Source: Candidatus Zixiibacteriota bacterium
Lineage (GTDB): Bacteria > Zixibacteria > MSB-5A5 > GN15 > PGXB01
Length of the DNA: 64,000 nt
NCBI GenBank assembly: GCA_900498245.1
Contig: LS998015.1
Location: forward strand, 743,206-807,205
Reading direction: 5' to 3'
A program made the position numbers and the translations under genes. The notes below the pieces were generated by a model. That model was not told the DNA's origin. It searched no databases and was given only the letters and a program-made list of their open reading frames with translations. Positions 1-64,000 of this stretch are shown in pieces. How positions within the stretch are numbered: position 1 is the stretch's first letter; the number at the start of each line of letters is the position of its first letter.

Positions 1-2
1 GC

Positions 3-332
3 GGGATACCGTTTTTGGAGCCGGTCCTTCCGTATATACTTTCGCATCATGAACGGTATGACGGAACCGGGTACCCGCAAGGGCTGAAGGGTGAAGATAT
101 TCCGATCGAGGGACGGCTTCTGGCGGTGGTCGATACTTTTGACGCCATTCTTTCCGACCGCCCTTATCGTAACGGGCGGGATCCCCAGACGGCCTTGAGC
201 GAATTGCAGAGGAATTCCGGGACGCAATTCGACCCGATGATAGTGAAGTTGTTCGAAGAGGCGTATGATGAGGGAGTCATCGTCCGCGCCATGAATAATC
301 ACCGTTTTCGGAAAAGCGAGATTGTCACTTGA
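3..332 (+). CDS. HD-GYP domain protein, 3' fragment (probable c-di-GMP phosphodiesterase)
   Basis: The reading frame is open from the window edge, so the 5' end is missing. The visible 110 residues contain the HHERYDGTGYPQGLKGEDIP block that defines HD-GYP domains, followed by the usual helix with VVDTFDAILSDRPYR. In known members this domain hydrolyses cyclic di-GMP with a binuclear metal site. The HD pair and any N-terminal receiver or sensor domain lie outside the window. The gene ends at a TGA inside the last codons of the convergent membrane protease gene (8-nt overlap). Confidence 0.9.
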   Translation, partial: GIPFLEPVLPYILSHHERYDGTGYPQGLKGEDIPIEGRLLAVVDTFDAILSDRPYRNGRDPQTALSELQRNSGTQFDPMIVKLFEEAYDEGVIVRAMNNHRFRKSEIVT

Positions 333-1383
333 CGATAAACGGGACGGGAATGAAACTTATGATGAAAATTACGAGCGAAGCGTAACCCATCAGTTTCGCT
401 GTCGGAGAAGGTGGCAGAGCATCGTTGAAAGTCGGCGGGTGCCGCAGTCCGAAAATAAACACGAAGGCCCCGAAAATCCACCACCCGGGCCATTTGAAAC
501 CGAGCACCAGCATAAAAATCAGAAATATTTTTGCCACGATACCTTGATATTTCCCGACCATGCCGTACAGGATATGGCCGCCGTCGAGCTGGCCGATCGG
601 GAGAAGATTCAGCATAGTCACTAAGAGGCCGACCCAGCCGGCGAAAATGGCCGGGGAGAAGGCAAAATCGTAGCCCTGGGGCAAACCGCCCCGCACCAAT
701 TGAGCCAGAATTTTTATGAGAAGAGAATCGCCGAGGCGCATACTATGATCCATTTCGACGGGAATTATTTTGGCATGCCAGAGGCCGATGGTAAGGACGA
801 TGGTGGCTATCACAAAGCCGGCAATCGGTCCGGCCGCGCCGACTTCGATTAAGTCTCTCCGGTTGGTGAAAGGAGAGCGTGATTTTATCACCGCTCCGAA
901 GGTCCCGACGATATTGGGGGCGGGAATGAAATAGGGCAGGGACATCAGGACCCCGCGCCGCCGCCCCACCAGATAGTGCCCGAATTCGTGAAAAAGAAGA
1001 ATTAATATCAGGGCCACGGTGAATTCCACGCGTTCCATGACACCGCCCGGCCGGCGCAGAAAATTCAAGTTAAATTCGAAAAAGAGGGGGGCGAAAAACA
1101 TCGTGACGAGAGTCGCCGCAAAAAGAATAATGTTGACGTAGGGGAATTTTCGGGTGGCAATTTCACGGATGCCGATCAAAAGGCCGCCCGGGTCCTCTTT
1201 GACCGCTCCTTCGTAACCGGCCTGCTTGAGGCGCCGCTGCATAATTCCGAGGGCCTCATCGCGGGCGAAGTAGGGGCGGGCCTTGAGAATGATACGGCCG
1301 TCGTGATAGTAGATGGCCGAAATATCAAACAGGTCGGCGAGTTGATAATAAATCTGTTTGGACACCTGTTCCGGATTTCTCAC
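325..1383 (-). CDS. site-2 protease family zinc metalloprotease (M50)
   Basis: This 352-residue polytopic membrane protein has the intramembrane HEFGH zinc motif at residues 132-136 and a second conserved block, LLPIGQLDGGHI, about 130 residues later. The Asp of LDG is the third zinc ligand of the M50 family. An N-terminal soluble region of about 80 residues precedes the first membrane segment, as in plant and cyanobacterial EGY-type proteases rather than in RseP, and no PDZ domain is visible. The start is GTG, with AGGAG about 8 nt upstream. It probably cleaves transmembrane substrates in the inner membrane; the substrate cannot be guessed from context. Confidence 0.9.
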   Translation of the reverse strand: MRNPEQVSKQIYYQLADLFDISAIYYHDGRIILKARPYFARDEALGIMQRRLKQAGYEGAVKEDPGGLLIGIREIATRKFPYVNIILFAATLVTMFFAPLFFEFNLNFLRRPGGVMERVEFTVALILILLFHEFGHYLVGRRRGVLMSLPYFIPAPNIVGTFGAVIKSRSPFTNRRDLIEVGAAGPIAGFVIATIVLTIGLWHAKIIPVEMDHSMRLGDSLLIKILAQLVRGGLPQGYDFAFSPAIFAGWVGLLVTMLNLLPIGQLDGGHILYGMVGKYQGIVAKIFLIFMLVLGFKWPGWWIFGAFVFIFGLRHPPTFNDALPPSPTAKLMGYASLVIFIISFIPVPFIVK

Positions 1384-1505
1384 AAGCCGCTCCTGTATTG
1401 TTCTTCAAAATTCCGCACGGTCATACCTGTTTTCAATTTAACCCGCATTAAACTCAAATGTTTCAATTTTGTCAACAGCGGGGAAGGAGGGGGGAAACGG
1501 GGGGC

Positions 1506-1538
1506 AAAAAAAGAAGCCCCCGGTTGCGCGGGGGCTTC
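1506..1538 (-). terminator. rho-independent terminator of the 1642-residue exoprotein gene
   Basis: Read on the minus strand, a 9-bp stem GAAGCCCCC/GGGGGCTTC with an 8-nt loop is followed by seven T. It lies about 20 nt past the stop codon of the large exoprotein gene. Confidence 0.85.
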
Positions 1539-1558
1539 GATTTATCCTATCCGAAGGA

Positions 1559-4500
1559 TTAGAGTGTCCAGGACCCGAGCGGGCACGGACCGAAGTTGAA
1601 ATAGAAGTCCTTCAGGTAGGTCACGTCGTTAATGTCAACGTTGCCGTCGTCATTAACGTCTCCAAGGTACAGGAACGGATTCGGGCCGGTACCGGAGAAG
1701 TTGACGTAATTGGCGAGGTAAACAATGTCAACCAGATCAATCTTCCCGTCATTATTGACATCGCCGCGACCAAAGCCGCACCACTTGTTGATGGTGTTGG
1801 CCAGGTCGAAATAGGTCGCCGGCTGATCGGCGTCGGTAATGCCGGGCATTCCGAAGAAGGCGTAGGCATACGTGGCGGCGCCGGTCGGCGGCACATTCTG
1901 GACCTCATAGGTCCAGTAAGCGGCACGGTCATCTGACGTCGCCTGGCACGGATACGAACCGGGCTGGAACGAGAGACCGACATTGTTACTCATCCAGTAG
2001 AACATCGAATCGAGGAAGATGTCGGTGTCATTCCAGTTGGCCTGCTGTGATTCGATGGTCTTGGCGTTCAGCATCGGGGTATAGCCGCAGCCGAACGGGA
2101 CCTTGACGGAGCCCCAACCGGTGGTCGGAGATCCGCAATCATAGACAAAGCCAAGGGAGTGATCGGCATCGTAACCGGTCATCTGGTTCTTGTTGTTGGG
2201 CGCAATGTCATAGTCGAGGAAAGCGCCAAGGTAGACGTTGTCGATCTGGACGCCATTGCGGGCGGTGAGCTCGTGCTTGGAAACGGTGAAGTTGCCAAGA
2301 GCGGCTACGTCGACAACACCGATAACCTTGGAGCAGGCCTTGAAGCCCATAGTCAGAGTATCATCATACGGGGCATCAATGCCATTGGTCCTCGGATATG
2401 CCCAATCCCAATGGAGGAGATGGCCGAGGGTGTCATATTCACCCATGTTCTGGACGGAGTCAACATACGACATGGCCATCACGTTACCGTAAACGGGGTC
2501 ATAATTGCCGGTGCCGGTGTTGAGCATCGAGCCCAGAAGAACGTTGCTCTGGAGAAGCGGCGGGCAGGACTGATCGACGCAGTTGGGATCGCCAAGGAGC
2601 GATTTCCACTGGTCAGGAGTACCGTGCCAGTTCTGCGAATGCAGAGCGATACGATACTTGCTGACACCGTAGATCAAGCAACCCTGCCAGAACGACGAGC
2701 CGTCTCCGCCAACGCTCATGGAAGTGGAGTCACCATCAGCGACCATACCGGAGTTCCAGACGATCTCGAAGTTGGCCGAGCCGACACCAAAGTCAAGGTG
2801 TTTGCTGGCATACAAGCAACCGCCGATCAGATTCAACTGAATGTACGGAGCCGTATAGAGCGGGTTGTCAATCCGGGCACTATCAAGGTAGTAGTCCGGG
2901 TCGTCGGTCCAAACCTGAGCATAGAAAGTATGGACGCCGCGGGTGATAGCCGGGCCATCGATATCCAGCACGATCGGAATAGCCGGGGTTCCCGGAGCCA
3001 GGATGGTTCCCGGAGTCGGGGAAACGATGCCATTCACGAAGGACGGCGGCGCGAAGGCCGCGTTCCGAGTCGAGAAGGCCTTGGTCTGATTCATGTCTTC
3101 AGAAACAGCGCTCAGCCATCTGTTATCGGTTTTCGGGTTAAAGGTGCTGATATCAATCCTATCCAAGCGGGCTTCGCTGGCCGCAACAACGGCGGCCGCG
3201 GAAGGAACCGGCATGGAATTGGTGGTAGAAAGAACCAGCGAGTCGATAGTCAGATCGGCGCAACCGGTGTTGACGATAGCATCCGGGAAGCTGACTATAG
3301 AGTGGTTCGGAGAACCGAATTCGAGAGGCTTATCGATGATGAAAGTCGGAATATCAAGGCGCGGACGGTCAGTCTGATTGGTCAGGCAGACCAGTTTGTT
3401 GCGCCAGGTCAAAATGAGATGACCATCGCTCATCACGGGGATAAGCTGGTGGCCGCTCAATGACTGAGCCGTGGTGGTAATCATACCGGCCCACCGACGG
3501 TTGAAGGATTCGATACCGGTTTCCGCATTCAGGAACTTGACAAAGAGGGAACGATACTGCTGGACAAAGATTTCCGGCAGACCGGTCTCGCAGGACATAA
3601 CACCTTCCTGCCAGACAAAGTCGTTGAAGTAAGGATGCGGATCGGTCACGCTGGCTTTCCAAACGATGGAGCCGCTGTTGCGATTGAAAGCCGCCGGGCC
3701 ATAGTACTGCCCTGCAGTCGACCAATAGGACCAGCCGCTCTGAACAACATTGGCAATGTCCATAACCGGCATACCGCCGCCGCCGCCCTGGTTGGCGCAG
3801 AGAACGGCCCAGTTAACGGACCCGTCAGCCGTGTTAATCGAATAGAGAACACCGCCGCTCTGAACCGTGCCAGTGTTGCTGGCCGGATCATAGAAGGAAG
3901 CGGTATAGAGTTTGCCATTAACCACATCGATAGACATGGCATTGGAGAAGCCTTCGGCACCGCCCCAGTCTTTAGCCGGGACAACGCTGGCGCCTTTGAG
4001 ACCGCCCGCAGTGGACAGTGTCCAGACGACCGCGCCGGTAGCGGCATCGAGGGCTGTGATATCACCAGAAGAACTGGTCTTGGTGGATCCCACATAGACA
4101 TTGGTTCCGTCCGAAGAAAGGCCGCGAACAACAGCGGTGGTCATCTTAACGGGGTTGACAGTCCAACCCGGATAGAGAGCGCCGGTGAGCGCGTTGACGG
4201 CATAAATCCAGCCGTTATCGTCGCTGTAAATGACGATATTGTCGGTGCCGTCATTGAAGATCACGGAAGGACCAAAGGTCACAAAGTGGTTGCTGTGGGC
4301 CATGAAATCACGGGTCCAGAGAGTGGTTCCGTCAGTAACTCTGAGGGCACTGAAGGCCTTGGAATTACCGCCAGCCGTGTAAATAATGCCGTCAAAGACG
4401 GTCGGCGTGGAGGAGCATCCGGATCCGATTTCAAAGCCATCGGCAGTCCTGGTCCAAATCTTCGCGCCGGTGTTAAGATCGAGAGCGAAGATTCTATTAC

Positions 4501-6487
4501 CCATGAAATAGATCACGGTATCTTTGTAGATGACCGGGCTATTGGCAGTGGTAATAGTGGTGGTCGGTTCCGCCCACATCCAGGCCTTGGTCAGGTTACA
4601 CTGGGCATTGCCCAGGGAACTGGTGCTGTGGCCGGTGCGGTTGAAATCGTTGCCCATGGTCGGCCAATCATCGCCGGGTGTGCAAGTCATTTCGGACAGC
4701 GGCACGCAGCAAATGTCGGCTTCGCCAATGATATTGAGCGGTGCACCATAGACGGTCAACAGACTCTGCCAGACAGTGTCAATCGGAGGACCGGCAATCT
4801 GTCTGAAGCCGAAGGCGGTGGTGTAACCGAGGCCGCCATCGTCGGCGTCAACATAGAATGAATCCACATTGCCGGGGGCGAAAATGCCTGCCAGACCAAT
4901 ATAGAAGGTCCCGCTGACATAGTTGGAGGGCTGGTCGGGCAGAGTAATCTCTGTCCAGCCCGGCCACCAATCGACCAACGGATTAATATCGACACCATAG
5001 AGTTCGGTTCCGGGAACGCCGCTGGCATCGTTAAACAACGAAATGCGGGCACCGGGTGTACCGGACTTAGGATCCAACTGGAAGCGGATCTTTTCGACAC
5101 GGCAATCGAGACCACCGGTCTTCAACTGCTGGGCAAAACCCTTAACTGACGAAGTCTGATAGTGGGTCAGAATGTACCAGGGCTCGCCATGGTCGCTGAC
5201 GGTTTTGCATTCGGCGTATTCGTCCTTGCAAAGGTCAACGATAATGTCGAAATTGGGAGCCACTCCGAAATAATCTTCATATGCGAACCAGCCCGTGTAT
5301 CCCGGGTTACAGGTATTCGGGTCGGGCATATGAACATAGCCACGGTGATATGAAGTCGTCACCGGGTAATTGTTAGCAAACAAGGTAGTGATAGCGCCCG
5401 GGTTGCGGCCGACGATTTCGGCGGAAATTATGAAGTCGTGTCTCATGACCAGATTATAGGATGAAAAATCGCAGTAGGCATATCCGGAGGCGGGGTATTT
5501 TTCAGCCATAGTGGTCAGATGAACGGTCGCGAGGGGAGAGCCGATCGGCAGACCGGTTCCCATGTCAACGTCATAAACGTTGACATCAACCAGCACCGAG
5601 CCATCGTCAGAGCCGGCATCATATAAACCGACATAGGCGGTTTTGAGGGTTTCCGGGCCCTGAACCGAGAAGCGCATACCTAATCCGTCACGGCAATTGG
5701 TGCCACTCGGCAGACCGAAGATATAATACCAATCATCGATCCACTGCTGAGAGTAGCAACTGGTATACGGAATGTCGGCACAACAGCGCTCGGTTGAGAA
5801 TCCGGGGCCATATCCGAGCAGGCCATAAGCGGTTCCCGCTCTGAAAATGGCACCACCCTGCAGGTCACCGCAGTCGGTTAACAGGGCGAGTTGCTGACCG
5901 GGAGTCGTAATGATGGGCGCGACACCCATGAAATAATCCCCGATCACAACAAAATTGAACGAAGATACGTCAATATAGTTCCAACCATCTACGAAATCTG
6001 TACCGAAGGTTCCCGTATCGGAAAAAATTACCGTTCCGGGGACGCCGTGGTCGTTATCATATAGGGTTACCTGGACGTCGGGAGTGCCGACGCAACCGGA
6101 ACCATAAATGTAAAACCACGCCACCTTTAAGGTACAGGCCTGTCCTTGCTGGACCGGGAACTGGAACAAGAATTCATCCGCTCCCGCATCCGGCAACTGC
6201 CAGAACCAGCAAAAGCCGCCGGTGGTATCAAATGCGGGGAAATCCTCGCACATATAATGTGTCGGAGGAGCCGGTGGAATCCCAACCACATTGCCGGGGG
6301 GCAATAGCGGCTTGTTCGCCGTCAGGTTAGGAAGAGCCGTCGGATCATCCTGCCCATAAGCCGGTGCATTGGCATTCACCTGGGGTCGAACGAAAACAGG
6401 CTCGGTGTTATCAGAACTAATAGCCGCACTACTAAAGGAGAGAATTAACCCTAAAGTAAGTACCGCGATTATCAGTTTTTTAAACAT
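1559..6487 (-). CDS. secreted PQQ-like beta-propeller protein with C-terminal type I dockerin
   Basis: This 1642-residue exported protein has a signal peptide (KK, then a hydrophobic stretch to about residue 24). Residues about 80-590 carry beta-sandwich-like units with related phrases such as GVPGTVIFSDTG and GVPGTELYG. Residues about 600-1040 look like a PQQ-type propeller, with recurring blades of the form ALDLNTGAKIWTR and VTDGTTLWTRDF. A long region of unknown type follows. The last 70 residues hold two EF-hand-like dockerin repeats (GDVNNDGKIDLVDIVYLANY and GDVNDDGNVDINDVTYLKDF). The start is set by AAGGAGG 6-7 nt upstream of ATG. It probably sits on or outside the cell surface; no enzymatic residues are evident. 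Confidence 0.85.
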   Translation of the reverse strand: MFKKLIIAVLTLGLILSFSSAAISSDNTEPVFVRPQVNANAPAYGQDDPTALPNLTANKPLLPPGNVVGIPPAPPTHYMCEDFPAFDTTGGFCWFWQLPDAGADEFLFQFPVQQGQACTLKVAWFYIYGSGCVGTPDVQVTLYDNDHGVPGTVIFSDTGTFGTDFVDGWNYIDVSSFNFVVIGDYFMGVAPIITTPGQQLALLTDCGDLQGGAIFRAGTAYGLLGYGPGFSTERCCADIPYTSCYSQQWIDDWYYIFGLPSGTNCRDGLGMRFSVQGPETLKTAYVGLYDAGSDDGSVLVDVNVYDVDMGTGLPIGSPLATVHLTTMAEKYPASGYAYCDFSSYNLVMRHDFIISAEIVGRNPGAITTLFANNYPVTTSYHRGYVHMPDPNTCNPGYTGWFAYEDYFGVAPNFDIIVDLCKDEYAECKTVSDHGEPWYILTHYQTSSVKGFAQQLKTGGLDCRVEKIRFQLDPKSGTPGARISLFNDASGVPGTELYGVDINPLVDWWPGWTEITLPDQPSNYVSGTFYIGLAGIFAPGNVDSFYVDADDGGLGYTTAFGFRQIAGPPIDTVWQSLLTVYGAPLNIIGEADICCVPLSEMTCTPGDDWPTMGNDFNRTGHSTSSLGNAQCNLTKAWMWAEPTTTITTANSPVIYKDTVIYFMGNRIFALDLNTGAKIWTRTADGFEIGSGCSSTPTVFDGIIYTAGGNSKAFSALRVTDGTTLWTRDFMAHSNHFVTFGPSVIFNDGTDNIVIYSDDNGWIYAVNALTGALYPGWTVNPVKMTTAVVRGLSSDGTNVYVGSTKTSSSGDITALDAATGAVVWTLSTAGGLKGASVVPAKDWGGAEGFSNAMSIDVVNGKLYTASFYDPASNTGTVQSGGVLYSINTADGSVNWAVLCANQGGGGGMPVMDIANVVQSGWSYWSTAGQYYGPAAFNRNSGSIVWKASVTDPHPYFNDFVWQEGVMSCETGLPEIFVQQYRSLFVKFLNAETGIESFNRRWAGMITTTAQSLSGHQLIPVMSDGHLILTWRNKLVCLTNQTDRPRLDIPTFIIDKPLEFGSPNHSIVSFPDAIVNTGCADLTIDSLVLSTTNSMPVPSAAAVVAASEARLDRIDISTFNPKTDNRWLSAVSEDMNQTKAFSTRNAAFAPPSFVNGIVSPTPGTILAPGTPAIPIVLDIDGPAITRGVHTFYAQVWTDDPDYYLDSARIDNPLYTAPYIQLNLIGGCLYASKHLDFGVGSANFEIVWNSGMVADGDSTSMSVGGDGSSFWQGCLIYGVSKYRIALHSQNWHGTPDQWKSLLGDPNCVDQSCPPLLQSNVLLGSMLNTGTGNYDPVYGNVMAMSYVDSVQNMGEYDTLGHLLHWDWAYPRTNGIDAPYDDTLTMGFKACSKVIGVVDVAALGNFTVSKHELTARNGVQIDNVYLGAFLDYDIAPNNKNQMTGYDADHSLGFVYDCGSPTTGWGSVKVPFGCGYTPMLNAKTIESQQANWNDTDIFLDSMFYWMSNNVGLSFQPGSYPCQATSDDRAAYWTYEVQNVPPTGAATYAYAFFGMPGITDADQPATYFDLANTINKWCGFGRGDVNNDGKIDLVDIVYLANYVNFSGTGPNPFLYLGDVNDDGNVDINDVTYLKDFYFNFGPCPLGSWTL

Positions 6488-6638
6488 TTATTTCCTCCTT
6501 AAAATTAGGAAATATTTTGGAGTTGCTAACTAAAACCAGAAGATTGGCCAAACCAATCAGATATCCGTTCTTTCGGCAAAATTCCGCAGAACTTTGCTGT
6601 CCGGAAAGATAATTGACGGCTATGCGGCGAACCTTCAT
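6480..6638 (-). CDS. possible small leader ORF upstream of the dockerin exoprotein
   Basis: This is a 52-codon ORF (begins MKVRRIAVNYLSG, ends FKEEINV) with a plausible Shine-Dalgarno GAGGTGA just upstream of ATG. Its stop overlaps the first codons of the 1642-residue gene by 8 nt, an arrangement suited to translational coupling. It contains a short hydrophobic patch (GYLIGLANLLVLV). I do not recognise it. It could be a leader peptide, a small membrane protein, or chance. Confidence 0.3.
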   Translation of the reverse strand: MKVRRIAVNYLSGQQSSAEFCRKNGYLIGLANLLVLVSNSKIFPNFKEEINV

Positions 6639-7293
6639 AACTCACCTCTGTCCAGGGAAATGTGAGAATCTGTTTTAGTCAACAATTTCATATTCATTCC
6701 TATTGGAGTAAGGAGTTAAATTTTTTGTAAAAAGTTGACGATCTAACTCCGAAATGTTGTGTTTGAAGAATTAATGACTTCTGACTCTTATTGACAGCCT
6801 TTTTTAGTAGGTCGCCACCTCCATATAATCTATAATTGTTATAAAGTATTGTTAACATATAGAAATTAGGTGATCTTTTAATTCAGGGATTCTAAAGAGA
6901 TTTACCTTTTCGGCGACCGCCTTCGTCCGAGTAACTACAGGTCACAGGTCGTCATGCAAGCCGGTCAAAAAGATAAAACAATCCGTTAAGGATTTATTCC
7001 CTTTAGCAACTGAATCAGACTTAAGAAGTAACTTTTGTTGTTTGTTGCCGCCGTTATTTCGTGGCTCTCGTAACGCCGACAACGAAGTAACACACGCTCG
7101 CTTAATAAAATAACATTGGTTTCTTTTTTGTCAAGCAAAAAGTGGAAATTTTTTCCGGTTCGACAAATATTCTGGCGGTTTCTTTTTTGATGGTAATTAA
7201 TTGGGGCATAAGAAGTTAGTTCGATACGACGGCATTTTTGACGAAAAATGGTTGCATTCGGAGCCAAAAGCGACGATTTTTTTGGAACCTTAT
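6639..7293. other. intergenic region between divergent genes (nothing convincing inside)
   Basis: About 650 nt of AT-rich sequence separate the divergent exoprotein and nuclease genes. I see several T-rich patches and isolated TTGACA-like and TATAAT-like hexamers, but no pair with acceptable spacing. A 93-codon minus-strand frame at 6986-7267 has no ribosome-binding site and no recognisable content. Confidence 0.4.
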
Positions 7294-7932
7294 ATGCGAA
7301 TGCCCAAAAAATATATTCTGATACCGATTCTGGTCATTGCGATTTTACTGATCCGGTATGTAGCGCACATTGGCCCGGAACGTTCCCCGGATGACCGCTT
7401 TCGCGTGGCCGGGATTATCGACGGCGATACGATCGATCTGACCGGCGGGGACAGACTCCGGTTACTGGGGATCGACTGCCCGGAAAAAGGGGAACCTTAT
7501 TTTGATTCGGCCAAGGCCTATTTGACGGGATTGATTTTGGGGAAGAATATCGGGGTCAGTTATTCGCACCGCCACCGCGACGGGTATGGCCGTCTTCTGG
7601 CCTATGTCTATCTGGATACGGTAGCGGTCTGCCGGGAGATGCTTCGTAGGGGCCTGGCGCACCTGTATCTCTTTGAAGATAATATGTCGGACAAGGAGCG
7701 GATCGGGCAGTTGTTGGCGGCCCAAAACGAGGCGATTGACGCCGGCCGGGGGGTCTGGTCGGTCCCGCACAACCAGGAACGGTTTTACCTGGCCCGGAAA
7801 GGAAGTTACCGATTTCATCGGCCGGACTGCCGATCTCTCAGGGACTGCCCGCCGGAGGATTTGATTCGTTTTGAGAGCCGCCTTGACCCGTTCCGGCTGG
7901 GGTACTCCCCCTGCCGAAACTGCCGGCCGTGA
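7294..7932 (+). CDS. membrane-anchored thermonuclease (SNase family) with C-terminal Cys/His motif
   Basis: The first residues form a basic n-region and one hydrophobic segment (KKYILIPILVIAILLIRYV), so the enzyme is exported or anchored. The SNase fold follows with IIDGDTIDL, RLLGIDCPEKGE and RDGYGRLLAYVYL, which hold the usual calcium-binding Asp residues, catalytic Arg/Glu positions and barrel. A tail with FHRPDCRSL and YSPCRNC resembles the Ada-like metal-binding tail often appended to bacterial nucleases. A longer frame opens at TTG 7201, but ATG 7294 (or 7300) directly before the signal segment is more likely. It probably degrades extracellular nucleic acid. Confidence 0.85.
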   Translation: MRMPKKYILIPILVIAILLIRYVAHIGPERSPDDRFRVAGIIDGDTIDLTGGDRLRLLGIDCPEKGEPYFDSAKAYLTGLILGKNIGVSYSHRHRDGYGRLLAYVYLDTVAVCREMLRRGLAHLYLFEDNMSDKERIGQLLAAQNEAIDAGRGVWSVPHNQERFYLARKGSYRFHRPDCRSLRDCPPEDLIRFESRLDPFRLGYSPCRNCRP

Positions 7933-8026
7933 GGGACGGACCCGCCCCGGACCAGTCCTTATCGAATACCTACCTATTAAGGTATTGTATCAATTTGTAT
8001 CGTATTCTGCACCGAGCATTTTTTGC

Positions 8027-8056
8027 TTGACAGGTGAGACGAAAGAATCTTAATTG
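8027..8056 (+). promoter_or_regulatory. candidate sigma-70-type promoter before the PKD subtilase
   Basis: TTGACA at 8027-8032 and TAATTG at 8051-8056 are separated by 18 nt. It lies in the 363-nt gap between the nuclease and the subtilase, giving a leader of about 235 nt. I see nothing else convincing in that gap. Confidence 0.35.
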
Positions 8057-8295
8057 TACCTATCAAAAGAGGTCGTGTTTGCACGACAAATGCGGCAAAT
8101 TCACAATCGGAGTTGCATCGGACCGGGACTGTAATTCTAAATAATCAAATAGCCCAAACGGGAGGGAGCGGCGGTATTTTTATCGCTACAATTAACCTTA
8201 TGCTCAAGGGGAGGAGTATTGATGATTGATAACTAGCAGGTTTATCCCATTTTAATCAACAAACCTCACAAAATGATTTTTGAAAGGGATATTCG

Positions 8296-10896
8296 ATGAG
8301 AATTTTTGTAACTCTCATTCTGCTTCTTGCGCTTATCAGTTTAGGCGCCTTTGCCGAGGATTTCAAAGTCGGCCCATCCTGTGTGACCTCCATGGGTCAG
8401 GAATACACCCCAAGTGAAATTATCGTAAAATTTAAGAGCAATGTGACGGCCATGAAAGCCAGTTCCGCGATCAGCGATCTGGGGGCCACCTTGATATCGA
8501 GCAACGAAGCGATCGGGTTCCACGAACTGGCGATTCCGGCGGGGAAGACGGTCGATGAGATGGTGGCGGCCTTCAGCGCCCGTCCCGATGTGGAATATGC
8601 CGAACCGAACTACATCGCCCACGCCTTCATGACCCCGAATGATCCGTATTACTCCTACCAGTGGCATTTCCCGCTGATCGGCATGTCGACGGCGTGGGAT
8701 CTGTCGACGGGAACCGGGGTCGTGGTGGCGGTTATCGACTGCGGTGTGGCTTATGAAAACTACGGTGTCTATTATCAGGCGCCGGATCTGGCCGGAACCA
8801 ACTTCGTGGCCGGATATGATTTCGTGAACAACGACACGCATCCCGACGATGACTGCGCCCATGGTACTCATGTGACGGGAACGATTGCCCAGACGACCAA
8901 TAACAGTCTCGGAGTGGCCGGAATTGCCTTCAACTGCAGTATCATGCCGGTGAAGGTGCTGGATGCTTCCGGAAACGGAACCTATACGGCAATCGCCAAC
9001 GGTATCACATTTGCGGCCGATAATGGAGCCAAGGTGATAAATATGAGCCTGGGCGGGGCCTCCGGTTCCTCGACGCTCCAGAACGCCGTGATTTATGCCT
9101 ACAATAAAGGTGTGACGATTGTCTGCGCGGCGGGTAACGCGGGGAGTTCGACCCCCCAGTATCCGGCGGCCTATACACAGTGCATATCGGTGTCGGCGGT
9201 TCGTTACGATCGGACCTATACCTATTACACGTCCTATGGTTCGACCATTGATATCTGCGCCCCCGGCGGGGATTTGAATGTCGACCAGAACGGCGACGGA
9301 TATGTTGACGGTGTTCTGCAGCAGACGCACGACGGCACCAATTACGGGACCTTCGGCTATTATTTCTACGAAGGGACCTCGATGGCCTGTCCGCATGTGG
9401 CGGGCGTAGCGGCTCTTCTGATCGCCAAGGCCGGCGGCAGCATGACCCCGGATGCGGTCCGGGCGGCCCTTCAGAATACGGCGACCGATCTGGGTGCGAC
9501 CGGCTGGGATCAGTATTATGGTTACGGTCTGGTCAATCCGACGGCGGCGCTAAATTCGATCGCCAACAATCCGCCGGTGGCGGCCTTCACCGGGACCCCT
9601 ACCTCAGGAACCTACCCCCTGACCGTGGCTTTCACGGATCAATCGACCAACTCCCCCACCAGTTGGTCATGGACATTTGGTGACGGCGGGAGTTCGACTC
9701 TGAAAAATCCATCGCATACGTACACGGCGGCCGGGACCTATACGGTTACATTGACGGCGACCAATGCGTATGGTTCGGACAGCGAAACCAAGACCGGTTA
9801 TATAACCGTGTCGGCACCGCCGACCAATCCGCCGGTAGCGGCTTTCACCGGCACGCCGACTTCGGGCACGGTGCCGTTGACGGTGGCTTTCACGGATCAG
9901 TCGACCAACGCGCCGACGAGTTGGTCGTGGACATTTGGTGACGGCGGGACTTCGACTCTGCAGAACCCGTCGCATACTTACACGACCGAAGGGACCTTTA
10001 CCGTCTCTCTGACCGCGACCAATGCTTACGGGTCGAATACTCTGACGAAGACCAATTATATAACGGCTTCCGTGGTGACTCAGCAGTGCGACGATTTCAA
10101 TGACGGCAACTACACCGGCTGGGGGAACGCCACCGGGACATGGTCGGCCTCAAGTTACTACCTTAAGGGGAACTCGACGACGGCCAATGCGAAGCTTACC
10201 TCACCGTTCGGAACATACACCACCGCCACAATTACCAGTGACATCAGGATGAATACCGGACGGACCCAGAGGAAAGCCCGGATTATCTTCGGGTATGCCG
10301 ACGCCAACAATTACCGCTATGTGGAATTTGACGATGTCAGCAATCGCGTCAATATTTGCGAGCGAATCAGCGGCAGGAATTATACCCGGGCCTATGCAAG
10401 CCGCACTTTCAGCTCCGCCACCTGGTATGCCGTGACCGTCATTGCCGCCTCGGATGGGACCGTTACGGTTAAGGTGGCCACAACGACCGTCAAGTCATAT
10501 AAATTCTCGGCGGTTAAATCCGGTTTGGTCGGAGTCGGCTACAATACCTCCAATTCCGACTTCGATAATTATTGCGTCACGTCGGTTGTCGGCGCCTCCG
10601 ACGGCTGGGTCGAAATGGATGAGAATCCGGCTCTGCCGGAGGGATTCCAGCTCAGGAATTATCCGAATCCATTCAATCCGGTGACGACGATAGAAATGAA
10701 TTTGCCGCAGGCATCGACCTGGACCATCTCCATTTACAATATCACGGGACAGAAAGTGGCCGAATACAGCGGCTACAGCGAGTCCGGCGTGACGACGGTA
10801 AATTGGGATGCCAAGGGGAATGCGTCCGGCATTTATTTCTACAAAGCGACTGCCGGAAGTCTCACGGCGACGCGGAAGATGGTTCTCTTAAAGTAG
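8296..10896 (+). CDS. secreted subtilisin-like serine protease (S8) with two PKD domains and type-IX-like C-terminal sorting domain
   Basis: The 866 residues run in order: signal peptide (1-20), a fervidolysin-like prodomain with EIIVKFKSN and VEYAEPNY (about 35-107), the S8 catalytic domain with triad D148 (VIDCGV), H189 (HGTHVTG) and S362 (GTSMACPHVAG) plus oxyanion N281, two PKD repeats (about 425-597), a concanavalin-like beta-sandwich (about 598-765), and a C-terminal domain with YPNPFNPVTTIEM, GQKVAEY, ASGIYFYKA and a final KMVLLK. This tail is of the type IX secretion/FlgD-like Ig class. It is probably a cell-surface or released protease. All catalytic residues are present. Confidence 0.93.
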   Translation: MRIFVTLILLLALISLGAFAEDFKVGPSCVTSMGQEYTPSEIIVKFKSNVTAMKASSAISDLGATLISSNEAIGFHELAIPAGKTVDEMVAAFSARPDVEYAEPNYIAHAFMTPNDPYYSYQWHFPLIGMSTAWDLSTGTGVVVAVIDCGVAYENYGVYYQAPDLAGTNFVAGYDFVNNDTHPDDDCAHGTHVTGTIAQTTNNSLGVAGIAFNCSIMPVKVLDASGNGTYTAIANGITFAADNGAKVINMSLGGASGSSTLQNAVIYAYNKGVTIVCAAGNAGSSTPQYPAAYTQCISVSAVRYDRTYTYYTSYGSTIDICAPGGDLNVDQNGDGYVDGVLQQTHDGTNYGTFGYYFYEGTSMACPHVAGVAALLIAKAGGSMTPDAVRAALQNTATDLGATGWDQYYGYGLVNPTAALNSIANNPPVAAFTGTPTSGTYPLTVAFTDQSTNSPTSWSWTFGDGGSSTLKNPSHTYTAAGTYTVTLTATNAYGSDSETKTGYITVSAPPTNPPVAAFTGTPTSGTVPLTVAFTDQSTNAPTSWSWTFGDGGTSTLQNPSHTYTTEGTFTVSLTATNAYGSNTLTKTNYITASVVTQQCDDFNDGNYTGWGNATGTWSASSYYLKGNSTTANAKLTSPFGTYTTATITSDIRMNTGRTQRKARIIFGYADANNYRYVEFDDVSNRVNICERISGRNYTRAYASRTFSSATWYAVTVIAASDGTVTVKVATTTVKSYKFSAVKSGLVGVGYNTSNSDFDNYCVTSVVGASDGWVEMDENPALPEGFQLRNYPNPFNPVTTIEMNLPQASTWTISIYNITGQKVAEYSGYSESGVTTVNWDAKGNASGIYFYKATAGSLTATRKMVLLK
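9571..10068 (+). repeat. two tandem PKD-domain repeats inside the subtilase
   Basis: Both units start PPVAAFTGTPTSGT and carry SWSWTFGDGG and NPSHTYT. They are nearly identical over about 80 residues and highly similar at DNA level, indicating recent duplication or homogenisation. Confidence 0.85.
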
Positions 10897-10917
10897 TTTC
10901 ATCTTCAAAGAAAGGAA

Positions 10918-10948
10918 AACCCCGCCCTGGCAGGCGGGGTTTTTTTTA
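10918..10948 (+). terminator. rho-independent terminator after the PKD subtilase
   Basis: The stem CCCCGCC/GGCGGGG with a 6-nt loop is followed by eight T, 22 nt after the stop codon. Confidence 0.9.
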
Positions 10949-10991
10949 TCAAAAATCTTGTAAATTCGGCCGATGAGTGTATTATTGATAT

Positions 10992-11429
10992 ATGAGTTCG
11001 CGACTGAAAATTATTCCGGTCATTATCGTGATATCGTTTCTGGTGTCTTCGGTCATCGATTGTCACAGCAACCAACAGGTTTTCACTGCCAGGCCGCAGA
11101 GGACCGTTCCGCTTGATAGTGTCAAAGACGAGGCCAGATCGAGTCGGCTTCCCGACCCAGTCGATTTCACGGTGGAATTTGAAGTTCCGGGAATGGACTC
11201 GTGTCAGGTGCGGGTGGAACTCCATAATAGCGGGACCCGGCTGGAGCGGGTACTGCTCGAGGGAGTTCTTGCGCCGGGGAAGCAGACGATTCGCTGGCCA
11301 CGGGCGACGAAAACGGGCTCCATTTTGCTGTATGGGCATTATTATTACCAGTTCGATATCTGCGGAAAAGTCACGACCCGCAGTTTTGTTTTCCGCCCGC
11401 AATTTGCAGACCCGTCCCTAAGGCGCTGA
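10992..11429 (+). CDS. small exported protein resembling a lone FlgD-like/CTD fold
   Basis: This 145-residue product has a strong N-terminal hydrophobic segment (IIPVIIVISFLVSSVI) ending in DC. The residue before Cys is Asp, so it is not a normal lipobox. The rest reads like the beta-strands of a FlgD-Ig/type-IX CTD domain: CQVRVELHNSGTRLERVL, LAPGKQTIRWPRA, then YGHYYYQFDICG in the place of the usual GVYFYRL. I do not recognise a named family. It lies just past a terminator with no evident Shine-Dalgarno, so the start is uncertain. Confidence 0.6.
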   Translation: MSSRLKIIPVIIVISFLVSSVIDCHSNQQVFTARPQRTVPLDSVKDEARSSRLPDPVDFTVEFEVPGMDSCQVRVELHNSGTRLERVLLEGVLAPGKQTIRWPRATKTGSILLYGHYYYQFDICGKVTTRSFVFRPQFADPSLRR

Positions 11430-11600
11430 AACAGGCGCTGTTTCATTCTGCAATATTCTTCATCATGCTCCTTTTGCGTCTCTGAAATTGTGCAAATTTT
11501 GATATACAAAAAGGGGCCTCTCCGCCGATAAAATAAGGGATACCAACAGGGCTAAAAAAGCAATTGAGAGGGAATTTTTTTATCTATCCAAGGAGATAAG

Positions 11601-12971
11601 ATGCCAAGCATACTTGTTATTGACGATAAAGATTCGATGCGCACCATGCTTTCGCAGACTCTCATGGAAGAAGGTTATCAGGTGGATGCGGTTGAGGACG
11701 GGAAAAAAGCGATTGATCTGGCCAAACTCAAAAATTATGACCTGGCCATTACCGATTTAAAAATGCCGGAAATGGACGGGCTGGAAGTACTTTCCACGCT
11801 GAAAGAGATAGATAACGACTTAGCGGTCATAATCATGACGGCATATGGGACGGTGGAATCGGCCGTGGAGGCGATGAAAAAAGGGGCCTTCGATTTTGTC
11901 ACCAAGCCGTTCGATACCGATCATCTGACGGTGCTGATCGAGCGGGCGCTGGAAAATCGCCGGTTGATTGCAGAGAATTCTCTTTTGCGGGAAGAACTGG
12001 CCCAGAACCTCGGTTTCAGCGAAATTATCGGCCAGAACGAAAAAATGAAAGAAGTCTCCCGTCTGATTCAGAAAGTAGCGGGATCGGACACGTCGGTTCT
12101 TCTGCTGGGCGAATCGGGAACAGGCAAAGAGCTGTTTGCGCGCGCTATCCATAACCTCTCGCCCCGCCGCGATAAACCATATGTGGCGATCAACTGCGCG
12201 GCCATACCGCATGAACTCCTGGAAAATGAGTTGTTCGGTTCTGAGAAAGGGGCCTATACCAGTTCGGTCGCCCGCAAGATGGGAAAGTTCGAGATTGCCG
12301 AAGGAGGGACGATATTCCTCGACGAAATCGGTGATATGGATATATCGCTTCAAGCGAAACTTCTCCGGGTTCTGCAGCAGAAGAGTTTCGAGCGCCTCGG
12401 GGGGACCAAATCGGTGGCGGTCAATGTCCGTGTTATCGCCGCGACCAATATGGATCTGAACGAAATGATTAAGAAGAAAGCGTTCCGCGAGGATTTGTAC
12501 TACCGTCTTTCGGTTTTTCCGATAACGATACCGCCTCTGCGGGAGCGCCCCGATGATATCCGTCCCCTGGCGGAATATTTTATCAACAAGTACTGCCGGG
12601 ATATGAAAAAGCAGGCCAAGAACATGTCGAAAGAAGCGCTGGCCCTTCTGGAACGGTATCACTGGCCGGGAAACGTTCGGGAACTGGAGAATACGATTGA
12701 GCGGGCCATAATTCTGGCCGAAAGCAAGAAGATTACCCCGGATCATCTGGCGATTCGGATTCCCAGCACCGGCGAGATTCGTCTCCGAGAAGGGGCCGGC
12801 TTGAAGGAGATTGGAGCGCACGCCCAGATGCAAGCTGAGAAGGCGGCGATACTGAGGATATTAAGTCAGGTTCGGGGGAACAAGCGGAAATGCGCCGAAA
12901 TATTAAAAATCGACTATACGACGTTGTTTGACAAAATCAAAAAATACGAGATCGATACCGGTCAGAATTGA
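11601..12971 (+). CDS. NtrC-type response regulator (REC, sigma-54 AAA+, Fis HTH) with altered GAFTGA loop
   Basis: The 456 residues form a receiver domain (acidic pair D8-D9, phospho-acceptor D52, K102), an AAA+ ATPase (Walker A GESGTGKE at 170-177, Walker B IFLDE at 238-242, FREDLYYRL arginine region) and a C-terminal Fis-type helix-turn-helix (RGNKRKCAEILKIDYTTLFD). The sigma-54 contact loop, normally GAFTGA, reads GAYTSS at 217-222. The start is fixed by AAGGAGA before ATG. No partner kinase is adjacent. Family members activate sigma-54 promoters, but the loop change makes that uncertain here. Confidence 0.93.
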   Translation: MPSILVIDDKDSMRTMLSQTLMEEGYQVDAVEDGKKAIDLAKLKNYDLAITDLKMPEMDGLEVLSTLKEIDNDLAVIIMTAYGTVESAVEAMKKGAFDFVTKPFDTDHLTVLIERALENRRLIAENSLLREELAQNLGFSEIIGQNEKMKEVSRLIQKVAGSDTSVLLLGESGTGKELFARAIHNLSPRRDKPYVAINCAAIPHELLENELFGSEKGAYTSSVARKMGKFEIAEGGTIFLDEIGDMDISLQAKLLRVLQQKSFERLGGTKSVAVNVRVIAATNMDLNEMIKKKAFREDLYYRLSVFPITIPPLRERPDDIRPLAEYFINKYCRDMKKQAKNMSKEALALLERYHWPGNVRELENTIERAIILAESKKITPDHLAIRIPSTGEIRLREGAGLKEIGAHAQMQAEKAAILRILSQVRGNKRKCAEILKIDYTTLFDKIKKYEIDTGQN

Positions 12972-13004
12972 CCGTATTCGCCCTCACTTGCTTTTTTATA
13001 GATG

Positions 13005-13042
13005 AAGCCGTCTACCTCACAATAGGCGGCTTTCTTTTTTTC
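13005..13042 (+). terminator. rho-independent terminator after the NtrC-type regulator
   Basis: The stem AGCCGTCTA/TAGGCGGCT (one G-U pair) with an 8-nt loop is followed by a T-rich tract, about 35 nt past the stop. Confidence 0.75.
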
Positions 13043-13043
13043 C

Positions 13044-13072
13044 TTGACACAAAATGGCCGGCGGCTTAGATT
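13044..13072 (+). promoter_or_regulatory. candidate sigma-70 promoter upstream of the IgGFc-binding-like gene
   Basis: TTGACA at 13044-13049 and TAGATT at 13067-13072 have exactly 17 nt between them, directly behind the preceding terminator. It would give a leader of about 230 nt. Confidence 0.5.
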
Positions 13073-13228
13073 TAAAACAAGGGAATTTCAGACATTTAAA
13101 GATACTTCACTAGAAAAGGATTCTAGACATATTTTCATGGTGCCGCCGGCGCCTCGGGATACTTCCCGTAGCGGGCGGAAACCAATAAATTTTTAAACGA
13201 TTCGGCCACCTTTGAAGGGGGTGATTGA

Positions 13229-13237
13229 TGGTATAAT
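13229..13237 (+). promoter_or_regulatory. candidate extended -10 promoter, alternative for the same gene
   Basis: TGGTATAAT combines the TGn extension with a consensus -10 hexamer, about 70 nt before the ATG at 13309. It lacks a -35 at ideal distance. The rest of the 337-nt gap between 12972 and 13308 shows only the terminator and the upstream promoter. Confidence 0.4.
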
Positions 13238-13308
13238 CTGGCCAATAATCCTCTAGTTGAAAACGAATTTTATCCGCAAAACCCTAAACCGATTATGAGG
13301 AAGAGGAT

Positions 13309-16017
13309 ATGAAAAAATTGCTAAGGACAAAGACGCTGGCCGTCTTGCTTTTGGCGGTTATTTCTCTCGGGGGGAGTCTGGCGCTGGGACAGGGGACCGA
13401 AACCCTTGATAACAAGGGGCGCGAATTTATTCTCACATTTCTGCCGAATTACACATCCGGTTCAACGGAGTTGCATTTGACCAGCGATGTCGCCACGGAC
13501 GTCACGATCGAGTGGCCGATGAATGCCCCTACTTTTACGACCACGGTGGCGGTAAATCCCGGGGCCATTACGGCGGTCACGATCCCGACGGGAGCCGAAT
13601 ATAACTGGAATACGGGGGGAGTGGCGGGCAACGCCATTCACGCTACCGCCGCACAGGAATTTGTCTGTTATCTGATTAATCGCGCCTCGGCGACATCGGA
13701 CGCGGCTCTGGGCCTTCCGGTCGACGTCATGAATACCGACTACATGGTGGTCACGAACCGGGGTTCCACGGCGCACAGCGGGGACGCCGGGCTGTTTGTG
13801 GTTGTCGCGCGAACCGATAACACGCAGGTCACCATCACGCCCTCCCACAATCTTTACGGCGGGTATGCCGCCGGGGTGCCGTTCAATATCGTCTTGAATC
13901 GGGGCCAGGGCTTTCTGGGGCAGTCGCTGGCGCATTCGGACGTAGCGGCTGATTTGACCGGCACGCAGATTGTCGCCGACAAGCCGGTGGGGATGACCAA
14001 CGGCAATTTTTGCACCAATGTCCCCCCGAATGTCTATGCCTGTGATCATATTTTTGAAGTGGCTCAGCCGGTGCAGTCCTGGGGCAAGAGAATATTTGTC
14101 CCCAATCTACCCTTACGGACGGGCGGCTCCATTTACAAGATTCTCGCCGCGGAAGACAATACCACAGTCACTCAGGACGGGGCTCCGCTGGGAGTCTTGA
14201 ACAAGGGCCAATATATCGAGACCGATTATCTGCCGGGGTATCATGTTTTTGAAGGGGACAAGGCCATTTTTGTGGTACAGTTCATGCCGAGCCAGGACAG
14301 CCCGAACGCAATAATGGGTGACCCGGCGATGGCGAATATGTCGCCCGCCGAGCAGTATCTCTGGGATTACACTTTCTCGACTGTGGGGGGAGCGCAATTC
14401 GCGCGTAACTTCCTGTCCGTAATCGCTCACAACACCGATATAACCGGGGGTACGATGACACTGGACGGCGCGCCTATTCCGGCGGCGTCATTCAACCCGA
14501 TCGCCGGTACCGATCTGTCGGCGGCGGTTATCGAACTGGCGGAGGGAACGCATTCGACGGCATCGATCCATTATCCTCACGGCATAACTGTCGAGGGGTA
14601 CAACAGCTACGATTCTTACAGTTATCCGGGCGGAGCGATGTTTATCCCGATAAATCCGATTCATGACACGATACCGCCGATATGCGAGCAGACCTCCAAC
14701 AACGGGTGCGTGGCGACGGCGACCGCAACCGATATCCATGACAACGCTTCCGGTATATTCCTGGTGCGGCTCGATCATGGAAGCGTGAATCTGGCGCTAA
14801 CCGTCACCCCGTTCGAGCAGGGTGCGTCGTCGGCCAGTTACAGTGTGACGACAATCGACAACAACCTGCCCGGAAATGGTACCGTAACGGTGATCGACGG
14901 TGAAGGGAACACCTGTGCCCTGACATATGAACTCAATTGCGGCGGGCCGATTGAGACCGGCTCGATTTTCGGTAAGGTTCTCGCCTCAGGTTCGGGACTT
15001 CAGGGAGTTCGTATCGATCTTTACACCAGCGGAGATATGTTTATCGGAAGTACCTATACCGATAATGGCGGCGATTATTCTTTCGCAGATGTCATCAATG
15101 GCGACTACTCGGTCCGGATGCAGGTTCCACTGGGATTTGCGCCGGTAACGCCGGAGACAGTGGCGGCAACGGTCGCGGGCAACCAGGTCGAAGTCAATTT
15201 CGAATTGACTTCCAGCGCCACCGGAAAAGTGAAAAATATCTGGTGGTGGAAGGCTCAGTTGGCCTATATCCGGGACGGTGCTCGTTCCGAGATTACCCGG
15301 GCCGATATCGACAATTACGGCCAGGCGATTTTCGACCATTTCTATATGAGAGGCGACGCGTACGCCATCCAGATTGAGAATGTGACCTTCGCGGCGGGGC
15401 CGCGCCCTCTGAATTATGATGATATCCTGGCGATGTTTCTCGGCCCGTATGACGGCGCGACCCAGGTTTGTGCGGCGCATGCCCTGCTCACCAATCTGCT
15501 GAATGTGGCCGCGGGCCGGCAGGGGCAACTGGCTGTGGTGAGTTACGACGGCGCCACCGCCAGCCAGGCGATAACTTATTTTGCGGGACTTTATCAGGCC
15601 GGCGGGGCCGCCAATTATTATTCGGTTCATATCAATATGCGGCGGATGCATATGATGCAGAAGATCCCGGCCGGGATAATTCCTCTGGGGACGGCGAATA
15701 TCATGTTCAAACCTGAAAGTGAAATTTCGACCTTGCCGGAGGAATTTGTTCTCTCCCAGAACAGCCCCAATCCGTTCAATCCCTCGACCGAAATCGGCTT
15801 CTATCTGCCGTCGGGGGCCAAGGTCAGCCTGGAAGTGTTCAATATTTCCGGCCAGAAGGTAACCGTTCTGGTGGATGATTATCTGCCGGCGGGGGGCCAC
15901 TCTGTTATCTGGGACGGCACCGATATCAGAGGGCAGAAGGTTGCCAGCGGCATATACTTCTACCGGCTGAACGCGGGGTCATTTGCCGATACCAAAAAGA
16001 TGATGCTTCTGAAGTAG
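13309..16017 (+). CDS. IgGFc-binding-like secreted surface protein with CarboxypepD_reg-like domain and C-terminal sorting domain
   Basis: The 902 residues begin with a signal peptide (KK, hydrophobic to about residue 27). Residues about 30-450 fit the IgGFc-binding N-terminal domain, with GREFILTFLPNY near its start and VPNLPLRTGGSIYKILAAED further on. Residues about 550-635 are a carboxypeptidase-regulatory/SdrB-like fold (GKVLASGSGLQGVRIDLY, TDNGGDYSFADVINGDYSV). A central region of unknown type follows. From about 809 comes a type-IX-like CTD with SPNPFNPSTEIGF, VASGIYFYRL and a final KKMMLLK. It is likely displayed on the cell surface; the ligand is unknown and literal IgG binding is not implied. 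Confidence 0.85.
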   Translation: MKKLLRTKTLAVLLLAVISLGGSLALGQGTETLDNKGREFILTFLPNYTSGSTELHLTSDVATDVTIEWPMNAPTFTTTVAVNPGAITAVTIPTGAEYNWNTGGVAGNAIHATAAQEFVCYLINRASATSDAALGLPVDVMNTDYMVVTNRGSTAHSGDAGLFVVVARTDNTQVTITPSHNLYGGYAAGVPFNIVLNRGQGFLGQSLAHSDVAADLTGTQIVADKPVGMTNGNFCTNVPPNVYACDHIFEVAQPVQSWGKRIFVPNLPLRTGGSIYKILAAEDNTTVTQDGAPLGVLNKGQYIETDYLPGYHVFEGDKAIFVVQFMPSQDSPNAIMGDPAMANMSPAEQYLWDYTFSTVGGAQFARNFLSVIAHNTDITGGTMTLDGAPIPAASFNPIAGTDLSAAVIELAEGTHSTASIHYPHGITVEGYNSYDSYSYPGGAMFIPINPIHDTIPPICEQTSNNGCVATATATDIHDNASGIFLVRLDHGSVNLALTVTPFEQGASSASYSVTTIDNNLPGNGTVTVIDGEGNTCALTYELNCGGPIETGSIFGKVLASGSGLQGVRIDLYTSGDMFIGSTYTDNGGDYSFADVINGDYSVRMQVPLGFAPVTPETVAATVAGNQVEVNFELTSSATGKVKNIWWWKAQLAYIRDGARSEITRADIDNYGQAIFDHFYMRGDAYAIQIENVTFAAGPRPLNYDDILAMFLGPYDGATQVCAAHALLTNLLNVAAGRQGQLAVVSYDGATASQAITYFAGLYQAGGAANYYSVHINMRRMHMMQKIPAGIIPLGTANIMFKPESEISTLPEEFVLSQNSPNPFNPSTEIGFYLPSGAKVSLEVFNISGQKVTVLVDDYLPAGGHSVIWDGTDIRGQKVASGIYFYRLNAGSFADTKKMMLLK

Positions 16018-16030
16018 AGCATTTGTCAAG

Positions 16031-16062
16031 AAGGGGCCATCACCGATGGCCCCTTATTTTAT
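16031..16062 (+). terminator. rho-independent terminator after the IgGFc-binding-like gene
   Basis: The 11-bp perfect stem AAGGGGCCATC/GATGGCCCCTT with a 3-nt loop is followed by ATTTTATTT. Confidence 0.85.
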
Positions 16063-16155
16063 TTCCGGTTCATCGTTGGCGTAAATATCGATTAAATTAA
16101 TCTACTATTGATTGCGTATATTTTCCACTACAATCAAAACTTCAAGGAGGTTGCC

Positions 16156-16452
16156 ATGATTCTGGTACGCGAGCAGTTTCAAGTCAAGTTCGGGAAAATG
16201 AAAGAGGCGCTGGGGCTGGTCAAGGAAATGGGTAAAATTATGAAGGCCCAGGGGGACGAATTCGGCCGGATCTGCACCGATCTGACCGGTTCCTTCTATA
16301 CCCTGGTTTTCGAAAGCACCTTCAGCAGCATGGGTGATTTCGACCGGCGGGAGGGGAATGTCAGCCAGAACAAGGAATGGAAAGAGTGGTATGCCAAGTT
16401 CGTGCCGCTAATCGAAAGCGGTCGCCGCGAGATTTTTACGATTGTGGAATAG
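16156..16452 (+). CDS. small dimeric alpha-beta-barrel-like protein
   Basis: This 98-residue protein starts MILVREQFQVKFGKMKEAL. The start is chosen at ATG 16156 because of the strong AAGGAGGT upstream; the frame extends further without an RBS. The pattern (strand with REQFQVKFGK, helix, strand with FYTLVFESTF, then a helix and EIFTIVE) resembles ferredoxin-like ABM/NIPSNAP-type proteins. I cannot assign a substrate. It has no partner gene: the next gene is convergent, ending 22 nt away. Confidence 0.7.
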   Translation: MILVREQFQVKFGKMKEALGLVKEMGKIMKAQGDEFGRICTDLTGSFYTLVFESTFSSMGDFDRREGNVSQNKEWKEWYAKFVPLIESGRREIFTIVE

Positions 16453-16474
16453 CGGGAATTACCAATTCGGGGCC

Positions 16475-18415
16475 TTAGATTTTAACCGCCGTATCATAGC
16501 GGATACAGGCTTCGAGCAGGACCGAATCGATACCTTCGTTCAGATTGGGTTCGGGCATTTTGGCGAAATCGATCGGGTCGATGCTCCAGATCCCTTTTTT
16601 CCAGCTGATGCCATTGAGGATGGCCTCAAGGCCCCGGCTTTCGTCGCATTCGGCGAACACCACTTTGCCCTGATTGATGTAGAGAGTCAGGTGCCGGCCT
16701 TCCCCGGTGATACTGATTTGAACCGGGCGATTGTTCCCCCGGGAGGCCTCCAAGAGGTCAACCAGGCCCATATCTTCCAGCGAGCCGTGGGTGCCCAGTT
16801 CCTGAAGAACCGACAGGCGGGAATGGGCCTTCTCTTCGAGACGGCTTTTAATTCGCGACAATTTGGTGACAAGAGCGTCCGAACTGGAAGTGACCGCGAG
16901 AACATCCTCGACTCCGTGACGGATCAATTTGGTGGCTTCGCTCACGATACCTTCATCCAATAGCAGAATGGTCGGAATCTGGCCGATGTCTATCCCGTGG
17001 GTCGATAATCCCAAAAGGAGGTCATAAATATCCTGAGTGACTCCGGATTCCCTGATGATGAGAACCTTGGGCTGATGGCGGGAACAGAGATGACCGCATT
17101 CATCGATGGAATGGGAGAGAGTAACGGAGAATCCGGCATTGGTCAGGGCGGTCTCCAAATCGCCGGGCAGAGCACTGCAGGAAACGAGGACGTGCACGGG
17201 GAAAAGAGTTCCCGAAGGTTTTTGCGACGCCGGCAGTCCGGAAGATAAAATCTCTATCAAGTTGTCGATTACTTCGGGGAGGGCGAATTTATCGGACATT
17301 TTCAGCATCGCTTTATTTATCTCGGTCAACTGCTCCCGGGTCTGCAGAGACACGTTATTCCAGCCGTGGCGGTAAATATCGGCCGCGGTCAGGATGGAAC
17401 CGCCCAGACGTTCCACATCGGAAGCATTTCGCGGGGTATTAGCGAGATCATGGTACATGCAACGTAAAAGGCGGGTGACCAGCGGGGGATACTGCCATTC
17501 GGTGAGGCGGCCGGCGCTCAGCCCGATGATTTCTTCGGGGGTGTAATTTTCAGCCGACGGGAGGGTCGATTCCGCGAGGTTATGCAAATGGGCGGCGGTC
17601 AGGATAGCCAGCCTGATATGAGCGGGTAAATCATATTTATAGCAGAGCCGGTCGGCCAGTTCGGCCACCGACCGGGAATGCTTGTCAATTTGATCATCGG
17701 CCCGGTTATTCAGAAATCCCGGCAACTGCAGATTCTTCGCGAATAGTTCAAAAGTCAATTCGTCAGTGGTGTCATTGGCCAGGACGGCGGCTTCCGTGGA
17801 GTAGAACCGGAAAGATGTCCAGGGAGTATGGCGACGAACCCAGGCCGAGAGCCGTTCCGATTCGTGGCGGGCCGTTTCATGAACGAAGATATGATCGAAT
17901 GATTCCTGGTCGGCCAGAATCAGGGCCCGGTCGATACTTTCTACCGACCTGATAGTGTACCGTTCGCTGGTGAGGGAAGAATATAGATGGCGGCTCAGTT
18001 TTTCATTGGGGGCAACAAACAGGATGCTCCCTCTTTTCGGCTTCGTATTGGCGGGTTCATCACTTGTACGAGAGCGGTTACTCTCGGCCGTGCTGGTATT
18101 GGATAGCATCGAAGACGGGATTTTTTCCGCCGTGGCGGTGACCGGTGCCGGGATCCGATCGGGGCGGAGAACGGAAAGCCGCCCGATGACGCTTTCGATG
18201 GCATCGGGATTGGCGGCATAGAGTTCTATTCTGATTCCGCCGGCATTGTTCGAAAGTTCATTGGCCAGGGCTTCGTCGTTGGGTGAAGTACAAGCAACGC
18301 GCAGGGCTCTTTTATCCGAGTCATAACCGAAGGGGACGATTTTATGGCGGCGCATCAATTCCAGCGGGAAATATTGAAGGGCCGAGAAATTTCTGTTTCC
18401 CTTTAAATTTTCCAT
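16475..18415 (-). CDS. composite signalling protein: MshEN-like, receiver-like, degenerate HD, receiver-like, DUF4388/PATAN
   Basis: The 646 residues start with a GspE/MshE N-terminal-like domain (about 10-80; LMRRHKIVPFGYD, LRVACTSPND). A receiver-like fold follows (about 128-225). Next is an HD-like region with H246 and AAHLHNLAE (275-283), where the HD pair would read HN and no GYP motif follows. A second receiver-like fold lies at about 400-520. The last 100 residues match DUF4388/PATAN (LEDMGLVDLLEASRGNN, LYINQGKVVFAECD). GAGGT precedes the ATG. It is probably cytoplasmic and a scaffold or c-di-GMP-linked regulator rather than an active phosphodiesterase. The partner is unknown. Confidence 0.75.
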   Translation of the reverse strand: MENLKGNRNFSALQYFPLELMRRHKIVPFGYDSDKRALRVACTSPNDEALANELSNNAGGIRIELYAANPDAIESVIGRLSVLRPDRIPAPVTATAEKIPSSMLSNTSTAESNRSRTSDEPANTKPKRGSILFVAPNEKLSRHLYSSLTSERYTIRSVESIDRALILADQESFDHIFVHETARHESERLSAWVRRHTPWTSFRFYSTEAAVLANDTTDELTFELFAKNLQLPGFLNNRADDQIDKHSRSVAELADRLCYKYDLPAHIRLAILTAAHLHNLAESTLPSAENYTPEEIIGLSAGRLTEWQYPPLVTRLLRCMYHDLANTPRNASDVERLGGSILTAADIYRHGWNNVSLQTREQLTEINKAMLKMSDKFALPEVIDNLIEILSSGLPASQKPSGTLFPVHVLVSCSALPGDLETALTNAGFSVTLSHSIDECGHLCSRHQPKVLIIRESGVTQDIYDLLLGLSTHGIDIGQIPTILLLDEGIVSEATKLIRHGVEDVLAVTSSSDALVTKLSRIKSRLEEKAHSRLSVLQELGTHGSLEDMGLVDLLEASRGNNRPVQISITGEGRHLTLYINQGKVVFAECDESRGLEAILNGISWKKGIWSIDPIDFAKMPEPNLNEGIDSVLLEACIRYDTAVKI

Positions 18416-18634
18416 TTCGACCTCACGCGAGCCTCACGGCAAACGGATATTAATCACCATTTTAAATACGGTTTCCCCCGGCCGCCAAATTTCGGCCAAG
18501 TAGTTATGAATATCGGCTGATTTGGGAGAATATTTATAAGGCGCGGGGGAGCGCAACCGGCAATTTTATTATGGCCGGCAATGACTTAAGTGATACCCCG
18601 GATATTCCCTCATGGGCAATCCGGACGGCAAGCT

Positions 18635-19189
18635 CTATCTGATTTTATAGAACGGCTTGTCGGGCTTAAAGACGGCCGTGTCGGCGGCATAGGTTTCGGC
18701 AAATTTCTGCAGTTGCTCAGTGGCGGCCGTCAGGACGATATTATTATCGGTTTCTTCAAAAGGGAGAGCGATGCTTTTATCTTTTAGTTTTTTCTCCAGC
18801 CAATCGTCGTTGAGCATGTTGAGTTCCAGACTGTCGCCAATTCTCTTGTACACACCGAACATATGAGTCGGGACCATCAGCATCGACCAGAGGTCGTTTT
18901 CTTTGCTGCTGGCGACGGGAAGCATATCGATAAAATAAGTCTCGCCCAGTTTCGCCAGATAGACTTCGAATTCAGCGTGTTTCCCTTTGTCCGAGTAAAT
19001 GAACTGGTAACGTTTCTTACCCGTTTCGTTAAAAATGAGGGTGTCATTATCTTCGCCCTGGGTCCAATAACCGATGAGTCCGGGATCGAAAAATTTGGTC
19101 GGTTCGGAATACAGGGGATGCAGGGTCGAAAGACATCCGGTCACGATAATAGGCACCAGCAACAAGAGAAGGAATTTGAATTTTGACAT
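18635..19189 (-). CDS. hypothetical lipoprotein
   Basis: From ATG 19189 (GGAGG about 9 nt upstream) the 184-residue product begins MSKFKFLLLLLVPIIVTGCL. This is a lipoprotein signal with lipobox VTGC, so Cys19 is likely lipidated. The frame is open 30 codons further upstream without an RBS. The mature part (LHPLYSEPTKFFDPGLIGYW and later DNNIVLTAATEQLQKFA) looks like a small envelope lipoprotein. I do not recognise a named family. It follows rluB by 43 nt on the same strand. Confidence 0.75.
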   Translation of the reverse strand: MSKFKFLLLLLVPIIVTGCLSTLHPLYSEPTKFFDPGLIGYWTQGEDNDTLIFNETGKKRYQFIYSDKGKHAEFEVYLAKLGETYFIDMLPVASSKENDLWSMLMVPTHMFGVYKRIGDSLELNMLNDDWLEKKLKDKSIALPFEETDNNIVLTAATEQLQKFAETYAADTAVFKPDKPFYKIR

Positions 19190-19232
19190 GATTTTTTTCC
19201 TCCAGTAATATTCACGGCTTGAGAGCCGAAAT

Positions 19233-19952
19233 TTATACGATCCCGACCAGTTTTTGCAGGCGGCGGATTTCTCCGTCATTCAGGAGCCGCCAGCGGCCGG
19301 GATTGAGATTATCGACTTTGAGTCCGGCGAAGCAGGTCCTCTTGAGACGGCGGACAGGGTGCCCAATACCCTTCATAAGTTGTTTGACTTCCCGCTTATG
19401 TCCTTCCCGGAGAACCAAACGGACCCGCGATACTTTCATCGAGGCGTAGATAATTTCGGCTTCGGCTTTTCCCAGATGACCGTCATCGAGTTTAATTCCG
19501 TTCGCCAGTTTCTCCAATTCCTCGGTCTTAATCGGGCCGTCGATTTCAGCCAGATAGATTTTCTCAACTTCATATTTGGGATGGGCCAGTCGATAGGCCA
19601 GTTCCCCGTCATTGGTCATCAGAAGCGCCCCTTCCGTATCGTAATCGAGCCGCCCCACGGGATAAACACGCGCCGGAGATTTTTTGAGAAAATTGGTCAC
19701 GGTCGGGCGATGAAAAGGGTCGTGAAGAGTGGTCAGAACCTGGCGCGGCTTGTTGATGAGAATATAGTATTTTCTTTCGACCGGCTCGACAATAGTACCG
19801 TTCACTTTGACGACATCTTTGGATTCATCGATAACGAGGCCCGGTTTCTCGACGGTCAAGTCGTTGACAATCACTCTCTTCTTTTTTATGAGCACTTCGG
19901 CTCCCCGGCGGGAGGTCACCCCACAGAGGGAGAGATATTTATTGATCCGCAT
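19233..19952 (-). CDS. rluB: 23S rRNA pseudouridine synthase, RsuA/RluB family
   Basis: The 239-residue product has an N-terminal S4 RNA-binding domain (MRINKYLSLCGVTSRRGAE) and the catalytic RsuA-family motif GRLDYDTEGALLMTNDG with the nucleophile at D103. A GTG one codon upstream is an alternative start. Family members isomerise a uridine in 23S (RluB) or 16S (RsuA) rRNA. The pairing with scpA and scpB is a widely conserved neighbourhood of the RluB branch, which supports the symbol. Confidence 0.9.
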   Translation of the reverse strand: MRINKYLSLCGVTSRRGAEVLIKKKRVIVNDLTVEKPGLVIDESKDVVKVNGTIVEPVERKYYILINKPRQVLTTLHDPFHRPTVTNFLKKSPARVYPVGRLDYDTEGALLMTNDGELAYRLAHPKYEVEKIYLAEIDGPIKTEELEKLANGIKLDDGHLGKAEAEIIYASMKVSRVRLVLREGHKREVKQLMKGIGHPVRRLKRTCFAGLKVDNLNPGRWRLLNDGEIRRLQKLVGIV

Positions 19953-20033
19953 CACAAATCTGGTTCCCCCGTGAAGCGCAGAACGGGCGGGTGATTTTAT
20001 TAAAGATGAAAAAATGTACGGACGAACGAGGTA

Positions 20034-20750
20034 TCACTTTTCCTGGACCGATTCTGGTTCCTCCAGACCGGATTCATCAGTATCGAAATTATCATCCGTG
20101 ATATCGCGGTCGGGAATTTCATGAACCACGTCTGGAGAAGACTCCGGTTCAATCGCATCATCCGGTTCCATAGCGGAACCATTTAAGGGCAACTGCTGCT
20201 GAGCATCGGGTTCGCGGGAGGAAAGCAATTCCTCGATTTCCTGCATTTTGGGAAGGTCGTCGAGCGAGTTCAGGCTGAAATATTTGAGAAATTCGCCGGT
20301 GGTGCGGTAGAGCAGGGGCCGCCCGACCGATTGGGCCCGGCCGGACAAAGTAATCAGTTTTCGTTCCATGAGAGTATGCAGAACGGAATCGGAGGCGACG
20401 CCGCGAATCATCTCGATATCAATTTTGGTGACCGGCTGGCGATAGGCGATGATGGCCAGAGTCTCCAGGGCCGAACGGGTTAGGCGCAAATTGCGGCGGC
20501 GGGTGAGCAGATCCTCGACAAAACCGGCATAATCCTCGATGATGTATAACTGGTAACCGCCCGCCACCTGGCGGACGCGGAAGGATGACTCATTCATCAT
20601 ATATTTTTCATTCAGGGCGGTCACGGCCCGGTCAATATCCGAAACGGTCGTCTCGCCCAGCACCTCGGCGATTTTGCGGGCCGGAAGCGGTTCCGGGGAA
20701 GAAACTATCAGGGCCTCTATGATCGGTAAGCTGTTGCCGTTACTTTGCAT
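20034..20750 (-). CDS. scpB: segregation and condensation protein B
   Basis: The 238-residue product carries the winged-helix ScpB core (ALETLAIIAYRQPVTKIDIE, IRGVASDSVLHTLMERKLI, GRPLLYRTTGEFLKYF). It has an acidic tail of about 60 residues rich in Glu, Asp and Pro. ScpB dimers bind the ScpA kleisin and regulate the SMC ATPase during chromosome segregation. It lies 11 nt downstream of scpA in the same operon. Confidence 0.95.
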   Translation of the reverse strand: MQSNGNSLPIIEALIVSSPEPLPARKIAEVLGETTVSDIDRAVTALNEKYMMNESSFRVRQVAGGYQLYIIEDYAGFVEDLLTRRRNLRLTRSALETLAIIAYRQPVTKIDIEMIRGVASDSVLHTLMERKLITLSGRAQSVGRPLLYRTTGEFLKYFSLNSLDDLPKMQEIEELLSSREPDAQQQLPLNGSAMEPDDAIEPESSPDVVHEIPDRDITDDNFDTDESGLEEPESVQEK

Positions 20751-20761
20751 GATATTCCGCC

Positions 20762-21541
20762 TTAATGAGCTGTTATGTTTCTCAAAAATTCAATCGGGGA
20801 CTGGGGATCGTTGTATAAATTTCCCCGATAGACGCGCAGTTCCGAAAAGGGAAGCGATTGCCGGACCGCGATGCGGTGAATGCGCATCAGTTCCAAAAGG
20901 GCCAGAAAGGTTACCACGGCCACGATTTTGCGCGGGGCATCCTGAAACAATTCCTGGAAAGTGATAGAATCCTTCTTTTGCAGTTGCTCCATGATGCGCA
21001 TTATACGTTCCTCGATACTGATTTCCTCGGCCGTTATGGAATAGAGATTTTCCGGGCCGGTCCGTTCCAGGACGGCCTTGAAGGCAGTCAAGAGGTCGAA
21101 CAGGGTGGCGTCATCGGTAAGGACAATTTTTTCCTTGGAGCCGTTGCCGCCGCCGACCGCCGGGGGGACATAGACCCGTTCCTCCAGAAGGCGTTTCTCG
21201 CGGAGAATTTCGCTGGCTTCCTTGAATTTTTTGTATTCCAGAAGCGCCGCCACCAGTTCCTCGCGCGGATCGGGTTCTTCCGTGTCCAATTCGTCGCGGG
21301 GGAGAAGCATCCGGGCTTTGATGCGAATCAAAGTTGCCGCCATCAGAATATATTCCCCGGCCAGTTCCAGATTAAGAATTTTCATCATCTCCAGGTACTG
21401 CATATACTGCTCCGTCACCCGGGCAATGGGGATATCGTAGATGTCAATTTCATCCTTGCGGATCAAGTAGAGGAGCAAGTCAAGCGGCCCCTGAAATATC
21501 TCCAGGTTGACCGCGTAATTTTCTTTGGGCAGGCTGTTCAT
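20762..21541 (-). CDS. scpA: segregation and condensation protein A (kleisin)
   Basis: The 259-residue product shows the ScpA signature near its start (LEIFQGPLDLLLYLIRKDEI), the helix LAGEYILMAATLIRIKARML, and the C-terminal winged helix (VVTFLALLELMRIHRIAV). ScpA bridges SMC heads. Its ATG shares one nucleotide with the stop of trpS (TAATG arrangement), implying translational coupling. Confidence 0.95.
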   Translation of the reverse strand: MNSLPKENYAVNLEIFQGPLDLLLYLIRKDEIDIYDIPIARVTEQYMQYLEMMKILNLELAGEYILMAATLIRIKARMLLPRDELDTEEPDPREELVAALLEYKKFKEASEILREKRLLEERVYVPPAVGGGNGSKEKIVLTDDATLFDLLTAFKAVLERTGPENLYSITAEEISIEERIMRIMEQLQKKDSITFQELFQDAPRKIVAVVTFLALLELMRIHRIAVRQSLPFSELRVYRGNLYNDPQSPIEFLRNITAH

Positions 21542-22527
21542 TATTTAAAATAATCCATTTTCATGGCCGCGCGGACTTTTTCCATCACCGCCGAGGCCCG
21601 TTCCCGGGCTCGGAGGCCGCCGTTCCGCAGCACATCCCAGATATAATCTTTATTATTTTCAATAACAACCCTTTTTTCGCGTATGGGACGGAGCGACTCA
21701 TTCAGGTTGGCGGCCAGTTTCATTTTGCAGTCGACACAGCCCAGTTCCCCGGTACGGCAGGGCGGAGCGATGATGTTTTCGGCATCGGGAGTATAGACCA
21801 GATGGAGTTGATAAACCGGGCAGATTTCGGGCCGGCCGGGATCGCCCTTGCGAAGTTTCTTCGGGTCGGTGAAATATCGTTTTATTCGGTCGGTCGTTTC
21901 CTTTTCAGTGGCGGCGATCGGAATATGATTATTGTAGGATTTGGACATTTTGCGTCCATCCTGGCCGGGAATCACCGGTATTTTTGTCAGGAGGACCTGC
22001 GGAATTACGAATGTCTCACCATAGAGATTATTGAACCGCTCGGCGAGATCGGCGGCCAGCCAGACATGTTTTTCCTGATCTTTTCCGACCGGAACCTTAT
22101 GGGCGTTATAGACGCAGATGTCGGCCGCCTGCAGAACCGGGTAACCCAGAAAACCGTAACTATCCAGACCCTTGTCCTCCTTTTTCTCGGTGTAGGTCGG
22201 CAGGCGGGTGAGGGTCGGCACGGTTATCATCATGGAAAAGAGAAGATGCAGTTCGGCGTGCTCTTTGACATCGGACTGAATGAATATGGCGCATTTTTCC
22301 GGGTCAAGGCCGGCTGAGAGATAATCGACCGCCAACTGGAACACCCTCTCTCGAAGGACCTCGGTATGCTCATAGTCGCCGGTCAGGGCGTGCCAGTCGA
22401 CAATACAGCAGTACATATTGTAGTCGTTTTGAAGATTAACCCAGTTTTTGAGGGCCGCTTCGAGGTTGCCGATATGCAGTTCTCCCGACGGCTGCATGCC
22501 GGAGAGAATAGTTTCTTTTTGGGACAA
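21541..22527 (-). CDS. trpS: tryptophanyl-tRNA synthetase
   Basis: This 328-residue class I synthetase has the HIGH-type motif in PSGELHIGN (residues 14-21) and the KMSKS loop (GRKMSKSYNN). The conserved YPVLQAADI, GKDQEKHVWLA and a C-terminal CRTGELGCVDCK are present. It charges tRNA-Trp. It lies 3 nt downstream of the HNH gene, in the unit HNH, trpS, scpA, scpB. Confidence 0.96.
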   Translation of the reverse strand: MSQKETILSGMQPSGELHIGNLEAALKNWVNLQNDYNMYCCIVDWHALTGDYEHTEVLRERVFQLAVDYLSAGLDPEKCAIFIQSDVKEHAELHLLFSMMITVPTLTRLPTYTEKKEDKGLDSYGFLGYPVLQAADICVYNAHKVPVGKDQEKHVWLAADLAERFNNLYGETFVIPQVLLTKIPVIPGQDGRKMSKSYNNHIPIAATEKETTDRIKRYFTDPKKLRKGDPGRPEICPVYQLHLVYTPDAENIIAPPCRTGELGCVDCKMKLAANLNESLRPIREKRVVIENNKDYIWDVLRNGGLRARERASAVMEKVRAAMKMDYFK

Positions 22528-22530
22528 TTT

Positions 22531-23046
22531 TTACTCCATGAATAGATATTGTTTCCAACGGTTGTCGGTAACCCCGACAAAGCGCTGGATATATGTAATA
22601 TGATTGGGGCGGGTGGGCTTCCGGAGAAGCTTCATACCGGCCTGGGTCGGCGTCTGATCCCCTTTCTTGTTGTTGCAACGGTCGCAGGCGCAGGCCAGAT
22701 TTTCCCAGGTGTCGGCGCCGCCGAGATTCTTGGGGACGATATGGTCCACGGTCATCGGCCCCTTGGTGGAGCCGCAATAACTGCAGACGTAGCCGTCGCG
22801 AAGAAGAACATTCTTGCGGGTCAATAGAATCCTTTTGCGCGGGGCCTTAATGAATCTTTCCAGCCGAACCACGGACGGGAGCGGGAAAGAAGTCGAGATA
22901 GAATGAATCCTGATGCCGTCGTGGGTCTCAATAAGTTCGGCCTTTCCGAGCAACATAAGAATCATGGCTCGCCGGGCGGTGCAGACCGACAGCGGCTCGT
23001 AGTTCTGATTTAGAACCAGCACGTTATGGTTAAGTAGGTTAGGCAT
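22531..23046 (-). CDS. HNH endonuclease family protein
   Basis: The 171-residue product has an N-terminal region typical of stand-alone chromosomal HNH proteins (VLVLNQNYEPLSVCTARRA). The ββα-metal HNH domain follows: CSYCG (C88, C91), VDHIVPKNLGG (D101-H102), N116 and CDRCNNKKGD (C121, C124, N126). Zinc-binding cysteines and catalytic residues are intact. Proteins of this type are common beside housekeeping genes; their natural substrate is unclear. It heads the minus-strand operon. Confidence 0.9.
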   Translation of the reverse strand: MPNLLNHNVLVLNQNYEPLSVCTARRAMILMLLGKAELIETHDGIRIHSISTSFPLPSVVRLERFIKAPRKRILLTRKNVLLRDGYVCSYCGSTKGPMTVDHIVPKNLGGADTWENLACACDRCNNKKGDQTPTQAGMKLLRKPTRPNHITYIQRFVGVTDNRWKQYLFME

Positions 23047-23266
23047 CGCAGTAAACTATCCTATTGGCGGGTATCGCCCGCTTAATTGGTTAAAATTAGT
23101 CTCCGAAAGGCGATTGTCAATAGATATTTGGCGCCTCCGGCTTTTGCGGGTCGTTCCGCCATAACTTCGGTTCATCCTTTTCCCTTCGGCCAGTTTAATA
23201 TTGGCGGCACAATATTCGGCGACTATATTTATTCTTATTAACACGGCATAATAACGAAAGGTTGAA

Positions 23267-24457
23267 CTGAAACCGTTTCCGAAAGTAATCCTGCTTTTTC
23301 TGGCGGTCGATTGGCCGATTTTCATGCGGCGCCCGATGGTGACGGCCCTGGCAGAAGAAGCGGCAAAATATGGGACGATTGTCATTGCCATCAATCGTCC
23401 GCTCTGTCCGTTTACGACAATCTTCCGCAAACCGGGACGTATCAGGGAACTTATGGGAAGGGCCCGTCCGAAGAAGCTCCACGAAAACCTTTATCTTTAT
23501 TCGCCGCGATATTTTCTTCATGATTTCGTGGCGGGTAAATCCGGTCTGCTGGAATCTATCAACCTTGCTATCCTGAGACGCGGATTAAGGCGCATTTTGG
23601 GTCGTCTCGATATCACAGAAATAGCGCCGATAGTATGGTACTACTACCCCCAGCAAGGGTATGTCACACGGCTTTTTCCGGGGAGTTTTAATATTTACGA
23701 GATTTATGATAATCTGACCGATATTCAAGGGCGGGAAATTCCCTATTTGGTTTCCATGGAAAAAAGATGGCGCGGCGCGGTGGACCTGGTTCTAACCGCC
23801 AACGAGGATATTTTCAATCGCTATGGCAGGAAGTATGAAATCGCATGGGTGTTCGGCAACGGCTTAGCCAGGGATATTTTTGAAAAACTGGTGTCGGACC
23901 GGAGTGAGTCGTGGCCGGGGGCCGATAAGATCGGACGGCCCCGCGTAGGTTATGCGGGTATGGTATCCGACCGGCTTGACTGGGAGTTAATCCGTAAATT
24001 GGCCGGGGAAAGACCGAACTGGCAATTCGTTTTTGCGGGTCGCATCGATGACGCCGGGATTCCCGGGGAATTTAATTCCTTCAAGAACGTTCACTTTACC
24101 GGCGAGTATAAGCATGAAATGGTTCCGGCAATTTTGGGCAGTTTCGATGCGGCCATTTTGCCGTACCGGGATAATGATTTTTTCCACAGTTTTAAGCCGT
24201 TGAAATTTTATGAATATGCCGCGGCCGGTTTGCCGACGGTTTCGACCCGCAGCGATGAACTTAAATTATTTTCGGCGGAATTCGTGAAAAATGTTCCGGG
24301 CAAAACCGACAAATGGCTCGAGGCGATTGAGACGCAGCTACGGGCCGACCGCTCCAGGATGAAGGAAATCGGGCGGGAGATCGCTTCGCGGCATATCTGG
24401 GACAATATGGGCGCGGAACTTCTATCGAAATTGAAAAAGCATCTCGAGTCACTTTGA
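23267..24457 (+). CDS. family 4-type glycosyltransferase with no canonical start codon at its conserved N-terminus
   Basis: The product looks like a GT-B glycosyltransferase: an N-terminal strand and loop (KVILLFLAVDWPIFMRRPMV), NIYEIYDNLTD, the C-terminal nucleotide-sugar domain (GRPRVGYAGMVSDRLDWELI, FAGRID) and a PLKFYEYAAAGLPTVSTRS motif. The first ATG is at 23324, but homology-like sequence begins about 15 codons earlier and the frame is open to a stop at 23252. No ATG, GTG or TTG lies in that stretch. CTG at 23267, 5 nt after GAAAGG, is my best start. It heads the envelope block and probably acts on a surface polysaccharide. Confidence 0.8.
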   Translation: MKPFPKVILLFLAVDWPIFMRRPMVTALAEEAAKYGTIVIAINRPLCPFTTIFRKPGRIRELMGRARPKKLHENLYLYSPRYFLHDFVAGKSGLLESINLAILRRGLRRILGRLDITEIAPIVWYYYPQQGYVTRLFPGSFNIYEIYDNLTDIQGREIPYLVSMEKRWRGAVDLVLTANEDIFNRYGRKYEIAWVFGNGLARDIFEKLVSDRSESWPGADKIGRPRVGYAGMVSDRLDWELIRKLAGERPNWQFVFAGRIDDAGIPGEFNSFKNVHFTGEYKHEMVPAILGSFDAAILPYRDNDFFHSFKPLKFYEYAAAGLPTVSTRSDELKLFSAEFVKNVPGKTDKWLEAIETQLRADRSRMKEIGREIASRHIWDNMGAELLSKLKKHLESL

Positions 24458-24528
24458 AAAATCCCTTAATCGATTGTGCTTTTCCGAGAACGTTTGTTTA
24501 AGAGCGGAGAAGTTCTTATTTTAGGCCC

Positions 24529-25491
24529 ATGCGATACCTGGCTTTGAAAATATCATTTCTTATTTGCTTTCTATATACAATTGCCGGGGCGGTCGATTCG
24601 ACAGGAATTATTCAGAGAGAATATTTTATTTTTCACTTTGATAATCCGATTTTTGTGAGCACAGCCGATTCCGCTCTGAATGCGGCCCGCGGACAACTGA
24701 TTGGCCTTCTGAACGATTCGCTCGATTACCGCCCTGACATTTACATTTCGGATAATTTGGAGGAGTTCAAGAAGGTGGTGGGGTCGGCGTTTCCCGATTG
24801 GGGGGCGGCCGCGGCGCTCCCGTACCGGCGCCTGATAGCGATCAAATCGCCGGCTCATTTCCGGCTGGGCAAACCGCTGCGCGAACTGCTTATTCATGAA
24901 TACGCCCATCTGGCGCTGGCGCATCGGCTTGGATTGGTGCAGGCCCCGCGCTGGCTCGATGAAGGTCTGGCGATGCGGCTTTCGGCGGAGTGGGGCTGGG
25001 AACAGAACCTGTCGATGTCGCGGGCGGCGATATTCAACGCTTTCGTGCCGTTGCGGCAAATCGATCGAATGAATCTTTTTACCGAGGGGGAGGCCCAGAT
25101 CGCCTATTCGGAATCATACCTGGCGGTGAAATATCTACTGGACAGTTACGGCCGGGAAACGTTTAATTTGTTTTTGAACAAACTGAAAGAGGGGAAAGAT
25201 ACCGATGAGGCGCTTTTCGCCGCCACGGGATCGCATTATGATGACTTTGAAAAAGAGTTTTTCGACTATCTGCATAACAGGTACAACCTGATGACTTTTT
25301 TCGGTGACACCATTTATTTCTGGTCGATCCTCGGCTTGATCGTAATCGTTGCGGCCGTGCTCAGTTTTTTCAGGCGCAAGAAGAAATACAAAGAGTGGGA
25401 GGAAGAGGAAAAATATCAATCCCGCGACTTCGATTACGGTAATCCCGACGACCCGGAAGAGATCGACGATGACGATAAGCCATGGTCTTGA
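24529..25491 (+). CDS. membrane-anchored peptidase-MA-like zinc metallopeptidase
   Basis: This 320-residue protein has an N-terminal signal segment, HEYAH at 123-127 and a downstream glutamate in WLDEGLA (E145). This is the HExxH-plus-E arrangement of gluzincins. One transmembrane helix at about 264-284 is followed by a charged cytoplasmic tail (KEWEEEEKYQSRDF, DDDDKPWS). The peptidase domain therefore faces the periplasm. The gene overlaps the next one by 23 nt. A role in envelope protein turnover is inference only. Confidence 0.8.
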   Translation: MRYLALKISFLICFLYTIAGAVDSTGIIQREYFIFHFDNPIFVSTADSALNAARGQLIGLLNDSLDYRPDIYISDNLEEFKKVVGSAFPDWGAAAALPYRRLIAIKSPAHFRLGKPLRELLIHEYAHLALAHRLGLVQAPRWLDEGLAMRLSAEWGWEQNLSMSRAAIFNAFVPLRQIDRMNLFTEGEAQIAYSESYLAVKYLLDSYGRETFNLFLNKLKEGKDTDEALFAATGSHYDDFEKEFFDYLHNRYNLMTFFGDTIYFWSILGLIVIVAAVLSFFRRKKKYKEWEEEEKYQSRDFDYGNPDDPEEIDDDDKPWS

Positions 25492-26347
25492 ATATTTAGG
25501 GGTCCGTCTTCTGACCGGGCTCGTGCAGATTCTTCCGGCTCGAGTTGCCGATTGGAAGGCAATCTTACTGGGGAATCTGGCCTATTATATACTGACATCA
25601 CGGCGTCGGATCGCCCGCGCCAATTTGAAACGGGCCTTTCCAGGCGAAAAGGATGACCGGGAAATAACGCGTATTGTCAAAGGGGTTTTTGTCAATATCG
25701 CCCGGACCTCGGTGGAATTTGCGCGGCAGCCGAAATTGAAGCGAGATCGAATTCTCGATATGGTCACCTGCGAAGGGAAAGAGCATCTCGATCGGGTCGT
25801 CAAGGAGGGGAAGGGGGCGATGCTCATTTCGGGGCATTTTGGCAACTGGGAATTATTGGGGGCGTGGCTGGCAGCGGTGGGATATAACGTTGATTTTCTC
25901 GTCGGGGAGCAGCATAATCCGTACGTGGACCGCCTGCTGGTGTCGTTTCGGGAAGCCGTCGGAGTGGGCATTATCCCGGTCGGAGTGGCGAGCCGTCACG
26001 TATTCAAGGCGCTTCGCGTCGGGCGCATGGTGGCAGTCGTATCCGACCAACATTCCGCATCGGGCGGAGAGATTGTGCAGTTCTTCGGACGCCCGGCATC
26101 GACCCCTAAAGGGCCGGCGGCGTTCGCGGTGAAAGTCGGCTGTCCGATTCTCTGCGGCGGTCTGGTGCGTCTGGGTTACAATCGTCATCATGCCATAATA
26201 ACGCCTCCCATTTACCCGCCGGCCACCGGGAACGATGAACAGGATATTCACCGGATGACCCAGGAATACACTTCGCGGTTTGAAGCGATTATCAGAGAGC
26301 ATCCGGAACAGTGGATGTGGACCCATCGCCGCTGGAAGGTTGACTGA
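25469..26347 (+). CDS. lysophospholipid/lipid A acyltransferase, LpxL/HtrB family
   Basis: The 292-residue product starts MTISHGLEYLGVRLLTGL; ATG 25469 fits the family length better than the longer open frame. It has the catalytic HX4E motif HFGNWE (H123, E128), the SRRRIARANLKRAF region typical of LpxL, and the C-terminal HPEQWMWTHRRWK. Family members transfer an acyl chain to lipid A on the inner membrane. This implies an LPS-bearing outer membrane. It lies 8 nt before the heptosyltransferase. Confidence 0.92.
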   Translation: MTISHGLEYLGVRLLTGLVQILPARVADWKAILLGNLAYYILTSRRRIARANLKRAFPGEKDDREITRIVKGVFVNIARTSVEFARQPKLKRDRILDMVTCEGKEHLDRVVKEGKGAMLISGHFGNWELLGAWLAAVGYNVDFLVGEQHNPYVDRLLVSFREAVGVGIIPVGVASRHVFKALRVGRMVAVVSDQHSASGGEIVQFFGRPASTPKGPAAFAVKVGCPILCGGLVRLGYNRHHAIITPPIYPPATGNDEQDIHRMTQEYTSRFEAIIREHPEQWMWTHRRWKVD

Positions 26348-26355
26348 GATCAAGC

Positions 26356-27387
26356 ATGAGCAAAATAATAATCAGAACGCCCAACCATCTCGGGGATTGC
26401 CTGATGGCGCTTCCGGCAGTGGAAGCGCTGGCCGGGGAGTGCCGGGATGATCAAATTACACTTTTGGGGCCGGATTGGGCCGACAAGATTTATGGCCAGG
26501 TACCAGAGATCAGTTTCATTCCGATAGCAGGATACCGGTTGCACGGCGTTCAAGCGATATCCTATCAAACGCCCGTGGTTCGCCAGGAGCGATTTGACAG
26601 AGGGCTTCTTTTGACACCGTCGTTTTCGTCGGCTTTGATCTTTTTCCGCGGGAGGGTAAAAGAGAGATACGGATATGCCGGAGAGGGGCGCCGGATTCTT
26701 TTGAATCATACTCTGGAATATGCGCATGACATAGTCATCCATCGCTCCCAGCGCTATATCCATCTGGCCGAGTTTTTTCTTGATAGGAAATTGAGTCAGG
26801 GCCGTCCGCTTATGAAATTTCCCGCGACTGATATGGCCGGCGCCGAGAAAATTATGTTCGAGTTCAAAATTGACGCCAGAATTCCGTTAGTCGCAATCGC
26901 TCCGCAGGCGGTGGCGGAATCGCGGCGCTGGGGGGTTGATAAATATGCTCAACTGGCCGATCGCCTGGTGCGTCGTTATGACTGTCAGATAATCCTTCTG
27001 GGGACCAAAGCGGAAGCGCCCGCCGGAAGTGAGGTGGCCCGTAACAACCGTCGCATCTTCAATCTTTGCGGACTTACCGACATCGGTTCGGCCGCGGCCC
27101 TGTTGTCCCGGGTGCTGCTTTTTGTCGGCAATGATTCGGGGCTGGCGCATCTGGCCGCCGCCGTAGATATTCCAATTGTAGTTCTGTCGGGGGCCGACAA
27201 TCCGGCGGAAACATCGCCATTGTCGGACAAGAAGACCGTCATCATCAAGGAACACCTGGAATGTATTTCCTGTGTAAAGAATGTCTGCCCGAAGCGCGGC
27301 GAGGCCTTCATGCGCTGTATGAAGGAGATTTCGGTGGAGGAAGTTTTCAACGCCGGCCAGAAATTGATTGAGCCATATTTCAAATGA
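26356..27387 (+). CDS. glycosyltransferase family 9, ADP-heptose:LPS heptosyltransferase
   Basis: The 343-residue GT-B protein starts MSKIIIRTPNHLGDCLMALP, the hallmark GT9 N-terminus. It has the C-terminal nucleotide-binding block FVGNDSGLAHLAAAVDIPIV and a terminal CISCVKNVCPKRGEAFMRC cysteine cluster seen in WaaF-like enzymes. It should add heptose to the LPS inner core. Its stop overlaps the next start by 4 nt (ATGA). Confidence 0.9.
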   Translation: MSKIIIRTPNHLGDCLMALPAVEALAGECRDDQITLLGPDWADKIYGQVPEISFIPIAGYRLHGVQAISYQTPVVRQERFDRGLLLTPSFSSALIFFRGRVKERYGYAGEGRRILLNHTLEYAHDIVIHRSQRYIHLAEFFLDRKLSQGRPLMKFPATDMAGAEKIMFEFKIDARIPLVAIAPQAVAESRRWGVDKYAQLADRLVRRYDCQIILLGTKAEAPAGSEVARNNRRIFNLCGLTDIGSAAALLSRVLLFVGNDSGLAHLAAAVDIPIVVLSGADNPAETSPLSDKKTVIIKEHLECISCVKNVCPKRGEAFMRCMKEISVEEVFNAGQKLIEPYFK

Positions 27388-28316
27388 AAATCGGTCTCAT
27401 CGGAAGTATCAATCGCGATACGGTGCACCTGGCCGACAAAACTGTGAAGCGCGGTTGGGGCGGCATGCTGTACAACCTGGTTACGCTGTCGCATTTGATC
27501 GGTAAGAGGGCGGAAATATTTCCGGTTTGCCATATCGGCCGGGACTCGTGGGGAGAAATTAATGCGATACTTCGGCAATTACCCGGCGTTCGAACCGATT
27601 ATGTACACAGGGTCCCCGAGAAGAATAATCATTGTCATCTGACCTATCTGCCGGACGGTGAAAAGACCGAAGTACTCGAGGGCGGAGTGCGCCCGCTTCG
27701 ATATGATGATGTGGCGGCGCTTCTCGATTCCGATATCATTCTGGTGAACTATATATCGGGACGGGATATTCATCTGAAGTCGCTTCAAAAATTAAGGCGC
27801 AATTATTCCGGTCCGATTCTTATGGATATCCATTCTTCAACCCTGGGCAAAAGGAAGAATGGCACCCGTTTTTTCCGCCGCCCTCCGCATTGGGAAGAAA
27901 TGGTCATTGCCGCGGATTATCTCCAGATGAACCGCCGCGAACTCGCCATTCTTAACGGGCGGCCGGAATGGCCCCTATCCGCTGAGATGAAATTGGAGGA
28001 TGAGGCTCGATTTATCTACCGTCGGCTCCAATCTGTAAGAAGGACTATCAAGGATAGAAGTTTGATTATCACGGCCGGAATTGATGGATGCTACATTATC
28101 ACGGCAGGGGCAAGAGGATTGACCATAGAGCACATTCCGCCGGTTAGGAGAGTCAAAGGAGGAGACGCCACCGGGTGCGGCGATTGTTTCAGCGCGGGGA
28201 TGGCGGCGGCCCTGGTCCGGGGCAAGGGACTCCGGGACGCAGCGGAGCAGGGCAACAGAGCCGCATACGGCAGAATTACAGGTCATATAATTTACGAATT
28301 ACTTCAATCTAATTAA
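27384..28316 (+). CDS. PfkB/ribokinase-family sugar kinase
   Basis: The 310-residue product shows the PfkB N-terminus (IGLIGSINRDTVH), glycine-rich RGWGGMLYN and the catalytic signature GGDATGCGDCFSAGMAAAL with the base Asp. The 4-nt overlap with the heptosyltransferase suggests linked sugar metabolism, for instance phosphorylation of a heptose precursor as by the HldE kinase domain. The substrate is not proven by sequence. It is the last gene of the envelope block. Confidence 0.85.
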   Translation: MKIGLIGSINRDTVHLADKTVKRGWGGMLYNLVTLSHLIGKRAEIFPVCHIGRDSWGEINAILRQLPGVRTDYVHRVPEKNNHCHLTYLPDGEKTEVLEGGVRPLRYDDVAALLDSDIILVNYISGRDIHLKSLQKLRRNYSGPILMDIHSSTLGKRKNGTRFFRRPPHWEEMVIAADYLQMNRRELAILNGRPEWPLSAEMKLEDEARFIYRRLQSVRRTIKDRSLIITAGIDGCYIITAGARGLTIEHIPPVRRVKGGDATGCGDCFSAGMAAALVRGKGLRDAAEQGNRAAYGRITGHIIYELLQSN

Positions 28317-28800
28317 GTCTGAATTTGTCAAGATTCTGCGGGGCGAGTTTCAATTCAATGGTTAAAAAAAGGTTGACAAATCTACCCTTTTTCGATTAAT
28401 TAAAACTGGGTATTCAGCCGGAAATTGAAACCAAGATTCTACCTAAAAAGTTTTGCCATAGCATTTTCGATAATCTCAAACTCAATCAGGTTCGAGGTAA
28501 TTTCCGGTTGGATCAGAGTAAGCCACTGACAGATTCTGACACCGGGCAATTACCTACTTATCGACATCGCGCAAATTGACAGATTAATGTCCCACGGATA
28601 ATTGGTCCCTGAGGACCCGGGCGCAAAATGCCTCTTAATATTTTTGGTTTCAAAGTTATAGGGAAAATTCCCGATGGTGACGGCCGTTACCTGCACGCCG
28701 AAAGCGTCCGGCTATTTTTTCCATTTGCTCCCGAGAATCATAACTTCACAATACGCCAATTTGTGACCGAGTTCCATAAACATTATGTGTAGGAGGAAAA
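28317..28800 (+). other. 484-nt gap with one candidate promoter upstream of the C39-like giant gene
   Basis: TTGACA at 28373-28378 and TAATTA at 28397-28402 (18-nt spacing) make a candidate promoter. It would leave a leader of nearly 400 nt. A small hairpin GGTCC/GGACC lies near 28605. I could not match the leader to a riboswitch class. AGGAGG sits 4 nt before the ATG pair at 28801. Confidence 0.35.
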
Positions 28801-31800
28801 ATGATGAGAAGAGTTATTTTCATTGCGGCCGGAGTGTTCCTGTGCGCGGCCATGATTCCGACAGGGATCAGGGGGGATCAGCCGGCGACCCCGCTGAGTC
28901 CGGAAAGAATGGCCCAAGTCAATGCGGTTTATGCCGTGGTGAATACCATTGACGGCGGCGCGGGGAGTCTCCGGCAGGCGATAATGAACGCCAATCTGGG
29001 CGTCGGGCCGGATATCATCACTTTCAATATTGTCGGAGTCGGGCCGCACACCATTACTCCGCTTTCGCCTCTTCCGGCCTTAACCGATATGGCCGGAGTG
29101 TTTATTGACGGCTTTACCCAGCCGGGAGCGGCCCCCGGGGCCAATCCGCCGGCCACGGCAGCACTTCAGATTATTCTCGACGGCTCTCTGGCCGGAGCGG
29201 CCGACGGGCTAGTGATACAGTCGGATAACAATGTCATTCGCGGGCTGGTCATAAGTTATTTTCAGCAGAACGGCATTTATATTCATGCCACCTATGAAGC
29301 CGCCAATAATCTTATCTACTGCAATTTTATCGGGACCGATGTCAGCGGGACAGCGGATCACGGTAACGGCACCAATCCGGCTTCGCTCTGGGGCGGTGTC
29401 TATATCGATAATCAGCCGGGCGGAAGCGCCTTTGCGAATACTATCGACGCCAACTTGATTTCAGGAAATTATGCCGAAGGCGTTTCGATAATCGGGCCGA
29501 GAGTTCCCGGCGATGTTTACGGCAATTTCGTGTTGAGAAATTATATCGGCACCGACATAGCCGGAACGGCCGATTTGGGCAATGACCACGATGGAGTCTG
29601 CCTGTCGGAAGGGACCCACGATAACAAGGTCAGCCACAACCTCATTTCAGGAAACGACTATGACGGTGTGGGGATAAACGGGTTCAACAATGTTCAATAT
29701 GCCGCACCGCCGATCCAGACCTATTTGAATATTGTGGACAGCAATATTATCGGGCTCGATGTCAACGCCAGTAATATCCTGCCGAACAGCACTCACGGCG
29801 TCGCTATCGGCACCTATGGCCCCTCGTTCTGGGGGTGCGCCGACCGCAATCGGATCGGACCCGATAATATAATCGCCAGTAACGGCGGTATCGGCGTGGG
29901 CGTGTGGGAAGACGGGGTTAATAATTTCAATGCCGACCAGAATACGATCACGGCCAATTCCATTTATAATAACGGTGGGCTGGGTATTGACCTGGTCAAT
30001 AATGGGGTGACGCCTAACGACCTGGGGGATCTTGATACGGGACCGAATCAGGAACTCAATTTCCCGGTAATTACGCTAATAACTTTTGCCGCCGGGACCA
30101 CGACCATAACCGGTACCATCGGCATTGATACACCACCCAATCAGGCGCTGGTCGAGGTTTTCAAGGCCCGTACCGATCCGAGCGGTTACGGCGAGGGTGA
30201 AATTTTTGTCGGCAATGCCGTGCCGGACGCGTTGGGGAACTGGACATTGGTGACTCTGGCTCTGGCCCAGGGTGATAATGTGACCGCCACAACGACCGAT
30301 GTAAATGGAAACACGTCGGAATTCTGCGCCAATATGGCGTTGCCGGGAATTCCCGAACCGGATACCTGCGAATATTATAAGGCGCCCTATCCCGATTATG
30401 CTCCGAATGGGATGCCTGATTTTGATCAGAAACAGAACGGCTGGTCTATTCCGGGTCAGCCGACCCCGCAATGGACCCATTGCGGGCCGGTGGCTCTGGC
30501 CGACTGCCTCTGGTGGTTCGACTCCAAATTCGAGACGAATACCACGCCGCCCCCGGCAGTTATCGACAACTATCCGTTGGTGAGGAACTTTACACCTCTG
30601 ACGGTTGACGATCACGCCGCCTCGAACGTGATTCCTTTGGTGGACACTCTGGCCAAGTATGCCTTGACCAATATCGGCGGTTCCGGAACGACCGTGCAGA
30701 ATCTGGCGACCGCGGCGGTATCCTGGATCGACAGTGTGGGGTTGAGCCAGTGGTATACGGTAAGACTTTTCCCGATCGATCCGGCCTTTGGCTTTGATTC
30801 GATCAAGCAGTGGGTTCTGGAGAGCCAGGATGTAATTTTACTTCTCGGCTTCTGGCAGGAAGCCGGTTCCGGATTATGCGAGCGAATCGGCGGGCATTAT
30901 GTAACGGTCGCCGGAACTTGTACGGACGTGGTGGATTCGGCGCTATGCATCTCCGATCCTTATTATGATCATAACGAAGGGGAGCCACCGGCGGGAAGCG
31001 CGCACGGCTCCGGGGTTCATAATGACGCCGCTCTGGTTTCCGGTCCGCACGGCACGATTCATCACGACCGGTACAATGTCATACCGGCGGGATGTGTGCC
31101 GATTCAGGCGCCGGTATTCGCAGTCGAACTGGCCAATTATCCTGTGACTCAGGCCGATGCCGCGCAATTTCAGGGTCAGAATCAATTCGACCCGGCTATT
31201 CCGGGGACCACCCCGATGGGGACGCCGATTCATACCATCATTGAATTTGCCATCGTGATCTGCCCGGTGGCCGATTCCGACGGCGACGGCGTTCCGGATC
31301 CGAATGACAACTGTCCGCATACCTATAATCCGGATCAACTGGATACCGACCAGGACGGTGTCGGCGACGCCTGCGACAACTGCCCGTACAAGTACAATCC
31401 CGATCAGGCCGATTTCGACGGCGACGGTGTCGGGGATGTCTGCGACAATTGTTATAATGTGCCAAATCCCGGTCAGACCGATGTTGACCGCGATGGGGTA
31501 GGCGATGTTTGCGACAATTGTCCCGGCACATATAATCCGGGACAGGAAGATATCGATGGCGACGGTGTCGGTAACGCCTGCGATCCGGATTATCCCGTGT
31601 ACTATAAGCCGGGGTATCCCGATTACGCTCCCAACGGCATGCCTGATATCGATCAGAAGCAGATGCCGTGGACAAACGGTCCCCAGTGGACCCATTGCGG
31701 TCCGGTGGCCGTGGCCAACTGTCTCTTCTGGTTCGATTCCAAATATCAGTTCCTGATCAACCCGGCGTCACCGCCCCCGCCGGCAGTGAGTGACGATTTC

Positions 31801-32748
31801 CGTCTGATTACTAGTCTGGCGCCGGCAGTGATCGATGATCATGATCCCGCTAATGTCCAACCGGTCGTTAATGCTCTGGCGGCCGGGATGGGTACCGGTC
31901 CGGCCGGAACCGATATCAATATGATGCTGGCATATATGAATACCTATCTGGCGGGCCTGGGGCTTGATGATTCCTTTGAAGTCCACATCTATCCTCAGCC
32001 GGAGTGGGTTTTCATTCAGGACGAGGTCAAACGAAGCCAGGATGTCATCATGCTTCTCGGCTTCTGGCAGCCCGATCCGTCGGTTCCCGGCGGGTGGTCG
32101 CGCATCGGCGGTCATTATGTGACCGTGGCGGGAGTCGATACGGGAGGCGCGGTGATTAATCCGTCGGTATATATATCCGACCCGTATTTTGATCTGCTCG
32201 AAGGCGATCCGCCGGCCCCGATGCATGGTTCGGCAATTCATAATGATCTGGCCCTGGTGTCGGGACCTCATGGGACCAATTATCATGATGGATATCAGGT
32301 GACGGTATCGCCGAGCCCGGGTGGGGTATTCGGGCTTCCCGGCTATCCGATCATGGCGGGTCAGGGTTATCCGGTGCAGTTTAGCGGGCTCAATTGCCCA
32401 CCGGAATTCAATATTCTGCAGAGGCCCTGGCTTGGCGGACCTATCAATACGGAAATCGAGTATATTATGACCATTTGCCCGAAGGAATATGTCTGTGACT
32501 GCAAACCGGGAGACGCCACCGGCAACGGGGTCTACAATATTCTTGACGTCTCTTATATCATCAATTTCCTGTATAAATACGGTCCGGCCCCGGTTCCATA
32601 TCCATTATGCTCGGGAGATGCCAACTGCAATTGCGCCATCAACATTCTCGATGTATCGTATCTGATAAACGCTATTTATAAGGGCGGTCCCAAGCCGTGC
32701 ACCTGCGAAACGTGGGTAGCAACCTGCGGAGCGCCACCGCATAAATAG
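28801..32748 (+). CDS. secreted beta-helix protein with two C39-like peptidase domains, TSP3 repeats and dockerin
   Basis: The 1315 residues run: signal peptide (to about 25), right-handed beta-helix (about 45-430, with [10 protein letters not shown] and NLISGN turns), an Ig-like segment, C39-like domain 1, five thrombospondin type-3 repeats (about 825-929), C39-like domain 2, and a C-terminal type I dockerin with two NILDVSY helices. Each C39-like domain has [19 protein letters not shown] and ISDPY, giving candidate triads C561/H699/D719 and C966/H1105/D1127. Both also keep [13 protein letters not shown]. Fold assignment is from motifs. Activity is untested, and the Q-to-C spacing is shorter than in classic C39. 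Confidence 0.8.
31273..31584 (+). repeat. five thrombospondin type-3 calcium-binding repeats (coding)
   Basis: Units such as [20 protein letters not shown] recur about every 23 residues, with Asp-rich calcium loops and paired cysteines. They form a rigid linker between the two C39-like domains. Confidence 0.9.
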
Positions 32749-32770
32749 TTTCCAATCAATTTGCGGAAGA

Positions 32771-32798
32771 AAAGCCCCGCCCGGCGGCGGGGCTTTTT
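32771..32798 (+). terminator. rho-independent terminator after the C39-like giant gene
   Basis: The 9-bp stem AGCCCCGCC/GGCGGGGCT with a 4-nt loop is followed by TTTTATT. Confidence 0.9.
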
Positions 32799-32822
32799 AT
32801 TGGGGGCTCAAAAGAACCGGGA

Positions 32823-32851
32823 TTGATTGCCGGAGCCATTTTTCGTATATT
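32823..32851 (+). promoter_or_regulatory. candidate sigma-70 promoter of bfr
   Basis: TTGATT at 32823-32828 and TATATT at 32846-32851 have 17-nt spacing and sit right behind the previous terminator, about 75 nt before the bfr start. Confidence 0.5.
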
Positions 32852-32925
32852 TCAACCGGAAATTGAGATTGAGAGAAGAATCAGGTCCCGGAGAAATTTC
32901 CGGGGATATCGAAGGAGTGACAATT

Positions 32926-33393
32926 ATGAAGGGTAATGACAGAGTTATCGCGACGCTGAACAGCCTTCTGGCTGACGAATTGACGGCTATCAGCCAGTAC
33001 ATCGTGCATTCCGAAATGTGCGACAACTGGGGGTATGGAAAATTGCACGGGAAAAACGAAAAGCGGGCCATCGATGAAATGAAACATGCCGAACGGCTGA
33101 TCGGCAGAATCATATTTCTCGAAGGGACCCCGATTGTCAATAAATTGAACCAGATCAATATCGGGGCGACGGTCGAGATTCAGTTCCGGGATGACGCCCA
33201 GGCCGAAGTGGGGGCGATTAAAGCGTACAACGATGCCATCAGGGTGGCGGTCGAAGTCGGCGATAACGGTTCCCGGGAATTGATGGAATCGATTCTCAAA
33301 GACGAAGAGGAGCATCTCGACTGGCTCGAAGCCCAGCAGGACCAGATCAAGCAGATGGGGATCCAGAACTATCTCGTGGAACAGGTGGATTAG
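32926..33393 (+). CDS. bfr: bacterioferritin
   Basis: The 155-residue product is chosen from ATG 32926, preceded by GAAGGAG; the frame is open further upstream without an RBS. All ferroxidase ligands are in the classical numbering: E18, E51, H54, E94, E127 and H130. The haem-ligand methionine M52 is present in DEMKHAERL. It should form a 24-mer haem-containing iron-storage shell in the cytoplasm, with two-fold haems between subunits. It stands alone, between its own promoter and terminator. Confidence 0.96.
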   Translation: MKGNDRVIATLNSLLADELTAISQYIVHSEMCDNWGYGKLHGKNEKRAIDEMKHAERLIGRIIFLEGTPIVNKLNQINIGATVEIQFRDDAQAEVGAIKAYNDAIRVAVEVGDNGSRELMESILKDEEEHLDWLEAQQDQIKQMGIQNYLVEQVD

Positions 33394-33418
33394 AACCGTT
33401 TCACGCCATCGAATTCGC

Positions 33419-33451
33419 CGGGGCGTACTCAGTACGCCCCGTTATTTTTTT
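33419..33451 (+). terminator. bfr terminator overlapping the 3' end of the opposite MFS gene
   Basis: A perfect 10-bp stem CGGGGCGTAC/GTACGCCCCG with the loop TCA is followed by a T-rich tract. The loop trinucleotide is the TGA stop of the minus-strand MFS gene. Confidence 0.88.
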
Positions 33452-34835
33452 CGGGCCGATGGGATTTTGGTTCGCTCTTGAGTAAATGGGGGAAGATATC
33501 GCGGGCCATGGAGAACCATTTCAAAACGGAATCCCCCATGAACTGCAGAACCACCGGCAGGCCCGGTTCTTTGGGGACGCGGAAGGTGAAAAACAAGAGA
33601 GCGGCCAGGAAGCGAAGCAGGCTCGAGAGGGCGAAAAGCAAATGATAATTGACGACGATCTGCTGTCCCCAGTGCCAGTGCAGATGGGACCAGTTTTCCG
33701 CGAGCAGTCCTCCAATAAGCGAAGAAGCAAAAAAGGCCAATCCCGACAGAACTGAAAACATCGCCAGATAGGTCGTTCTTTCGCCCCGCGGGGAGTTGGC
33801 GATCGGAATGTTGAACGCCGCCAGATTCAGTCCAGCCCAGAGCGCTCCCGAATAAACCGCCTCGAACCAGAGTATCCCCAGATGTCCTTCGCGGGGGATC
33901 CACCAGATTAAAGGAATGATCGAAATGCCGAGAGCGCAGATGGTGGCAATCGGCTTACATCCGAATTTGTCTATCAGTCGTCCCCAGGGACGATTGAGGA
34001 TAATGGCCACGATGGCTCCCAGAGCGGAATAGAGAGAAATAAGGGTGAAACTCATTTTCAGATTGGTCAGCATGTGGGCGGCGAAGAAGGGGGCGGCGAC
34101 TCCAATCGCCAGATTCCAAGCGATAAAGATTCTCATCAGGTGTCTGAATTTCGGTTCTTTGAGGGGGCGAATAATATGGCCCCAGTTCAACCCCACGCGG
34201 CGGGTGGTGCGGTCGGGAACGCGATTGAGGAGAATCACCGCCGCCAAAGCGAAAAGAGCGCCGATGGCGATAATCAAAGCGAAGCCGAAATTCTCTTTGT
34301 TAATAGCATGAAAATGATCCAGTAACAGGCCGCCTCCGATGGTGGCCGTGATAGTCGAAAAGGCGACGGCGGCACTGCGATAGCCGAAATAACGCCCTCT
34401 GATTTTATCCGGAACCAGATCGGCAATCCAGGACATCCAGCCGGGGGTGGCAATCATGATAGTCAGATTGGAGACGAGAATTATGCCGATGAGCGCCGCC
34501 AGCCGCCATTGACCCGAGAGAAACATCAAGGGGGGTATGAGCCACCAGAGTTGACGGGCCACGACCGAATTCCAGACGGTTATCTCTTTTCGTTTACCGG
34601 TTCGGTCGATTAAAAAGGCGGCCGGAATCTGAAAAGTTTGCATCAAGTAGGGAATGGCGGCCATAAGGCCGATGATGAAATCGCTGGCCCCGAGATACAG
34701 CGCCAGACCGGTCAGAAAGGCGCCGCTGGTCATGGTTATAAAGACCGTCGCCAGTGCCCCTTCCCAAGTCATGGCTATCAGCCAGCGGCGGATATCAATT
34801 TCCTCGTTAAAGAGTTTTTTATTCGGGGGTATCAT
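33429..34835 (-). CDS. MFS transporter
   Basis: This 468-residue protein has about 12 hydrophobic segments and the loop motif FLIDRTGKRKEI after the second helix, typical of the major facilitator superfamily. The second half repeats the pattern (ILNRPWGRLIDKFGCKPIA). It resembles uncharacterised MFS proteins of FCB bacteria; the substrate cannot be predicted. It converges on bfr, and its last codons form one arm of the bfr terminator. Confidence 0.85.
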   Translation of the reverse strand: MIPPNKKLFNEEIDIRRWLIAMTWEGALATVFITMTSGAFLTGLALYLGASDFIIGLMAAIPYLMQTFQIPAAFLIDRTGKRKEITVWNSVVARQLWWLIPPLMFLSGQWRLAALIGIILVSNLTIMIATPGWMSWIADLVPDKIRGRYFGYRSAAVAFSTITATIGGGLLLDHFHAINKENFGFALIIAIGALFALAAVILLNRVPDRTTRRVGLNWGHIIRPLKEPKFRHLMRIFIAWNLAIGVAAPFFAAHMLTNLKMSFTLISLYSALGAIVAIILNRPWGRLIDKFGCKPIATICALGISIIPLIWWIPREGHLGILWFEAVYSGALWAGLNLAAFNIPIANSPRGERTTYLAMFSVLSGLAFFASSLIGGLLAENWSHLHWHWGQQIVVNYHLLFALSSLLRFLAALLFFTFRVPKEPGLPVVLQFMGDSVLKWFSMARDIFPHLLKSEPKSHRPEKNNGAY

Positions 34836-34999
34836 GAAGAGAGAAATTAGAGGTTAAAGAGGCGATGTCAAGACGGATAGATGAATCGCCGGGCCGCCGA
34901 ACGTTCGGCCCAATTTCGGGCCCGACTTGGCTTTCCACCGCTCCGTTAATACCGTTTCTCCATGAAGGGCAAGGAGATACAAACAAATCGAGGGATGCC

Positions 35000-35028
35000 T
35001 TGATTTTGAATATCAACTTTAATAGATT
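35000..35028 (+). promoter_or_regulatory. candidate sigma-70 promoter of tldD-tldE
   Basis: TTGATT at 35000-35005 and TAGATT at 35023-35028 with 17-nt spacing lie 65 nt before the tldD start codon. Confidence 0.5.
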
Positions 35029-35092
35029 AAAAGTTTAATACTTGTGCCACATACAACCGGGCAGATGAAGGTCCCGGTCAATTGGAGGATTA

Positions 35093-36535
35093 ATGAAAGA
35101 CAAACTTAATAACGCCCTTGAATGGCTGAAGGGGAAAGGGGTCGATTACGCTGACGCCCGGATGGTGCGAATCGAGTCGGAATCGATCAAAGTCACCGAT
35201 GATACGGTCGACACATTTTCCCGGAATGTCAATGTCGGCGTGGGGGTGCGGGTAATTTGCAGCGGCGCCTGGGGCTTCGCCGGAGTGTCATCGCTCACCG
35301 AAGCCGATATCAAGAAAGCCGCCAACAAGGCCCTGCAGACGGCCAAAGCCTCCGCTACTACGGTCAAGGACAAGGTGAAATTGGCTCCGACCGAAATTTA
35401 CAAAGATCATTATAAGTCGCCGTGCGAGAAAGATCCGTTCGAGGTGCCGGTACACGAAAAGATCGGACTCTTGATGGAAATTGCCGACCGTCTCCGCAGC
35501 GACAGCCGGATAAAGACGGCGGAATCATCGGCCGATTTCTACAAGACCAAGAAGATTTTCTGCTCGACCGAAGGGGCCGAAATCGAGCAGGATATTATCG
35601 AATCGGGCGCCGGGTATACGGCTATCGCCTATGATGGTAACGAGGTGCAGAAACGTTCGTATCCCAATTCGCATCGCGGTGATTTCGCCACGAGGGGGTA
35701 TGAGAATGTCGAAGGATTGAAACTTCTGGAAAATGTCGATCGGACCCGGGAAGAGGCGATTCAACTTTTGACCGCCGATCCCTGTCCCAACAAGACGACC
35801 GATATTATCATCTGCGGCTCGCAATTGGCGCTTCAGGTGCATGAATCATGCGGTCACCCGACCGAGCTGGATCGGGTTCTGGGGACGGAGATTTCCCTGG
35901 CCGGCGGGTCGTTCATGCAGATCGACGGCCTCAATAAGCTGAAATACGGCTCGGATATTGTCAATATCAACGCCGATGCCACGATTCCGGGCGGGCTGGG
36001 TTCATTTGGGTATGATGACGAAGGTGTCAAGGCCCAGCGGGCGCCGATAATCCGGAACGGTGTTCATGTCGGGTACCTGACCAGCCGGGAAACGGCTCCC
36101 GTAATCGGGCAGACCTCGAACGGCACCATGCGGGCCGACGGCTGGAACCGTCTGCCGATTATCCGTATGACCAATATCAACCTGGAACCGGGGGAGTGGG
36201 AACTCGAGGATCTGATCGCCGATACCAAAGACGGAATATTTTTCGATATGAACAAATCGTGGTCAATCGATGACAAGCGCCTCAATTTCCAGTTCGGCGT
36301 GGAATGCGCCTGGGAAATTAAGGACGGCAAACTGGGCCGGATGCTGAAAAATCCGCTTTATACCGGAATGACGCCGAAATTCTGGAATTCCTGCGATGCC
36401 ATCTGCAACAAGAAATACTGGCATGTCTGGGGGGTGCCCAACTGCGGCAAGGGAGAGCCGATGCAGACGGCGCGCGTGGCCCACGGCACCGCTCCCGCCC
36501 GGTTCCGCCAGATAACGGTGGGGGTGAGCAAATGA
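35093..36535 (+). CDS. tldD: TldD subunit of the TldD/TldE metalloprotease
   Basis: The 480-residue product carries the TldD zinc motif HExxxH as HESCGH at residues 250-255, within ALQVHESCGHPTELDRVLG. TldD/TldE heterodimers thread and degrade unfolded peptides, and in other bacteria mature modified peptides or antitoxins. TldD holds the catalytic metal. GGAGG precedes the ATG. It overlaps tldE by 4 nt (ATGA). No peptide precursor gene is seen nearby. Confidence 0.94.
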   Translation: MKDKLNNALEWLKGKGVDYADARMVRIESESIKVTDDTVDTFSRNVNVGVGVRVICSGAWGFAGVSSLTEADIKKAANKALQTAKASATTVKDKVKLAPTEIYKDHYKSPCEKDPFEVPVHEKIGLLMEIADRLRSDSRIKTAESSADFYKTKKIFCSTEGAEIEQDIIESGAGYTAIAYDGNEVQKRSYPNSHRGDFATRGYENVEGLKLLENVDRTREEAIQLLTADPCPNKTTDIIICGSQLALQVHESCGHPTELDRVLGTEISLAGGSFMQIDGLNKLKYGSDIVNINADATIPGGLGSFGYDDEGVKAQRAPIIRNGVHVGYLTSRETAPVIGQTSNGTMRADGWNRLPIIRMTNINLEPGEWELEDLIADTKDGIFFDMNKSWSIDDKRLNFQFGVECAWEIKDGKLGRMLKNPLYTGMTPKFWNSCDAICNKKYWHVWGVPNCGKGEPMQTARVAHGTAPARFRQITVGVSK

Positions 36536-37884
36536 CCGGAAAAGAAAAACTATTCACGCTGTTTGAAAAAGTGGCCAAGGCCAGCAAGGCCGATGAGACC
36601 GAAATTCTTTATATCGGCAACAATACCGGGCTGACCCGTTTTGCCAATTCGATCATTCACCAGAATGTGAATGAAGCCAACGCCCGGATTATTTTCCGGA
36701 CTGTCTATGGGAAGAAAATCGGGGTGGCATCGACCAATTCGCTCATTCTGAATGATCTCAAAGCGACGCTTCGCAACGCGATGGAAATAGCCAAGTATCA
36801 GAAGGACAATAAATATTTCGACGGCCTTCCCGGGCCGGAAAGTTATCAGCCGGTTGATACCTATTATGATTCGACCGCGGCCTATTCTCCGAAAGATCGC
36901 GCTCGGCAGGTGAAGAAGATATTTGTCCGGGCCAATAAGCGGAAATTTCTGACGGCCGGGGCACTGACAACGGGCGACGGAGAGATAGCGGTTTTCAACA
37001 CCAAAGGGGTCCGCTGTTATCAGCCGTTCACCTCAGCCTCGTTGAATATAATCGCCATGTCGGAGACGTCATCGGGTTACGCGGTCGGTCTTTCGCGCAA
37101 GGTGGAAGATATCGATCCGGTCGCTTTAGCCGATATCGCGGTGGAAAAGGCCTATATCGGGAAAAAGCCGAAACCGCTTGAAGCGGGCGATTATGAAATA
37201 ATTCTCGAGCCGGCGGCAGTGGCGGCCCTTTTCGAATGGGTCAATTATATCGGATTCGGCTCCAAGGGATTTATCGACAAAACCTCCTTCCTCGCCGACA
37301 AAATCGGCCAGAAGGTGATGGACGAATCGGTCAGTATTTATGACGACGGCAATGATCTGTCGGCTATCGCCATGCCGTTCGATTTCGAGGGAGTTCCGAA
37401 GAAGAAGGTCTATCTGGTTGAAAAAGGGATCGGCAAGGGAGTGGTTTTCGACCGAACGACCGGCAACCGGATCGGGACCAAATCGACCGGGCACGCTCTT
37501 CCGGCCGGGGAGCAGGGAGAAGGGGCGATGCCGCTCAATCTCTTTATCGATCCGGGGAATAGGACCCGCGAAGAGATGATCGCCTCGGTCAAGCGGGGAG
37601 TGCTGGTGACCCGGTTCCATTATATCAACGGCTTCATCGACACGCCCAAAGCGCTGCTGACAGGGATGACCCGCGACGGCACATATCTTATTGAGGACGG
37701 CCAGATAAAGCACGGGGTGAAAAACCTTCGATTCACCGACTCGATGCTTCGGGCTTTCTCGAACGTGAAAGGTATCTCGCGGGAGCGCCAGTTGATACCG
37801 TCGTGGTGGGACGCGGTCGGGTGCATTTCGGCGCCGGCATTTCATCTGGGTTCGTTCAAGTTCACCGGGACGACTGAGTTTTAG
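36532..37884 (+). CDS. tldE: TldE/PmbA subunit of the TldD/TldE protease
   Basis: The 450-residue paralogue of TldD lacks the HExxxH motif, as expected for the non-metal-binding partner. It has the PmbA-type C-terminal half (YEIILEPAAVAALFEWVNYI, FINGF-like YHYINGFIDTPKALLTGM). It is translationally coupled to tldD by the 4-nt overlap. Together they should form the heterodimeric protease in the cytoplasm. Confidence 0.92.
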   Translation: MTGKEKLFTLFEKVAKASKADETEILYIGNNTGLTRFANSIIHQNVNEANARIIFRTVYGKKIGVASTNSLILNDLKATLRNAMEIAKYQKDNKYFDGLPGPESYQPVDTYYDSTAAYSPKDRARQVKKIFVRANKRKFLTAGALTTGDGEIAVFNTKGVRCYQPFTSASLNIIAMSETSSGYAVGLSRKVEDIDPVALADIAVEKAYIGKKPKPLEAGDYEIILEPAAVAALFEWVNYIGFGSKGFIDKTSFLADKIGQKVMDESVSIYDDGNDLSAIAMPFDFEGVPKKKVYLVEKGIGKGVVFDRTTGNRIGTKSTGHALPAGEQGEGAMPLNLFIDPGNRTREEMIASVKRGVLVTRFHYINGFIDTPKALLTGMTRDGTYLIEDGQIKHGVKNLRFTDSMLRAFSNVKGISRERQLIPSWWDAVGCISAPAFHLGSFKFTGTTEF

Positions 37885-37891
37885 CGGAATA

Positions 37892-37922
37892 TCAGGAGCA
37901 TGGGGTCAACTCATGCTCCTGA
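37892..37922 (+). terminator. hairpin after tldE, possible terminator
   Basis: An 11-bp perfect stem TCAGGAGCATG/CATGCTCCTGA with a 9-nt loop lies 8 nt past the tldE stop. The following AAAATTCTT is not a true U-tract, so termination efficiency is doubtful. Confidence 0.5.
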
Positions 37923-37931
37923 AAATTCTTG

Positions 37932-37959
37932 TTGACATCTTATCTAATTCCAATATTAT
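37932..37959 (+). promoter_or_regulatory. candidate promoter of the prodomain-protein/subtilase pair
   Basis: TTGACA at 37932-37937 and TATTAT at 37954-37959 with 16-nt spacing lie about 95 nt before the first gene of the pair. Confidence 0.45.
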
Positions 37960-38055
37960 TAATCAAGGCAAATATTCGGTGCATGTTACTGTGCATAGTT
38001 CGCATACAACTGACAGAGCATGAATTGTCTTTGCATATTAAGGAGGGTCGAATCA

Positions 38056-38823
38056 ATGGAAAATTTAGGATTGCTTTTTATTTCTTTCATTTTATTAATG
38101 GGTGGCGCCCCTCAGCCCAAAAATGAAATGGATGACAGTACGCGCACCTCCATCAGGGAATTTGTATTTGGGCATTATCATAAATATGATATAGATACAA
38201 GCGGCTCAGAACCTATGATTGGAGTTATTCTTGAGACGGACGGTAATAGAAAACAGCTTGACTCTATTGGGATGATTATTTACTCCATTGATAGGAATAG
38301 AGTATTTGGGAAAATCCCAATACGGCTGATTTCACAGGTGAGTGGGCTCACTTCAGTAAAGAAATTAATCCCCAATTTGCGACTTTCATTAGATGTCGTT
38401 CCTGGTGAGCGAAAAGGATCCTTGTATCTCTCGTTCGATTCCCTGAATCAGATCGCTTCTGACACAGTGGAAGTATTTCTTCTAAAATACGGTAATTACC
38501 GGGGTGAAGTATCATTTGATACTATTTATCAATATACAGTGCCGTTACAAAACGACACCTCATATTTGATCGGCAATATAGAAGAAGGGTGGTATGACGT
38601 TTATCTTTTCCCGGGTATCATAAAATCACCACCAATCAGGAGAGGAGCGGAATTCTCATTTGAAAGTGATTCACCGGCGATTATTTATAAGAAATTGATA
38701 ATTATGAACCGAATGACCTCCGTCATGGATTTGAGAGGGGAAAAATGGCCCGCTCTTGAAAAAGGGAGCGCCGATTCAGCAGCAGTCATTCAAGAATGGA
38801 TTCCGAAATATCTGAAAAAATAA
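38056..38823 (+). CDS. exported protein with free-standing homologue of the neighbouring subtilase prodomain
   Basis: The 255-residue product starts at ATG 38056 with TTAAGGAGG upstream and has a signal-like segment (LGLLFISFILLMGGAP). Residues about 30-105 align by eye with the prodomain of the next gene: KYDIDTSGSEPMIGVILETDG against LYDIDTTTTPPTIGVIVEANG, and GKIPIRLISQVSGLTSVKKL against CKVPIDSLEILAGLSAVKCY. The rest (about 110-255) is beta-rich and unrecognised, and no catalytic domain is present. Such prodomains act in subtilases as inhibitors and folding chaperones, so this may be a trans-acting inhibitor. The gene lies 24 nt upstream of the protease and shares its AT-rich composition. 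Confidence 0.75.
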   Translation: MENLGLLFISFILLMGGAPQPKNEMDDSTRTSIREFVFGHYHKYDIDTSGSEPMIGVILETDGNRKQLDSIGMIIYSIDRNRVFGKIPIRLISQVSGLTSVKKLIPNLRLSLDVVPGERKGSLYLSFDSLNQIASDTVEVFLLKYGNYRGEVSFDTIYQYTVPLQNDTSYLIGNIEEGWYDVYLFPGIIKSPPIRRGAEFSFESDSPAIIYKKLIIMNRMTSVMDLRGEKWPALEKGSADSAAVIQEWIPKYLKK

Positions 38824-38847
38824 ATTTAATATCTTCGGGAGGCAGGT

Positions 38848-41034
38848 ATGTTGTCAAGCATACGCATATTTATAAGCGTCATTTTTATTCTTGGCATATT
38901 GGCCCATTCTTTATCTTTCGCCGCATCGAAAAGAAATTGGGAGCTTATGCTGGAATATTCTCCTTTATATGATATTGATACCACTACGACGCCGCCCACA
39001 ATAGGCGTTATCGTTGAAGCCAACGGAGACTATCATGATTTGGAGAATGTGGGTGCGGAAATATTGAGTATAAAAGGACATCGGATTAATTGCAAAGTGC
39101 CGATCGATAGTTTAGAAATTTTAGCCGGTCTTTCGGCTGTGAAATGCTACTCATTTAATAGTAAAATTGAATTAGATTTGGATATGAGCGCCGTTGCCAT
39201 AGGTGCGCCTGAAGTCTGCAATCAAAGCGGATATACCGGCAAGAGCGTAATTGTTGGCATTGTGGATGGCGGTATTGACGCACATCATCCAGATTTTCAG
39301 AGGGGTCAAAATAATACGCGATTCCTTTATATTTGGGATCAGATGGACACAAGGGGCTCGCATCCATCTAATTATTATTACGGTTCAGAATACAGCAAGA
39401 GCGATATAGACGGAGGCCAATATATAAATGGTGGGTCGTATTGGACGGATGCTTATGGACATGGAAGTGTGGTGACCGGCATCGCCTGCGGAGGGGGACG
39501 GGTAGGCGGAAATGGCATCGAAGCGGGAAAATATACAGGTATAGCTAAAGATGCAGACATTATTTTTGTTCGGATGCTGCCCTTATATGCAAATATCGAG
39601 GATGCCGTGGAATATATTATCGAAAAGGCAGAATCCCTAAAGCGACCCTGTGTCATTAATTTAAGCCTCGGTTATAAAGGAGGGCCTCGGGACGGTACAA
39701 GCCCATTTGAACGCTTTATGGATAAACTATTGACCGATTATCATGAAAGATCAGTTGTTATTGTCAATTCCTGCGGAAATACCCGATTTGATGCGAACAA
39801 TGCCGAGGTGGCCTTTAATCCACAATTGTGGGGCAAAAATCGTGACCATATAAGATTTTATGATGATGAGACTATGGTGGTAAATGTGGGATCCGGTTTA
39901 TATAATCAAGATTATGTTTCAATAGAAATATGGTATCACGCCAATTCGGAAACGAGAATATCCGTTACAGCTCCATTAATGGATTCGCTTGGTAATAGCA
40001 CTCCATTTTGGATAGGGTCATATGAGTCGGGAAACGGAAATGGATGGCCGGGCGAGGGGTGGGACATGCCAGGTATCGGATTTGTTAAAATTCATAATGA
40101 AGACTGGGATGCAAATCATCCTGATCCATACCCGTATACATATGATCAAGTTGCGACTGTTGAGATAGCTGATCATGATTATGACCTTTCACCCGGCGAC
40201 TGGTTTATAAGTATGAGTGATGTAAATGGACCATGGGATGCCTACATCACATATCAGGATCATGGGCTGAATTTATATTCATTTTTGGAAAATGATGCTA
40301 ATTCATATGAAGTTAATGAACCGGGAAATTCTTCCTATATTATTACTGTTGGTTCAATTAATACAAAAAACAATTGGTATGATTGCCTGGGAATGTCAGT
40401 GCCCGGGCCGGCACCATATGATAAATTTGATGCACTCGGCTTTCCGATTAATCAAATATCTTTTTTCAGCTCGTTGGGCCCTACACGGGATGTCAGAACC
40501 AAACCTGAAATTTACGCCCCTGGTGCTTGGGTCGCAAGCACTTGCCCCGATAGTCTGCTTTATGCATATTCAAGCACAGGTATGAGATATTCATTGGCAG
40601 ATGACTGTCGCCATATCCTTATGCGGGGTACCAGTATGTCCGCGCCCCACGTTACCGGTGTAGTTGCTCTAATGCTCGAAAAAAATGGTTTCCTTTCTCT
40701 TAATGAAATTCGTAATGCATTATTTTCAACCGAATTGGCCAATGGTATGGTTAACGCTCCAGGCGCCATTGCGGCTATTCCTCCGGCCTGCATTCCGGGA
40801 GATGTTAATGGGGATAGAACCATTAATATTATAGATGTGAATGGATTAATTAGTTTTCTATATAAAGGCGGTGCAAGCCCATCACCATATGCAATTTGCT
40901 CGGGCGATGCTGATTGCAATTGTCGGCTAAATATTCAAGATGTATCTACAATTATAAATTTTCTTTATAAATCAGGGCCTTCTCTTGGGGATCAGAATAC
41001 ATGGGTGCGTAATTGCGGCAATCCGCCGCAATGA
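38848..41034 (+). CDS. secreted subtilisin-like protease with prodomain and C-terminal dockerin
   Basis: The 728 residues comprise a signal peptide (to about 26), a prodomain (about 37-112), an S8 catalytic domain with D140 (VGIVDGGIDAHHPDF), H205 (AYGHGSVVTG), oxyanion Asn in NSCGN and S596 (GTSMSAPHVTG), and a type I dockerin (about 650-715; GDVNGDRTINIIDVNGLISF and a second repeat). The long distance between His and Ser reflects an inserted beta domain of about 190 residues. GGGAGGC precedes ATG. Its base composition is much more AT-rich than the flanking genes, suggesting transfer. Confidence 0.9.
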   Translation: MLSSIRIFISVIFILGILAHSLSFAASKRNWELMLEYSPLYDIDTTTTPPTIGVIVEANGDYHDLENVGAEILSIKGHRINCKVPIDSLEILAGLSAVKCYSFNSKIELDLDMSAVAIGAPEVCNQSGYTGKSVIVGIVDGGIDAHHPDFQRGQNNTRFLYIWDQMDTRGSHPSNYYYGSEYSKSDIDGGQYINGGSYWTDAYGHGSVVTGIACGGGRVGGNGIEAGKYTGIAKDADIIFVRMLPLYANIEDAVEYIIEKAESLKRPCVINLSLGYKGGPRDGTSPFERFMDKLLTDYHERSVVIVNSCGNTRFDANNAEVAFNPQLWGKNRDHIRFYDDETMVVNVGSGLYNQDYVSIEIWYHANSETRISVTAPLMDSLGNSTPFWIGSYESGNGNGWPGEGWDMPGIGFVKIHNEDWDANHPDPYPYTYDQVATVEIADHDYDLSPGDWFISMSDVNGPWDAYITYQDHGLNLYSFLENDANSYEVNEPGNSSYIITVGSINTKNNWYDCLGMSVPGPAPYDKFDALGFPINQISFFSSLGPTRDVRTKPEIYAPGAWVASTCPDSLLYAYSSTGMRYSLADDCRHILMRGTSMSAPHVTGVVALMLEKNGFLSLNEIRNALFSTELANGMVNAPGAIAAIPPACIPGDVNGDRTINIIDVNGLISFLYKGGASPSPYAICSGDADCNCRLNIQDVSTIINFLYKSGPSLGDQNTWVRNCGNPPQ

Positions 41035-41295
41035 TTATTTTCGCCAGCAATATTGGACGCTCTCTAATTCCTCCGGATTATGCAAGGCTAGCATCCCTTT
41101 GTCGCCCAATGGACTAGTTTCAAAACTAATTTCACACTTATTGGGCGGTATTTTAATCCCTAGGCCGATTTCAGGCTAGTTTATCCCTAAAATTCTGTTA
41201 GTTTTTTATTCGACAGATCCGCAACTTTGCTATGCCTGAAACCGTAAATAACTCATAGATTGGTATAAGCTTATTGCGCCCAAAGGAGGAAAAGT

Positions 41296-43053
41296 GTGAC
41301 ATTGAAAGTGATCCTGATTGCCGTGGCATTGTTTCTGGTCCTGAGCCTGATTCTTGTGGTCGGGGCGGTATCGGTCAAAGCCGACGACACCGTGATTGAT
41401 ATGACCGATTTCCAAACTGGGGATCTGGTGGTTGACGGCTTCGAATTGAAAGGACAAACCAGGGTCACCATTCACGCTATCGGGGCGGCCCTTAAAAATA
41501 CCGAGGACCTTTATGCCTACGGTTGGATAATCGACGCCGATTCGCGCGAACCGGTCTGGATTCAGAGCGATCAGGAATCGCATCGCTACAAAGGCTCCAA
41601 TTATTTTCGGGAATTCGAGGGGGAAATAACCCTTCCGGCGGGACGTTATGAATGTTATTACTATGCGTCCCGGCCCTTTTATACCGACCTCGATATCAAA
41701 TTCGATGATTTGGGCAAAGCCCTGGAATTTCTGGGAGATTTTATCGGCAAAAATGATGAAAACCAGAAATATTACGATGAAAATCTCGACGCTCTTCTTT
41801 TTGAAATAACCGCCCCGGCCGGTCTTTTTACGAAATTCAATCCCTCCAAAAATATAGGGGAAAACAGTATTATCGAATTTTCCCAGCCGGGCAATGATTA
41901 TACCGGGAAAAAGGGGTTTACTCTTAAAAAGGACCTGAATTTAAAAATAATCGCGGAGGGGGAGTATTCCTCCAGCGACCGGGTTTTTGTCGATTACGGC
42001 TGGATAATAAATGCCGACTCGCGCAAAAAAGTCTGGCAGATGGATAAATGGAACACATCATGGTCGGGCGGCGCCCGCAAAAATCGCGGCTTTATCGGCG
42101 ATGTCAGCCTGCCTGCCGGCAATTATATCGCCTGCTATGTCACCGATGACAGTCATACTTTCGGGGATTGGAACAGCCTGCCTCCCTATGACCCGCTCCA
42201 TTACGGATTCAATATTTATACTCAAAACGCCGCCGATAAGCAGTATGTCGCTCCTTATGAAGATACTTACAGCGAGCCGTTAATTATTTCCTTGACCCAC
42301 ATCGGCAATAATGCCTTTAGATCCAAAGCCTTTACTCTCAAGAAACCGACCGATTTGCATATTGTCGCGATCGGGGAGTACGGCTACGATGATGCCTTTG
42401 TCGATTACGGCTGGATTGAAAATATCGATGATAATGACAAAGTCTGGGAAATGGCCGAAGAGAATACCGAGCATGCCGGCGGGGCCTCGAAAAACCGCAA
42501 ATTCGACGGCATCGTTACTTTGCCGGCGGGGAATTATATGGTTTATTATACCTCCGACGATTCCCATTCCTATGGCGACTGGAATGCCACCGCCCCTCTG
42601 GATCGCGATATGTGGGGTATAACTATTTTCGGCGCCGGCAAGAATTTCGATCCGAAAATGGTCGAAGTGCATGATCAGGAGCCGGCCAATCCCAATATCC
42701 TGGTTAATCTGACCGGCATCGGCGATGACGCCGATGTGGAGGAGGATTTCAAAATTTCCGTGCCGGAGAAGGTGCATATTTTCGCGCTGGGGGAGGGGCG
42801 CGACGGGGAAATGTTCGACTACGGCTGGATTGTGAATAAGAAAAACGGGGAGACGGTCTGGGAAATGACCTATCGCATGACCCGTCACGCCGGCGGGGCC
42901 GACAAAAATCGCAAAGTCGAATCGGATATCTATCTGGAACCGGGTCAGTATGAGGCCCACTTTGAGACTGATGATTCCCATTCTTTCCCGGATTTCAACG
43001 CCGCCCGGCCCGATATGCCGCAGAAGTGGGGCATTACCATCACTAAAAAATAA
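41296..43053 (+). CDS. membrane-anchored protein with four copies of an unrecognised beta domain
   Basis: The 585-residue product starts at GTG 41296 (AAGGAGG, 6-nt spacer) and has one N-terminal membrane segment (about 5-25). Four repeats of about 110-140 residues follow. Each has a YGWI element (residues 75, 234, 371 and 509), then a VW element, a LPAG(N/R)Y turn, and in copies 2-4 a DDSHSxxDWN-type motif and a final WGI(T)I strand. Repeats 2-4 are closest to each other and repeat 1 has diverged. I do not recognise the family. It is probably extracytoplasmic. The Asp/His-rich motif hints at metal or ligand binding, which is inference. Confidence 0.8.
   Translation: MTLKVILIAVALFLVLSLILVVGAVSVKADDTVIDMTDFQTGDLVVDGFELKGQTRVTIHAIGAALKNTEDLYAYGWIIDADSREPVWIQSDQESHRYKGSNYFREFEGEITLPAGRYECYYYASRPFYTDLDIKFDDLGKALEFLGDFIGKNDENQKYYDENLDALLFEITAPAGLFTKFNPSKNIGENSIIEFSQPGNDYTGKKGFTLKKDLNLKIIAEGEYSSSDRVFVDYGWIINADSRKKVWQMDKWNTSWSGGARKNRGFIGDVSLPAGNYIACYVTDDSHTFGDWNSLPPYDPLHYGFNIYTQNAADKQYVAPYEDTYSEPLIISLTHIGNNAFRSKAFTLKKPTDLHIVAIGEYGYDDAFVDYGWIENIDDNDKVWEMAEENTEHAGGASKNRKFDGIVTLPAGNYMVYYTSDDSHSYGDWNATAPLDRDMWGITIFGAGKNFDPKMVEVHDQEPANPNILVNLTGIGDDADVEEDFKISVPEKVHIFALGEGRDGEMFDYGWIVNKKNGETVWEMTYRMTRHAGGADKNRKVESDIYLEPGQYEAHFETDDSHSFPDFNAARPDMPQKWGITITKK
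41502..43050 (+). repeat. four tandem coding repeats of the YGWI/DDSH domain
   Basis: The YGWI anchors are spaced 159, 137 and 138 residues apart. Copies 2 to 4 share GGAxKNR and TDDSH-like phrases in the same order. Confidence 0.8.
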
Positions 43054-43074
43054 ATTTGTATTATTTCATTCGTG

Positions 43075-43109
43075 AAAACGGAATCGGTTATGGACTGATT
43101 CCGTTTTTA
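43075..43109. terminator. bidirectional terminator between the repeat protein and the kinase operon
   Basis: The stem AAAACGGAATCGGT/ACTGATTCCGTTTT (one G-U pair) with a 5-nt loop has a T-rich tract on the plus side and TTTTC on the minus side. It separates two convergent units. Confidence 0.8.
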
Positions 43110-43142
43110 TTTAATAATTATATTTACGGAATGCAAATCGGA

Positions 43143-44849
43143 TTACGATGAAATTCCGGCGGGCGATTCGACCGAGACCCGAATCGGGAAGTTGACGGCT
43201 ATGACCGTTCCCACATCGGGAGTCGAATCGACCTTGAGCGTCCCCCCGTGGATATCGATAATACGGCGGCAAACCAGAAGCCCGAAACCGTGCCCGTCCT
43301 TTTTGGTGGTGAAGCGCTGCTGGAAGGCGATTTCCTGGCGCTCTTTGTCGATGCCGGTGCCGTTATCGGTGACTCTCAGAATGAAGTTTTCATCGCCGCC
43401 GGAATATTTTATCTCCACTTCGATCAATCCCGCAAAGCCGTCCCCTTTTTCATGAATAGCGTCGGCGGCGTTGTTCACCAGATTATAGAGGAGTTGCTGG
43501 AGTTGAGACATATCGGCGAGGCTGAAAAGCGGAACATGGGGAACGGCCAGGCGAAAATCGATATTCCGCATATGGTTTTGCGCTTTCAGATATTCAATGA
43601 CATCGGTCACCAGGGAAGTAATACTGCATAATTCGAAATTCGGGGTCAGAGCGGAGAAGTCCATCAGTCCCTGAGAGAATTTGCGGATACTCTCCATGTT
43701 ATTCATGACGGCGCCCAGGTATTTGTCCAGTTCCTGGTAATTCTGTTTGCGGAGATGATGTTCCAGAAGGGAGAGATTACCGGAGGCGACACCGAGGAAA
43801 TTATTCAGTTCGTGCCCGATTTCGGCCGACATTTGACCGCGGACGGCCATTTTTTCCAGTTGAATGGTCTGCTCCTGCAGTTCCTTGAGCCGGGCGTAAG
43901 CATTTCTGGTTTCATCGAGGAGAATTATATTTTCGAGTGAAATGGCGATTTGATTGGCGGTGATAGAGAGAAGCTGTAATTCGCTGCCTTTCATCGTTTC
44001 GGCATCGGGGGGCAGGCCGAGGATCAGAAATCCGTAGAGTTTGGGCCCGCGCCGCAGGGCGATGTTGACCAGCCGATCCCCCGGTGTATGCCAGGAAGGA
44101 ATCAAGACGGCGCCGGCCTCCGGATTGCCGGAATTGCGGTAAACGGGATGCTCTTCGAGTGATGAAATGGTGAAAGGCGCGTTCAAGGTTGGGTCGCTAC
44201 AGGCCAGGTAGTCGCGTGCGATTTTATGCGATGACTCTTCGAATTGACTCTCGTTGAGATTGGCGGTACCTATGACCCGGATTTCGTTTTCATGGCTGCT
44301 GCGATAGACGATGGCGCCCCGGGAAACTTTCCCCTGCATCATGACAAAACCGAGGGAGAGGCGCATCAGGGATTGCATATCCCCGACGGTATAAATGAGT
44401 TGATTGAGATCCGAAAGCCGTCCCAGTTCGGTCACGAGAGTCTTTTCGGTATCTTTCTGTTTCTTTTTGACGGCGTTCCTGACGGCCTGACGCATTTCAT
44501 TCAATTCAAAGGGCTTCATGATATAATCATAGGCCCCTTCCTTGATAGCGTCTTTGGCCGAACTGAGATTGGCATAACCGGTCATGAAGATGACGCCGAT
44601 GCCGTTTATTTTTTCCCGGATACGCTGGGCCAGTTCGATCCCGTCGCATTCCGGCATTCGGATATCGGTCAGGAGAAAATCAAAATACTCCGATTCGGCT
44701 TTTTGAAGGGCGACGGCACTGCTGGGGGCGAGTTCGATTTCATACCCGGCATCCTCCAGCGCATCACGCACCAGTGAAAGGACGATTTCCTCGTCATCGA
44801 CCACCAGAATACGGACGGTCCGGCCCTCTATTTGGGGTGAATCTTTCAC
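43143..44849 (-). CDS. hybrid receiver-GAF-histidine kinase
   Basis: This 568-residue soluble protein has an N-terminal receiver (ILVVDDEEIV, LLTDIRMPECDG, IMKPFEL), a GAF-like sensor (about 150-300), an H-box (SAEIGHELNNFLG), an N-box (NLVNNAADAI) and HATPase G-boxes (VTDNGTGID, GHGFGLLVCRRII). No transmembrane segment is present, so it should receive phosphate or signals from the upstream proteins in the cytoplasm. Its ATG overlaps the stop of the preceding receiver gene by 4 nt. Confidence 0.92.
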   Translation of the reverse strand: MKDSPQIEGRTVRILVVDDEEIVLSLVRDALEDAGYEIELAPSSAVALQKAESEYFDFLLTDIRMPECDGIELAQRIREKINGIGVIFMTGYANLSSAKDAIKEGAYDYIMKPFELNEMRQAVRNAVKKKQKDTEKTLVTELGRLSDLNQLIYTVGDMQSLMRLSLGFVMMQGKVSRGAIVYRSSHENEIRVIGTANLNESQFEESSHKIARDYLACSDPTLNAPFTISSLEEHPVYRNSGNPEAGAVLIPSWHTPGDRLVNIALRRGPKLYGFLILGLPPDAETMKGSELQLLSITANQIAISLENIILLDETRNAYARLKELQEQTIQLEKMAVRGQMSAEIGHELNNFLGVASGNLSLLEHHLRKQNYQELDKYLGAVMNNMESIRKFSQGLMDFSALTPNFELCSITSLVTDVIEYLKAQNHMRNIDFRLAVPHVPLFSLADMSQLQQLLYNLVNNAADAIHEKGDGFAGLIEVEIKYSGGDENFILRVTDNGTGIDKERQEIAFQQRFTTKKDGHGFGLLVCRRIIDIHGGTLKVDSTPDVGTVIAVNFPIRVSVESPAGISS

Positions 44850-45223
44850 CTGTCTGCCAGCACTTTTTTCTTTAAGATTCGATTGACGGTTTTTTTCAAT
44901 TCCTGCAGGTCGAACGGTTTGGTCAGGCAGCAGATGGCGCCCATCTGGGCGGCTTCCTCCGCTTCCCGTTCCGGGAAAGAGTCGGTCATGATAATGGGGA
45001 CATCGGGCCGGACGGCTTTGATTTCCGAAACAGCCTGAAGGCCGTTCATTACCGGCATATGGACATCGCAGAATATCATGGCGTAGTCATTAGCCAGAAC
45101 CATTTCAAATCCTTCCTTGCCGTCGGCGGCGGTGTCGACCTCAAATCCGGAATCGGTTAAAACTTCCTCCAGGAATTTTCGGATGACCTGAGTATCATCA
45201 ATAACAAGAATTCTATCAGCCAT
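44846..45223 (-). CDS. single-domain response regulator (receiver only)
   Basis: This 125-residue CheY-like protein has acidic D9-D10, phospho-acceptor D53 (FCDVHMPVMNG) and K102 (LTKPFD). The segment after the conserved Thr reads MTDSF rather than the common MTA. No output domain is attached, so it is likely a phosphate shuttle or protein-binding regulator. It overlaps both neighbours (4 nt downstream, 8 nt upstream). Confidence 0.93.
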   Translation of the reverse strand: MADRILVIDDTQVIRKFLEEVLTDSGFEVDTAADGKEGFEMVLANDYAMIFCDVHMPVMNGLQAVSEIKAVRPDVPIIMTDSFPEREAEEAAQMGAICCLTKPFDLQELKKTVNRILKKKVLADR

Positions 45224-45620
45224 AGAGGCCTCCTTCGGCCCCGGACTTTTCAGATGACTTTAATGATTTTTCTACCTCGGTTCGTAATTGCTTTATGGTA
45301 AAGGGCTTGGAGAGAAAGGCGCAGACTCCATAGCCCAGGGCGCTGCCGACGGAAGAAAGACTGGAATATCCCGAAATCACGATTATATTTATATGCGGAT
45401 AGGTCTCGCGGGCAAATTTAACGACCTCCTCGCCGGAAACGCGAGGCATTTTCATATCGGTAATGACGAGGTCGAATTCTTTTTCCTTCATCCTCAAGAT
45501 CGCTTCATCACCGTCAGAGGCCTTTTCCACGGTGAAATCCTCGAGGACGTCCGACAGGAATTCCCGCATAACTTCTTCGTCGTCAACGACTAAAATCGAT
45601 TTGTTTGCCAAATCTGCCAT
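45216..45620 (-). CDS. single-domain response regulator (receiver only)
   Basis: The 134-residue CheY-like protein has D13-D14, D55 (VITDMKMPRVSG), the Ser in VISGYSS and K in LSKPFT. It ends in a short Gly/Glu-rich tail without an output domain. It overlaps the second receiver gene by 8 nt and follows the membrane kinase by 30 nt, so it is likely its immediate phospho-target. Confidence 0.93.
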   Translation of the reverse strand: MADLANKSILVVDDEEVMREFLSDVLEDFTVEKASDGDEAILRMKEKEFDLVITDMKMPRVSGEEVVKFARETYPHINIIVISGYSSLSSVGSALGYGVCAFLSKPFTIKQLRTEVEKSLKSSEKSGAEGGLYG

Positions 45621-45650
45621 AGGTGCTAATTTATTCCCAATTTAAATTCT

Positions 45651-47303
45651 TCAGGCGCTGTATTGTTTTTCGACAGAAATGCCCTTTTTCTCCAGTGGCA
45701 AAATGATGGTAAAGATTGAGCCCTGGCCGAGCCTTGATTTGACCCGGATTTCGCCGCCATGTTCCTTAATGATGCCGTAGCTCACCGAGAGTCCCAAACC
45801 GGTTCCTTTGCCGACCTCTTTAGTGGTGAAGAACGGCTCAAAAATCTTCTTCAAATTTTCTTCGCTGATGCCGGTGCCCTGGTCGGCGACGGCCACTTCC
45901 ACCGCTCCGGCGAATTCACCCAAAGGCGGGAGGAAGCGGGTCGAAATCGCTATTTCGCTTCCCGGTTTGGAGGCGTGCATGGCGTTGATGATGATATTGG
46001 TGAAGACCTGCTGTAACTGACCGGGATTCCCCTGCGTTTTCGGTATATTCCGATCGATTGTCTTGCGCAGAGCGACTTGATTCATCATCAACTGATGATC
46101 GATGAAAGTCAGCGTTTCTTCCAGGACCTGATTAATATCGAGTTCCAGGAATTCGACCGTCTGGGAGGTCCGGGAGAATTTCAGGAGGTTCTGGACGATG
46201 GCCTTGCAACGGCGGGATTGGGTTTCAATGTCGCGCAGGTACCGCTTGTATGATTCCATATCCTTCGGCTTAAGGTCATGAATTTCCTTATTTTCGATTT
46301 TTTCCAGGGCGAACTGGGCATAGCCGAGAATACCGCCCAGGGGATTATTGAGTTCGTGAGCGACACCGGCCGCCAATTGCCCGATGGCCGCCATTTTCTC
46401 CGATTGAATCAATTGCGCCTGCGCCCCTTCCAGTTCACAGGTTCGCTCGATAATTTTTTCCTCGAGGGTGCGGTTGTAATCCTCGATTTCCTGCTGCGAC
46501 TTCTTGAGGGAGGCGATCATGCGGTTGAACGACATCGCCAGCATACCGATTTCATCTTTCCAGGTGATATCGACGGTCTTGCTCAAATCACCCTTGGAGA
46601 TTTTATCCGTGATTTCGGCCAGGGATTCGATCGGCCGAACAATGATCCGGACGAAGGCCGTCATTATGATAATAGCGGACAGCACCACCATAAGCGTGAG
46701 CAGGATGGCGGCGGTCTGCGATTTGGAGACCTCGCGGTTGAGATTGGCCAGGGTCAGGCCGATGCGAACCTCACCGATCTTTTCATAGACGGAACCGCTG
46801 GTATGATTGACGGCGACGGCACCCAGATTTTCCTTGGATATTTCTTTGCGCATGGTTCTAACCTGATGGCGCAATTCGATAAAATCATCGCCCGCTTCGG
46901 AACGGTATAAATAATGGGAGAAGAGCGCCGAATCGCTCTGCTCGGCGTCGGATTGATTCGGCACCAGAGCGGCCTTCTCGGTTAGATTGCGTCCTATTTC
47001 GGCGAGCACGCGGCCGTCGCTGGCCACGATTTTGACATAGACGATATCATCGGAGAGCGCCACCCCTTTTATCAGATTTTCCAGTTCCTCTTTCGATTCC
47101 AGGATGACGCCGTATTCGGCGTTATAGGCGAGGTTGGCGGCCAGGGCTCGTCCCCGCTTTTCCAGTTCCTGATGATAAATTTCATTCTGGCGCTTGATCA
47201 GGTAGCCGCTGATGATGAGCATGCTGACGACAATCACCAGAGAGACGACGGCCACGAATTTTTCCCGCAGAGCGAGATTGCGAAGGAGGCTGAATACGCT
47301 CAT
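45651..47303 (-). CDS. membrane sensor histidine kinase
   Basis: The 550 residues contain a first transmembrane helix (about 15-36), a periplasmic sensor region of about 170 residues, a second helix (about 205-228), a HAMP domain ([20 protein letters not shown]), a coiled coil, the H-box ([20 protein letters not shown]), the N-box ([12 protein letters not shown]) and HATPase boxes ([24 protein letters not shown]). Its start overlaps the binding-protein gene by 4 nt, suggesting that protein feeds its sensor. Confidence 0.94.
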
Positions 47304-48268
47304 CGGTATACCTCCTTGGCCACCGCCGCCAGATCGTCGGGGATAGATATGTTGATATGCTTGGCCGTTTTCTCGTTATAGTGGAACCAGATAATACCGG
47401 GAACGGCGACCGGAATATTGGCCGGCGGTTTGCCGGAAATGACTTCGGTCGCGATTTTTCCGGCCTGCCGGCCGATATCCTTGTAATCGAAGTCGAGGGC
47501 GAAAAGGGCTCCCGATTCCACCAGGTTGCGCGAAAATCCCATGAACGGTTTGGAGTTTCGCAAAGTGTTCAGAAGAATAAATCTCGTGGAACTGGGCGAG
47601 AAGATATTTTTGTCGGCTACCGACCAGATCCCGTCGACACAGCGATCCAGGGAATCGAGAGCCGCCGGGATATCTTTATCGCTGTTAATTTTAAGGGCCA
47701 CGAGTTCCAGCCCGGCCGCTCTCGCCATAGCGCGAGCCGGAGGAATGAGATTTTCCGTTTCCGAGGTGTATAGAACGCCGATCCGTTTCAGATCTTTGAT
47801 GACCCGTTTGAAATATTGAAACTGGATGTCGGCCGGGATGTCCAGCGATGAGCCGGTTATGTTTCCTCCGGGATTGGAGAGCGTGCGGACGAAGCCGGAG
47901 GTCTCGGGATTCAAGACGGCCGAGAAGACAATCGGCTTATCCTTGATGCGATCCGATATCACCTGGGTCGCAAAGGTTCCCACGGTCAGAATCAGATACG
48001 GATTTATCTTTCTGATGGTACTGATGTTGTCATCGATCGCGGCGGCATCGCCCGAGAGGAAGACCTCATAAAAGGTCGCCGATGAATATTGCAGACTGAT
48101 AGCCGAACGGATACCCTTTATGGTCCGGAGAGTGGACTCACTGCTGTCGGAATGGACCACCGCCAGTTTGATATCATTTTGGGCGGAGAGTCTTTGGGCC
48201 GGCAGGCACAGGGCGAGAACCGCGCCGATAAGCAGTAGAAACTTTCTGACTTTATAGTACAAAAACAT
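47300..48268 (-). CDS. ABC-type periplasmic substrate-binding protein (TrpX-like, PF04392 type)
   Basis: From ATG 48268 the 322-residue product has a signal peptide (YYKVRKFLLLIGAVLALCLPA). The mature part matches the ABC_sub_bind family: NPYLILTVGTFATQVISDRI, KPIVFSAVLNPETSGFV, NITGSSLDIP and IGVLYTSETEN. The frame is open to a TTG at 48334, but the later ATG starts the signal peptide. No permease or ATPase gene is adjacent; instead it is coupled to a kinase, so it likely works as a periplasmic sensor subunit. Confidence 0.85.
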   Translation of the reverse strand: MFLYYKVRKFLLLIGAVLALCLPAQRLSAQNDIKLAVVHSDSSESTLRTIKGIRSAISLQYSSATFYEVFLSGDAAAIDDNISTIRKINPYLILTVGTFATQVISDRIKDKPIVFSAVLNPETSGFVRTLSNPGGNITGSSLDIPADIQFQYFKRVIKDLKRIGVLYTSETENLIPPARAMARAAGLELVALKINSDKDIPAALDSLDRCVDGIWSVADKNIFSPSSTRFILLNTLRNSKPFMGFSRNLVESGALFALDFDYKDIGRQAGKIATEVISGKPPANIPVAVPGIIWFHYNEKTAKHINISIPDDLAAVAKEVYR

Positions 48269-48385
48269 TCCCGGCGTGTCGCCTCGGAGAAGTGTTAATC
48301 TATCCAAAACATTCACCTGTTTACTTCCTGTCAATCCAGTTGAGGCATATGTATCAATCTGATTATCGGGGAATTGCCGGAAAAC

Positions 48386-48414
48386 TTGACCGTTTCGGGG
48401 AAATCGGATAATAT
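48386..48414 (+). promoter_or_regulatory. candidate sigma-70 promoter of the TonB receptor cassette
   Basis: TTGACC at 48386-48391 and TAATAT at 48409-48414 with 17-nt spacing lie in the 338-nt gap between the divergent kinase operon and this cassette. Nothing else convincing is seen in the gap. Confidence 0.5.
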
Positions 48415-48606
48415 TATCCGGGTTTACGGAGTTCCCACCCCGGGGGGGGCAAAAATGTTCCGTGGGACGGGTAAAGAATTTGCCCGAATCGTCGATAATT
48501 TTTCAAGACAAGAAAAATTCTAAGTGTGTGACAATTTCAGCATCGACTAAAAAAAATATAGATATGAATGAATATTGCCCCAGAACTATTGCGCGGAGGG
48601 TTGGCT

Positions 48607-51282
48607 TTGAAAAAGGTTAAGCGTTCACTTATACTTTATTTGGCGGTTCTCGGCCTGGCCGCATTTCCCCTGCTCCTTTGGGCCGGGACGACCGGGAAAA
48701 TTGCCGGAACCGTAGAGAATCAGACTACCGGGGAACCGATCCCGGGGGCCACCATTAAGGTGGTGGGGACCGACATTGCCACCCAGACCGACAGCGACGG
48801 CGAATATTTTATAATTAACCTCCCGGCGGGCAATTACAGCCTGGCCGTTTCGGTGGTCGGTTATCAGACCGTTCAAAAAGAAAACGTCCGGGTTCTTCTG
48901 GATTTGACCACCCCGGTTGATTTTGCCGTGGAACAGGTGGAAATTCCTCTGACGCGGCAGGTCAAGGTTTACGCGGAACGTCCCCCTATCCAGAAAGACG
49001 TAACCGATTCCCGTTCCACCATGACATCGGATCGCCTCTCATTTATACCTAATGCCATCACGGTGCAGGGCGTCCTTACGAACATGGCCGGGACGGTGGT
49101 TGACCGGAACAACAATCTTCATGTCAGGGGCGGACGAGCCGGGACGGTGACATATTTCTACGACGGCTTTTCGGTCCAGGATCCGTTTGTCGGACGAGCC
49201 GGAATCAAGATTATGCCGGAGGCTCTCGAAGAAATCAGTCTGACGTCCGGCGGTTTCCCGGCCGAATACGGGGAAGCCCTGGCCGGTATCGTAAATGCGG
49301 TCTCCAAAGAAGGCTCGCAGAAGTATCTGGGGAAACTCCGGTTTTATGACGCTTTCTCGCAGCCGTATGATGTCAGCACCGGGGACTTCCGGCCGATGCA
49401 GCGGACCAAAAATAATGCGGCGGCCTACAATTTTTCCGGTCCGATACCGTACCTGTCGGGAAAGCGAGCCACCTTTTTTGCCGCCGGCGAGTACCTTCAT
49501 GATAATGGATATCTGCCGCACAGCCGGGTGAAGCAGTATACGCAGTCGGGCAAAGTCGGTTTGCAGCCGTCGCCCAACTTCCGGCTGACCATGACCGGCA
49601 CATACAGCAATTCGAATGCACAGCTTTATACCCATCGGGATGTCAACGATCGTTCCTATGACTACAATCTCGACGGCCTGGGATTGAATAAATCAAAAGC
49701 CTACCTGTATGGAATGAAGGGGAACTACAATCTGGACGCCAAGAATATTTTGATATTTTCCTATAACCATTTCTATACGGAATCAAAAACGGCGCCGGAG
49801 CAGTACTATGACCTTTATTGGAACAAGTGGCCGGGATATTCGGAAGATTCCAACGGCGTTTATAACGGCACCATACAGGATCATTATTCTCTATCGACGG
49901 ATTACTTCCTGACGGGGTTCAGTGCCGGGGATGATTTCAACCCGGTTTATTTGAAGCGGTACACGAAATATGACGCCCTGTCGCTGAATTTCACCAGCCA
50001 GTTCAACAAATTCAATCAGGTGAGACTTGGGACGGAGTACCGCAAGTATGACATCTTCTGGGACAATAAGCAGTTTTACAATATCAAGCCGTACGGTGAG
50101 AAATACAATAACAAGCCGGTCTATGCACTCATATTTGCGCAGGATAAACTGGAACTTCGCGATATGATCATCAACGCCGGTTTGCGCTGGGATTACCTGA
50201 ACTCCGAAGTGAGTTACTGGCCCAACGTTCTCGACACGGTTCATTATGCGAAAATTCATTCCGAGCCCAAATCGCAATTGTCGCCGCGACTCGGGATATC
50301 GCACCCGATTTCCGACGACGCCGTGATCCGTTTCAACTACGGTTATTTCTTCCAGGTTCCGAACTACACATATATGTACACCAACCTGCAGGCGAACCTG
50401 AGCAGCGGTTATCCGCTGGTGGGCAATCCCGATCTCAAGGCCGAAAGGACCGTTTCCTATGAATTGGGACTGAATCAGTTGATCGGGACGGAACTTCGGC
50501 TCGATGTAACGCTCTATTATAAGGACATCAAGAATCTGGTGGCGACGCGGGAGATCGGTCTGAACGGCCCGGCCAGCCCGGTGACGCAATATGTTAATGA
50601 GGACTATGGATCGGTCAAGGGGTTCGATCTGACCCTGGAGAAGATCGCCCGGGGCAATTTCTCGGGGTCGCTCGTTTACAGTTATATGATCGCCAAGGGG
50701 AATTCTTCGGCGGCGACCGAAGGGTATTACAATTATATCACGCAATCGGGGACGGCCGACACGGTGATGCCCAAAGCGGAATTTCCGCTTTCGTTCGATC
50801 AGCGGCACACAATCACGGCCAATCTTGATTTCCGGGTTCCGCGGGATTGGAGGGGTCATCTGTTCGGGATGACGGTGCCGGGAGCCTGGGGGCTTAATAT
50901 GGTCGGTCATTACGGATCGGGACTGCCGTACACGGTCACCGATGACCAGGGGCGACGATTCGGAGGGCTGAACGAGGCACGTCTGCCAGCGACCTATTCG
51001 GTCGATATGCGCTTCAACAAAGATATGTTCCTGAAAGGTGAGGACGTCTTCTTCTCCTTCTTTGTCGAAGTCGAAAATCTTTTCAACCGCCGGAATATCT
51101 TGAATGTCTATACCAATACCGGTCGCGCCGATTTCGACAACCGCAGTACTGTCAGCGATCCTGACGGTCCCGGTCCCTTTACGGCCGCCGATGCCAATAA
51201 ATATTACAGGTTGATGGCAATGGATCCGCAGAATTATGCGCCTCCGCGGACGATTCGTCTGGGCCTTGAATTTAATTTCTGA
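48607..51282 (+). CDS. TonB-dependent outer-membrane receptor with N-terminal CarboxypepD_reg-like domain
   Basis: I choose TTG 48607 because GGAGGG lies 6 nt upstream and the signal peptide (KKVKRSLILYLAVLGLAAFP) begins there; an ATG at 48568 lacks an RBS. The 891 residues have a carboxypeptidase-regulatory fold (GKIAGTVENQTTGEPIPGAT, DGEYFIINLPAGNYSLAV), a plug domain (VHVRGG-like LHVRGGRAGTVTYFYDGF, EISLTSGGFPAEYGEALAG) and a beta-barrel ending in LGLEFNF. A terminal aromatic residue suits outer-membrane insertion. It is SusC/OmpA-TonB-like. The cargo is unknown; the neighbours suggest a role with surface-protein export. Confidence 0.92.
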   Translation: MKKVKRSLILYLAVLGLAAFPLLLWAGTTGKIAGTVENQTTGEPIPGATIKVVGTDIATQTDSDGEYFIINLPAGNYSLAVSVVGYQTVQKENVRVLLDLTTPVDFAVEQVEIPLTRQVKVYAERPPIQKDVTDSRSTMTSDRLSFIPNAITVQGVLTNMAGTVVDRNNNLHVRGGRAGTVTYFYDGFSVQDPFVGRAGIKIMPEALEEISLTSGGFPAEYGEALAGIVNAVSKEGSQKYLGKLRFYDAFSQPYDVSTGDFRPMQRTKNNAAAYNFSGPIPYLSGKRATFFAAGEYLHDNGYLPHSRVKQYTQSGKVGLQPSPNFRLTMTGTYSNSNAQLYTHRDVNDRSYDYNLDGLGLNKSKAYLYGMKGNYNLDAKNILIFSYNHFYTESKTAPEQYYDLYWNKWPGYSEDSNGVYNGTIQDHYSLSTDYFLTGFSAGDDFNPVYLKRYTKYDALSLNFTSQFNKFNQVRLGTEYRKYDIFWDNKQFYNIKPYGEKYNNKPVYALIFAQDKLELRDMIINAGLRWDYLNSEVSYWPNVLDTVHYAKIHSEPKSQLSPRLGISHPISDDAVIRFNYGYFFQVPNYTYMYTNLQANLSSGYPLVGNPDLKAERTVSYELGLNQLIGTELRLDVTLYYKDIKNLVATREIGLNGPASPVTQYVNEDYGSVKGFDLTLEKIARGNFSGSLVYSYMIAKGNSSAATEGYYNYITQSGTADTVMPKAEFPLSFDQRHTITANLDFRVPRDWRGHLFGMTVPGAWGLNMVGHYGSGLPYTVTDDQGRRFGGLNEARLPATYSVDMRFNKDMFLKGEDVFFSFFVEVENLFNRRNILNVYTNTGRADFDNRSTVSDPDGPGPFTAADANKYYRLMAMDPQNYAPPRTIRLGLEFNF

Positions 51283-51292
51283 TGAGGTCGAT

Positions 51293-53953
51293 ATGAGAAA
51301 AAAGAATAACAAATACGCATATGTTTTTCTGCTGGTTGCCGTCACGATTCTCTTCTCCTTGACCGCTGCGGCCCGAACCTTCAAGACGACTCAGCCCTCC
51401 CCGGAAATGATCAAACAGATAGTACACGACAAGGGCAATATCAGAACCACGGTCGATAACTGGGGATTGATCGGCGGCTACAGCTATTATGGTTTTCCGT
51501 CGGGCGAATGGCCCAAAAATTCTGGTCACGATTATATCGGAGAAATGAAATACTGGATGGGAGCCATTACACCGACCAATGATACCGTGGTGACCGATAC
51601 GGATGAAGACTTCCGTCCGATCCCGTCACTGATATCAGGTGTCAGCAGTTATGATATCCGCCTCTCAACCGATTCGACATCGTTTGATTTTGATATTTCC
51701 GATACTATCGGACTCGGTTACGGCAATCCGGCTCTCGGCTGGCGGGTCTGGAACCCGGACAGCAATGCCTGGACCTATAACAACATTTATGTCAATGCCG
51801 ATTCCGCCTATCATCCCGGCGGACCGACCGCTCTGCAGCAGTCGTTTTACCGTTTCGAGGACGGCAACAGCGTGAATTCCCTGGGCCTGCAATTGACGCA
51901 GACGATGTACCAATGGAATTACTGCTACAACGAAAATATTATTTTTGTGGTGCTCGAAATCACGAACGTCTCCGGGGTCGATTACCCCGATTTTGCCTTC
52001 GCCATTTATGCCGATTTTGACGTTGGCGGTCCCGACGGGACCGGCGAAAACGGACGTCTCGGCGATTTGGTCGCTTCCGATTCGGCCAATAATCTGGCCT
52101 GGACCTATGATGCCGACGGGTATGATCCCGGGTGGGGACCGATGGTGCAGAGCGGTATTATGGGCACCAAATATCTGGAGACGCCCGACGGGATCGGCAT
52201 GACGGCTTTCCGGACGGGACAGTGGGAACTGATTCCCGACAACGATCCGGGTAAATTCGAAATGATAAGTTCGAATCAGTATGACGTCTCTTTGCCGCCG
52301 ACCGATCAGTACTACATCCAGTGCACGCGGGGCATCAGCCTGACCGCGGGGAAGACAGTGCGGGTGGTTTATGCCATCGTGGCCGGGCAGACTCTTACAG
52401 ACTTCTATGATAACGCCAATATGGCCCAGACACTTTATGATAATCATTTTGTCGGGCCCCAGCCGCCCGTGGTTCCCGCACTGACGGCCCGTGCCGGCGA
52501 CAAGAAGGTTTATCTCAGCTGGGGGGATACCTCCGAAGTCGATATCGATCCCCTGAGCGGTCAGCACGATTTCCGCGGCTACAAATTATATCGCTCCACC
52601 AATCAAGGGGCGACCTGGGGATTTGTCTCAGCCACGAGCGGCGGATGCCTCAAGACCGATTATACGCCTATCGCCGCTTACCAGATTGAAAACTATGGGG
52701 AACCGATCAGGCACACTTTTATCGACAGCGGCCTGACAAATGGAAAAGAATATTGGTACTGCCTGGTGGCCTATGATGCCGGCGATTCGGCGGTGCCGAT
52801 CGGATCGTTGCAGAATGGTTTCGGAACGCCGGGAAGCGACCGGAACGCCGTCAAGGTTTTCCCCCGGAACGACCCGGCCGGATATTACAACGCTCTTTCG
52901 ACTATCGAACATCAGGTTGCGGGAGAGGTCACGCCGTCCGACGGCGTGGTGCATCCCGTGATCTTCAACCCCGCGCAGGTCACCGGCAATGATTATGAAG
53001 TGACCTTCGCGGAGACCGATGAGCAGACTTCCTGGAATCTTATCAATACAACCACCGGCGACACCCTGCTCAAGGACCAGACCAACCAGGACGGCGATCT
53101 CAAGTATTACAGCGTGGTCGACGGCCTGCAGGTCGTGGTAACCAACGGCGAGCGCTCACCGCGGGCCTGGGATCAAACCTCTTTCGCTACTCCGGGCGAC
53201 ACGACTCTGCACCTCGGATTCACTTATGGCCCGATGTCGGATTTCTGGGGTTACCCGCGCGGATCGGACAAGCATTTCCGTTGCACTTACGAATTCCGCG
53301 TCACCGACAGCGGTTCGACCGGATATTCGATTATGGATGATGTTACCCCGATTCATCTGCCGTTTGAAATCTGGAATACCACTCTGGGATATCAGGTCTT
53401 CGCCGAGATTTATGATCAGAACGGCAACGATATCTGGGAGCCGAGTTCGCGCGATTACATTTCCATTGTCGATTATCCGTACGACAGCAGTCCGCATCCG
53501 GAAGTTTTTCCTTATAATCATGTCTGGTTCTTCCGTTTCGCCATCAGCGATACGAGTTACGCGGTCGGCGATGTCTTTACGGTCGAGGGGGCGCCCGTGA
53601 ATGGCGCGCCGGACCGGTTTGTATTCAAGACCGATGGTGTCAATGCCGCCGCGGCCTCGACCGAATTGAAGAATATAAAAGTCGTTCCCGATCCCTATAT
53701 CGCCCACGCTTCCTGGGAGAATGATAAATTCACCCGGAAACTGCAATTCATTCATCTGCCGGATGTCTGCACGATAAGAGTCTATACGCTGAGCGGAGAT
53801 CTGGTGACGACTTTGAGCCATACCGACGGGACCGGAAGCGCGGACTGGAACATGCTATCACAGGATGGCCTGGAAATCGCCCCGGGTGTCTATTTTTACC
53901 AGGTTGAATCGAAATATGGAAACCGCCTTGGCCGGTTTGCCGTGATAAAATAG
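51293..53953 (+). CDS. secreted protein with fibronectin type III-like domain and C-terminal sorting domain
   Basis: The 886 residues start at ATG 51293, 10 nt after the receptor stop. A signal peptide (KKNNKYAYVFLLVAVTILF) leads a large beta-rich domain of unknown type (about 30-390), an Fn3-like domain (about 392-500; VPALTARAGDKKVYLSWGD), more beta-rich sequence, and a CTD (about 791-886) with VYTLSGDLVTTLSH and IAPGVYFYQVESKYGNRLG. The tail lacks the PNPFNP motif but ends in FAVIK, so it is a variant type-IX-like CTD. It probably cooperates with the flanking receptor and PorV-like protein. Confidence 0.82.
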   Translation: MRKKNNKYAYVFLLVAVTILFSLTAAARTFKTTQPSPEMIKQIVHDKGNIRTTVDNWGLIGGYSYYGFPSGEWPKNSGHDYIGEMKYWMGAITPTNDTVVTDTDEDFRPIPSLISGVSSYDIRLSTDSTSFDFDISDTIGLGYGNPALGWRVWNPDSNAWTYNNIYVNADSAYHPGGPTALQQSFYRFEDGNSVNSLGLQLTQTMYQWNYCYNENIIFVVLEITNVSGVDYPDFAFAIYADFDVGGPDGTGENGRLGDLVASDSANNLAWTYDADGYDPGWGPMVQSGIMGTKYLETPDGIGMTAFRTGQWELIPDNDPGKFEMISSNQYDVSLPPTDQYYIQCTRGISLTAGKTVRVVYAIVAGQTLTDFYDNANMAQTLYDNHFVGPQPPVVPALTARAGDKKVYLSWGDTSEVDIDPLSGQHDFRGYKLYRSTNQGATWGFVSATSGGCLKTDYTPIAAYQIENYGEPIRHTFIDSGLTNGKEYWYCLVAYDAGDSAVPIGSLQNGFGTPGSDRNAVKVFPRNDPAGYYNALSTIEHQVAGEVTPSDGVVHPVIFNPAQVTGNDYEVTFAETDEQTSWNLINTTTGDTLLKDQTNQDGDLKYYSVVDGLQVVVTNGERSPRAWDQTSFATPGDTTLHLGFTYGPMSDFWGYPRGSDKHFRCTYEFRVTDSGSTGYSIMDDVTPIHLPFEIWNTTLGYQVFAEIYDQNGNDIWEPSSRDYISIVDYPYDSSPHPEVFPYNHVWFFRFAISDTSYAVGDVFTVEGAPVNGAPDRFVFKTDGVNAAAASTELKNIKVVPDPYIAHASWENDKFTRKLQFIHLPDVCTIRVYTLSGDLVTTLSHTDGTGSADWNMLSQDGLEIAPGVYFYQVESKYGNRLGRFAVIK

Positions 53954-53964
53954 GAGAAAACGCC

Positions 53965-54969
53965 ATGTTAAAAAAGATCCTAATTGTGATGACCGCAGTT
54001 GTCCTGTGCGGGACAGCTCTGGCCGGCGAATTCTCTAAAACCGGAACCGCCGGCGCCCAGTTTCTGAAAGTCGGTGTGGGAGCCAGATACCACGGGCTGG
54101 GCGAAGCCAGTGTCGCCACGGTTAATGATATCTACTCGATGTACTGGAACCCCGCCGGCCTGATCAATATCAATAACAGCGAAGTGGCTTTTACTTATGT
54201 CAATTATCTGACCGATGTAAATCTCAATTATGTAGCGTACGCCCGCCGCATGGGGACTCTCGGGGTTTTTGGGGCCTCGGTGACCGTCCTTTCCATGCCG
54301 GATCAGGAGATTACGACGGTTGATCAGCCGGACGGTACCGGATATAAGTATTCCTCTTCCTCCTTTGCGTTTCAGTTGAGTTATGCCACTCAGTTGACCA
54401 GCCAGTTTTCGTTCGGCTTGAGCGCCAAGTATCTGGGGGAGAAGATATACAGGGAGAAGGCCTACGGCTTTGCTTTTGATTTCGGGACTCTTCTCTACAC
54501 CGGTTATCGCTCGCTTCGGATCGGCATGAATATTTCCAATATGGGACCGGAAATGAAATTCGACGGGCCCGATCTCGATGTTTTTTACGATCCGGATCAA
54601 TCGAATCCCAACCAGGACCCGTTCAACAGCCGTCTTAAGACCGACCCCTATGATTTGCCGCTTCTTTTCCGAATCGGGATGGCGTATGACTGGCAACTGG
54701 GGAGCCGGATGAAACTGACCACGTCCGGTGAAGTCAAGCATCCCAATGATAATATCCAGCAGGGTTCGCTGGGGGCGGAATTGAACTGGAACGAACATTA
54801 TTTCCTGCGGGGTGGATATAAGTTCAACTATGAGGAAGAAGGGTTGGGCCTGGGCGGCGGTTTGCAGACCAAATTGACTGAGACGACCGATCTGGTTATC
54901 GATTATGCCTGGGTTGATTTCGGGCGGCTTAATGCGGTTCACCGGTTTTCGGCGTCAGTCAGGTTTTAG
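53965..54969 (+). CDS. PorV/PorQ-family outer-membrane protein
   Basis: The 334-residue product has a signal peptide, then the family opening (GTAGAQFLKVGVGARYHGLG, YSMYWNPAGL) and alternating strands ending in FSASVRF with terminal Phe. PorV in type IX systems shuttles CTD cargo at the outer membrane, so pairing with a CTD protein 11 nt upstream is suggestive. It could also be a general FadL-like barrel of the family UPF0164. Confidence 0.88.
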   Translation: MLKKILIVMTAVVLCGTALAGEFSKTGTAGAQFLKVGVGARYHGLGEASVATVNDIYSMYWNPAGLININNSEVAFTYVNYLTDVNLNYVAYARRMGTLGVFGASVTVLSMPDQEITTVDQPDGTGYKYSSSSFAFQLSYATQLTSQFSFGLSAKYLGEKIYREKAYGFAFDFGTLLYTGYRSLRIGMNISNMGPEMKFDGPDLDVFYDPDQSNPNQDPFNSRLKTDPYDLPLLFRIGMAYDWQLGSRMKLTTSGEVKHPNDNIQQGSLGAELNWNEHYFLRGGYKFNYEEEGLGLGGGLQTKLTETTDLVIDYAWVDFGRLNAVHRFSASVRF

Positions 54970-54988
54970 GTATAGCCATAAGTCTGGG

Positions 54989-55020
54989 GGCCTGACCCAA
55001 AAGGTCGGGCCTCTTTTTTT
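54989..55020 (+). terminator. rho-independent terminator after the PorV-like gene
   Basis: The stem GGCCTGACC/GGTCGGGCC (one G-U pair) with a 5-nt loop is followed by TCTTTTTTT. Confidence 0.85.
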
Positions 55021-55099
55021 GCCCGAAATGGTTTATTTTCGCCGTAAAATTGTATATTTATATAAATTGCTTACCCTTTCATTGCGGGAGAAGAGACCG

Positions 55100-56686
55100 A
55101 TGTCTGAAAAAAAATTGCGGTTAGCCGGATTAATTATCTTATCACTGATGATTCTTCAACCTGCGGCGGTACGGGCGCAGGGGGATGAAACCAAAATAGT
55201 CGGTCTGTTTCAAAACTACCTTGATCTGATTGTTTCGGGAAATTATGAGTCGGCGCGAGGCTTATGGCACCCGGACATATCGACCCGCGACAATCGTCTG
55301 GGGATCAATTATGAGGGGATCGAAATAAAATCGGATTGCGGCTCACCCGCGGTATATGCCACCAAACAGGTACGAAATGCCCTGTTGCAGAGTTATCCCA
55401 CTGTCGCGGCTCTTGACAGCGACTATTACCGGGTCAATTTTCTCGCGCAAATGGGGGAGCAGAAACTGTCGCACTACTATTATATGAAGAAATTCGGGCA
55501 GGACTTCTGGTTTATCCAGCCCCAGGATTATTTTGCTGTCACCTGGCCGGTCAAGGAATCGAAATATTTCCGGTTTCATGTCAATCCGGTGAGTGAGAAG
55601 TATTTCAATGATTACGGGGTATCTTCGCTCGATGATTTTATCGACCGGGTGGCAACCAGAATCAATATTCCGCCGGAACGGCTGGCGGTCCTGGCCCAGA
55701 ACAAAATCGATTACTACCTCTGCAGTAACGAAACCGAGGTGGGCCGGATTACCGGCCATGTCACCCGCGGGGAATATGACCTGGCCTCGGATGCCGTCAT
55801 AACCTGCATTTTCCCTCATTATCATGAAGTGGGTCATCTGCTGGTCAATTTCAAATTGCAAAACCTGCCGCTGTTCACCCGTTCGTTTATGCAGGAAGGC
55901 ACAGCGGTTTTTCTCGGGGGGAGGTGGCAGCGTTCTTCGGACGTCATGCTCGATTTCGGAGGATATATTGTTCGATATGATATCGCCAATCTCGATTCGA
56001 TTTTAATCAATGCCGATACCGCCAATCCTCTCGGGGCGGATATAAATTATCCGGTGGCGGCCTGTTTCGCCGATTATATGATCACCAATTCCGGGCTGGA
56101 CAAATTTTTCACTCTGTATCGCGCCCTCTCCGGAGATTATGCTTCCTATATCGATGCGAATGTCGACAGTCTTAAGAACATCATAACATCTGTAACCGGG
56201 CGCAAGTGGGATGATTTGCAGACCGATTTTACGAATTTCTGCAAGATTCGCCTGCCTAAAGAGGCCAGAATTTTCCCCGGTGATGTGGTGACATCACAGG
56301 CGCTCGTGACCGAAAAGGGATTCGATTTATCGGCCTCGGACAAATGGATCAAGGTTGTCTATCATCCGGATTCCACCGAAAAAACCGATGCCAGTTTCCT
56401 GTTCGATAAAGATGCCGGGATGAAAGAGAAAAAATCGACCCTGTTTGACGAGCAGTTCAAGGGAAAGGAGACCTTCGCCGGGTATCGCTACGGTATTCGT
56501 CTCGACAAAAATGAAATCGGGGTCTACGATTATTTCACCAATCAGTTGATTGCCAAGTACGTCCGCGATTTTAACCCGAGCCCGGCGTATTATGACAGCA
56601 CCGCGAACCGCTTGACCGCCTTTTTTGACTGGAGCGTTCTGGGGGACAAGATTCCCGAAATGGCCGATCACGAGTTGATCGAGTAG
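55100..56686 (+). CDS. secreted HExxH zinc metallopeptidase-like protein
   Basis: The 528 residues start at ATG 55100 with GGGAGA upstream and a signal peptide (KKLRLAGLIILSLMILQPAA). HEVGH at 242-246 followed by E266 in QEGTAVFLGG fits the gluzincin arrangement also seen in the protein at 24529. A C-terminal domain of about 150 residues (IRLDKNEIGVYDYFTNQLIA) is unrecognised. It is probably periplasmic or secreted. It converges on the next gene with a single nucleotide between the stop codons. Confidence 0.75.
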   Translation: MSEKKLRLAGLIILSLMILQPAAVRAQGDETKIVGLFQNYLDLIVSGNYESARGLWHPDISTRDNRLGINYEGIEIKSDCGSPAVYATKQVRNALLQSYPTVAALDSDYYRVNFLAQMGEQKLSHYYYMKKFGQDFWFIQPQDYFAVTWPVKESKYFRFHVNPVSEKYFNDYGVSSLDDFIDRVATRINIPPERLAVLAQNKIDYYLCSNETEVGRITGHVTRGEYDLASDAVITCIFPHYHEVGHLLVNFKLQNLPLFTRSFMQEGTAVFLGGRWQRSSDVMLDFGGYIVRYDIANLDSILINADTANPLGADINYPVAACFADYMITNSGLDKFFTLYRALSGDYASYIDANVDSLKNIITSVTGRKWDDLQTDFTNFCKIRLPKEARIFPGDVVTSQALVTEKGFDLSASDKWIKVVYHPDSTEKTDASFLFDKDAGMKEKKSTLFDEQFKGKETFAGYRYGIRLDKNEIGVYDYFTNQLIAKYVRDFNPSPAYYDSTANRLTAFFDWSVLGDKIPEMADHELIE

Positions 56687-56687
56687 T

Positions 56688-58760
56688 CTATTTATTTTTC
56701 GTGGAATCGGACAGCATCTGGGTAATGCTGTTCATTCTTTTCATGATGACACCATATTCCGGAAGGTTGTCGTTGCGGGTGAATTTCGTATAATAATCAA
56801 GAGCCTGCCGATATTGGCCCATATGTTCGGCCACCAGCCCCTTATATAGATAGGCGTAATAAGCGGCCGTGTCGCGCGCCATCATCACTTCGCAAAGACT
56901 GTCGGTTTTGGCAAATTCGTTTTTGTGATAATAATAATAGGTCAGATCGGTAAGCAAGGAGCTGTTTTTCGGGTCGACCCTCAGGCCGTCTTCAATGGTA
57001 CTATAGCTTTTCTCGGGCTCATTGGTTTCGCGATAAAAGTCGGCCAGAAAATGATACAGTTCGGGTCGATAGGGGTCCAATTTCAGGGCGATTTTGAGCT
57101 CCTTTTCCGCTTCGGGGTATTTTTTATAGTACTTATACAGGTTTCCCAGCTGCATGCGGTAGGTAGCATTGTACGGGTTGTGGGTCACTAACTGGGAAGC
57201 GTAGGAAAAAGCATCTTCGGTTCGTTTATGGTAAAAGAGATCATTCACCAGCCGGGATTGCAGGGCATCCTGGACCTTACCGTTGATTTCCTGCTCCCGC
57301 CGGTCGGCTTCGGTATAATTGCCGACAGAAAAATAGTAGTCGCGATAGGCCAGAAGCGCCGACTCCAGTTTGGTGTCATTATATTGAAGAAAACGATCCA
57401 GATATGTCACGGTCGCCGCTGGCGTTAAATGTACGACAAACATCGGTACTGCCAGAATCAGTCCCAAGAGACAGAACTGGAATCCCGGGCGCGGCGATGA
57501 TGCACTATCCTTAGAAACGCCTGCTATAACCGCATAGGCGCCCGTCAGGAGTAATCCGACAAGGGGGAAGGCATAAAAATTGAAATCGCGGGCCATCCCG
57601 TCATTGGGATCGATTATAAAAAGGAGAATCAATTGCGAGCCGGCCAGAATGAACAGAGCGGTGGTTACCGTATTCAACTTTGACGACATAATCATGCGGA
57701 CCATGAAATACAAAAAGATCAGCCAGAGCGGGATAAGGAGAAACAGGATATTTAATAGATCAAGCAGATGTCTCGCCGAGAAAAGGGAATAGCCGGAGTC
57801 CGGCATTTTCCCCGATAGAAGCAAAATTCGATTGGCCACACCGATATCACTGCCGGCCCAAATATAAAGTACCGCTACGCCGATTACGCCTGAAAGGACC
57901 GAAATTGCCACGGCCAATTTGCCAGTTGCTTTTTCTTTGTAAAATTTCAGAATCGATATATAAATGACGGCGGGGACGACTGCCAGGAATTGAATATTTA
58001 CTATTGTTCCAAGTATGACAATCCCCCAAAGATAATAGAAGTACCTGAATGATTTGATCCGGTGCCATTTCAAGATTATATATACAACGGCGGCTATTGC
58101 GGGCAAGAGGGGTGGAAGCGGCGATACCATGCCGAAAGAGAGGATAGAAATTCCCGAGAAGAAAGTCAGAAGAACAAAGGCGAGTCTATTGCGGAATGAA
58201 TCCGATAGCAGTTCTGAAATTTTGAAAATCATCCAGATATAAATCAAACCTGATAGAAAGGACGATATCTGATATCCCCATACCGCGGCGGCAATGGCGT
58301 CGGTCTGGATCAAACTGATAATCCGATAAAATAAATAGGGTAGGAAGGTTCCGCCGAATTCGTACCAGGGGATGACCGGAATTTCCCGCTGTGCCATATA
58401 AGCAAGGCGGAGATAGCCGCTGTCATACAAATGCGCCTGAAACCTGAAAATAAGGAATATGGCGAGAGCGGCAATCAGGAAAAGACCCCGCCCGAATATC
58501 TTTCGGGATCCATAGAGCCAATCATTGGAACCGCCCCAATATAGCCCCTGCCCCGGCCGGAAAACGATCCATGCCAGCATGGCTATGGCCATTCCCAGGA
58601 GAATTGAGTAAAGTGCCGGGGAGATGAAAGAGACCTGATTCATCCCCCAATTTACCTTCGCGAAACCGCTCGCGAAAAATATAATCAGCAGAGTGGCTAT
58701 TAGAAGAAGATAGATAATAATGTTATTTATGGATAGACGTGAATTCCGGTCGGTTTGCAT
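56688..58760 (-). CDS. polytopic membrane protein with C-terminal TPR repeats
   Basis: The 690-residue product has about 11 hydrophobic segments in its first 460 residues, in the manner of PMT/GT39-type glycosyltransferases or O-antigen-ligase-like proteins. TPR units follow, with PYNATYRMQLGNLYKYYKKY, ALKLDPYRPELYHFLADFYR and RALDYYTKF. No catalytic DE or DD pair of GT39 was identified with certainty, so the function is open. It lies 12 nt after recR and may be read in the same unit. Confidence 0.75.
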   Translation of the reverse strand: MQTDRNSRLSINNIIIYLLLIATLLIIFFASGFAKVNWGMNQVSFISPALYSILLGMAIAMLAWIVFRPGQGLYWGGSNDWLYGSRKIFGRGLFLIAALAIFLIFRFQAHLYDSGYLRLAYMAQREIPVIPWYEFGGTFLPYLFYRIISLIQTDAIAAAVWGYQISSFLSGLIYIWMIFKISELLSDSFRNRLAFVLLTFFSGISILSFGMVSPLPPLLPAIAAVVYIILKWHRIKSFRYFYYLWGIVILGTIVNIQFLAVVPAVIYISILKFYKEKATGKLAVAISVLSGVIGVAVLYIWAGSDIGVANRILLLSGKMPDSGYSLFSARHLLDLLNILFLLIPLWLIFLYFMVRMIMSSKLNTVTTALFILAGSQLILLFIIDPNDGMARDFNFYAFPLVGLLLTGAYAVIAGVSKDSASSPRPGFQFCLLGLILAVPMFVVHLTPAATVTYLDRFLQYNDTKLESALLAYRDYYFSVGNYTEADRREQEINGKVQDALQSRLVNDLFYHKRTEDAFSYASQLVTHNPYNATYRMQLGNLYKYYKKYPEAEKELKIALKLDPYRPELYHFLADFYRETNEPEKSYSTIEDGLRVDPKNSSLLTDLTYYYYHKNEFAKTDSLCEVMMARDTAAYYAYLYKGLVAEHMGQYRQALDYYTKFTRNDNLPEYGVIMKRMNSITQMLSDSTKNK

Positions 58761-58772
58761 GACAGCGATATA

Positions 58773-59369
58773 TTAAATTTCCTGCCGCCCTTCGAGGGCG
58801 CGCGACAGCGTCATCCCGTCGGCGTACTCCAGATCGCTTCCGACCGGGAGCCCCCGGGCGATTCGGGTTATTTTCAGCCCCAGCGGTTTCAATATCTTGG
58901 CCAGATAAAGCGCGGTCGCTTCCCCTTCGACATTCGGGTTAGTGGCAATTATTATCTCTCTGGTTTTATCGTTGAGGCGCGCCAGAAGTTCCTTGATTTT
59001 CAAATCATCCGGCCCGATACCGTCGAGGGGAGAAATCCTTCCGCCCAAAACATGGTATAGTCCGTTAAATCCCTCCACTTTTTCCAGCGCCGCCAGATCC
59101 ATCGCTTCTTCCACGACACAAATTATCTCCTGCTTTCTTTCCGAATCGGTGCAGATATGGCAGGGGTCGCTTTCGGATATGTTGTTGCAGATCGAGCAGA
59201 ACCCGACCTTTTCTTTGACATCGCGGATGGCGTCGGCCAGATCCAGGGCCTCTTCTTTTGGGGCTTTCAGCAAATGGAAGGCGAGCCGGGCCGCCGTCTT
59301 TCGTCCGATTCCCGGCAGACGCGCCAGACTGGTGATAAGTTTCTCGACCGATTCGGCTGATTTGAACAT
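58773..59369 (-). CDS. recR: recombination mediator protein RecR
   Basis: The 198-residue product has the helix-hairpin-helix region (LARLPGIGRKTAARLAFHLL), a four-cysteine zinc finger (C58, C61, C70, C73 in CSICNNISESDPCHIC) and a Toprim domain (ICVVEEAMDLAALE, ATNPNVEGEATALYL). RecR with RecO loads RecA on gapped DNA. It is 7 nt downstream of ybaB, the usual neighbour. Confidence 0.96.
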   Translation of the reverse strand: MFKSAESVEKLITSLARLPGIGRKTAARLAFHLLKAPKEEALDLADAIRDVKEKVGFCSICNNISESDPCHICTDSERKQEIICVVEEAMDLAALEKVEGFNGLYHVLGGRISPLDGIGPDDLKIKELLARLNDKTREIIIATNPNVEGEATALYLAKILKPLGLKITRIARGLPVGSDLEYADGMTLSRALEGRQEI

Positions 59370-59376
59370 GGTTTAT

Positions 59377-59703
59377 TTAGAACGGGAGGTTCATTCCGGG
59401 AATATTCAGGCCACCGGTCAGTTCCGACATTTTTTCGGACTGCAGTTCGGCCGCTTTCTGGCGGGCCTGATTGACCGCCGCGACGATCAAATCCTGAAGC
59501 ATCTCGATATCATCGGGATTAACCACTTCTTTATCGATTGTAATGCTCAAAATATCCTGTTTGCCGTTGGCGGTAACTTTGACCATGCCGCCGCCGGAGG
59601 TACCTTCGACTTCGGTTTTTTCCAGTTCGGCCTGAATTTCTTCCATCCGGGCCTGCATTTTCTGGAACTGCTTCATCATGTCGCCCAATCCGCCTTTACC
59701 CAT
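59377..59703 (-). CDS. ybaB: YbaB/EbfC nucleoid-associated protein
   Basis: The 108-residue protein has the family layout: helix with MMKQFQKMQARMEEIQAELE, central strands with GGGMVKVTANGKQDI, and a C-terminal helix (DLIVAAVNQARQKAAELQSE) then LNIPGMNLPF. AGGAG precedes ATG. It binds DNA as a dimer. It lies between dnaX and recR, the conserved order in many bacteria. Confidence 0.95.
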   Translation of the reverse strand: MGKGGLGDMMKQFQKMQARMEEIQAELEKTEVEGTSGGGMVKVTANGKQDILSITIDKEVVNPDDIEMLQDLIVAAVNQARQKAAELQSEKMSELTGGLNIPGMNLPF

Positions 59704-59726
59704 CTTTCTATCTCCTATTGAAAATA

Positions 59727-61403
59727 TTATTCTTCCGCTTTTCGTTTGCCGATTATCTCGCCATCGACCCTCTCCACCAGATTACGGAGCTTTTCGTCTT
59801 CCTGGAGAAGTTTTTCCGTATCGATTTTTTCCGGCGGCGGGACCGCTTTGGTCGGAGTAGCCGGTTTCTTATTCATATCGACTTCGAATTTTATCCGCAA
59901 ATTAGTTTTGAAAAAATCGAGCAGGGTGCTGTTAATGACAGAAATATAATTCGGTTTCTCCAGAACCTGCTTCGATGTTCCCCCGGCGTTGTGAAAAACC
60001 GCCGTGATGACATTATCTTTTACTTCCCGCACTTCGGACATCGCCAGAAGCGCCGCGAGCATGGCATTCTGAGCCTTGAGACACTCGATGAACCTGGGCC
60101 AGGAGGTCTGGACGATCGGCAGATTGACCGCCCGCACGGTCACGCCGGGCGTCACTTCGGTCGGCATTGGCGGTTTTTCCGGGAAGAGCGAAGGGGATTC
60201 CTCGGATGCCGATGGTGACGGAGCCGAAGCGCCGAACAGATCCGAATTGATGCTGTCAGGCAAATCTTCCGACGGTCCGGCCAGATGCGCCAGGATCTCT
60301 TCGAACGATACGGTCGATTCCAGACTGGAAAGGCGCAGGGTGGTGGTTTCGAGAAGGAGTCGCGGGTTAATGCCGTTTTTCAGGTCGAGGGTCATCTCGG
60401 TCAGGACTTTTATTATCCGAAGAATATCGCCGGTGGTGAAATAATCGACCTGCTTTTTGAAACTTTCCAGTTCGGAGTCGGACAATTCGAGAATCTTTTC
60501 CGGTGCAACGGCATTTTGCATGACGAGGATAGTCCGAAAATGCTCGATTAACCCGGAACAGAATTCCGGGACTTCCACACCGGCGTCGATCAATTCTTTC
60601 ACCAGCGCCAGTCCCCCGGCGTGATCTTTGGCCGCGACGGTATCGATATATTTGAAATATAACTGCCGGTCGACCAGCCCGAGAGCGTCGATAACATTCC
60701 GGGCGGTGATTTTCTCGCCCGAAAAGGCGGAAAGTTGATCGAGAAGCGAGAGGGCATCGCGCACCGCGCCGTCGGCTTTACGGGCCAGGATGAACAGAGC
60801 GTCATCATCAATTTCTATTTTTTCGGCTTCGGCGATTTTCCGGAGATGAGTTGTCAAGTCGGCGACATTGACCCGGCGAAAATCATACCGCTGGGTGCGA
60901 GAGCGGATGGTCTCCGGCACTTTAAACGGCTCGGTGGTGGCGAAAATAAATACGACATGAGCGGGCGGCTCTTCGAGTGTCTTGAGAAGCGCATCGAACG
61001 CTGAGCCGGAGAGGCGATGCACCTCGTCGATAATATAAATCCGTTTTTTCCCCGAGGTCGGCAGATAGCGGACATTTTCCCGGAGGGTGCGGATATCATC
61101 GACTCCGGTGTTGGAGGCGGCGTCGATCTCGAGGACATCGAGCGAGGAACCGGCGATAATTTCCTGACAGGCCGGGCACTGGTCACAGGGAGTGGGAGTA
61201 GGGCCGTTGACGCAATTGAAAGCCTTGGCGAGGATGCGGGCGGTGGTGGTTTTGCCGGTCCCCCGCGGGCCGGTAAAAAGGTACCCTGAGGAGAGGCGTC
61301 CCGAGGCAAGGCCATTTTTCAGGGTTCGCGTGACATGCTCCTGCGCCACGACATCGTCGAACTGCTGGGGCCGGTATTTTCTGGCCAGAACCTGATAACT
61401 CAT
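59727..61403 (-). CDS. dnaX: DNA polymerase III subunits gamma/tau
   Basis: The 558-residue clamp-loader ATPase has LARKYRPQQFDDVVAQEHV, Walker A GPRGTGKT at 45-52, zinc-binding C64, C73, C76 and C79, DEVH Walker B and SRC-like SRTQRYDF region. The C-terminal tail after about 370 is low-complexity, then a conserved tau-like domain. No clear A-AAA-AAG slip site was located near the gamma boundary. It follows the SRP RNA by only 17 nt and lacks an obvious Shine-Dalgarno. Confidence 0.95.
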   Translation of the reverse strand: MSYQVLARKYRPQQFDDVVAQEHVTRTLKNGLASGRLSSGYLFTGPRGTGKTTTARILAKAFNCVNGPTPTPCDQCPACQEIIAGSSLDVLEIDAASNTGVDDIRTLRENVRYLPTSGKKRIYIIDEVHRLSGSAFDALLKTLEEPPAHVVFIFATTEPFKVPETIRSRTQRYDFRRVNVADLTTHLRKIAEAEKIEIDDDALFILARKADGAVRDALSLLDQLSAFSGEKITARNVIDALGLVDRQLYFKYIDTVAAKDHAGGLALVKELIDAGVEVPEFCSGLIEHFRTILVMQNAVAPEKILELSDSELESFKKQVDYFTTGDILRIIKVLTEMTLDLKNGINPRLLLETTTLRLSSLESTVSFEEILAHLAGPSEDLPDSINSDLFGASAPSPSASEESPSLFPEKPPMPTEVTPGVTVRAVNLPIVQTSWPRFIECLKAQNAMLAALLAMSEVREVKDNVITAVFHNAGGTSKQVLEKPNYISVINSTLLDFFKTNLRIKFEVDMNKKPATPTKAVPPPEKIDTEKLLQEDEKLRNLVERVDGEIIGKRKAEE

Positions 61404-61420
61404 CGGATTATTTTATTTAT

Positions 61421-61687
61421 GGTGTGCACCCACCATTGTCCCTCCAGTTCAAGGTTTCCAAAGTAGCCGGCTCCAGTCCGGCGATCCCGCAACACATACC
61501 GAGCATCACCTACCGTTGCTACCTTCCGGTCCTGGCGGGATTCGGTGCGTCGCCATTGTACAGGGCCTGACCTTCGACGCCGCTTGCTTTATCGACACAA
61601 AAAATGGTTCGGTCCGCTGGTGGGATTCGACCCCGGTGGAGCGGATTCCGGGCTACAGGGCGCCGCTACTTCCCCGTCTAGCACACC
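61421..61687 (-). ncRNA. ffs: signal recognition particle RNA, large bacterial form with Alu domain
   Basis: On the minus strand the SRP core is clear: CACC, CCG, CC and GGAA tetraloop nest with GG, CGG and GGTG arms around the asymmetric CCAGG/AGCAA loop. Upstream is an Alu-domain block (GTGCTAGACGGGGAAGTAGC, then GCGCCCTGTA) that resembles Bacillus scRNA. The ends GGTGTGC and GCACACC pair as the closing helix, giving 267 nt. It binds Ffh for co-translational targeting. Exact ends are inferred from the pairing. Confidence 0.9.
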
Positions 61688-61782
61688 GATTTATAAGTCT
61701 CCCGGCGGTTCTGCCATTATTGTGCGCGGCAGATTTCCTATCTGCCCGTACGCCAATAACTTGCAACCGCCGAAATTTTAAA

Positions 61783-61855
61783 TGGAGCAGAGCGGATTCG
61801 AACCGCCGACCCCCACGTTGCGAACGTGGTGCTCTCCCAGCTGAGCTACTGCCCC
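61783..61855 (-). tRNA. tRNA-Ala (anticodon CGC)
   Basis: The 73-nt cloverleaf has acceptor GGGGCAG/CTGCTCC with the G3-U70 pair that identifies alanine tRNAs. The anticodon loop is TTCGCAA between CCACG and CGTGG, the T-loop is GGTTCGAATCC and the discriminator is A73. CCA is not encoded. It lies 95 nt upstream of the SRP RNA on the same strand. Confidence 0.95.
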
Positions 61856-61913
61856 AAATTTTTCGCATGTTTTTGGCCGGTCTGGGCGGCCACCCCGTTT
61901 TAGAGGGGCTATA

Positions 61914-61942
61914 TATTTAACAAAAAATGGTGCGAAAAGCAA
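61914..61942 (-). promoter_or_regulatory. candidate promoter of the tRNA-Ala/SRP RNA/dnaX unit
   Basis: On the minus strand TTGCTT (61937-61942) and TAAATA (61914-61919) are 17 nt apart, about 60 nt upstream of the tRNA 5' end. Confidence 0.5.
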
Positions 61943-62032
61943 GGGGAAAGGGGGGAGGGGGCATTTCATTTTAAACACCGACGAGGCCAGGACGTTCTTA
62001 ATATAGGGGCGTCTTGCGAAGGATTAATTCAG

Positions 62033-63898
62033 ATGTGGATAATGGGACGAAAATACGTTGAATCCCGGAGAAATGCGACTCATAGCCATATTAAGGTGGC
62101 CAATAACCGCGTCGCCGCTGCTCTATTAATATTGGCGACTTTGGTTACTCCGTTACTTCATGCAGGTCGACCGCATGAGATGCGAAACGACAATGATGAA
62201 ATGACAATCAATTCCCAACCGGTCAAAAATCGAGATTTCATCGATCTGATGACGCCTGCGAAATCCCGCTTTCTGAAGGAATTATACAGCCAATACCCTG
62301 ATCCGAATGATGAAGAAAGGGCTTTTCATGTCTCAATGCTCCGGCTTTTCTATGACGAGTTGACTTTCTCCGAGATAAAAGACTCTCGATTGGTGGTGCT
62401 ATTCATGAAATTGCTTGACTGCCGTCTCGCGGATAGCGTGAGTATCAATAAAATTTATGATGAAGTATTTATCCGGTTCGGAAGTGGTTTGGGCCTTGGC
62501 GATTTCCGTCGCGAGATCAAAGAACGGGTGCGAACGGCATTAGGTATTCGCCGCGATTTCCATGAGTGGACAAAACAGCCTATTCTTGGTATTGGCGATC
62601 TCGCCTATCATATCCTCAAGTTGGGAATAAATCTTGAAATTGAAGCATTCGGGACCGAAAAAATAATACACCCCGATGACTCGATAAGAGTAAAGACAGT
62701 TGACGTAGAGACCTTTGGCGAGAACTTTATCGTTCTATATTTTCACAGCAATAATATGCGAATCAAATATATAAAGGACAGTATCCTGGGATATTATAAG
62801 GCCAATGAAGTTCTTGTCAGAGGGCCATATGATTCCCCGATCGAAGCCGCAACAAGGGCCGCCGAGATCATAGGCGGCGAGCGGGAACCTCATTATAGTG
62901 AAAAATTCGCCCCGAGTTCTGTGGCTCAAATAATGGAGAAAGTGACCGGAGTTGTGGAAATAGCAGGTCCGCCCCTGTTACGAAGTGTGCGTTTATATCC
63001 CTTTGTTTTTCCTTTCCCCGGTGAATGGGATAGGAGTGCGAATTTGGAGGAGCAAGCCTGGGACGCCTACGGTGGTGGGGTGGATATTTATGGATCCCTG
63101 GATGAATTGGTCGCCCTTGATAGTGCCGATTACAGAATTGAAATTCTTATTACAAATTTGAGTGATACCTTGTTTCGGGAATGCTTGAGTCGAGAAGTGG
63201 GAGTACCCGGTGGAACATCCTCAGAAGGATTTCACCAACGTTACTTTTGCGGAATATTTCATCGCCAGAGTGCGGGTCGCGCCGATTCGGGCTCCTATTC
63301 TCTCGGCTGGAAGTTTGTCGATATTAGAAGCGGAAAAGAAACGAAGGCTGTTGATGTGATTGCACTACCGAGCGCCATAAACGGTATCCCTCATTTTACG
63401 GCGATGATAGTAAGCGAAAACCAGGATGATTTAAATCTCGATGCCGGCAATCCGTATCGGGATATTCCCAATTTTGCACCGCCCAAGAAATGGAAAAATG
63501 AGGTCAAATTATGGTTCCCGGTTAAGGGACTACAAGAGGATGATCGGGGTCGCTTTGCCGGGAATGTCGATGTTATATTGAACAAACATAACCAAAGACA
63601 AACCAGTCGGGCCGGAATTATTCGCGAAAGCATGCGATATAGTTATGACGAGGACAATCTTGAATTGACTCAGGAACCGAATCTATCAACATTGAAGAAA
63701 AAGCCCGATGGCTTTATCGGTACATATGAAATAATCAAATCCGGGCCGAACGGTTTCTGCACGATTGATATCCCTTTGAATGGGGTGAAAGCGGGAGACT
63801 ATGATGTTTCCCTATTTGTTACGACAATGGACCCTGCGACAAATAAACGTCGTCTTATAAGTACCGCCTCATTGGAATACCTCCGCGCGGGCAAATAA
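62033..63898 (+). CDS. hypothetical exported protein
   Basis: The 621-residue product has a hydrophobic segment at about residues 27-43 (VAAALLILATLVTPLLHAG) that reads as a signal peptide with a long n-region. The start is ATG 62033 or 62042. The mature part has an alpha-helical first third (about 60-190) and beta-rich later parts (YRIEILITNLSDTLF, then SLYVT-like YDVSLFVTTMDP near the end). I recognise no motif or family. Codons are more AT-rich than in the dnaX operon. It lies alone downstream of a divergent promoter region. Confidence 0.7.
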   Translation: MWIMGRKYVESRRNATHSHIKVANNRVAAALLILATLVTPLLHAGRPHEMRNDNDEMTINSQPVKNRDFIDLMTPAKSRFLKELYSQYPDPNDEERAFHVSMLRLFYDELTFSEIKDSRLVVLFMKLLDCRLADSVSINKIYDEVFIRFGSGLGLGDFRREIKERVRTALGIRRDFHEWTKQPILGIGDLAYHILKLGINLEIEAFGTEKIIHPDDSIRVKTVDVETFGENFIVLYFHSNNMRIKYIKDSILGYYKANEVLVRGPYDSPIEAATRAAEIIGGEREPHYSEKFAPSSVAQIMEKVTGVVEIAGPPLLRSVRLYPFVFPFPGEWDRSANLEEQAWDAYGGGVDIYGSLDELVALDSADYRIEILITNLSDTLFRECLSREVGVPGGTSSEGFHQRYFCGIFHRQSAGRADSGSYSLGWKFVDIRSGKETKAVDVIALPSAINGIPHFTAMIVSENQDDLNLDAGNPYRDIPNFAPPKKWKNEVKLWFPVKGLQEDDRGRFAGNVDVILNKHNQRQTSRAGIIRESMRYSYDEDNLELTQEPNLSTLKKKPDGFIGTYEIIKSGPNGFCTIDIPLNGVKAGDYDVSLFVTTMDPATNKRRLISTASLEYLRAGK

Positions 63899-63914
63899 TC
63901 GCAATTGAAATGAT

Positions 63915-63959
63915 GTCGAAATCGCGCCCCGGTAGGGGCCGGGACTCAGGGGTTTCGAC
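63915..63959 (+). other. structured element after the last gene
   Basis: The outer stem GTCGAAA/TTTCGAC encloses an inner hairpin GCCCC/GGGGC with loop GGTA. No T-run follows directly, although TTTTTTT comes 10 nt later. It may be a terminator-like structure or the start of a regulatory element cut by the window edge. Confidence 0.3.
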
Positions 63960-64000
63960 CTATATTGACTTTTTTTGCGGCTTAAGGAACCCCTTCTCCT

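Follow-up and report, generated by a model that had tools for sequence, protein, structure and literature searches.

A free-standing prodomain protein encoded directly upstream of a Csp-like secreted subtilase in Candidatus Zixiibacteriota, a candidate trans-acting partner

INTRODUCTION

Prodomains fold and inhibit subtilases, and they are usually regarded as a cis device, one for each enzyme. Free-standing propeptide-like protein inhibitors of subtilases occur in fungi, such as POIA1 of Pleurotus and YIB2 of yeast, members of the Inhibitor I9 family; neither is known to be encoded beside its protease. Inhibitors of this type depend on their tails (PMC10580911), and in inhibitory prodomains a free C-terminal tail enters the active site (PMC3567191, PMC10580911). 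When the prodomain of the Clostridium subtilase CspB is supplied in trans, the protease folds again and its active site is blocked, and inhibition requires the last residues of the prodomain (PMC3567191). The trans prodomain in that study was an artificial construct (PMC3567191), and no report of a natural free-standing prodomain gene for Csp subtilases was found in the literature examined.

Separately encoded partners are known from two bacterial systems. The Aeromonas sobria serine protease (ASP) has a chaperone encoded by the adjacent gene, ORF2, which also inhibits the enzyme by means of its C-terminal tail (PMC5638518). In the dentilisin operon prcB-prcA-prtP of Treponema denticola, the upstream lipoprotein PrcB binds the subtilisin-family protease and is needed for it (PMC8167434). 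This order of a lipoprotein upstream of a subtilisin-family protease recurs in pairs described below, but PrcB is a 23-kDa protein reported to lack homologues beyond the oral treponemes (PMC8167434).

Here we describe a gene pair, P0001 and P0002, in a window of Candidatus Zixiibacteriota DNA (the whole stretch of 64,000 nucleotides that was analyzed). Like ORF2 and ASP, P0001 and P0002 form a two-gene unit with a separately encoded putative partner of the adjacent subtilase. However, ORF2 lies downstream and ASP is described as propeptide deficient, whereas P0001 lies upstream, is a prodomain homologue, and accompanies a protease with a prodomain of its own. P0001 shares with POIA1 and YIB2 the property of being free-standing, but it carries an extra C-terminal region, so that about 140 residues follow the last strand, where inhibitors of the fungal type have a free C-terminal tail.

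RESULTS AND DISCUSSION

The two genes form one islet

The original prediction placed P0001 a short distance upstream of the protease, and the gap between the two open reading frames is indeed 24 nt (Table 1). The P0001 gene starts with ATG and is preceded by an AAGGAGG ribosome-binding site at 38040-38046, with a promoter-like site farther upstream; no terminator was found between the two genes. The layout is operon-like, and both genes may be transcribed from the same short operon.

Table 1. Features of the P0001/P0002 locus (window positions) and of three frame-split relatives (positions in their own loci)
Feature	Positions	Strand	Remarks
Islet with gene pair	37888-41242		3355 nt; 84 nt instead in same-genus genome
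Promoter-like site TTGACA-16-TATTAT	37932-37959	+	11/12 consensus match only; upstream of pair
P0001	38056-38823	+	255 aa (coding to 38820); free-standing prodomain protein, probably exported; N-terminus hydrophobic
P0001 prodomain-like module	38137-38397	+	residues 28-114; beta-alpha-beta-beta-alpha-beta
P0001 C-terminal part	38413-38820	+	residues 120-255; perhaps beta-sandwich; low pLDDT
P0002	38848-41034	+	728-aa secreted subtilase: signal, prodomain, Peptidase_S8, dockerin-like tail
P0002 own prodomain	38923-39180	+	residues about 26-111
P0002 dockerin-type-I-like repeat pair	40795-40965	+	PF00404 (Dockerin_1), E=3.5e-4, just under curated cut-off
Terminator-like hairpin	41012-41032	+	at protease gene end; number of such hairpins found near chance
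G064 L111	6076-6561 and 4553-6283	-	A9G at prodomain/catalytic junction
G063 L110	3723-4238 and 2203-3918	-	A9G at prodomain/catalytic junction
G004 L112	2316-2813 and 2753-4330	+	A9G at prodomain/catalytic junction

When the same-genus genome (G090, locus L200) was compared with the window by blastn, an empty site was found in place of the islet, its flanks aligning to window positions 35083-37887 and 41243-42650; identities for the flanking genes were 86 and 92%. In three other genomes of the same family (L201, L202, and L204), matches to the downstream gene again lay close behind the upstream gene. GC content across the two genes was 0.39 to 0.44, compared to ∼0.53 upstream, and GC3 was 0.38 for P0001 and 0.36 for P0002, compared to 0.59 to 0.69 for neighboring genes. 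Direct or target-site repeats of at least 10 nt were sought at the islet ends, and none was found. Because both genes share the low GC3 and the sister genome has a clean empty site, the sequence comparison indicates that the pair came or went together, as one islet. The gene immediately behind the islet (41296-43053), which encodes a probably exported protein of 585 aa with several internal repeats, is retained in relatives without the islet.

P0001 contains a predicted subtilase prodomain and an additional C-terminal region

The original prediction also held that P0001 repeats the prodomain layout of P0002, and blastp, tblastn, and a shuffle test all confirmed the homology. The YDIDT, IGVI, IP/VP, GL..VK, and L.LD motifs fell into one alignment with no gaps across the module. 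The N-terminal regions were 36% identical over 59 aa (blastp, E=9e-9), and tblastn against the whole genome aligned residues 34-114 with the P0002 prodomain (36% identity, E=9.6e-10), the only match besides P0001 itself. The Smith-Waterman score of the two proteins was 133, whereas 1000 shuffles averaged 36.8 and reached 82 at most (z=19). The product had been described as having no catalytic domain, and neither S8 nor any other Pfam domain was recognized in it. Searches of Pfam, NCBIfam, and PDB sequences with P0001, or with the prodomain profiles A2 and A7 introduced below, gave nothing significant, and neither P0001 nor 21 proteins from KSB1 and Calditrichota reached the curated score of Pfam Inhibitor_I9, a further difference from POIA1 and YIB2.

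The module was predicted by AlphaFold2 (run on residues 16-255 of P0001 together with 15 related prodomains) with a pLDDT of ∼95 and the order strand-helix-strand-strand-helix-strand; it was the best-predicted part of the model. A Foldseek search of the PDB matched it to the Tk-subtilisin propeptide (2z58_B) with an rmsd of 1.6 Å over 64 columns, a TM score by target of 0.79, and a probability of 1.00, at an E-value of only 0.04. The possibility that the N-terminal regions of the two products have unrelated folds thus found no support, as the P0001 module is predicted to have the subtilisin-prodomain topology. Sequence homology and predicted fold together indicate that the module is a subtilase prodomain with an I9-like fold, and this fold matches that of propeptides solved bound to their subtilases.

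The ∼140 C-terminal residues, which did not figure in the original prediction, are of uncertain fold. No homologue of this part was found, the only Pfam hit being fn3_3 at E=0.19. A CarboxypepD_reg or similar lipoprotein is encoded directly upstream of related subtilases, in the position that P0001 occupies here, in the Zixiibacteriota genome G100, a Calditrichaceae genome, and a bin named Brocadia (L114:4243-4722, L116:3236-3808, and L117:255-827). The G100 lipoprotein was considered as a counterpart of the P0001 C-terminal region and was rejected, as the two do not align.

P0002 is a Csp-like subtilase

P0002 matched Peptidase_S8 with an E-value of 1.6e-37 (Pfam). The triad D140, H205, and S596 and the oxyanion residue N311 are kept, and the triad residues are invariant among three relatives. 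The nearest PDB relatives by sequence are the Csp germination subtilases (9pr8, 9sj6, and 4i0w); however, P0002 fell below the NCBIfam Csp cut-offs and is therefore called Csp-like rather than a Csp. The dockerin region has ∼75 further matching places across the genome of the window.

Similar pairs in KSB1 and Calditrichota

A scan of named genomes with an alignment of the protease (A3) yielded 13 loci, and in three KSB1 genomes a protein of 122 to 126 aa was encoded upstream of the subtilase. A profile built from these proteins had matches in 19 of 82 KSB1 genomes, and a wider profile (A7) had matches in 8 of 40 Calditrichota genomes, six of them with free-standing copies. With each protein counted once, KSB1 and Calditrichota together gave 33 free-standing prodomain-like proteins of about 105 to 130 aa. 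In 27 cases the next gene downstream, in the same orientation, encodes a Csp-like subtilase that carries a prodomain itself; three copies lie at contig ends, and three are solitary. The gaps were mostly -4 to 60 nt, and 160 to 233 nt in one clade (start coordinates were mechanical, and a few gaps are approximate). Similar pairs of a subtilase and a free-standing prodomain thus occur in at least two further phyla of bacteria. Csp-like subtilases of this type were found in 68 of 82 KSB1 genomes, and a partner at only 8 of the 30 best loci, so that the partner belongs to a subset, and proteases of this type can do without it. One contig (G218 contig C234) carries two lipoprotein/subtilase pairs in tandem (L134 and L149).

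The relationship to P0001 was evident in a comparison of A7 with the Zixiibacteriota profile A2, which includes P0001 (hhalign, E=9.6e-10, probability 96.5). An AlphaFold2 model of one KSB1 member showed the same strand-helix order (pLDDT 78), and its top PDB fold match was the CspB prodomain (Foldseek, 4i0w_A, E=1.2e-3, probability 1.00). The family is not recognized by Pfam; one of 21 members gave a weak match to CspB_prodomain (E=0.034). A search of open-licence papers turned up no description of pairs like these for KSB1 or Zixibacteria.

A simple lipobox pattern was present in about half of the 33 free copies, and others had a Cys at a comparable position. The KSB1 free proteins, unlike P0001, end soon after the last strand. 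We infer from these sequences that the KSB1 and Calditrichota proteins are natural trans prodomains, and the predicted combination of a free tail and membrane anchoring would suit an inhibitor with a cell-protecting role. Such an inhibitor would remain attached to the cell even if the enzyme diffuses away. This role can be tested in a protein family so far unclassified; it would make these genes natural inhibitor/enzyme pairs, and operon-encoded bacterial equivalents of the propeptide-like inhibitors of fungi.

Prodomain modules in other Zixiibacteriota

Conservation of the pair in relatives, which the original prediction named as a check, held only in part: the exact P0001/P0002 pair did not turn up in the 132 other Zixiibacteriota genomes searched, the same-genus genome included, whereas equivalent pairs exist in KSB1 and Calditrichota. 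A search of 133 genomes with profile A2 (11 prodomains, P0001 included) gave 22 places in 17 genomes. Four matches were attached in frame to a protease (P0002, G100 and G085, both Candidatus Zixiibacteriota, and G097 contig C40), and in three (G064, G063, and G004) the prodomain and catalytic part were in different frames. Free-standing or truncated modules without a catalytic C-terminal part accounted for 11 loci (P0001, G013, G097 contig C98 with two modules, G093 twice, G081, G005, G096, G091, G094, and G052), and the last three matches were ordinary subtilases or weak. Two secreted proteins have two prodomain modules each and no catalytic domain (L101:4145-5752 and L104:4697-6010); the two-module G097 proteins are near-copies of the N-terminal region of the G097 fused protease (L113).

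Several of the 11 loci may be remnants, as in G091, G093 contig C90, G094, G005, and G052 the frame stops inside the catalytic domain. That free-standing prodomain frames as a whole, P0001 among them, are debris of truncated and functionless subtilase genes seems very improbable, however: the P0001 frame is unbroken and follows a strong ribosome-binding site, its C-terminal region differs, and it retains no trace of a catalytic domain, and the KSB1 and Calditrichota proteins are conserved apart from attached prodomains and are fixed in position.

Free-standing prodomain proteins elsewhere in the phylum have unrelated neighbors. Two prodomain-module proteins without a complete protease are encoded just upstream of such genes, one of DUF5117 (G013, L098:1401-2546, minus strand) and one of a DUF5117/DUF4953 Met-zincin (G005, L103:2219-3436, minus strand). 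Such neighbors would suit a reading in which P0001 derives from a duplicated P0002 prodomain that was fused to another domain and repurposed as an adaptor or as a substrate-recruiting or matrix-binding protein, keeping the fold and not the inhibition. The extra C-terminal region with no free tail, and the G100 lipoprotein, which lacks a prodomain but occupies the equivalent upstream position, point the same way. This reading is nonetheless rather unlikely, given that the position of P0001, the shared islet, and the KSB1 and Calditrichota pairs all indicate a subtilase partner and that the module is the most confidently modeled part of the protein.

Origin of the window pair

In a tree of the prodomains (71 rows, 93 columns), in which many forks are open, free and attached copies were strongly separated, with 5 label changes compared to 23.8 in shuffles. 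P0001 grouped with the P0002 prodomain (88/55), with G052 next (96/89). This placement suggests an origin independent of KSB1 and Calditrichota: the free copy in the window was probably produced separately, when the P0002 prodomain was duplicated, and the arrangement of a subtilase with a free prodomain thus probably arose at least twice. Membership of P0001 in the KSB1 lipoprotein family was rejected; the tree places it beside the P0002 prodomain, and A7 had no free copy in Zixiibacteriota.

Proposed role of P0001

We propose that P0001 is a trans-acting prodomain that most likely works on P0002, a reading to which we give a probability of about 60% on the basis of sequence and model. After synthesis from the same operon, P0001 would be exported and would dock through its prodomain fold on the P0002 catalytic domain. 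There it could either aid folding of P0002 or re-bind the mature enzyme once its own prodomain is lost, and protease activity near the producing cell would thereby be held down. We infer that P0001 is exported and physically binds P0002, and likewise infer the direction of its effect. A role of P0001 as a subtilase partner is favored by homology, the predicted prodomain fold, the short gap, the promoter-like site, the shared islet, the recurrent pairing elsewhere (27 of 33), and the precedents of CspB and ORF2. The long extension after the module counts against a simple inhibitor of the product-like type, and as P0002 has a complete prodomain, a second is not needed for folding. The limited occurrence of the pair in Zixiibacteriota and of the partner in KSB1 also weighs against the proposal. 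Since the tail of P0001 is not free, P0001 may act as a chaperone, inhibit only in part, or have acquired another role, which is why the probability is not set higher. If the proposal is correct, separate prodomain genes beside proteases with prodomains of their own would set the prodomain-to-protease ratio genetically.

A narrower version of the proposed trans action is that P0001 serves mainly as a folding chaperone during export, as ORF2 does for ASP, and not as an inhibitor of the mature enzyme. The gene order, by which P0001 is made before the protease, would favor this, as does the finding that the CspB prodomain chaperones in trans (PMC3567191). We consider it unlikely, since ASP is propeptide deficient and P0002 is not, and since prodomains that chaperone are as a rule inhibitors as well. 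The suggestion that the genes form an immunity-like pair gained no support: no toxin or delivery genes were noted beside the pair, nothing points to a toxin, and the protease has its own prodomain.

Frame-split subtilases with an A9G junction

In three Zixiibacteriota subtilases from two families, the prodomain is read in one frame and the catalytic domain in another, and an A9G run marks the junction (Table 1). The prodomain frame reads NNA AAA AAA AAG at the junction and meets a stop within 0 to 3 codons, the catalytic domain lies in the -1 frame, and the junction contains an A_AAA_AAG heptamer in phase. No conserved RNA structure was found behind the A9 sites (folding z-scores of 1.4, -2.2, and -0.7), so a stimulator was not supported, and the two recoding surveys searched contain no mention of subtilases. 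On these sequences, the A9G junction may reflect ribosomal frameshifting, transcript slippage, or phase variation, and if it is real recoding, it would be a means to set the prodomain/protease ratio within one gene.

It is tentatively suggested that secreted Csp-like subtilases are repeatedly controlled by prodomain supplied in addition to, and separately from, the protease. This extra prodomain would be provided by a paired lipoprotein gene in KSB1 and Calditrichota, by an independently duplicated gene in the window, and by recoding or slippage at A9G, giving a free prodomain and a full protease from one gene, in the three Zixiibacteriota genomes. An assembly error behind the A9 run in all three genomes seems unlikely. 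This run is the sole A or T run of at least 7 in each locus (L111, L110, and L112; 4 to 11 kb, 51 to 58% GC).

Follow-up and report, generated by a model that had tools for sequence, protein, structure and literature searches.

The locus at positions 41296–43053 of the window, by which we mean the whole 64,000-nt stretch of Candidatus Zixiibacteriota bacterium DNA that was analyzed, raises the question of what its quadruple repeat is and what such an array might do. The open reading frame has exact bounds (GTG at 41296, stop at 43053, 585 aa), with a ribosome-binding site lying 6 nt 5′ of the GTG. A dN/dS of 0.069 against L061, a relative from the same genus, indicates purifying selection on the gene. 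The hydrophobic N-terminus closes with a VKA/DD junction that could be a signal peptidase I site, and the protein is probably secreted or otherwise exported. The features of the gene are as follows.

41296–43053, forward strand: gene for the 585-aa four-domain protein, probably exported (open reading frame, relatives, dN/dS 0.069)
41282–41289, forward strand: ribosome-binding site AAAGGAGG, read in the sequence
41296–41382, forward strand: N-terminal hydrophobic signal or anchor segment, residues 1–29 (sequence, and a model helix over residues 3–25)
41383–41838, forward strand: copy 1, a site-less domain that keeps W77, W88, G116 and Y118 and is without the E, the D, DDSH and DWN
41863–42225, forward strand: copy 2, residues 190–310, with E223, D233, W247, K262, N263, D284, S286, H287 and N293
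42277–42636, forward strand: copy 3, residues 328–447, with E361, D370, W384, K399, N400, D421, S423, H424 and N430
42694–43050, forward strand: copy 4, residues 467–585, with E500, D508, W522, K537, N538, D559, S561, H562 and N568
42145–42156, forward strand: DDSH of copy 2, from the sequence
42556–42567, forward strand: DDSH of copy 3, from the sequence
42970–42981, forward strand: DDSH of copy 4, from the sequence

The presence of four repeats, as the earlier note had it, was borne out by a profile, by related genomes and by the four beta-sandwich domains of a predicted structure. The profile built from the four window copies scored copies 1–4 at 151, 183, 185 and 175 bits (by construction), and the four repeat matches in the window's genome all fall within this gene. 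Plain self-BLAST of the 585-aa protein returned the whole-length self match and no inter-repeat match, so an alignment or profile is needed to see the repeats. The same note had all four copies keeping YGWI, VW, LPAGxY, DDSH, DWN and WGI, which holds for YGWI and VW (4/4 copies) and is overstated for the rest: LPAG occurs in three copies (LEPG in copy 4), DDSH in three (absent from copy 1), DWN in two (DFN in copy 4, none in copy 1) and WGI in two (YGF in copy 2, none in copy 1). Copy 1, which spans about residues 30–181 and includes low-confidence model stretches at 129–138 and 149–159, carries YGWI, VW and LPAG only, and the full motif set is found, small departures aside, only in copies 2–4.

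That the repeat belongs to no named family also held at the sequence level, where the window protein had no Pfam or NCBIfam match above the curated cut-offs and gave weak matches in Pfam (best E 0.013), PHROGs (best E = 0.0042) and PDB sequences (best E 1.2). A match of a single repeat to a characterized family was looked for among 58 repeats (alignment A2, made of three window repeats and 55 of the 63 repeats from 21 loci picked out of 60), and none was significant, the best Pfam E being 0.0086; the best PDB-sequence match of the repeat profile was 1w9s (E 0.51), which we take to be a CBM6. The nearest relative was DUF5013 (PF16405), itself a domain of unknown function, which was matched over only about 50 residues: the 128-aa protein L185 reached 27.4 bits (E 4.3e-6) against a cut-off of 28.5, and the window protein, also below the cut-off, 16.1 bits (E 0.013). 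CUB (PF00431) gave no row for the window protein at a Pfam E of 10 and was not among the 20 Pfam families matched by any of the 58 repeats at E 1, and neither PPC (PF04151) nor CBM6 gave a Pfam row for the window protein or the 58 repeats. CUB homology was likewise not significant by profile–profile comparison, with hhalign of A2 against a small, divergent alignment of bacterial CUB domains (eight of 18 matches) giving a probability of 0.7% and an E of 0.083, a comparison made weak by the CUB side. A known sequence family was set aside, as nothing above a curated cut-off covers the domain in the window protein, the repeats or the scanned relatives. Four peptide motifs of the repeat drew no papers, and among the papers listed on DUF5013, Zixibacteria, SpoIIE propeller sensors and bacterial CUB/PPC domains no title or abstract opening describes it.

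The domain is also found in proteins of other kinds. By Pfam, it occurs in Reg_prop/Y_Y_Y sensors together with SpoIIE (L177, L178 and L181) or with a histidine kinase (L179, L180 and L225, the last with two copies). In these sensors it lies N-terminal to Y_Y_Y, in a region that is extracytoplasmic in the known layout, and L182, L183 and L184 hold a repeat domain of the same size and place as in the propeller sensors. Propeller sensors host one or two copies; in the window protein, Pfam finds neither a propeller nor a kinase or phosphatase domain. In two PF00144 serine hydrolases from the Acidobacteria-search genomes (L226 and L227) the repeat domain is C-terminal to the catalytic domain; their NCBIfam matches are far under the cut-offs, so we do not call them beta-lactamases. 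L185 is the repeat domain alone, encoded beside a PF00144 gene. There are also three-copy arrays with a degenerate copy 1 (L228–L230 from the Acidobacteria search, L186, L187 and L190), and a Gemmatimonadota genome encodes a two-copy protein (L236) with, by eye, a membrane-like segment.

Because the last three window copies look closely related, it had been proposed that the array expanded recently. This view was refuted by the old, wide distribution of four-copy arrays over several phyla, by the grouping of repeats by position in a tree, and by the divergence of the window copies, which share 51–56% base identity, with synonymous differences saturated for copies 2 and 3 and near saturation for copies 3 and 4. 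The repeat profile (E 0.001) matched 80 of the 132 genomes searched in the window's phylum, 73 of them with exactly four repeat matches. No match was found in 26 of the 78 genomes there that are at least 90% complete, so the four-domain gene is dispensable to some members. From a wider contig scan the best 80 of 306 relatives' loci were retained, a sample biased to conserved members since the scan patterns required HAGGAxKNR or F[AV]DYGWI[EQ] and the best matches were kept. Among these 80 are records titled Zixibacteria, KSB1, Ignavibacteria/Melioribacteraceae, Bacteroidetes, Calditrichota, Gemmatimonadetes, Latescibacterota, Acidobacteria and Thermoanaerobaculaceae, among others, and four-copy proteins with a degenerate copy 1 are shared by Zixibacteria and records from at least six more groups at phylum level. 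Matching frames (n = 83) held four copies in 74 cases, three in five, two in three and one in one, several of the nine frames with other than four being cut at contig ends or split over two frames. Profile matches were also found in 67 of 395 genomes from the phylum of a Cyclobacteriaceae record, 19 of 199 from that of an Acidobacteria record and 8 of 200 from that of a Gemmatimonadota record.

The repeat tree comprised 87 repeats over 115 columns, with 28 of 84 inner branches open, and drew on 23 four-copy proteins, six of the eight sensors, three hydrolase-linked domains and three divergent arrays, copy 1 being excluded. Position labels changed five times for R2, five for R3 and four for R4, where shuffled labels gave about 20. 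No position forms a single clade, and one R3 (L101) sits among R4 rows; the window's R2, R3 and R4 each group with the same position of other Zixibacteria. Copies 2–4 of the divergent arrays L188, L189 and L171 form one supported set (99/87) and do not group by position, suggesting that these arrays expanded separately a second time or changed in concert.

Conservation was assessed in alignment A4, for which 74 four-copy ORFs were reduced to 71 with a matched start and no more than 720 aa (L129 was unmatched; L092 and L115 were too long); 62 of these, with the window protein, gave 63 full-length rows. In copy-3 numbering, E33, D42, G68, K71, N72, G84, D93, H96 and N102 are present in 63/63 rows in each of copies 2, 3 and 4. 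G113 is present in 63, 63 and 62 rows (one gap), W56 in 62, 62 and 63, and S95 in 56, 59 and 63. In copy 1, the E33 place holds E in 0/63 rows (A in 37, G in 8, others) and the D42 place holds D in 1/63 (A in 48), whereas both Trp, the Gly and the Tyr are present in 63/63; copy 1 has thus kept the residues of the fold and lost E and D. In the groups of sensors and divergent arrays, which overlap the earlier loci in part, count some genes twice, and leave four rows unplaced and two as "other", E33, D42, K71, N72, D93, H96 and N102 are present in 8/8 one-copy sensors, and the divergent arrays mostly conserve E33, D42, N72, D93 and H96, with K71 and N102 varying. Copy 1 of the divergent arrays has E33 in 5/12 four-copy and 2/3 three-copy rows, so that the loss there is incomplete. 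Retention of the invariant set in a lone sensor domain, and joint loss of E and D in copy 1 of the main group, are as a binding site would behave. On these grounds a metal-binding role of the conserved Asp and His, as the earlier note suggested, is plausible: both are invariant together with E33, D42, K71, N72 and N102, and the order of residues recalls the calcium site of CUB domains.

Structure prediction, one of the checks put forward in the earlier note, gave a confidently modeled beta-sandwich closest to PPC and CUB domains. AlphaFold2 predicted four beta-sandwich domains for the whole protein on the 63-row alignment (mean pLDDT 89.8, pTM 0.81), and modeled one repeat on 58 rows with pLDDT 95.2 and pTM 0.88. 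With VIA-align the single repeat best matched the PPC domain 5sv5 (Z 8.5, 2.9 Å over 90 residues), followed by Kremen (Z 8.1, 2.3 Å over 88 residues) and C1s CUB1 (1nzi_B; Z 8.0, 2.4 Å over 90 residues), with PPC and GOLD rows at similar Z, although a Z of about 8 may reflect merely a common arrangement. Of the 50 best rows, 23 are presumably CUB-bearing proteins, judging in part from their titles, and we take the folds among the best rows to be mostly binding domains. For the whole model, 5sv5 (Z 8.3) and 1nqj (Z 8.1), both PPC-type, and 1nzi_B (Z 7.8) were among the best. Foldseek gave five whole-model matches at E ≤0.001, all with rmsd of at least 11.9 Å, and for that reason the single repeat was folded and searched instead; it had no match below E 0.001, with TMq 0.55 for the C1r/C1s rows 6f1h_C and 1nzi_B.

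Foldseek ranks 2–4 for the single repeat were CBM35, CBM6 and MiXBM, and together with the non-significant profile match to 1w9s (E 0.51) they favor a different reading, in which the domain is a CBM6/CBM35-like carbohydrate-binding module, the array binds envelope or environmental polysaccharide, and there is no CUB-type calcium site. Trp, Asn and Lys are frequent in sugar-binding sites, and their invariance here would fit. These three rows, however, have TMq 0.38–0.42 and rmsd 6.2–8.0 Å, compared with 0.55 for C1r/C1s; none of the best 50 VIA rows is a CBM, an absence that is no proof, and the scanned fusions contain no glycosidase domain. We consider a carbohydrate-binding module unlikely. 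An enzyme with an E/D/K/N/D/H/N active site is very improbable in our judgment: seven polar residues are indeed invariant across 63/63 proteins in copies 2–4, but the domain is a small tandem beta-sandwich that is itself fused to catalytic domains, and its nearest folds are mostly binding domains.

The reading that we prefer is a binding domain with a CUB/PPC-like fold. In the model, E33 and D42 lie near the turn of one hairpin, on its two strands (24–34 and 40–48), and N72 and D93 lie at or just past the open end of a second (72–81 and 84–91). The calcium/ligand site of C1s CUB1 consists of Glu45, Asp53, Asp98 and Ser100, according to PMC4222235. The repeat has the same order in E33, D42, D93 and S95, on a register that we infer, and both domains have a conserved G in the last strand following E...D...D-x-S. 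The E-to-D spacing is 8 in C1s and 8 in 62/63 copy-4 rows, and is 7–10 in copies 2 and 3 save for one row with 24; the D93-to-S95 spacing is 2 in all rows. From this order we predict a site resembling the calcium/ligand site of C1s CUB1, and a CUB-like calcium site is our best single model for the invariant set. The repeat differs from CUB in that no A2 column has Cys in 20% of rows and in an additional loop, carrying the conserved N and P, that separates D93 from the last strand. PPC domains are bacterial and exported together with peptidases, and include the collagen-binding domains of collagenases; although PPC is the best VIA match of the repeat, the window protein has no peptidase domain by Pfam.

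Gene neighborhoods were compared across 94 loci with an anchor gene. In the window itself, two features flank the array gene.

35093–37884, forward strand: TldD/PmbA-type metallopeptidase pair, two genes from the array gene; context and no proven partner (Pfam, synteny)
43143–47303, reverse strand: convergent two-component cluster (RR-HATPase, RR, RR, HAMP-HisKA kinase); context (Pfam, synteny)

PmbA lies no more than three genes upstream of the array gene in 16/94 loci, 15 of them in records titled Zixibacteria, and is adjacent in 11; TldD is nearby in 13/94. A functional role for TldD/PmbA was considered and set aside, the link being synteny in 16 loci and both proteins acting in the cytoplasm. 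The first gene of the two-component cluster holds the same place in nine close relatives. The cluster is headed by an ABC_sub_bind protein (47300–48334, reverse strand), and several close relatives have a like-sized gene there. In L070, whose record is titled Ignavibacterium, the gene itself and its surroundings, with PmbA upstream and the kinase cluster downstream, are like those of close Zixibacteria relatives, and the record may carry the wrong label. Six of seven picked divergent arrays face, on the other strand, a gene similar to the one facing L188, the sole one scanned, which is GAF-SpoIIE by Pfam; L186 has little flank there.

An Omp85-type gene lies no more than two genes away on the same strand in 13/94 loci, DUF4097 is directly downstream of the array gene in 8/94, and a LiaF-like gene is found in 3/94 (26.6 bits, below Pfam's 29). 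Omp85 is upstream of the array in Calditrichota and KSB1 records and in a further record with no title but "bacterium"; in three Bacteroidetes/Ignavibacteriae records it lies downstream, and the link between array and Omp85 has thus outlived rearrangement. With starts set at the first possible codon, Omp85-side gaps are 8–19 nt in L101, L103, L121 and L135, which suggest operons of Omp85 and array, and 163 nt in L097. The Omp85 and PmbA neighbors are each lineage-specific, and the flanking genes scanned around the window gene include no Omp85. This tight same-strand linkage, upstream or downstream by lineage, favors the domain being a protein–protein docking scaffold for outer-membrane proteins (Omp85/DUF5686, LiaF-like, DUF4097), its invariant residues being structural. 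Against this, the same residues are invariant in 8/8 sensors, where the setting is another one, and copy 1 retains its Trp, Gly and Tyr positions without E and D, which therefore seem unneeded for the fold; we regard the scaffold as a doubtful explanation.

Several further observations concern the surroundings of these genes. Between PmbA and the array gene, the window has two low-GC genes at 38020–41034 (forward strand; 39% and 42% GC, GC3 0.38 and 0.36) where L061 has just 143 nt, and they therefore look inserted. One of them encodes a subtilase whose dockerin match falls just short of the cut-off (38848–41034); the 267-aa protein encoded at 38020–38823 and the subtilase N-terminus are alike by eye (YDIDT...IGVI.E..G), as though the small protein were a separately encoded propeptide or inhibitor for the protease. 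Signs of type IX secretion in the window's genome are a PorV-like protein (53965–54969) and a subtilase that carries both PKD repeats and a Por secretion tail (8296–10896). A 1315-aa protein with thrombospondin type 3 repeats is encoded at 28801–32748 (forward strand). Two Omp85-type proteins of relatives (L084 5722–8010 and L101 7001–8605) have an N-terminal bactofilin-like stretch, an unusual join, which is above the Pfam cut-off in L084 and just below it in L101; L130 is similar by eye.

The signal-like N-terminus, the sensors, the hydrolase tails and the envelope-gene neighbors point to a binding domain outside the cytoplasm. With a probability of about one half, we read the repeat as a widespread, unnamed extracytoplasmic binding domain with a CUB/PPC-like fold and a probably metal-dependent site; in the window protein, three copies have this site intact and one is site-less. 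On this reading, the repeat would be a ligand-binding beta-sandwich of about 115 residues in which E33, D42, N72, D93, S95 and H96, with K71, W56 and N102, would form one site, most likely holding a divalent ion, probably Ca2+, plus a ligand. The exported protein would present three such copies, with the N-terminal copy 1 serving as a spacer or docking domain, and the array could have its role in the cell envelope, either as a multivalent binder or by supplying the binding component of a system that senses the envelope. A more speculative version, which we think quite improbable as a whole, would make the domain a bacterial counterpart of the calcium-binding CUB and have its Ca2+ site hold envelope peptides by their cationic (lysine- or diaminopimelate-like) groups. 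Singly or doubly it would serve as the input of histidine kinase and SpoIIE proteins, fusion would link it to PBP/beta-lactamase-like hydrolases, and secreted proteins with three to four copies of it would report on or organize the envelope across the FCB group and Acidobacteriota.

For the biology of these bacteria, the finding is of a domain spread over several phyla, and present in the sensory part of signaling proteins, for which the searched family libraries have no entry. A name would bring annotation to the secreted arrays, the sensor inputs and the hydrolase tails together, and the invariant site, through metal or ligand binding by a 115-residue domain, would offer a direct and cheap handle on what the sensors perceive.
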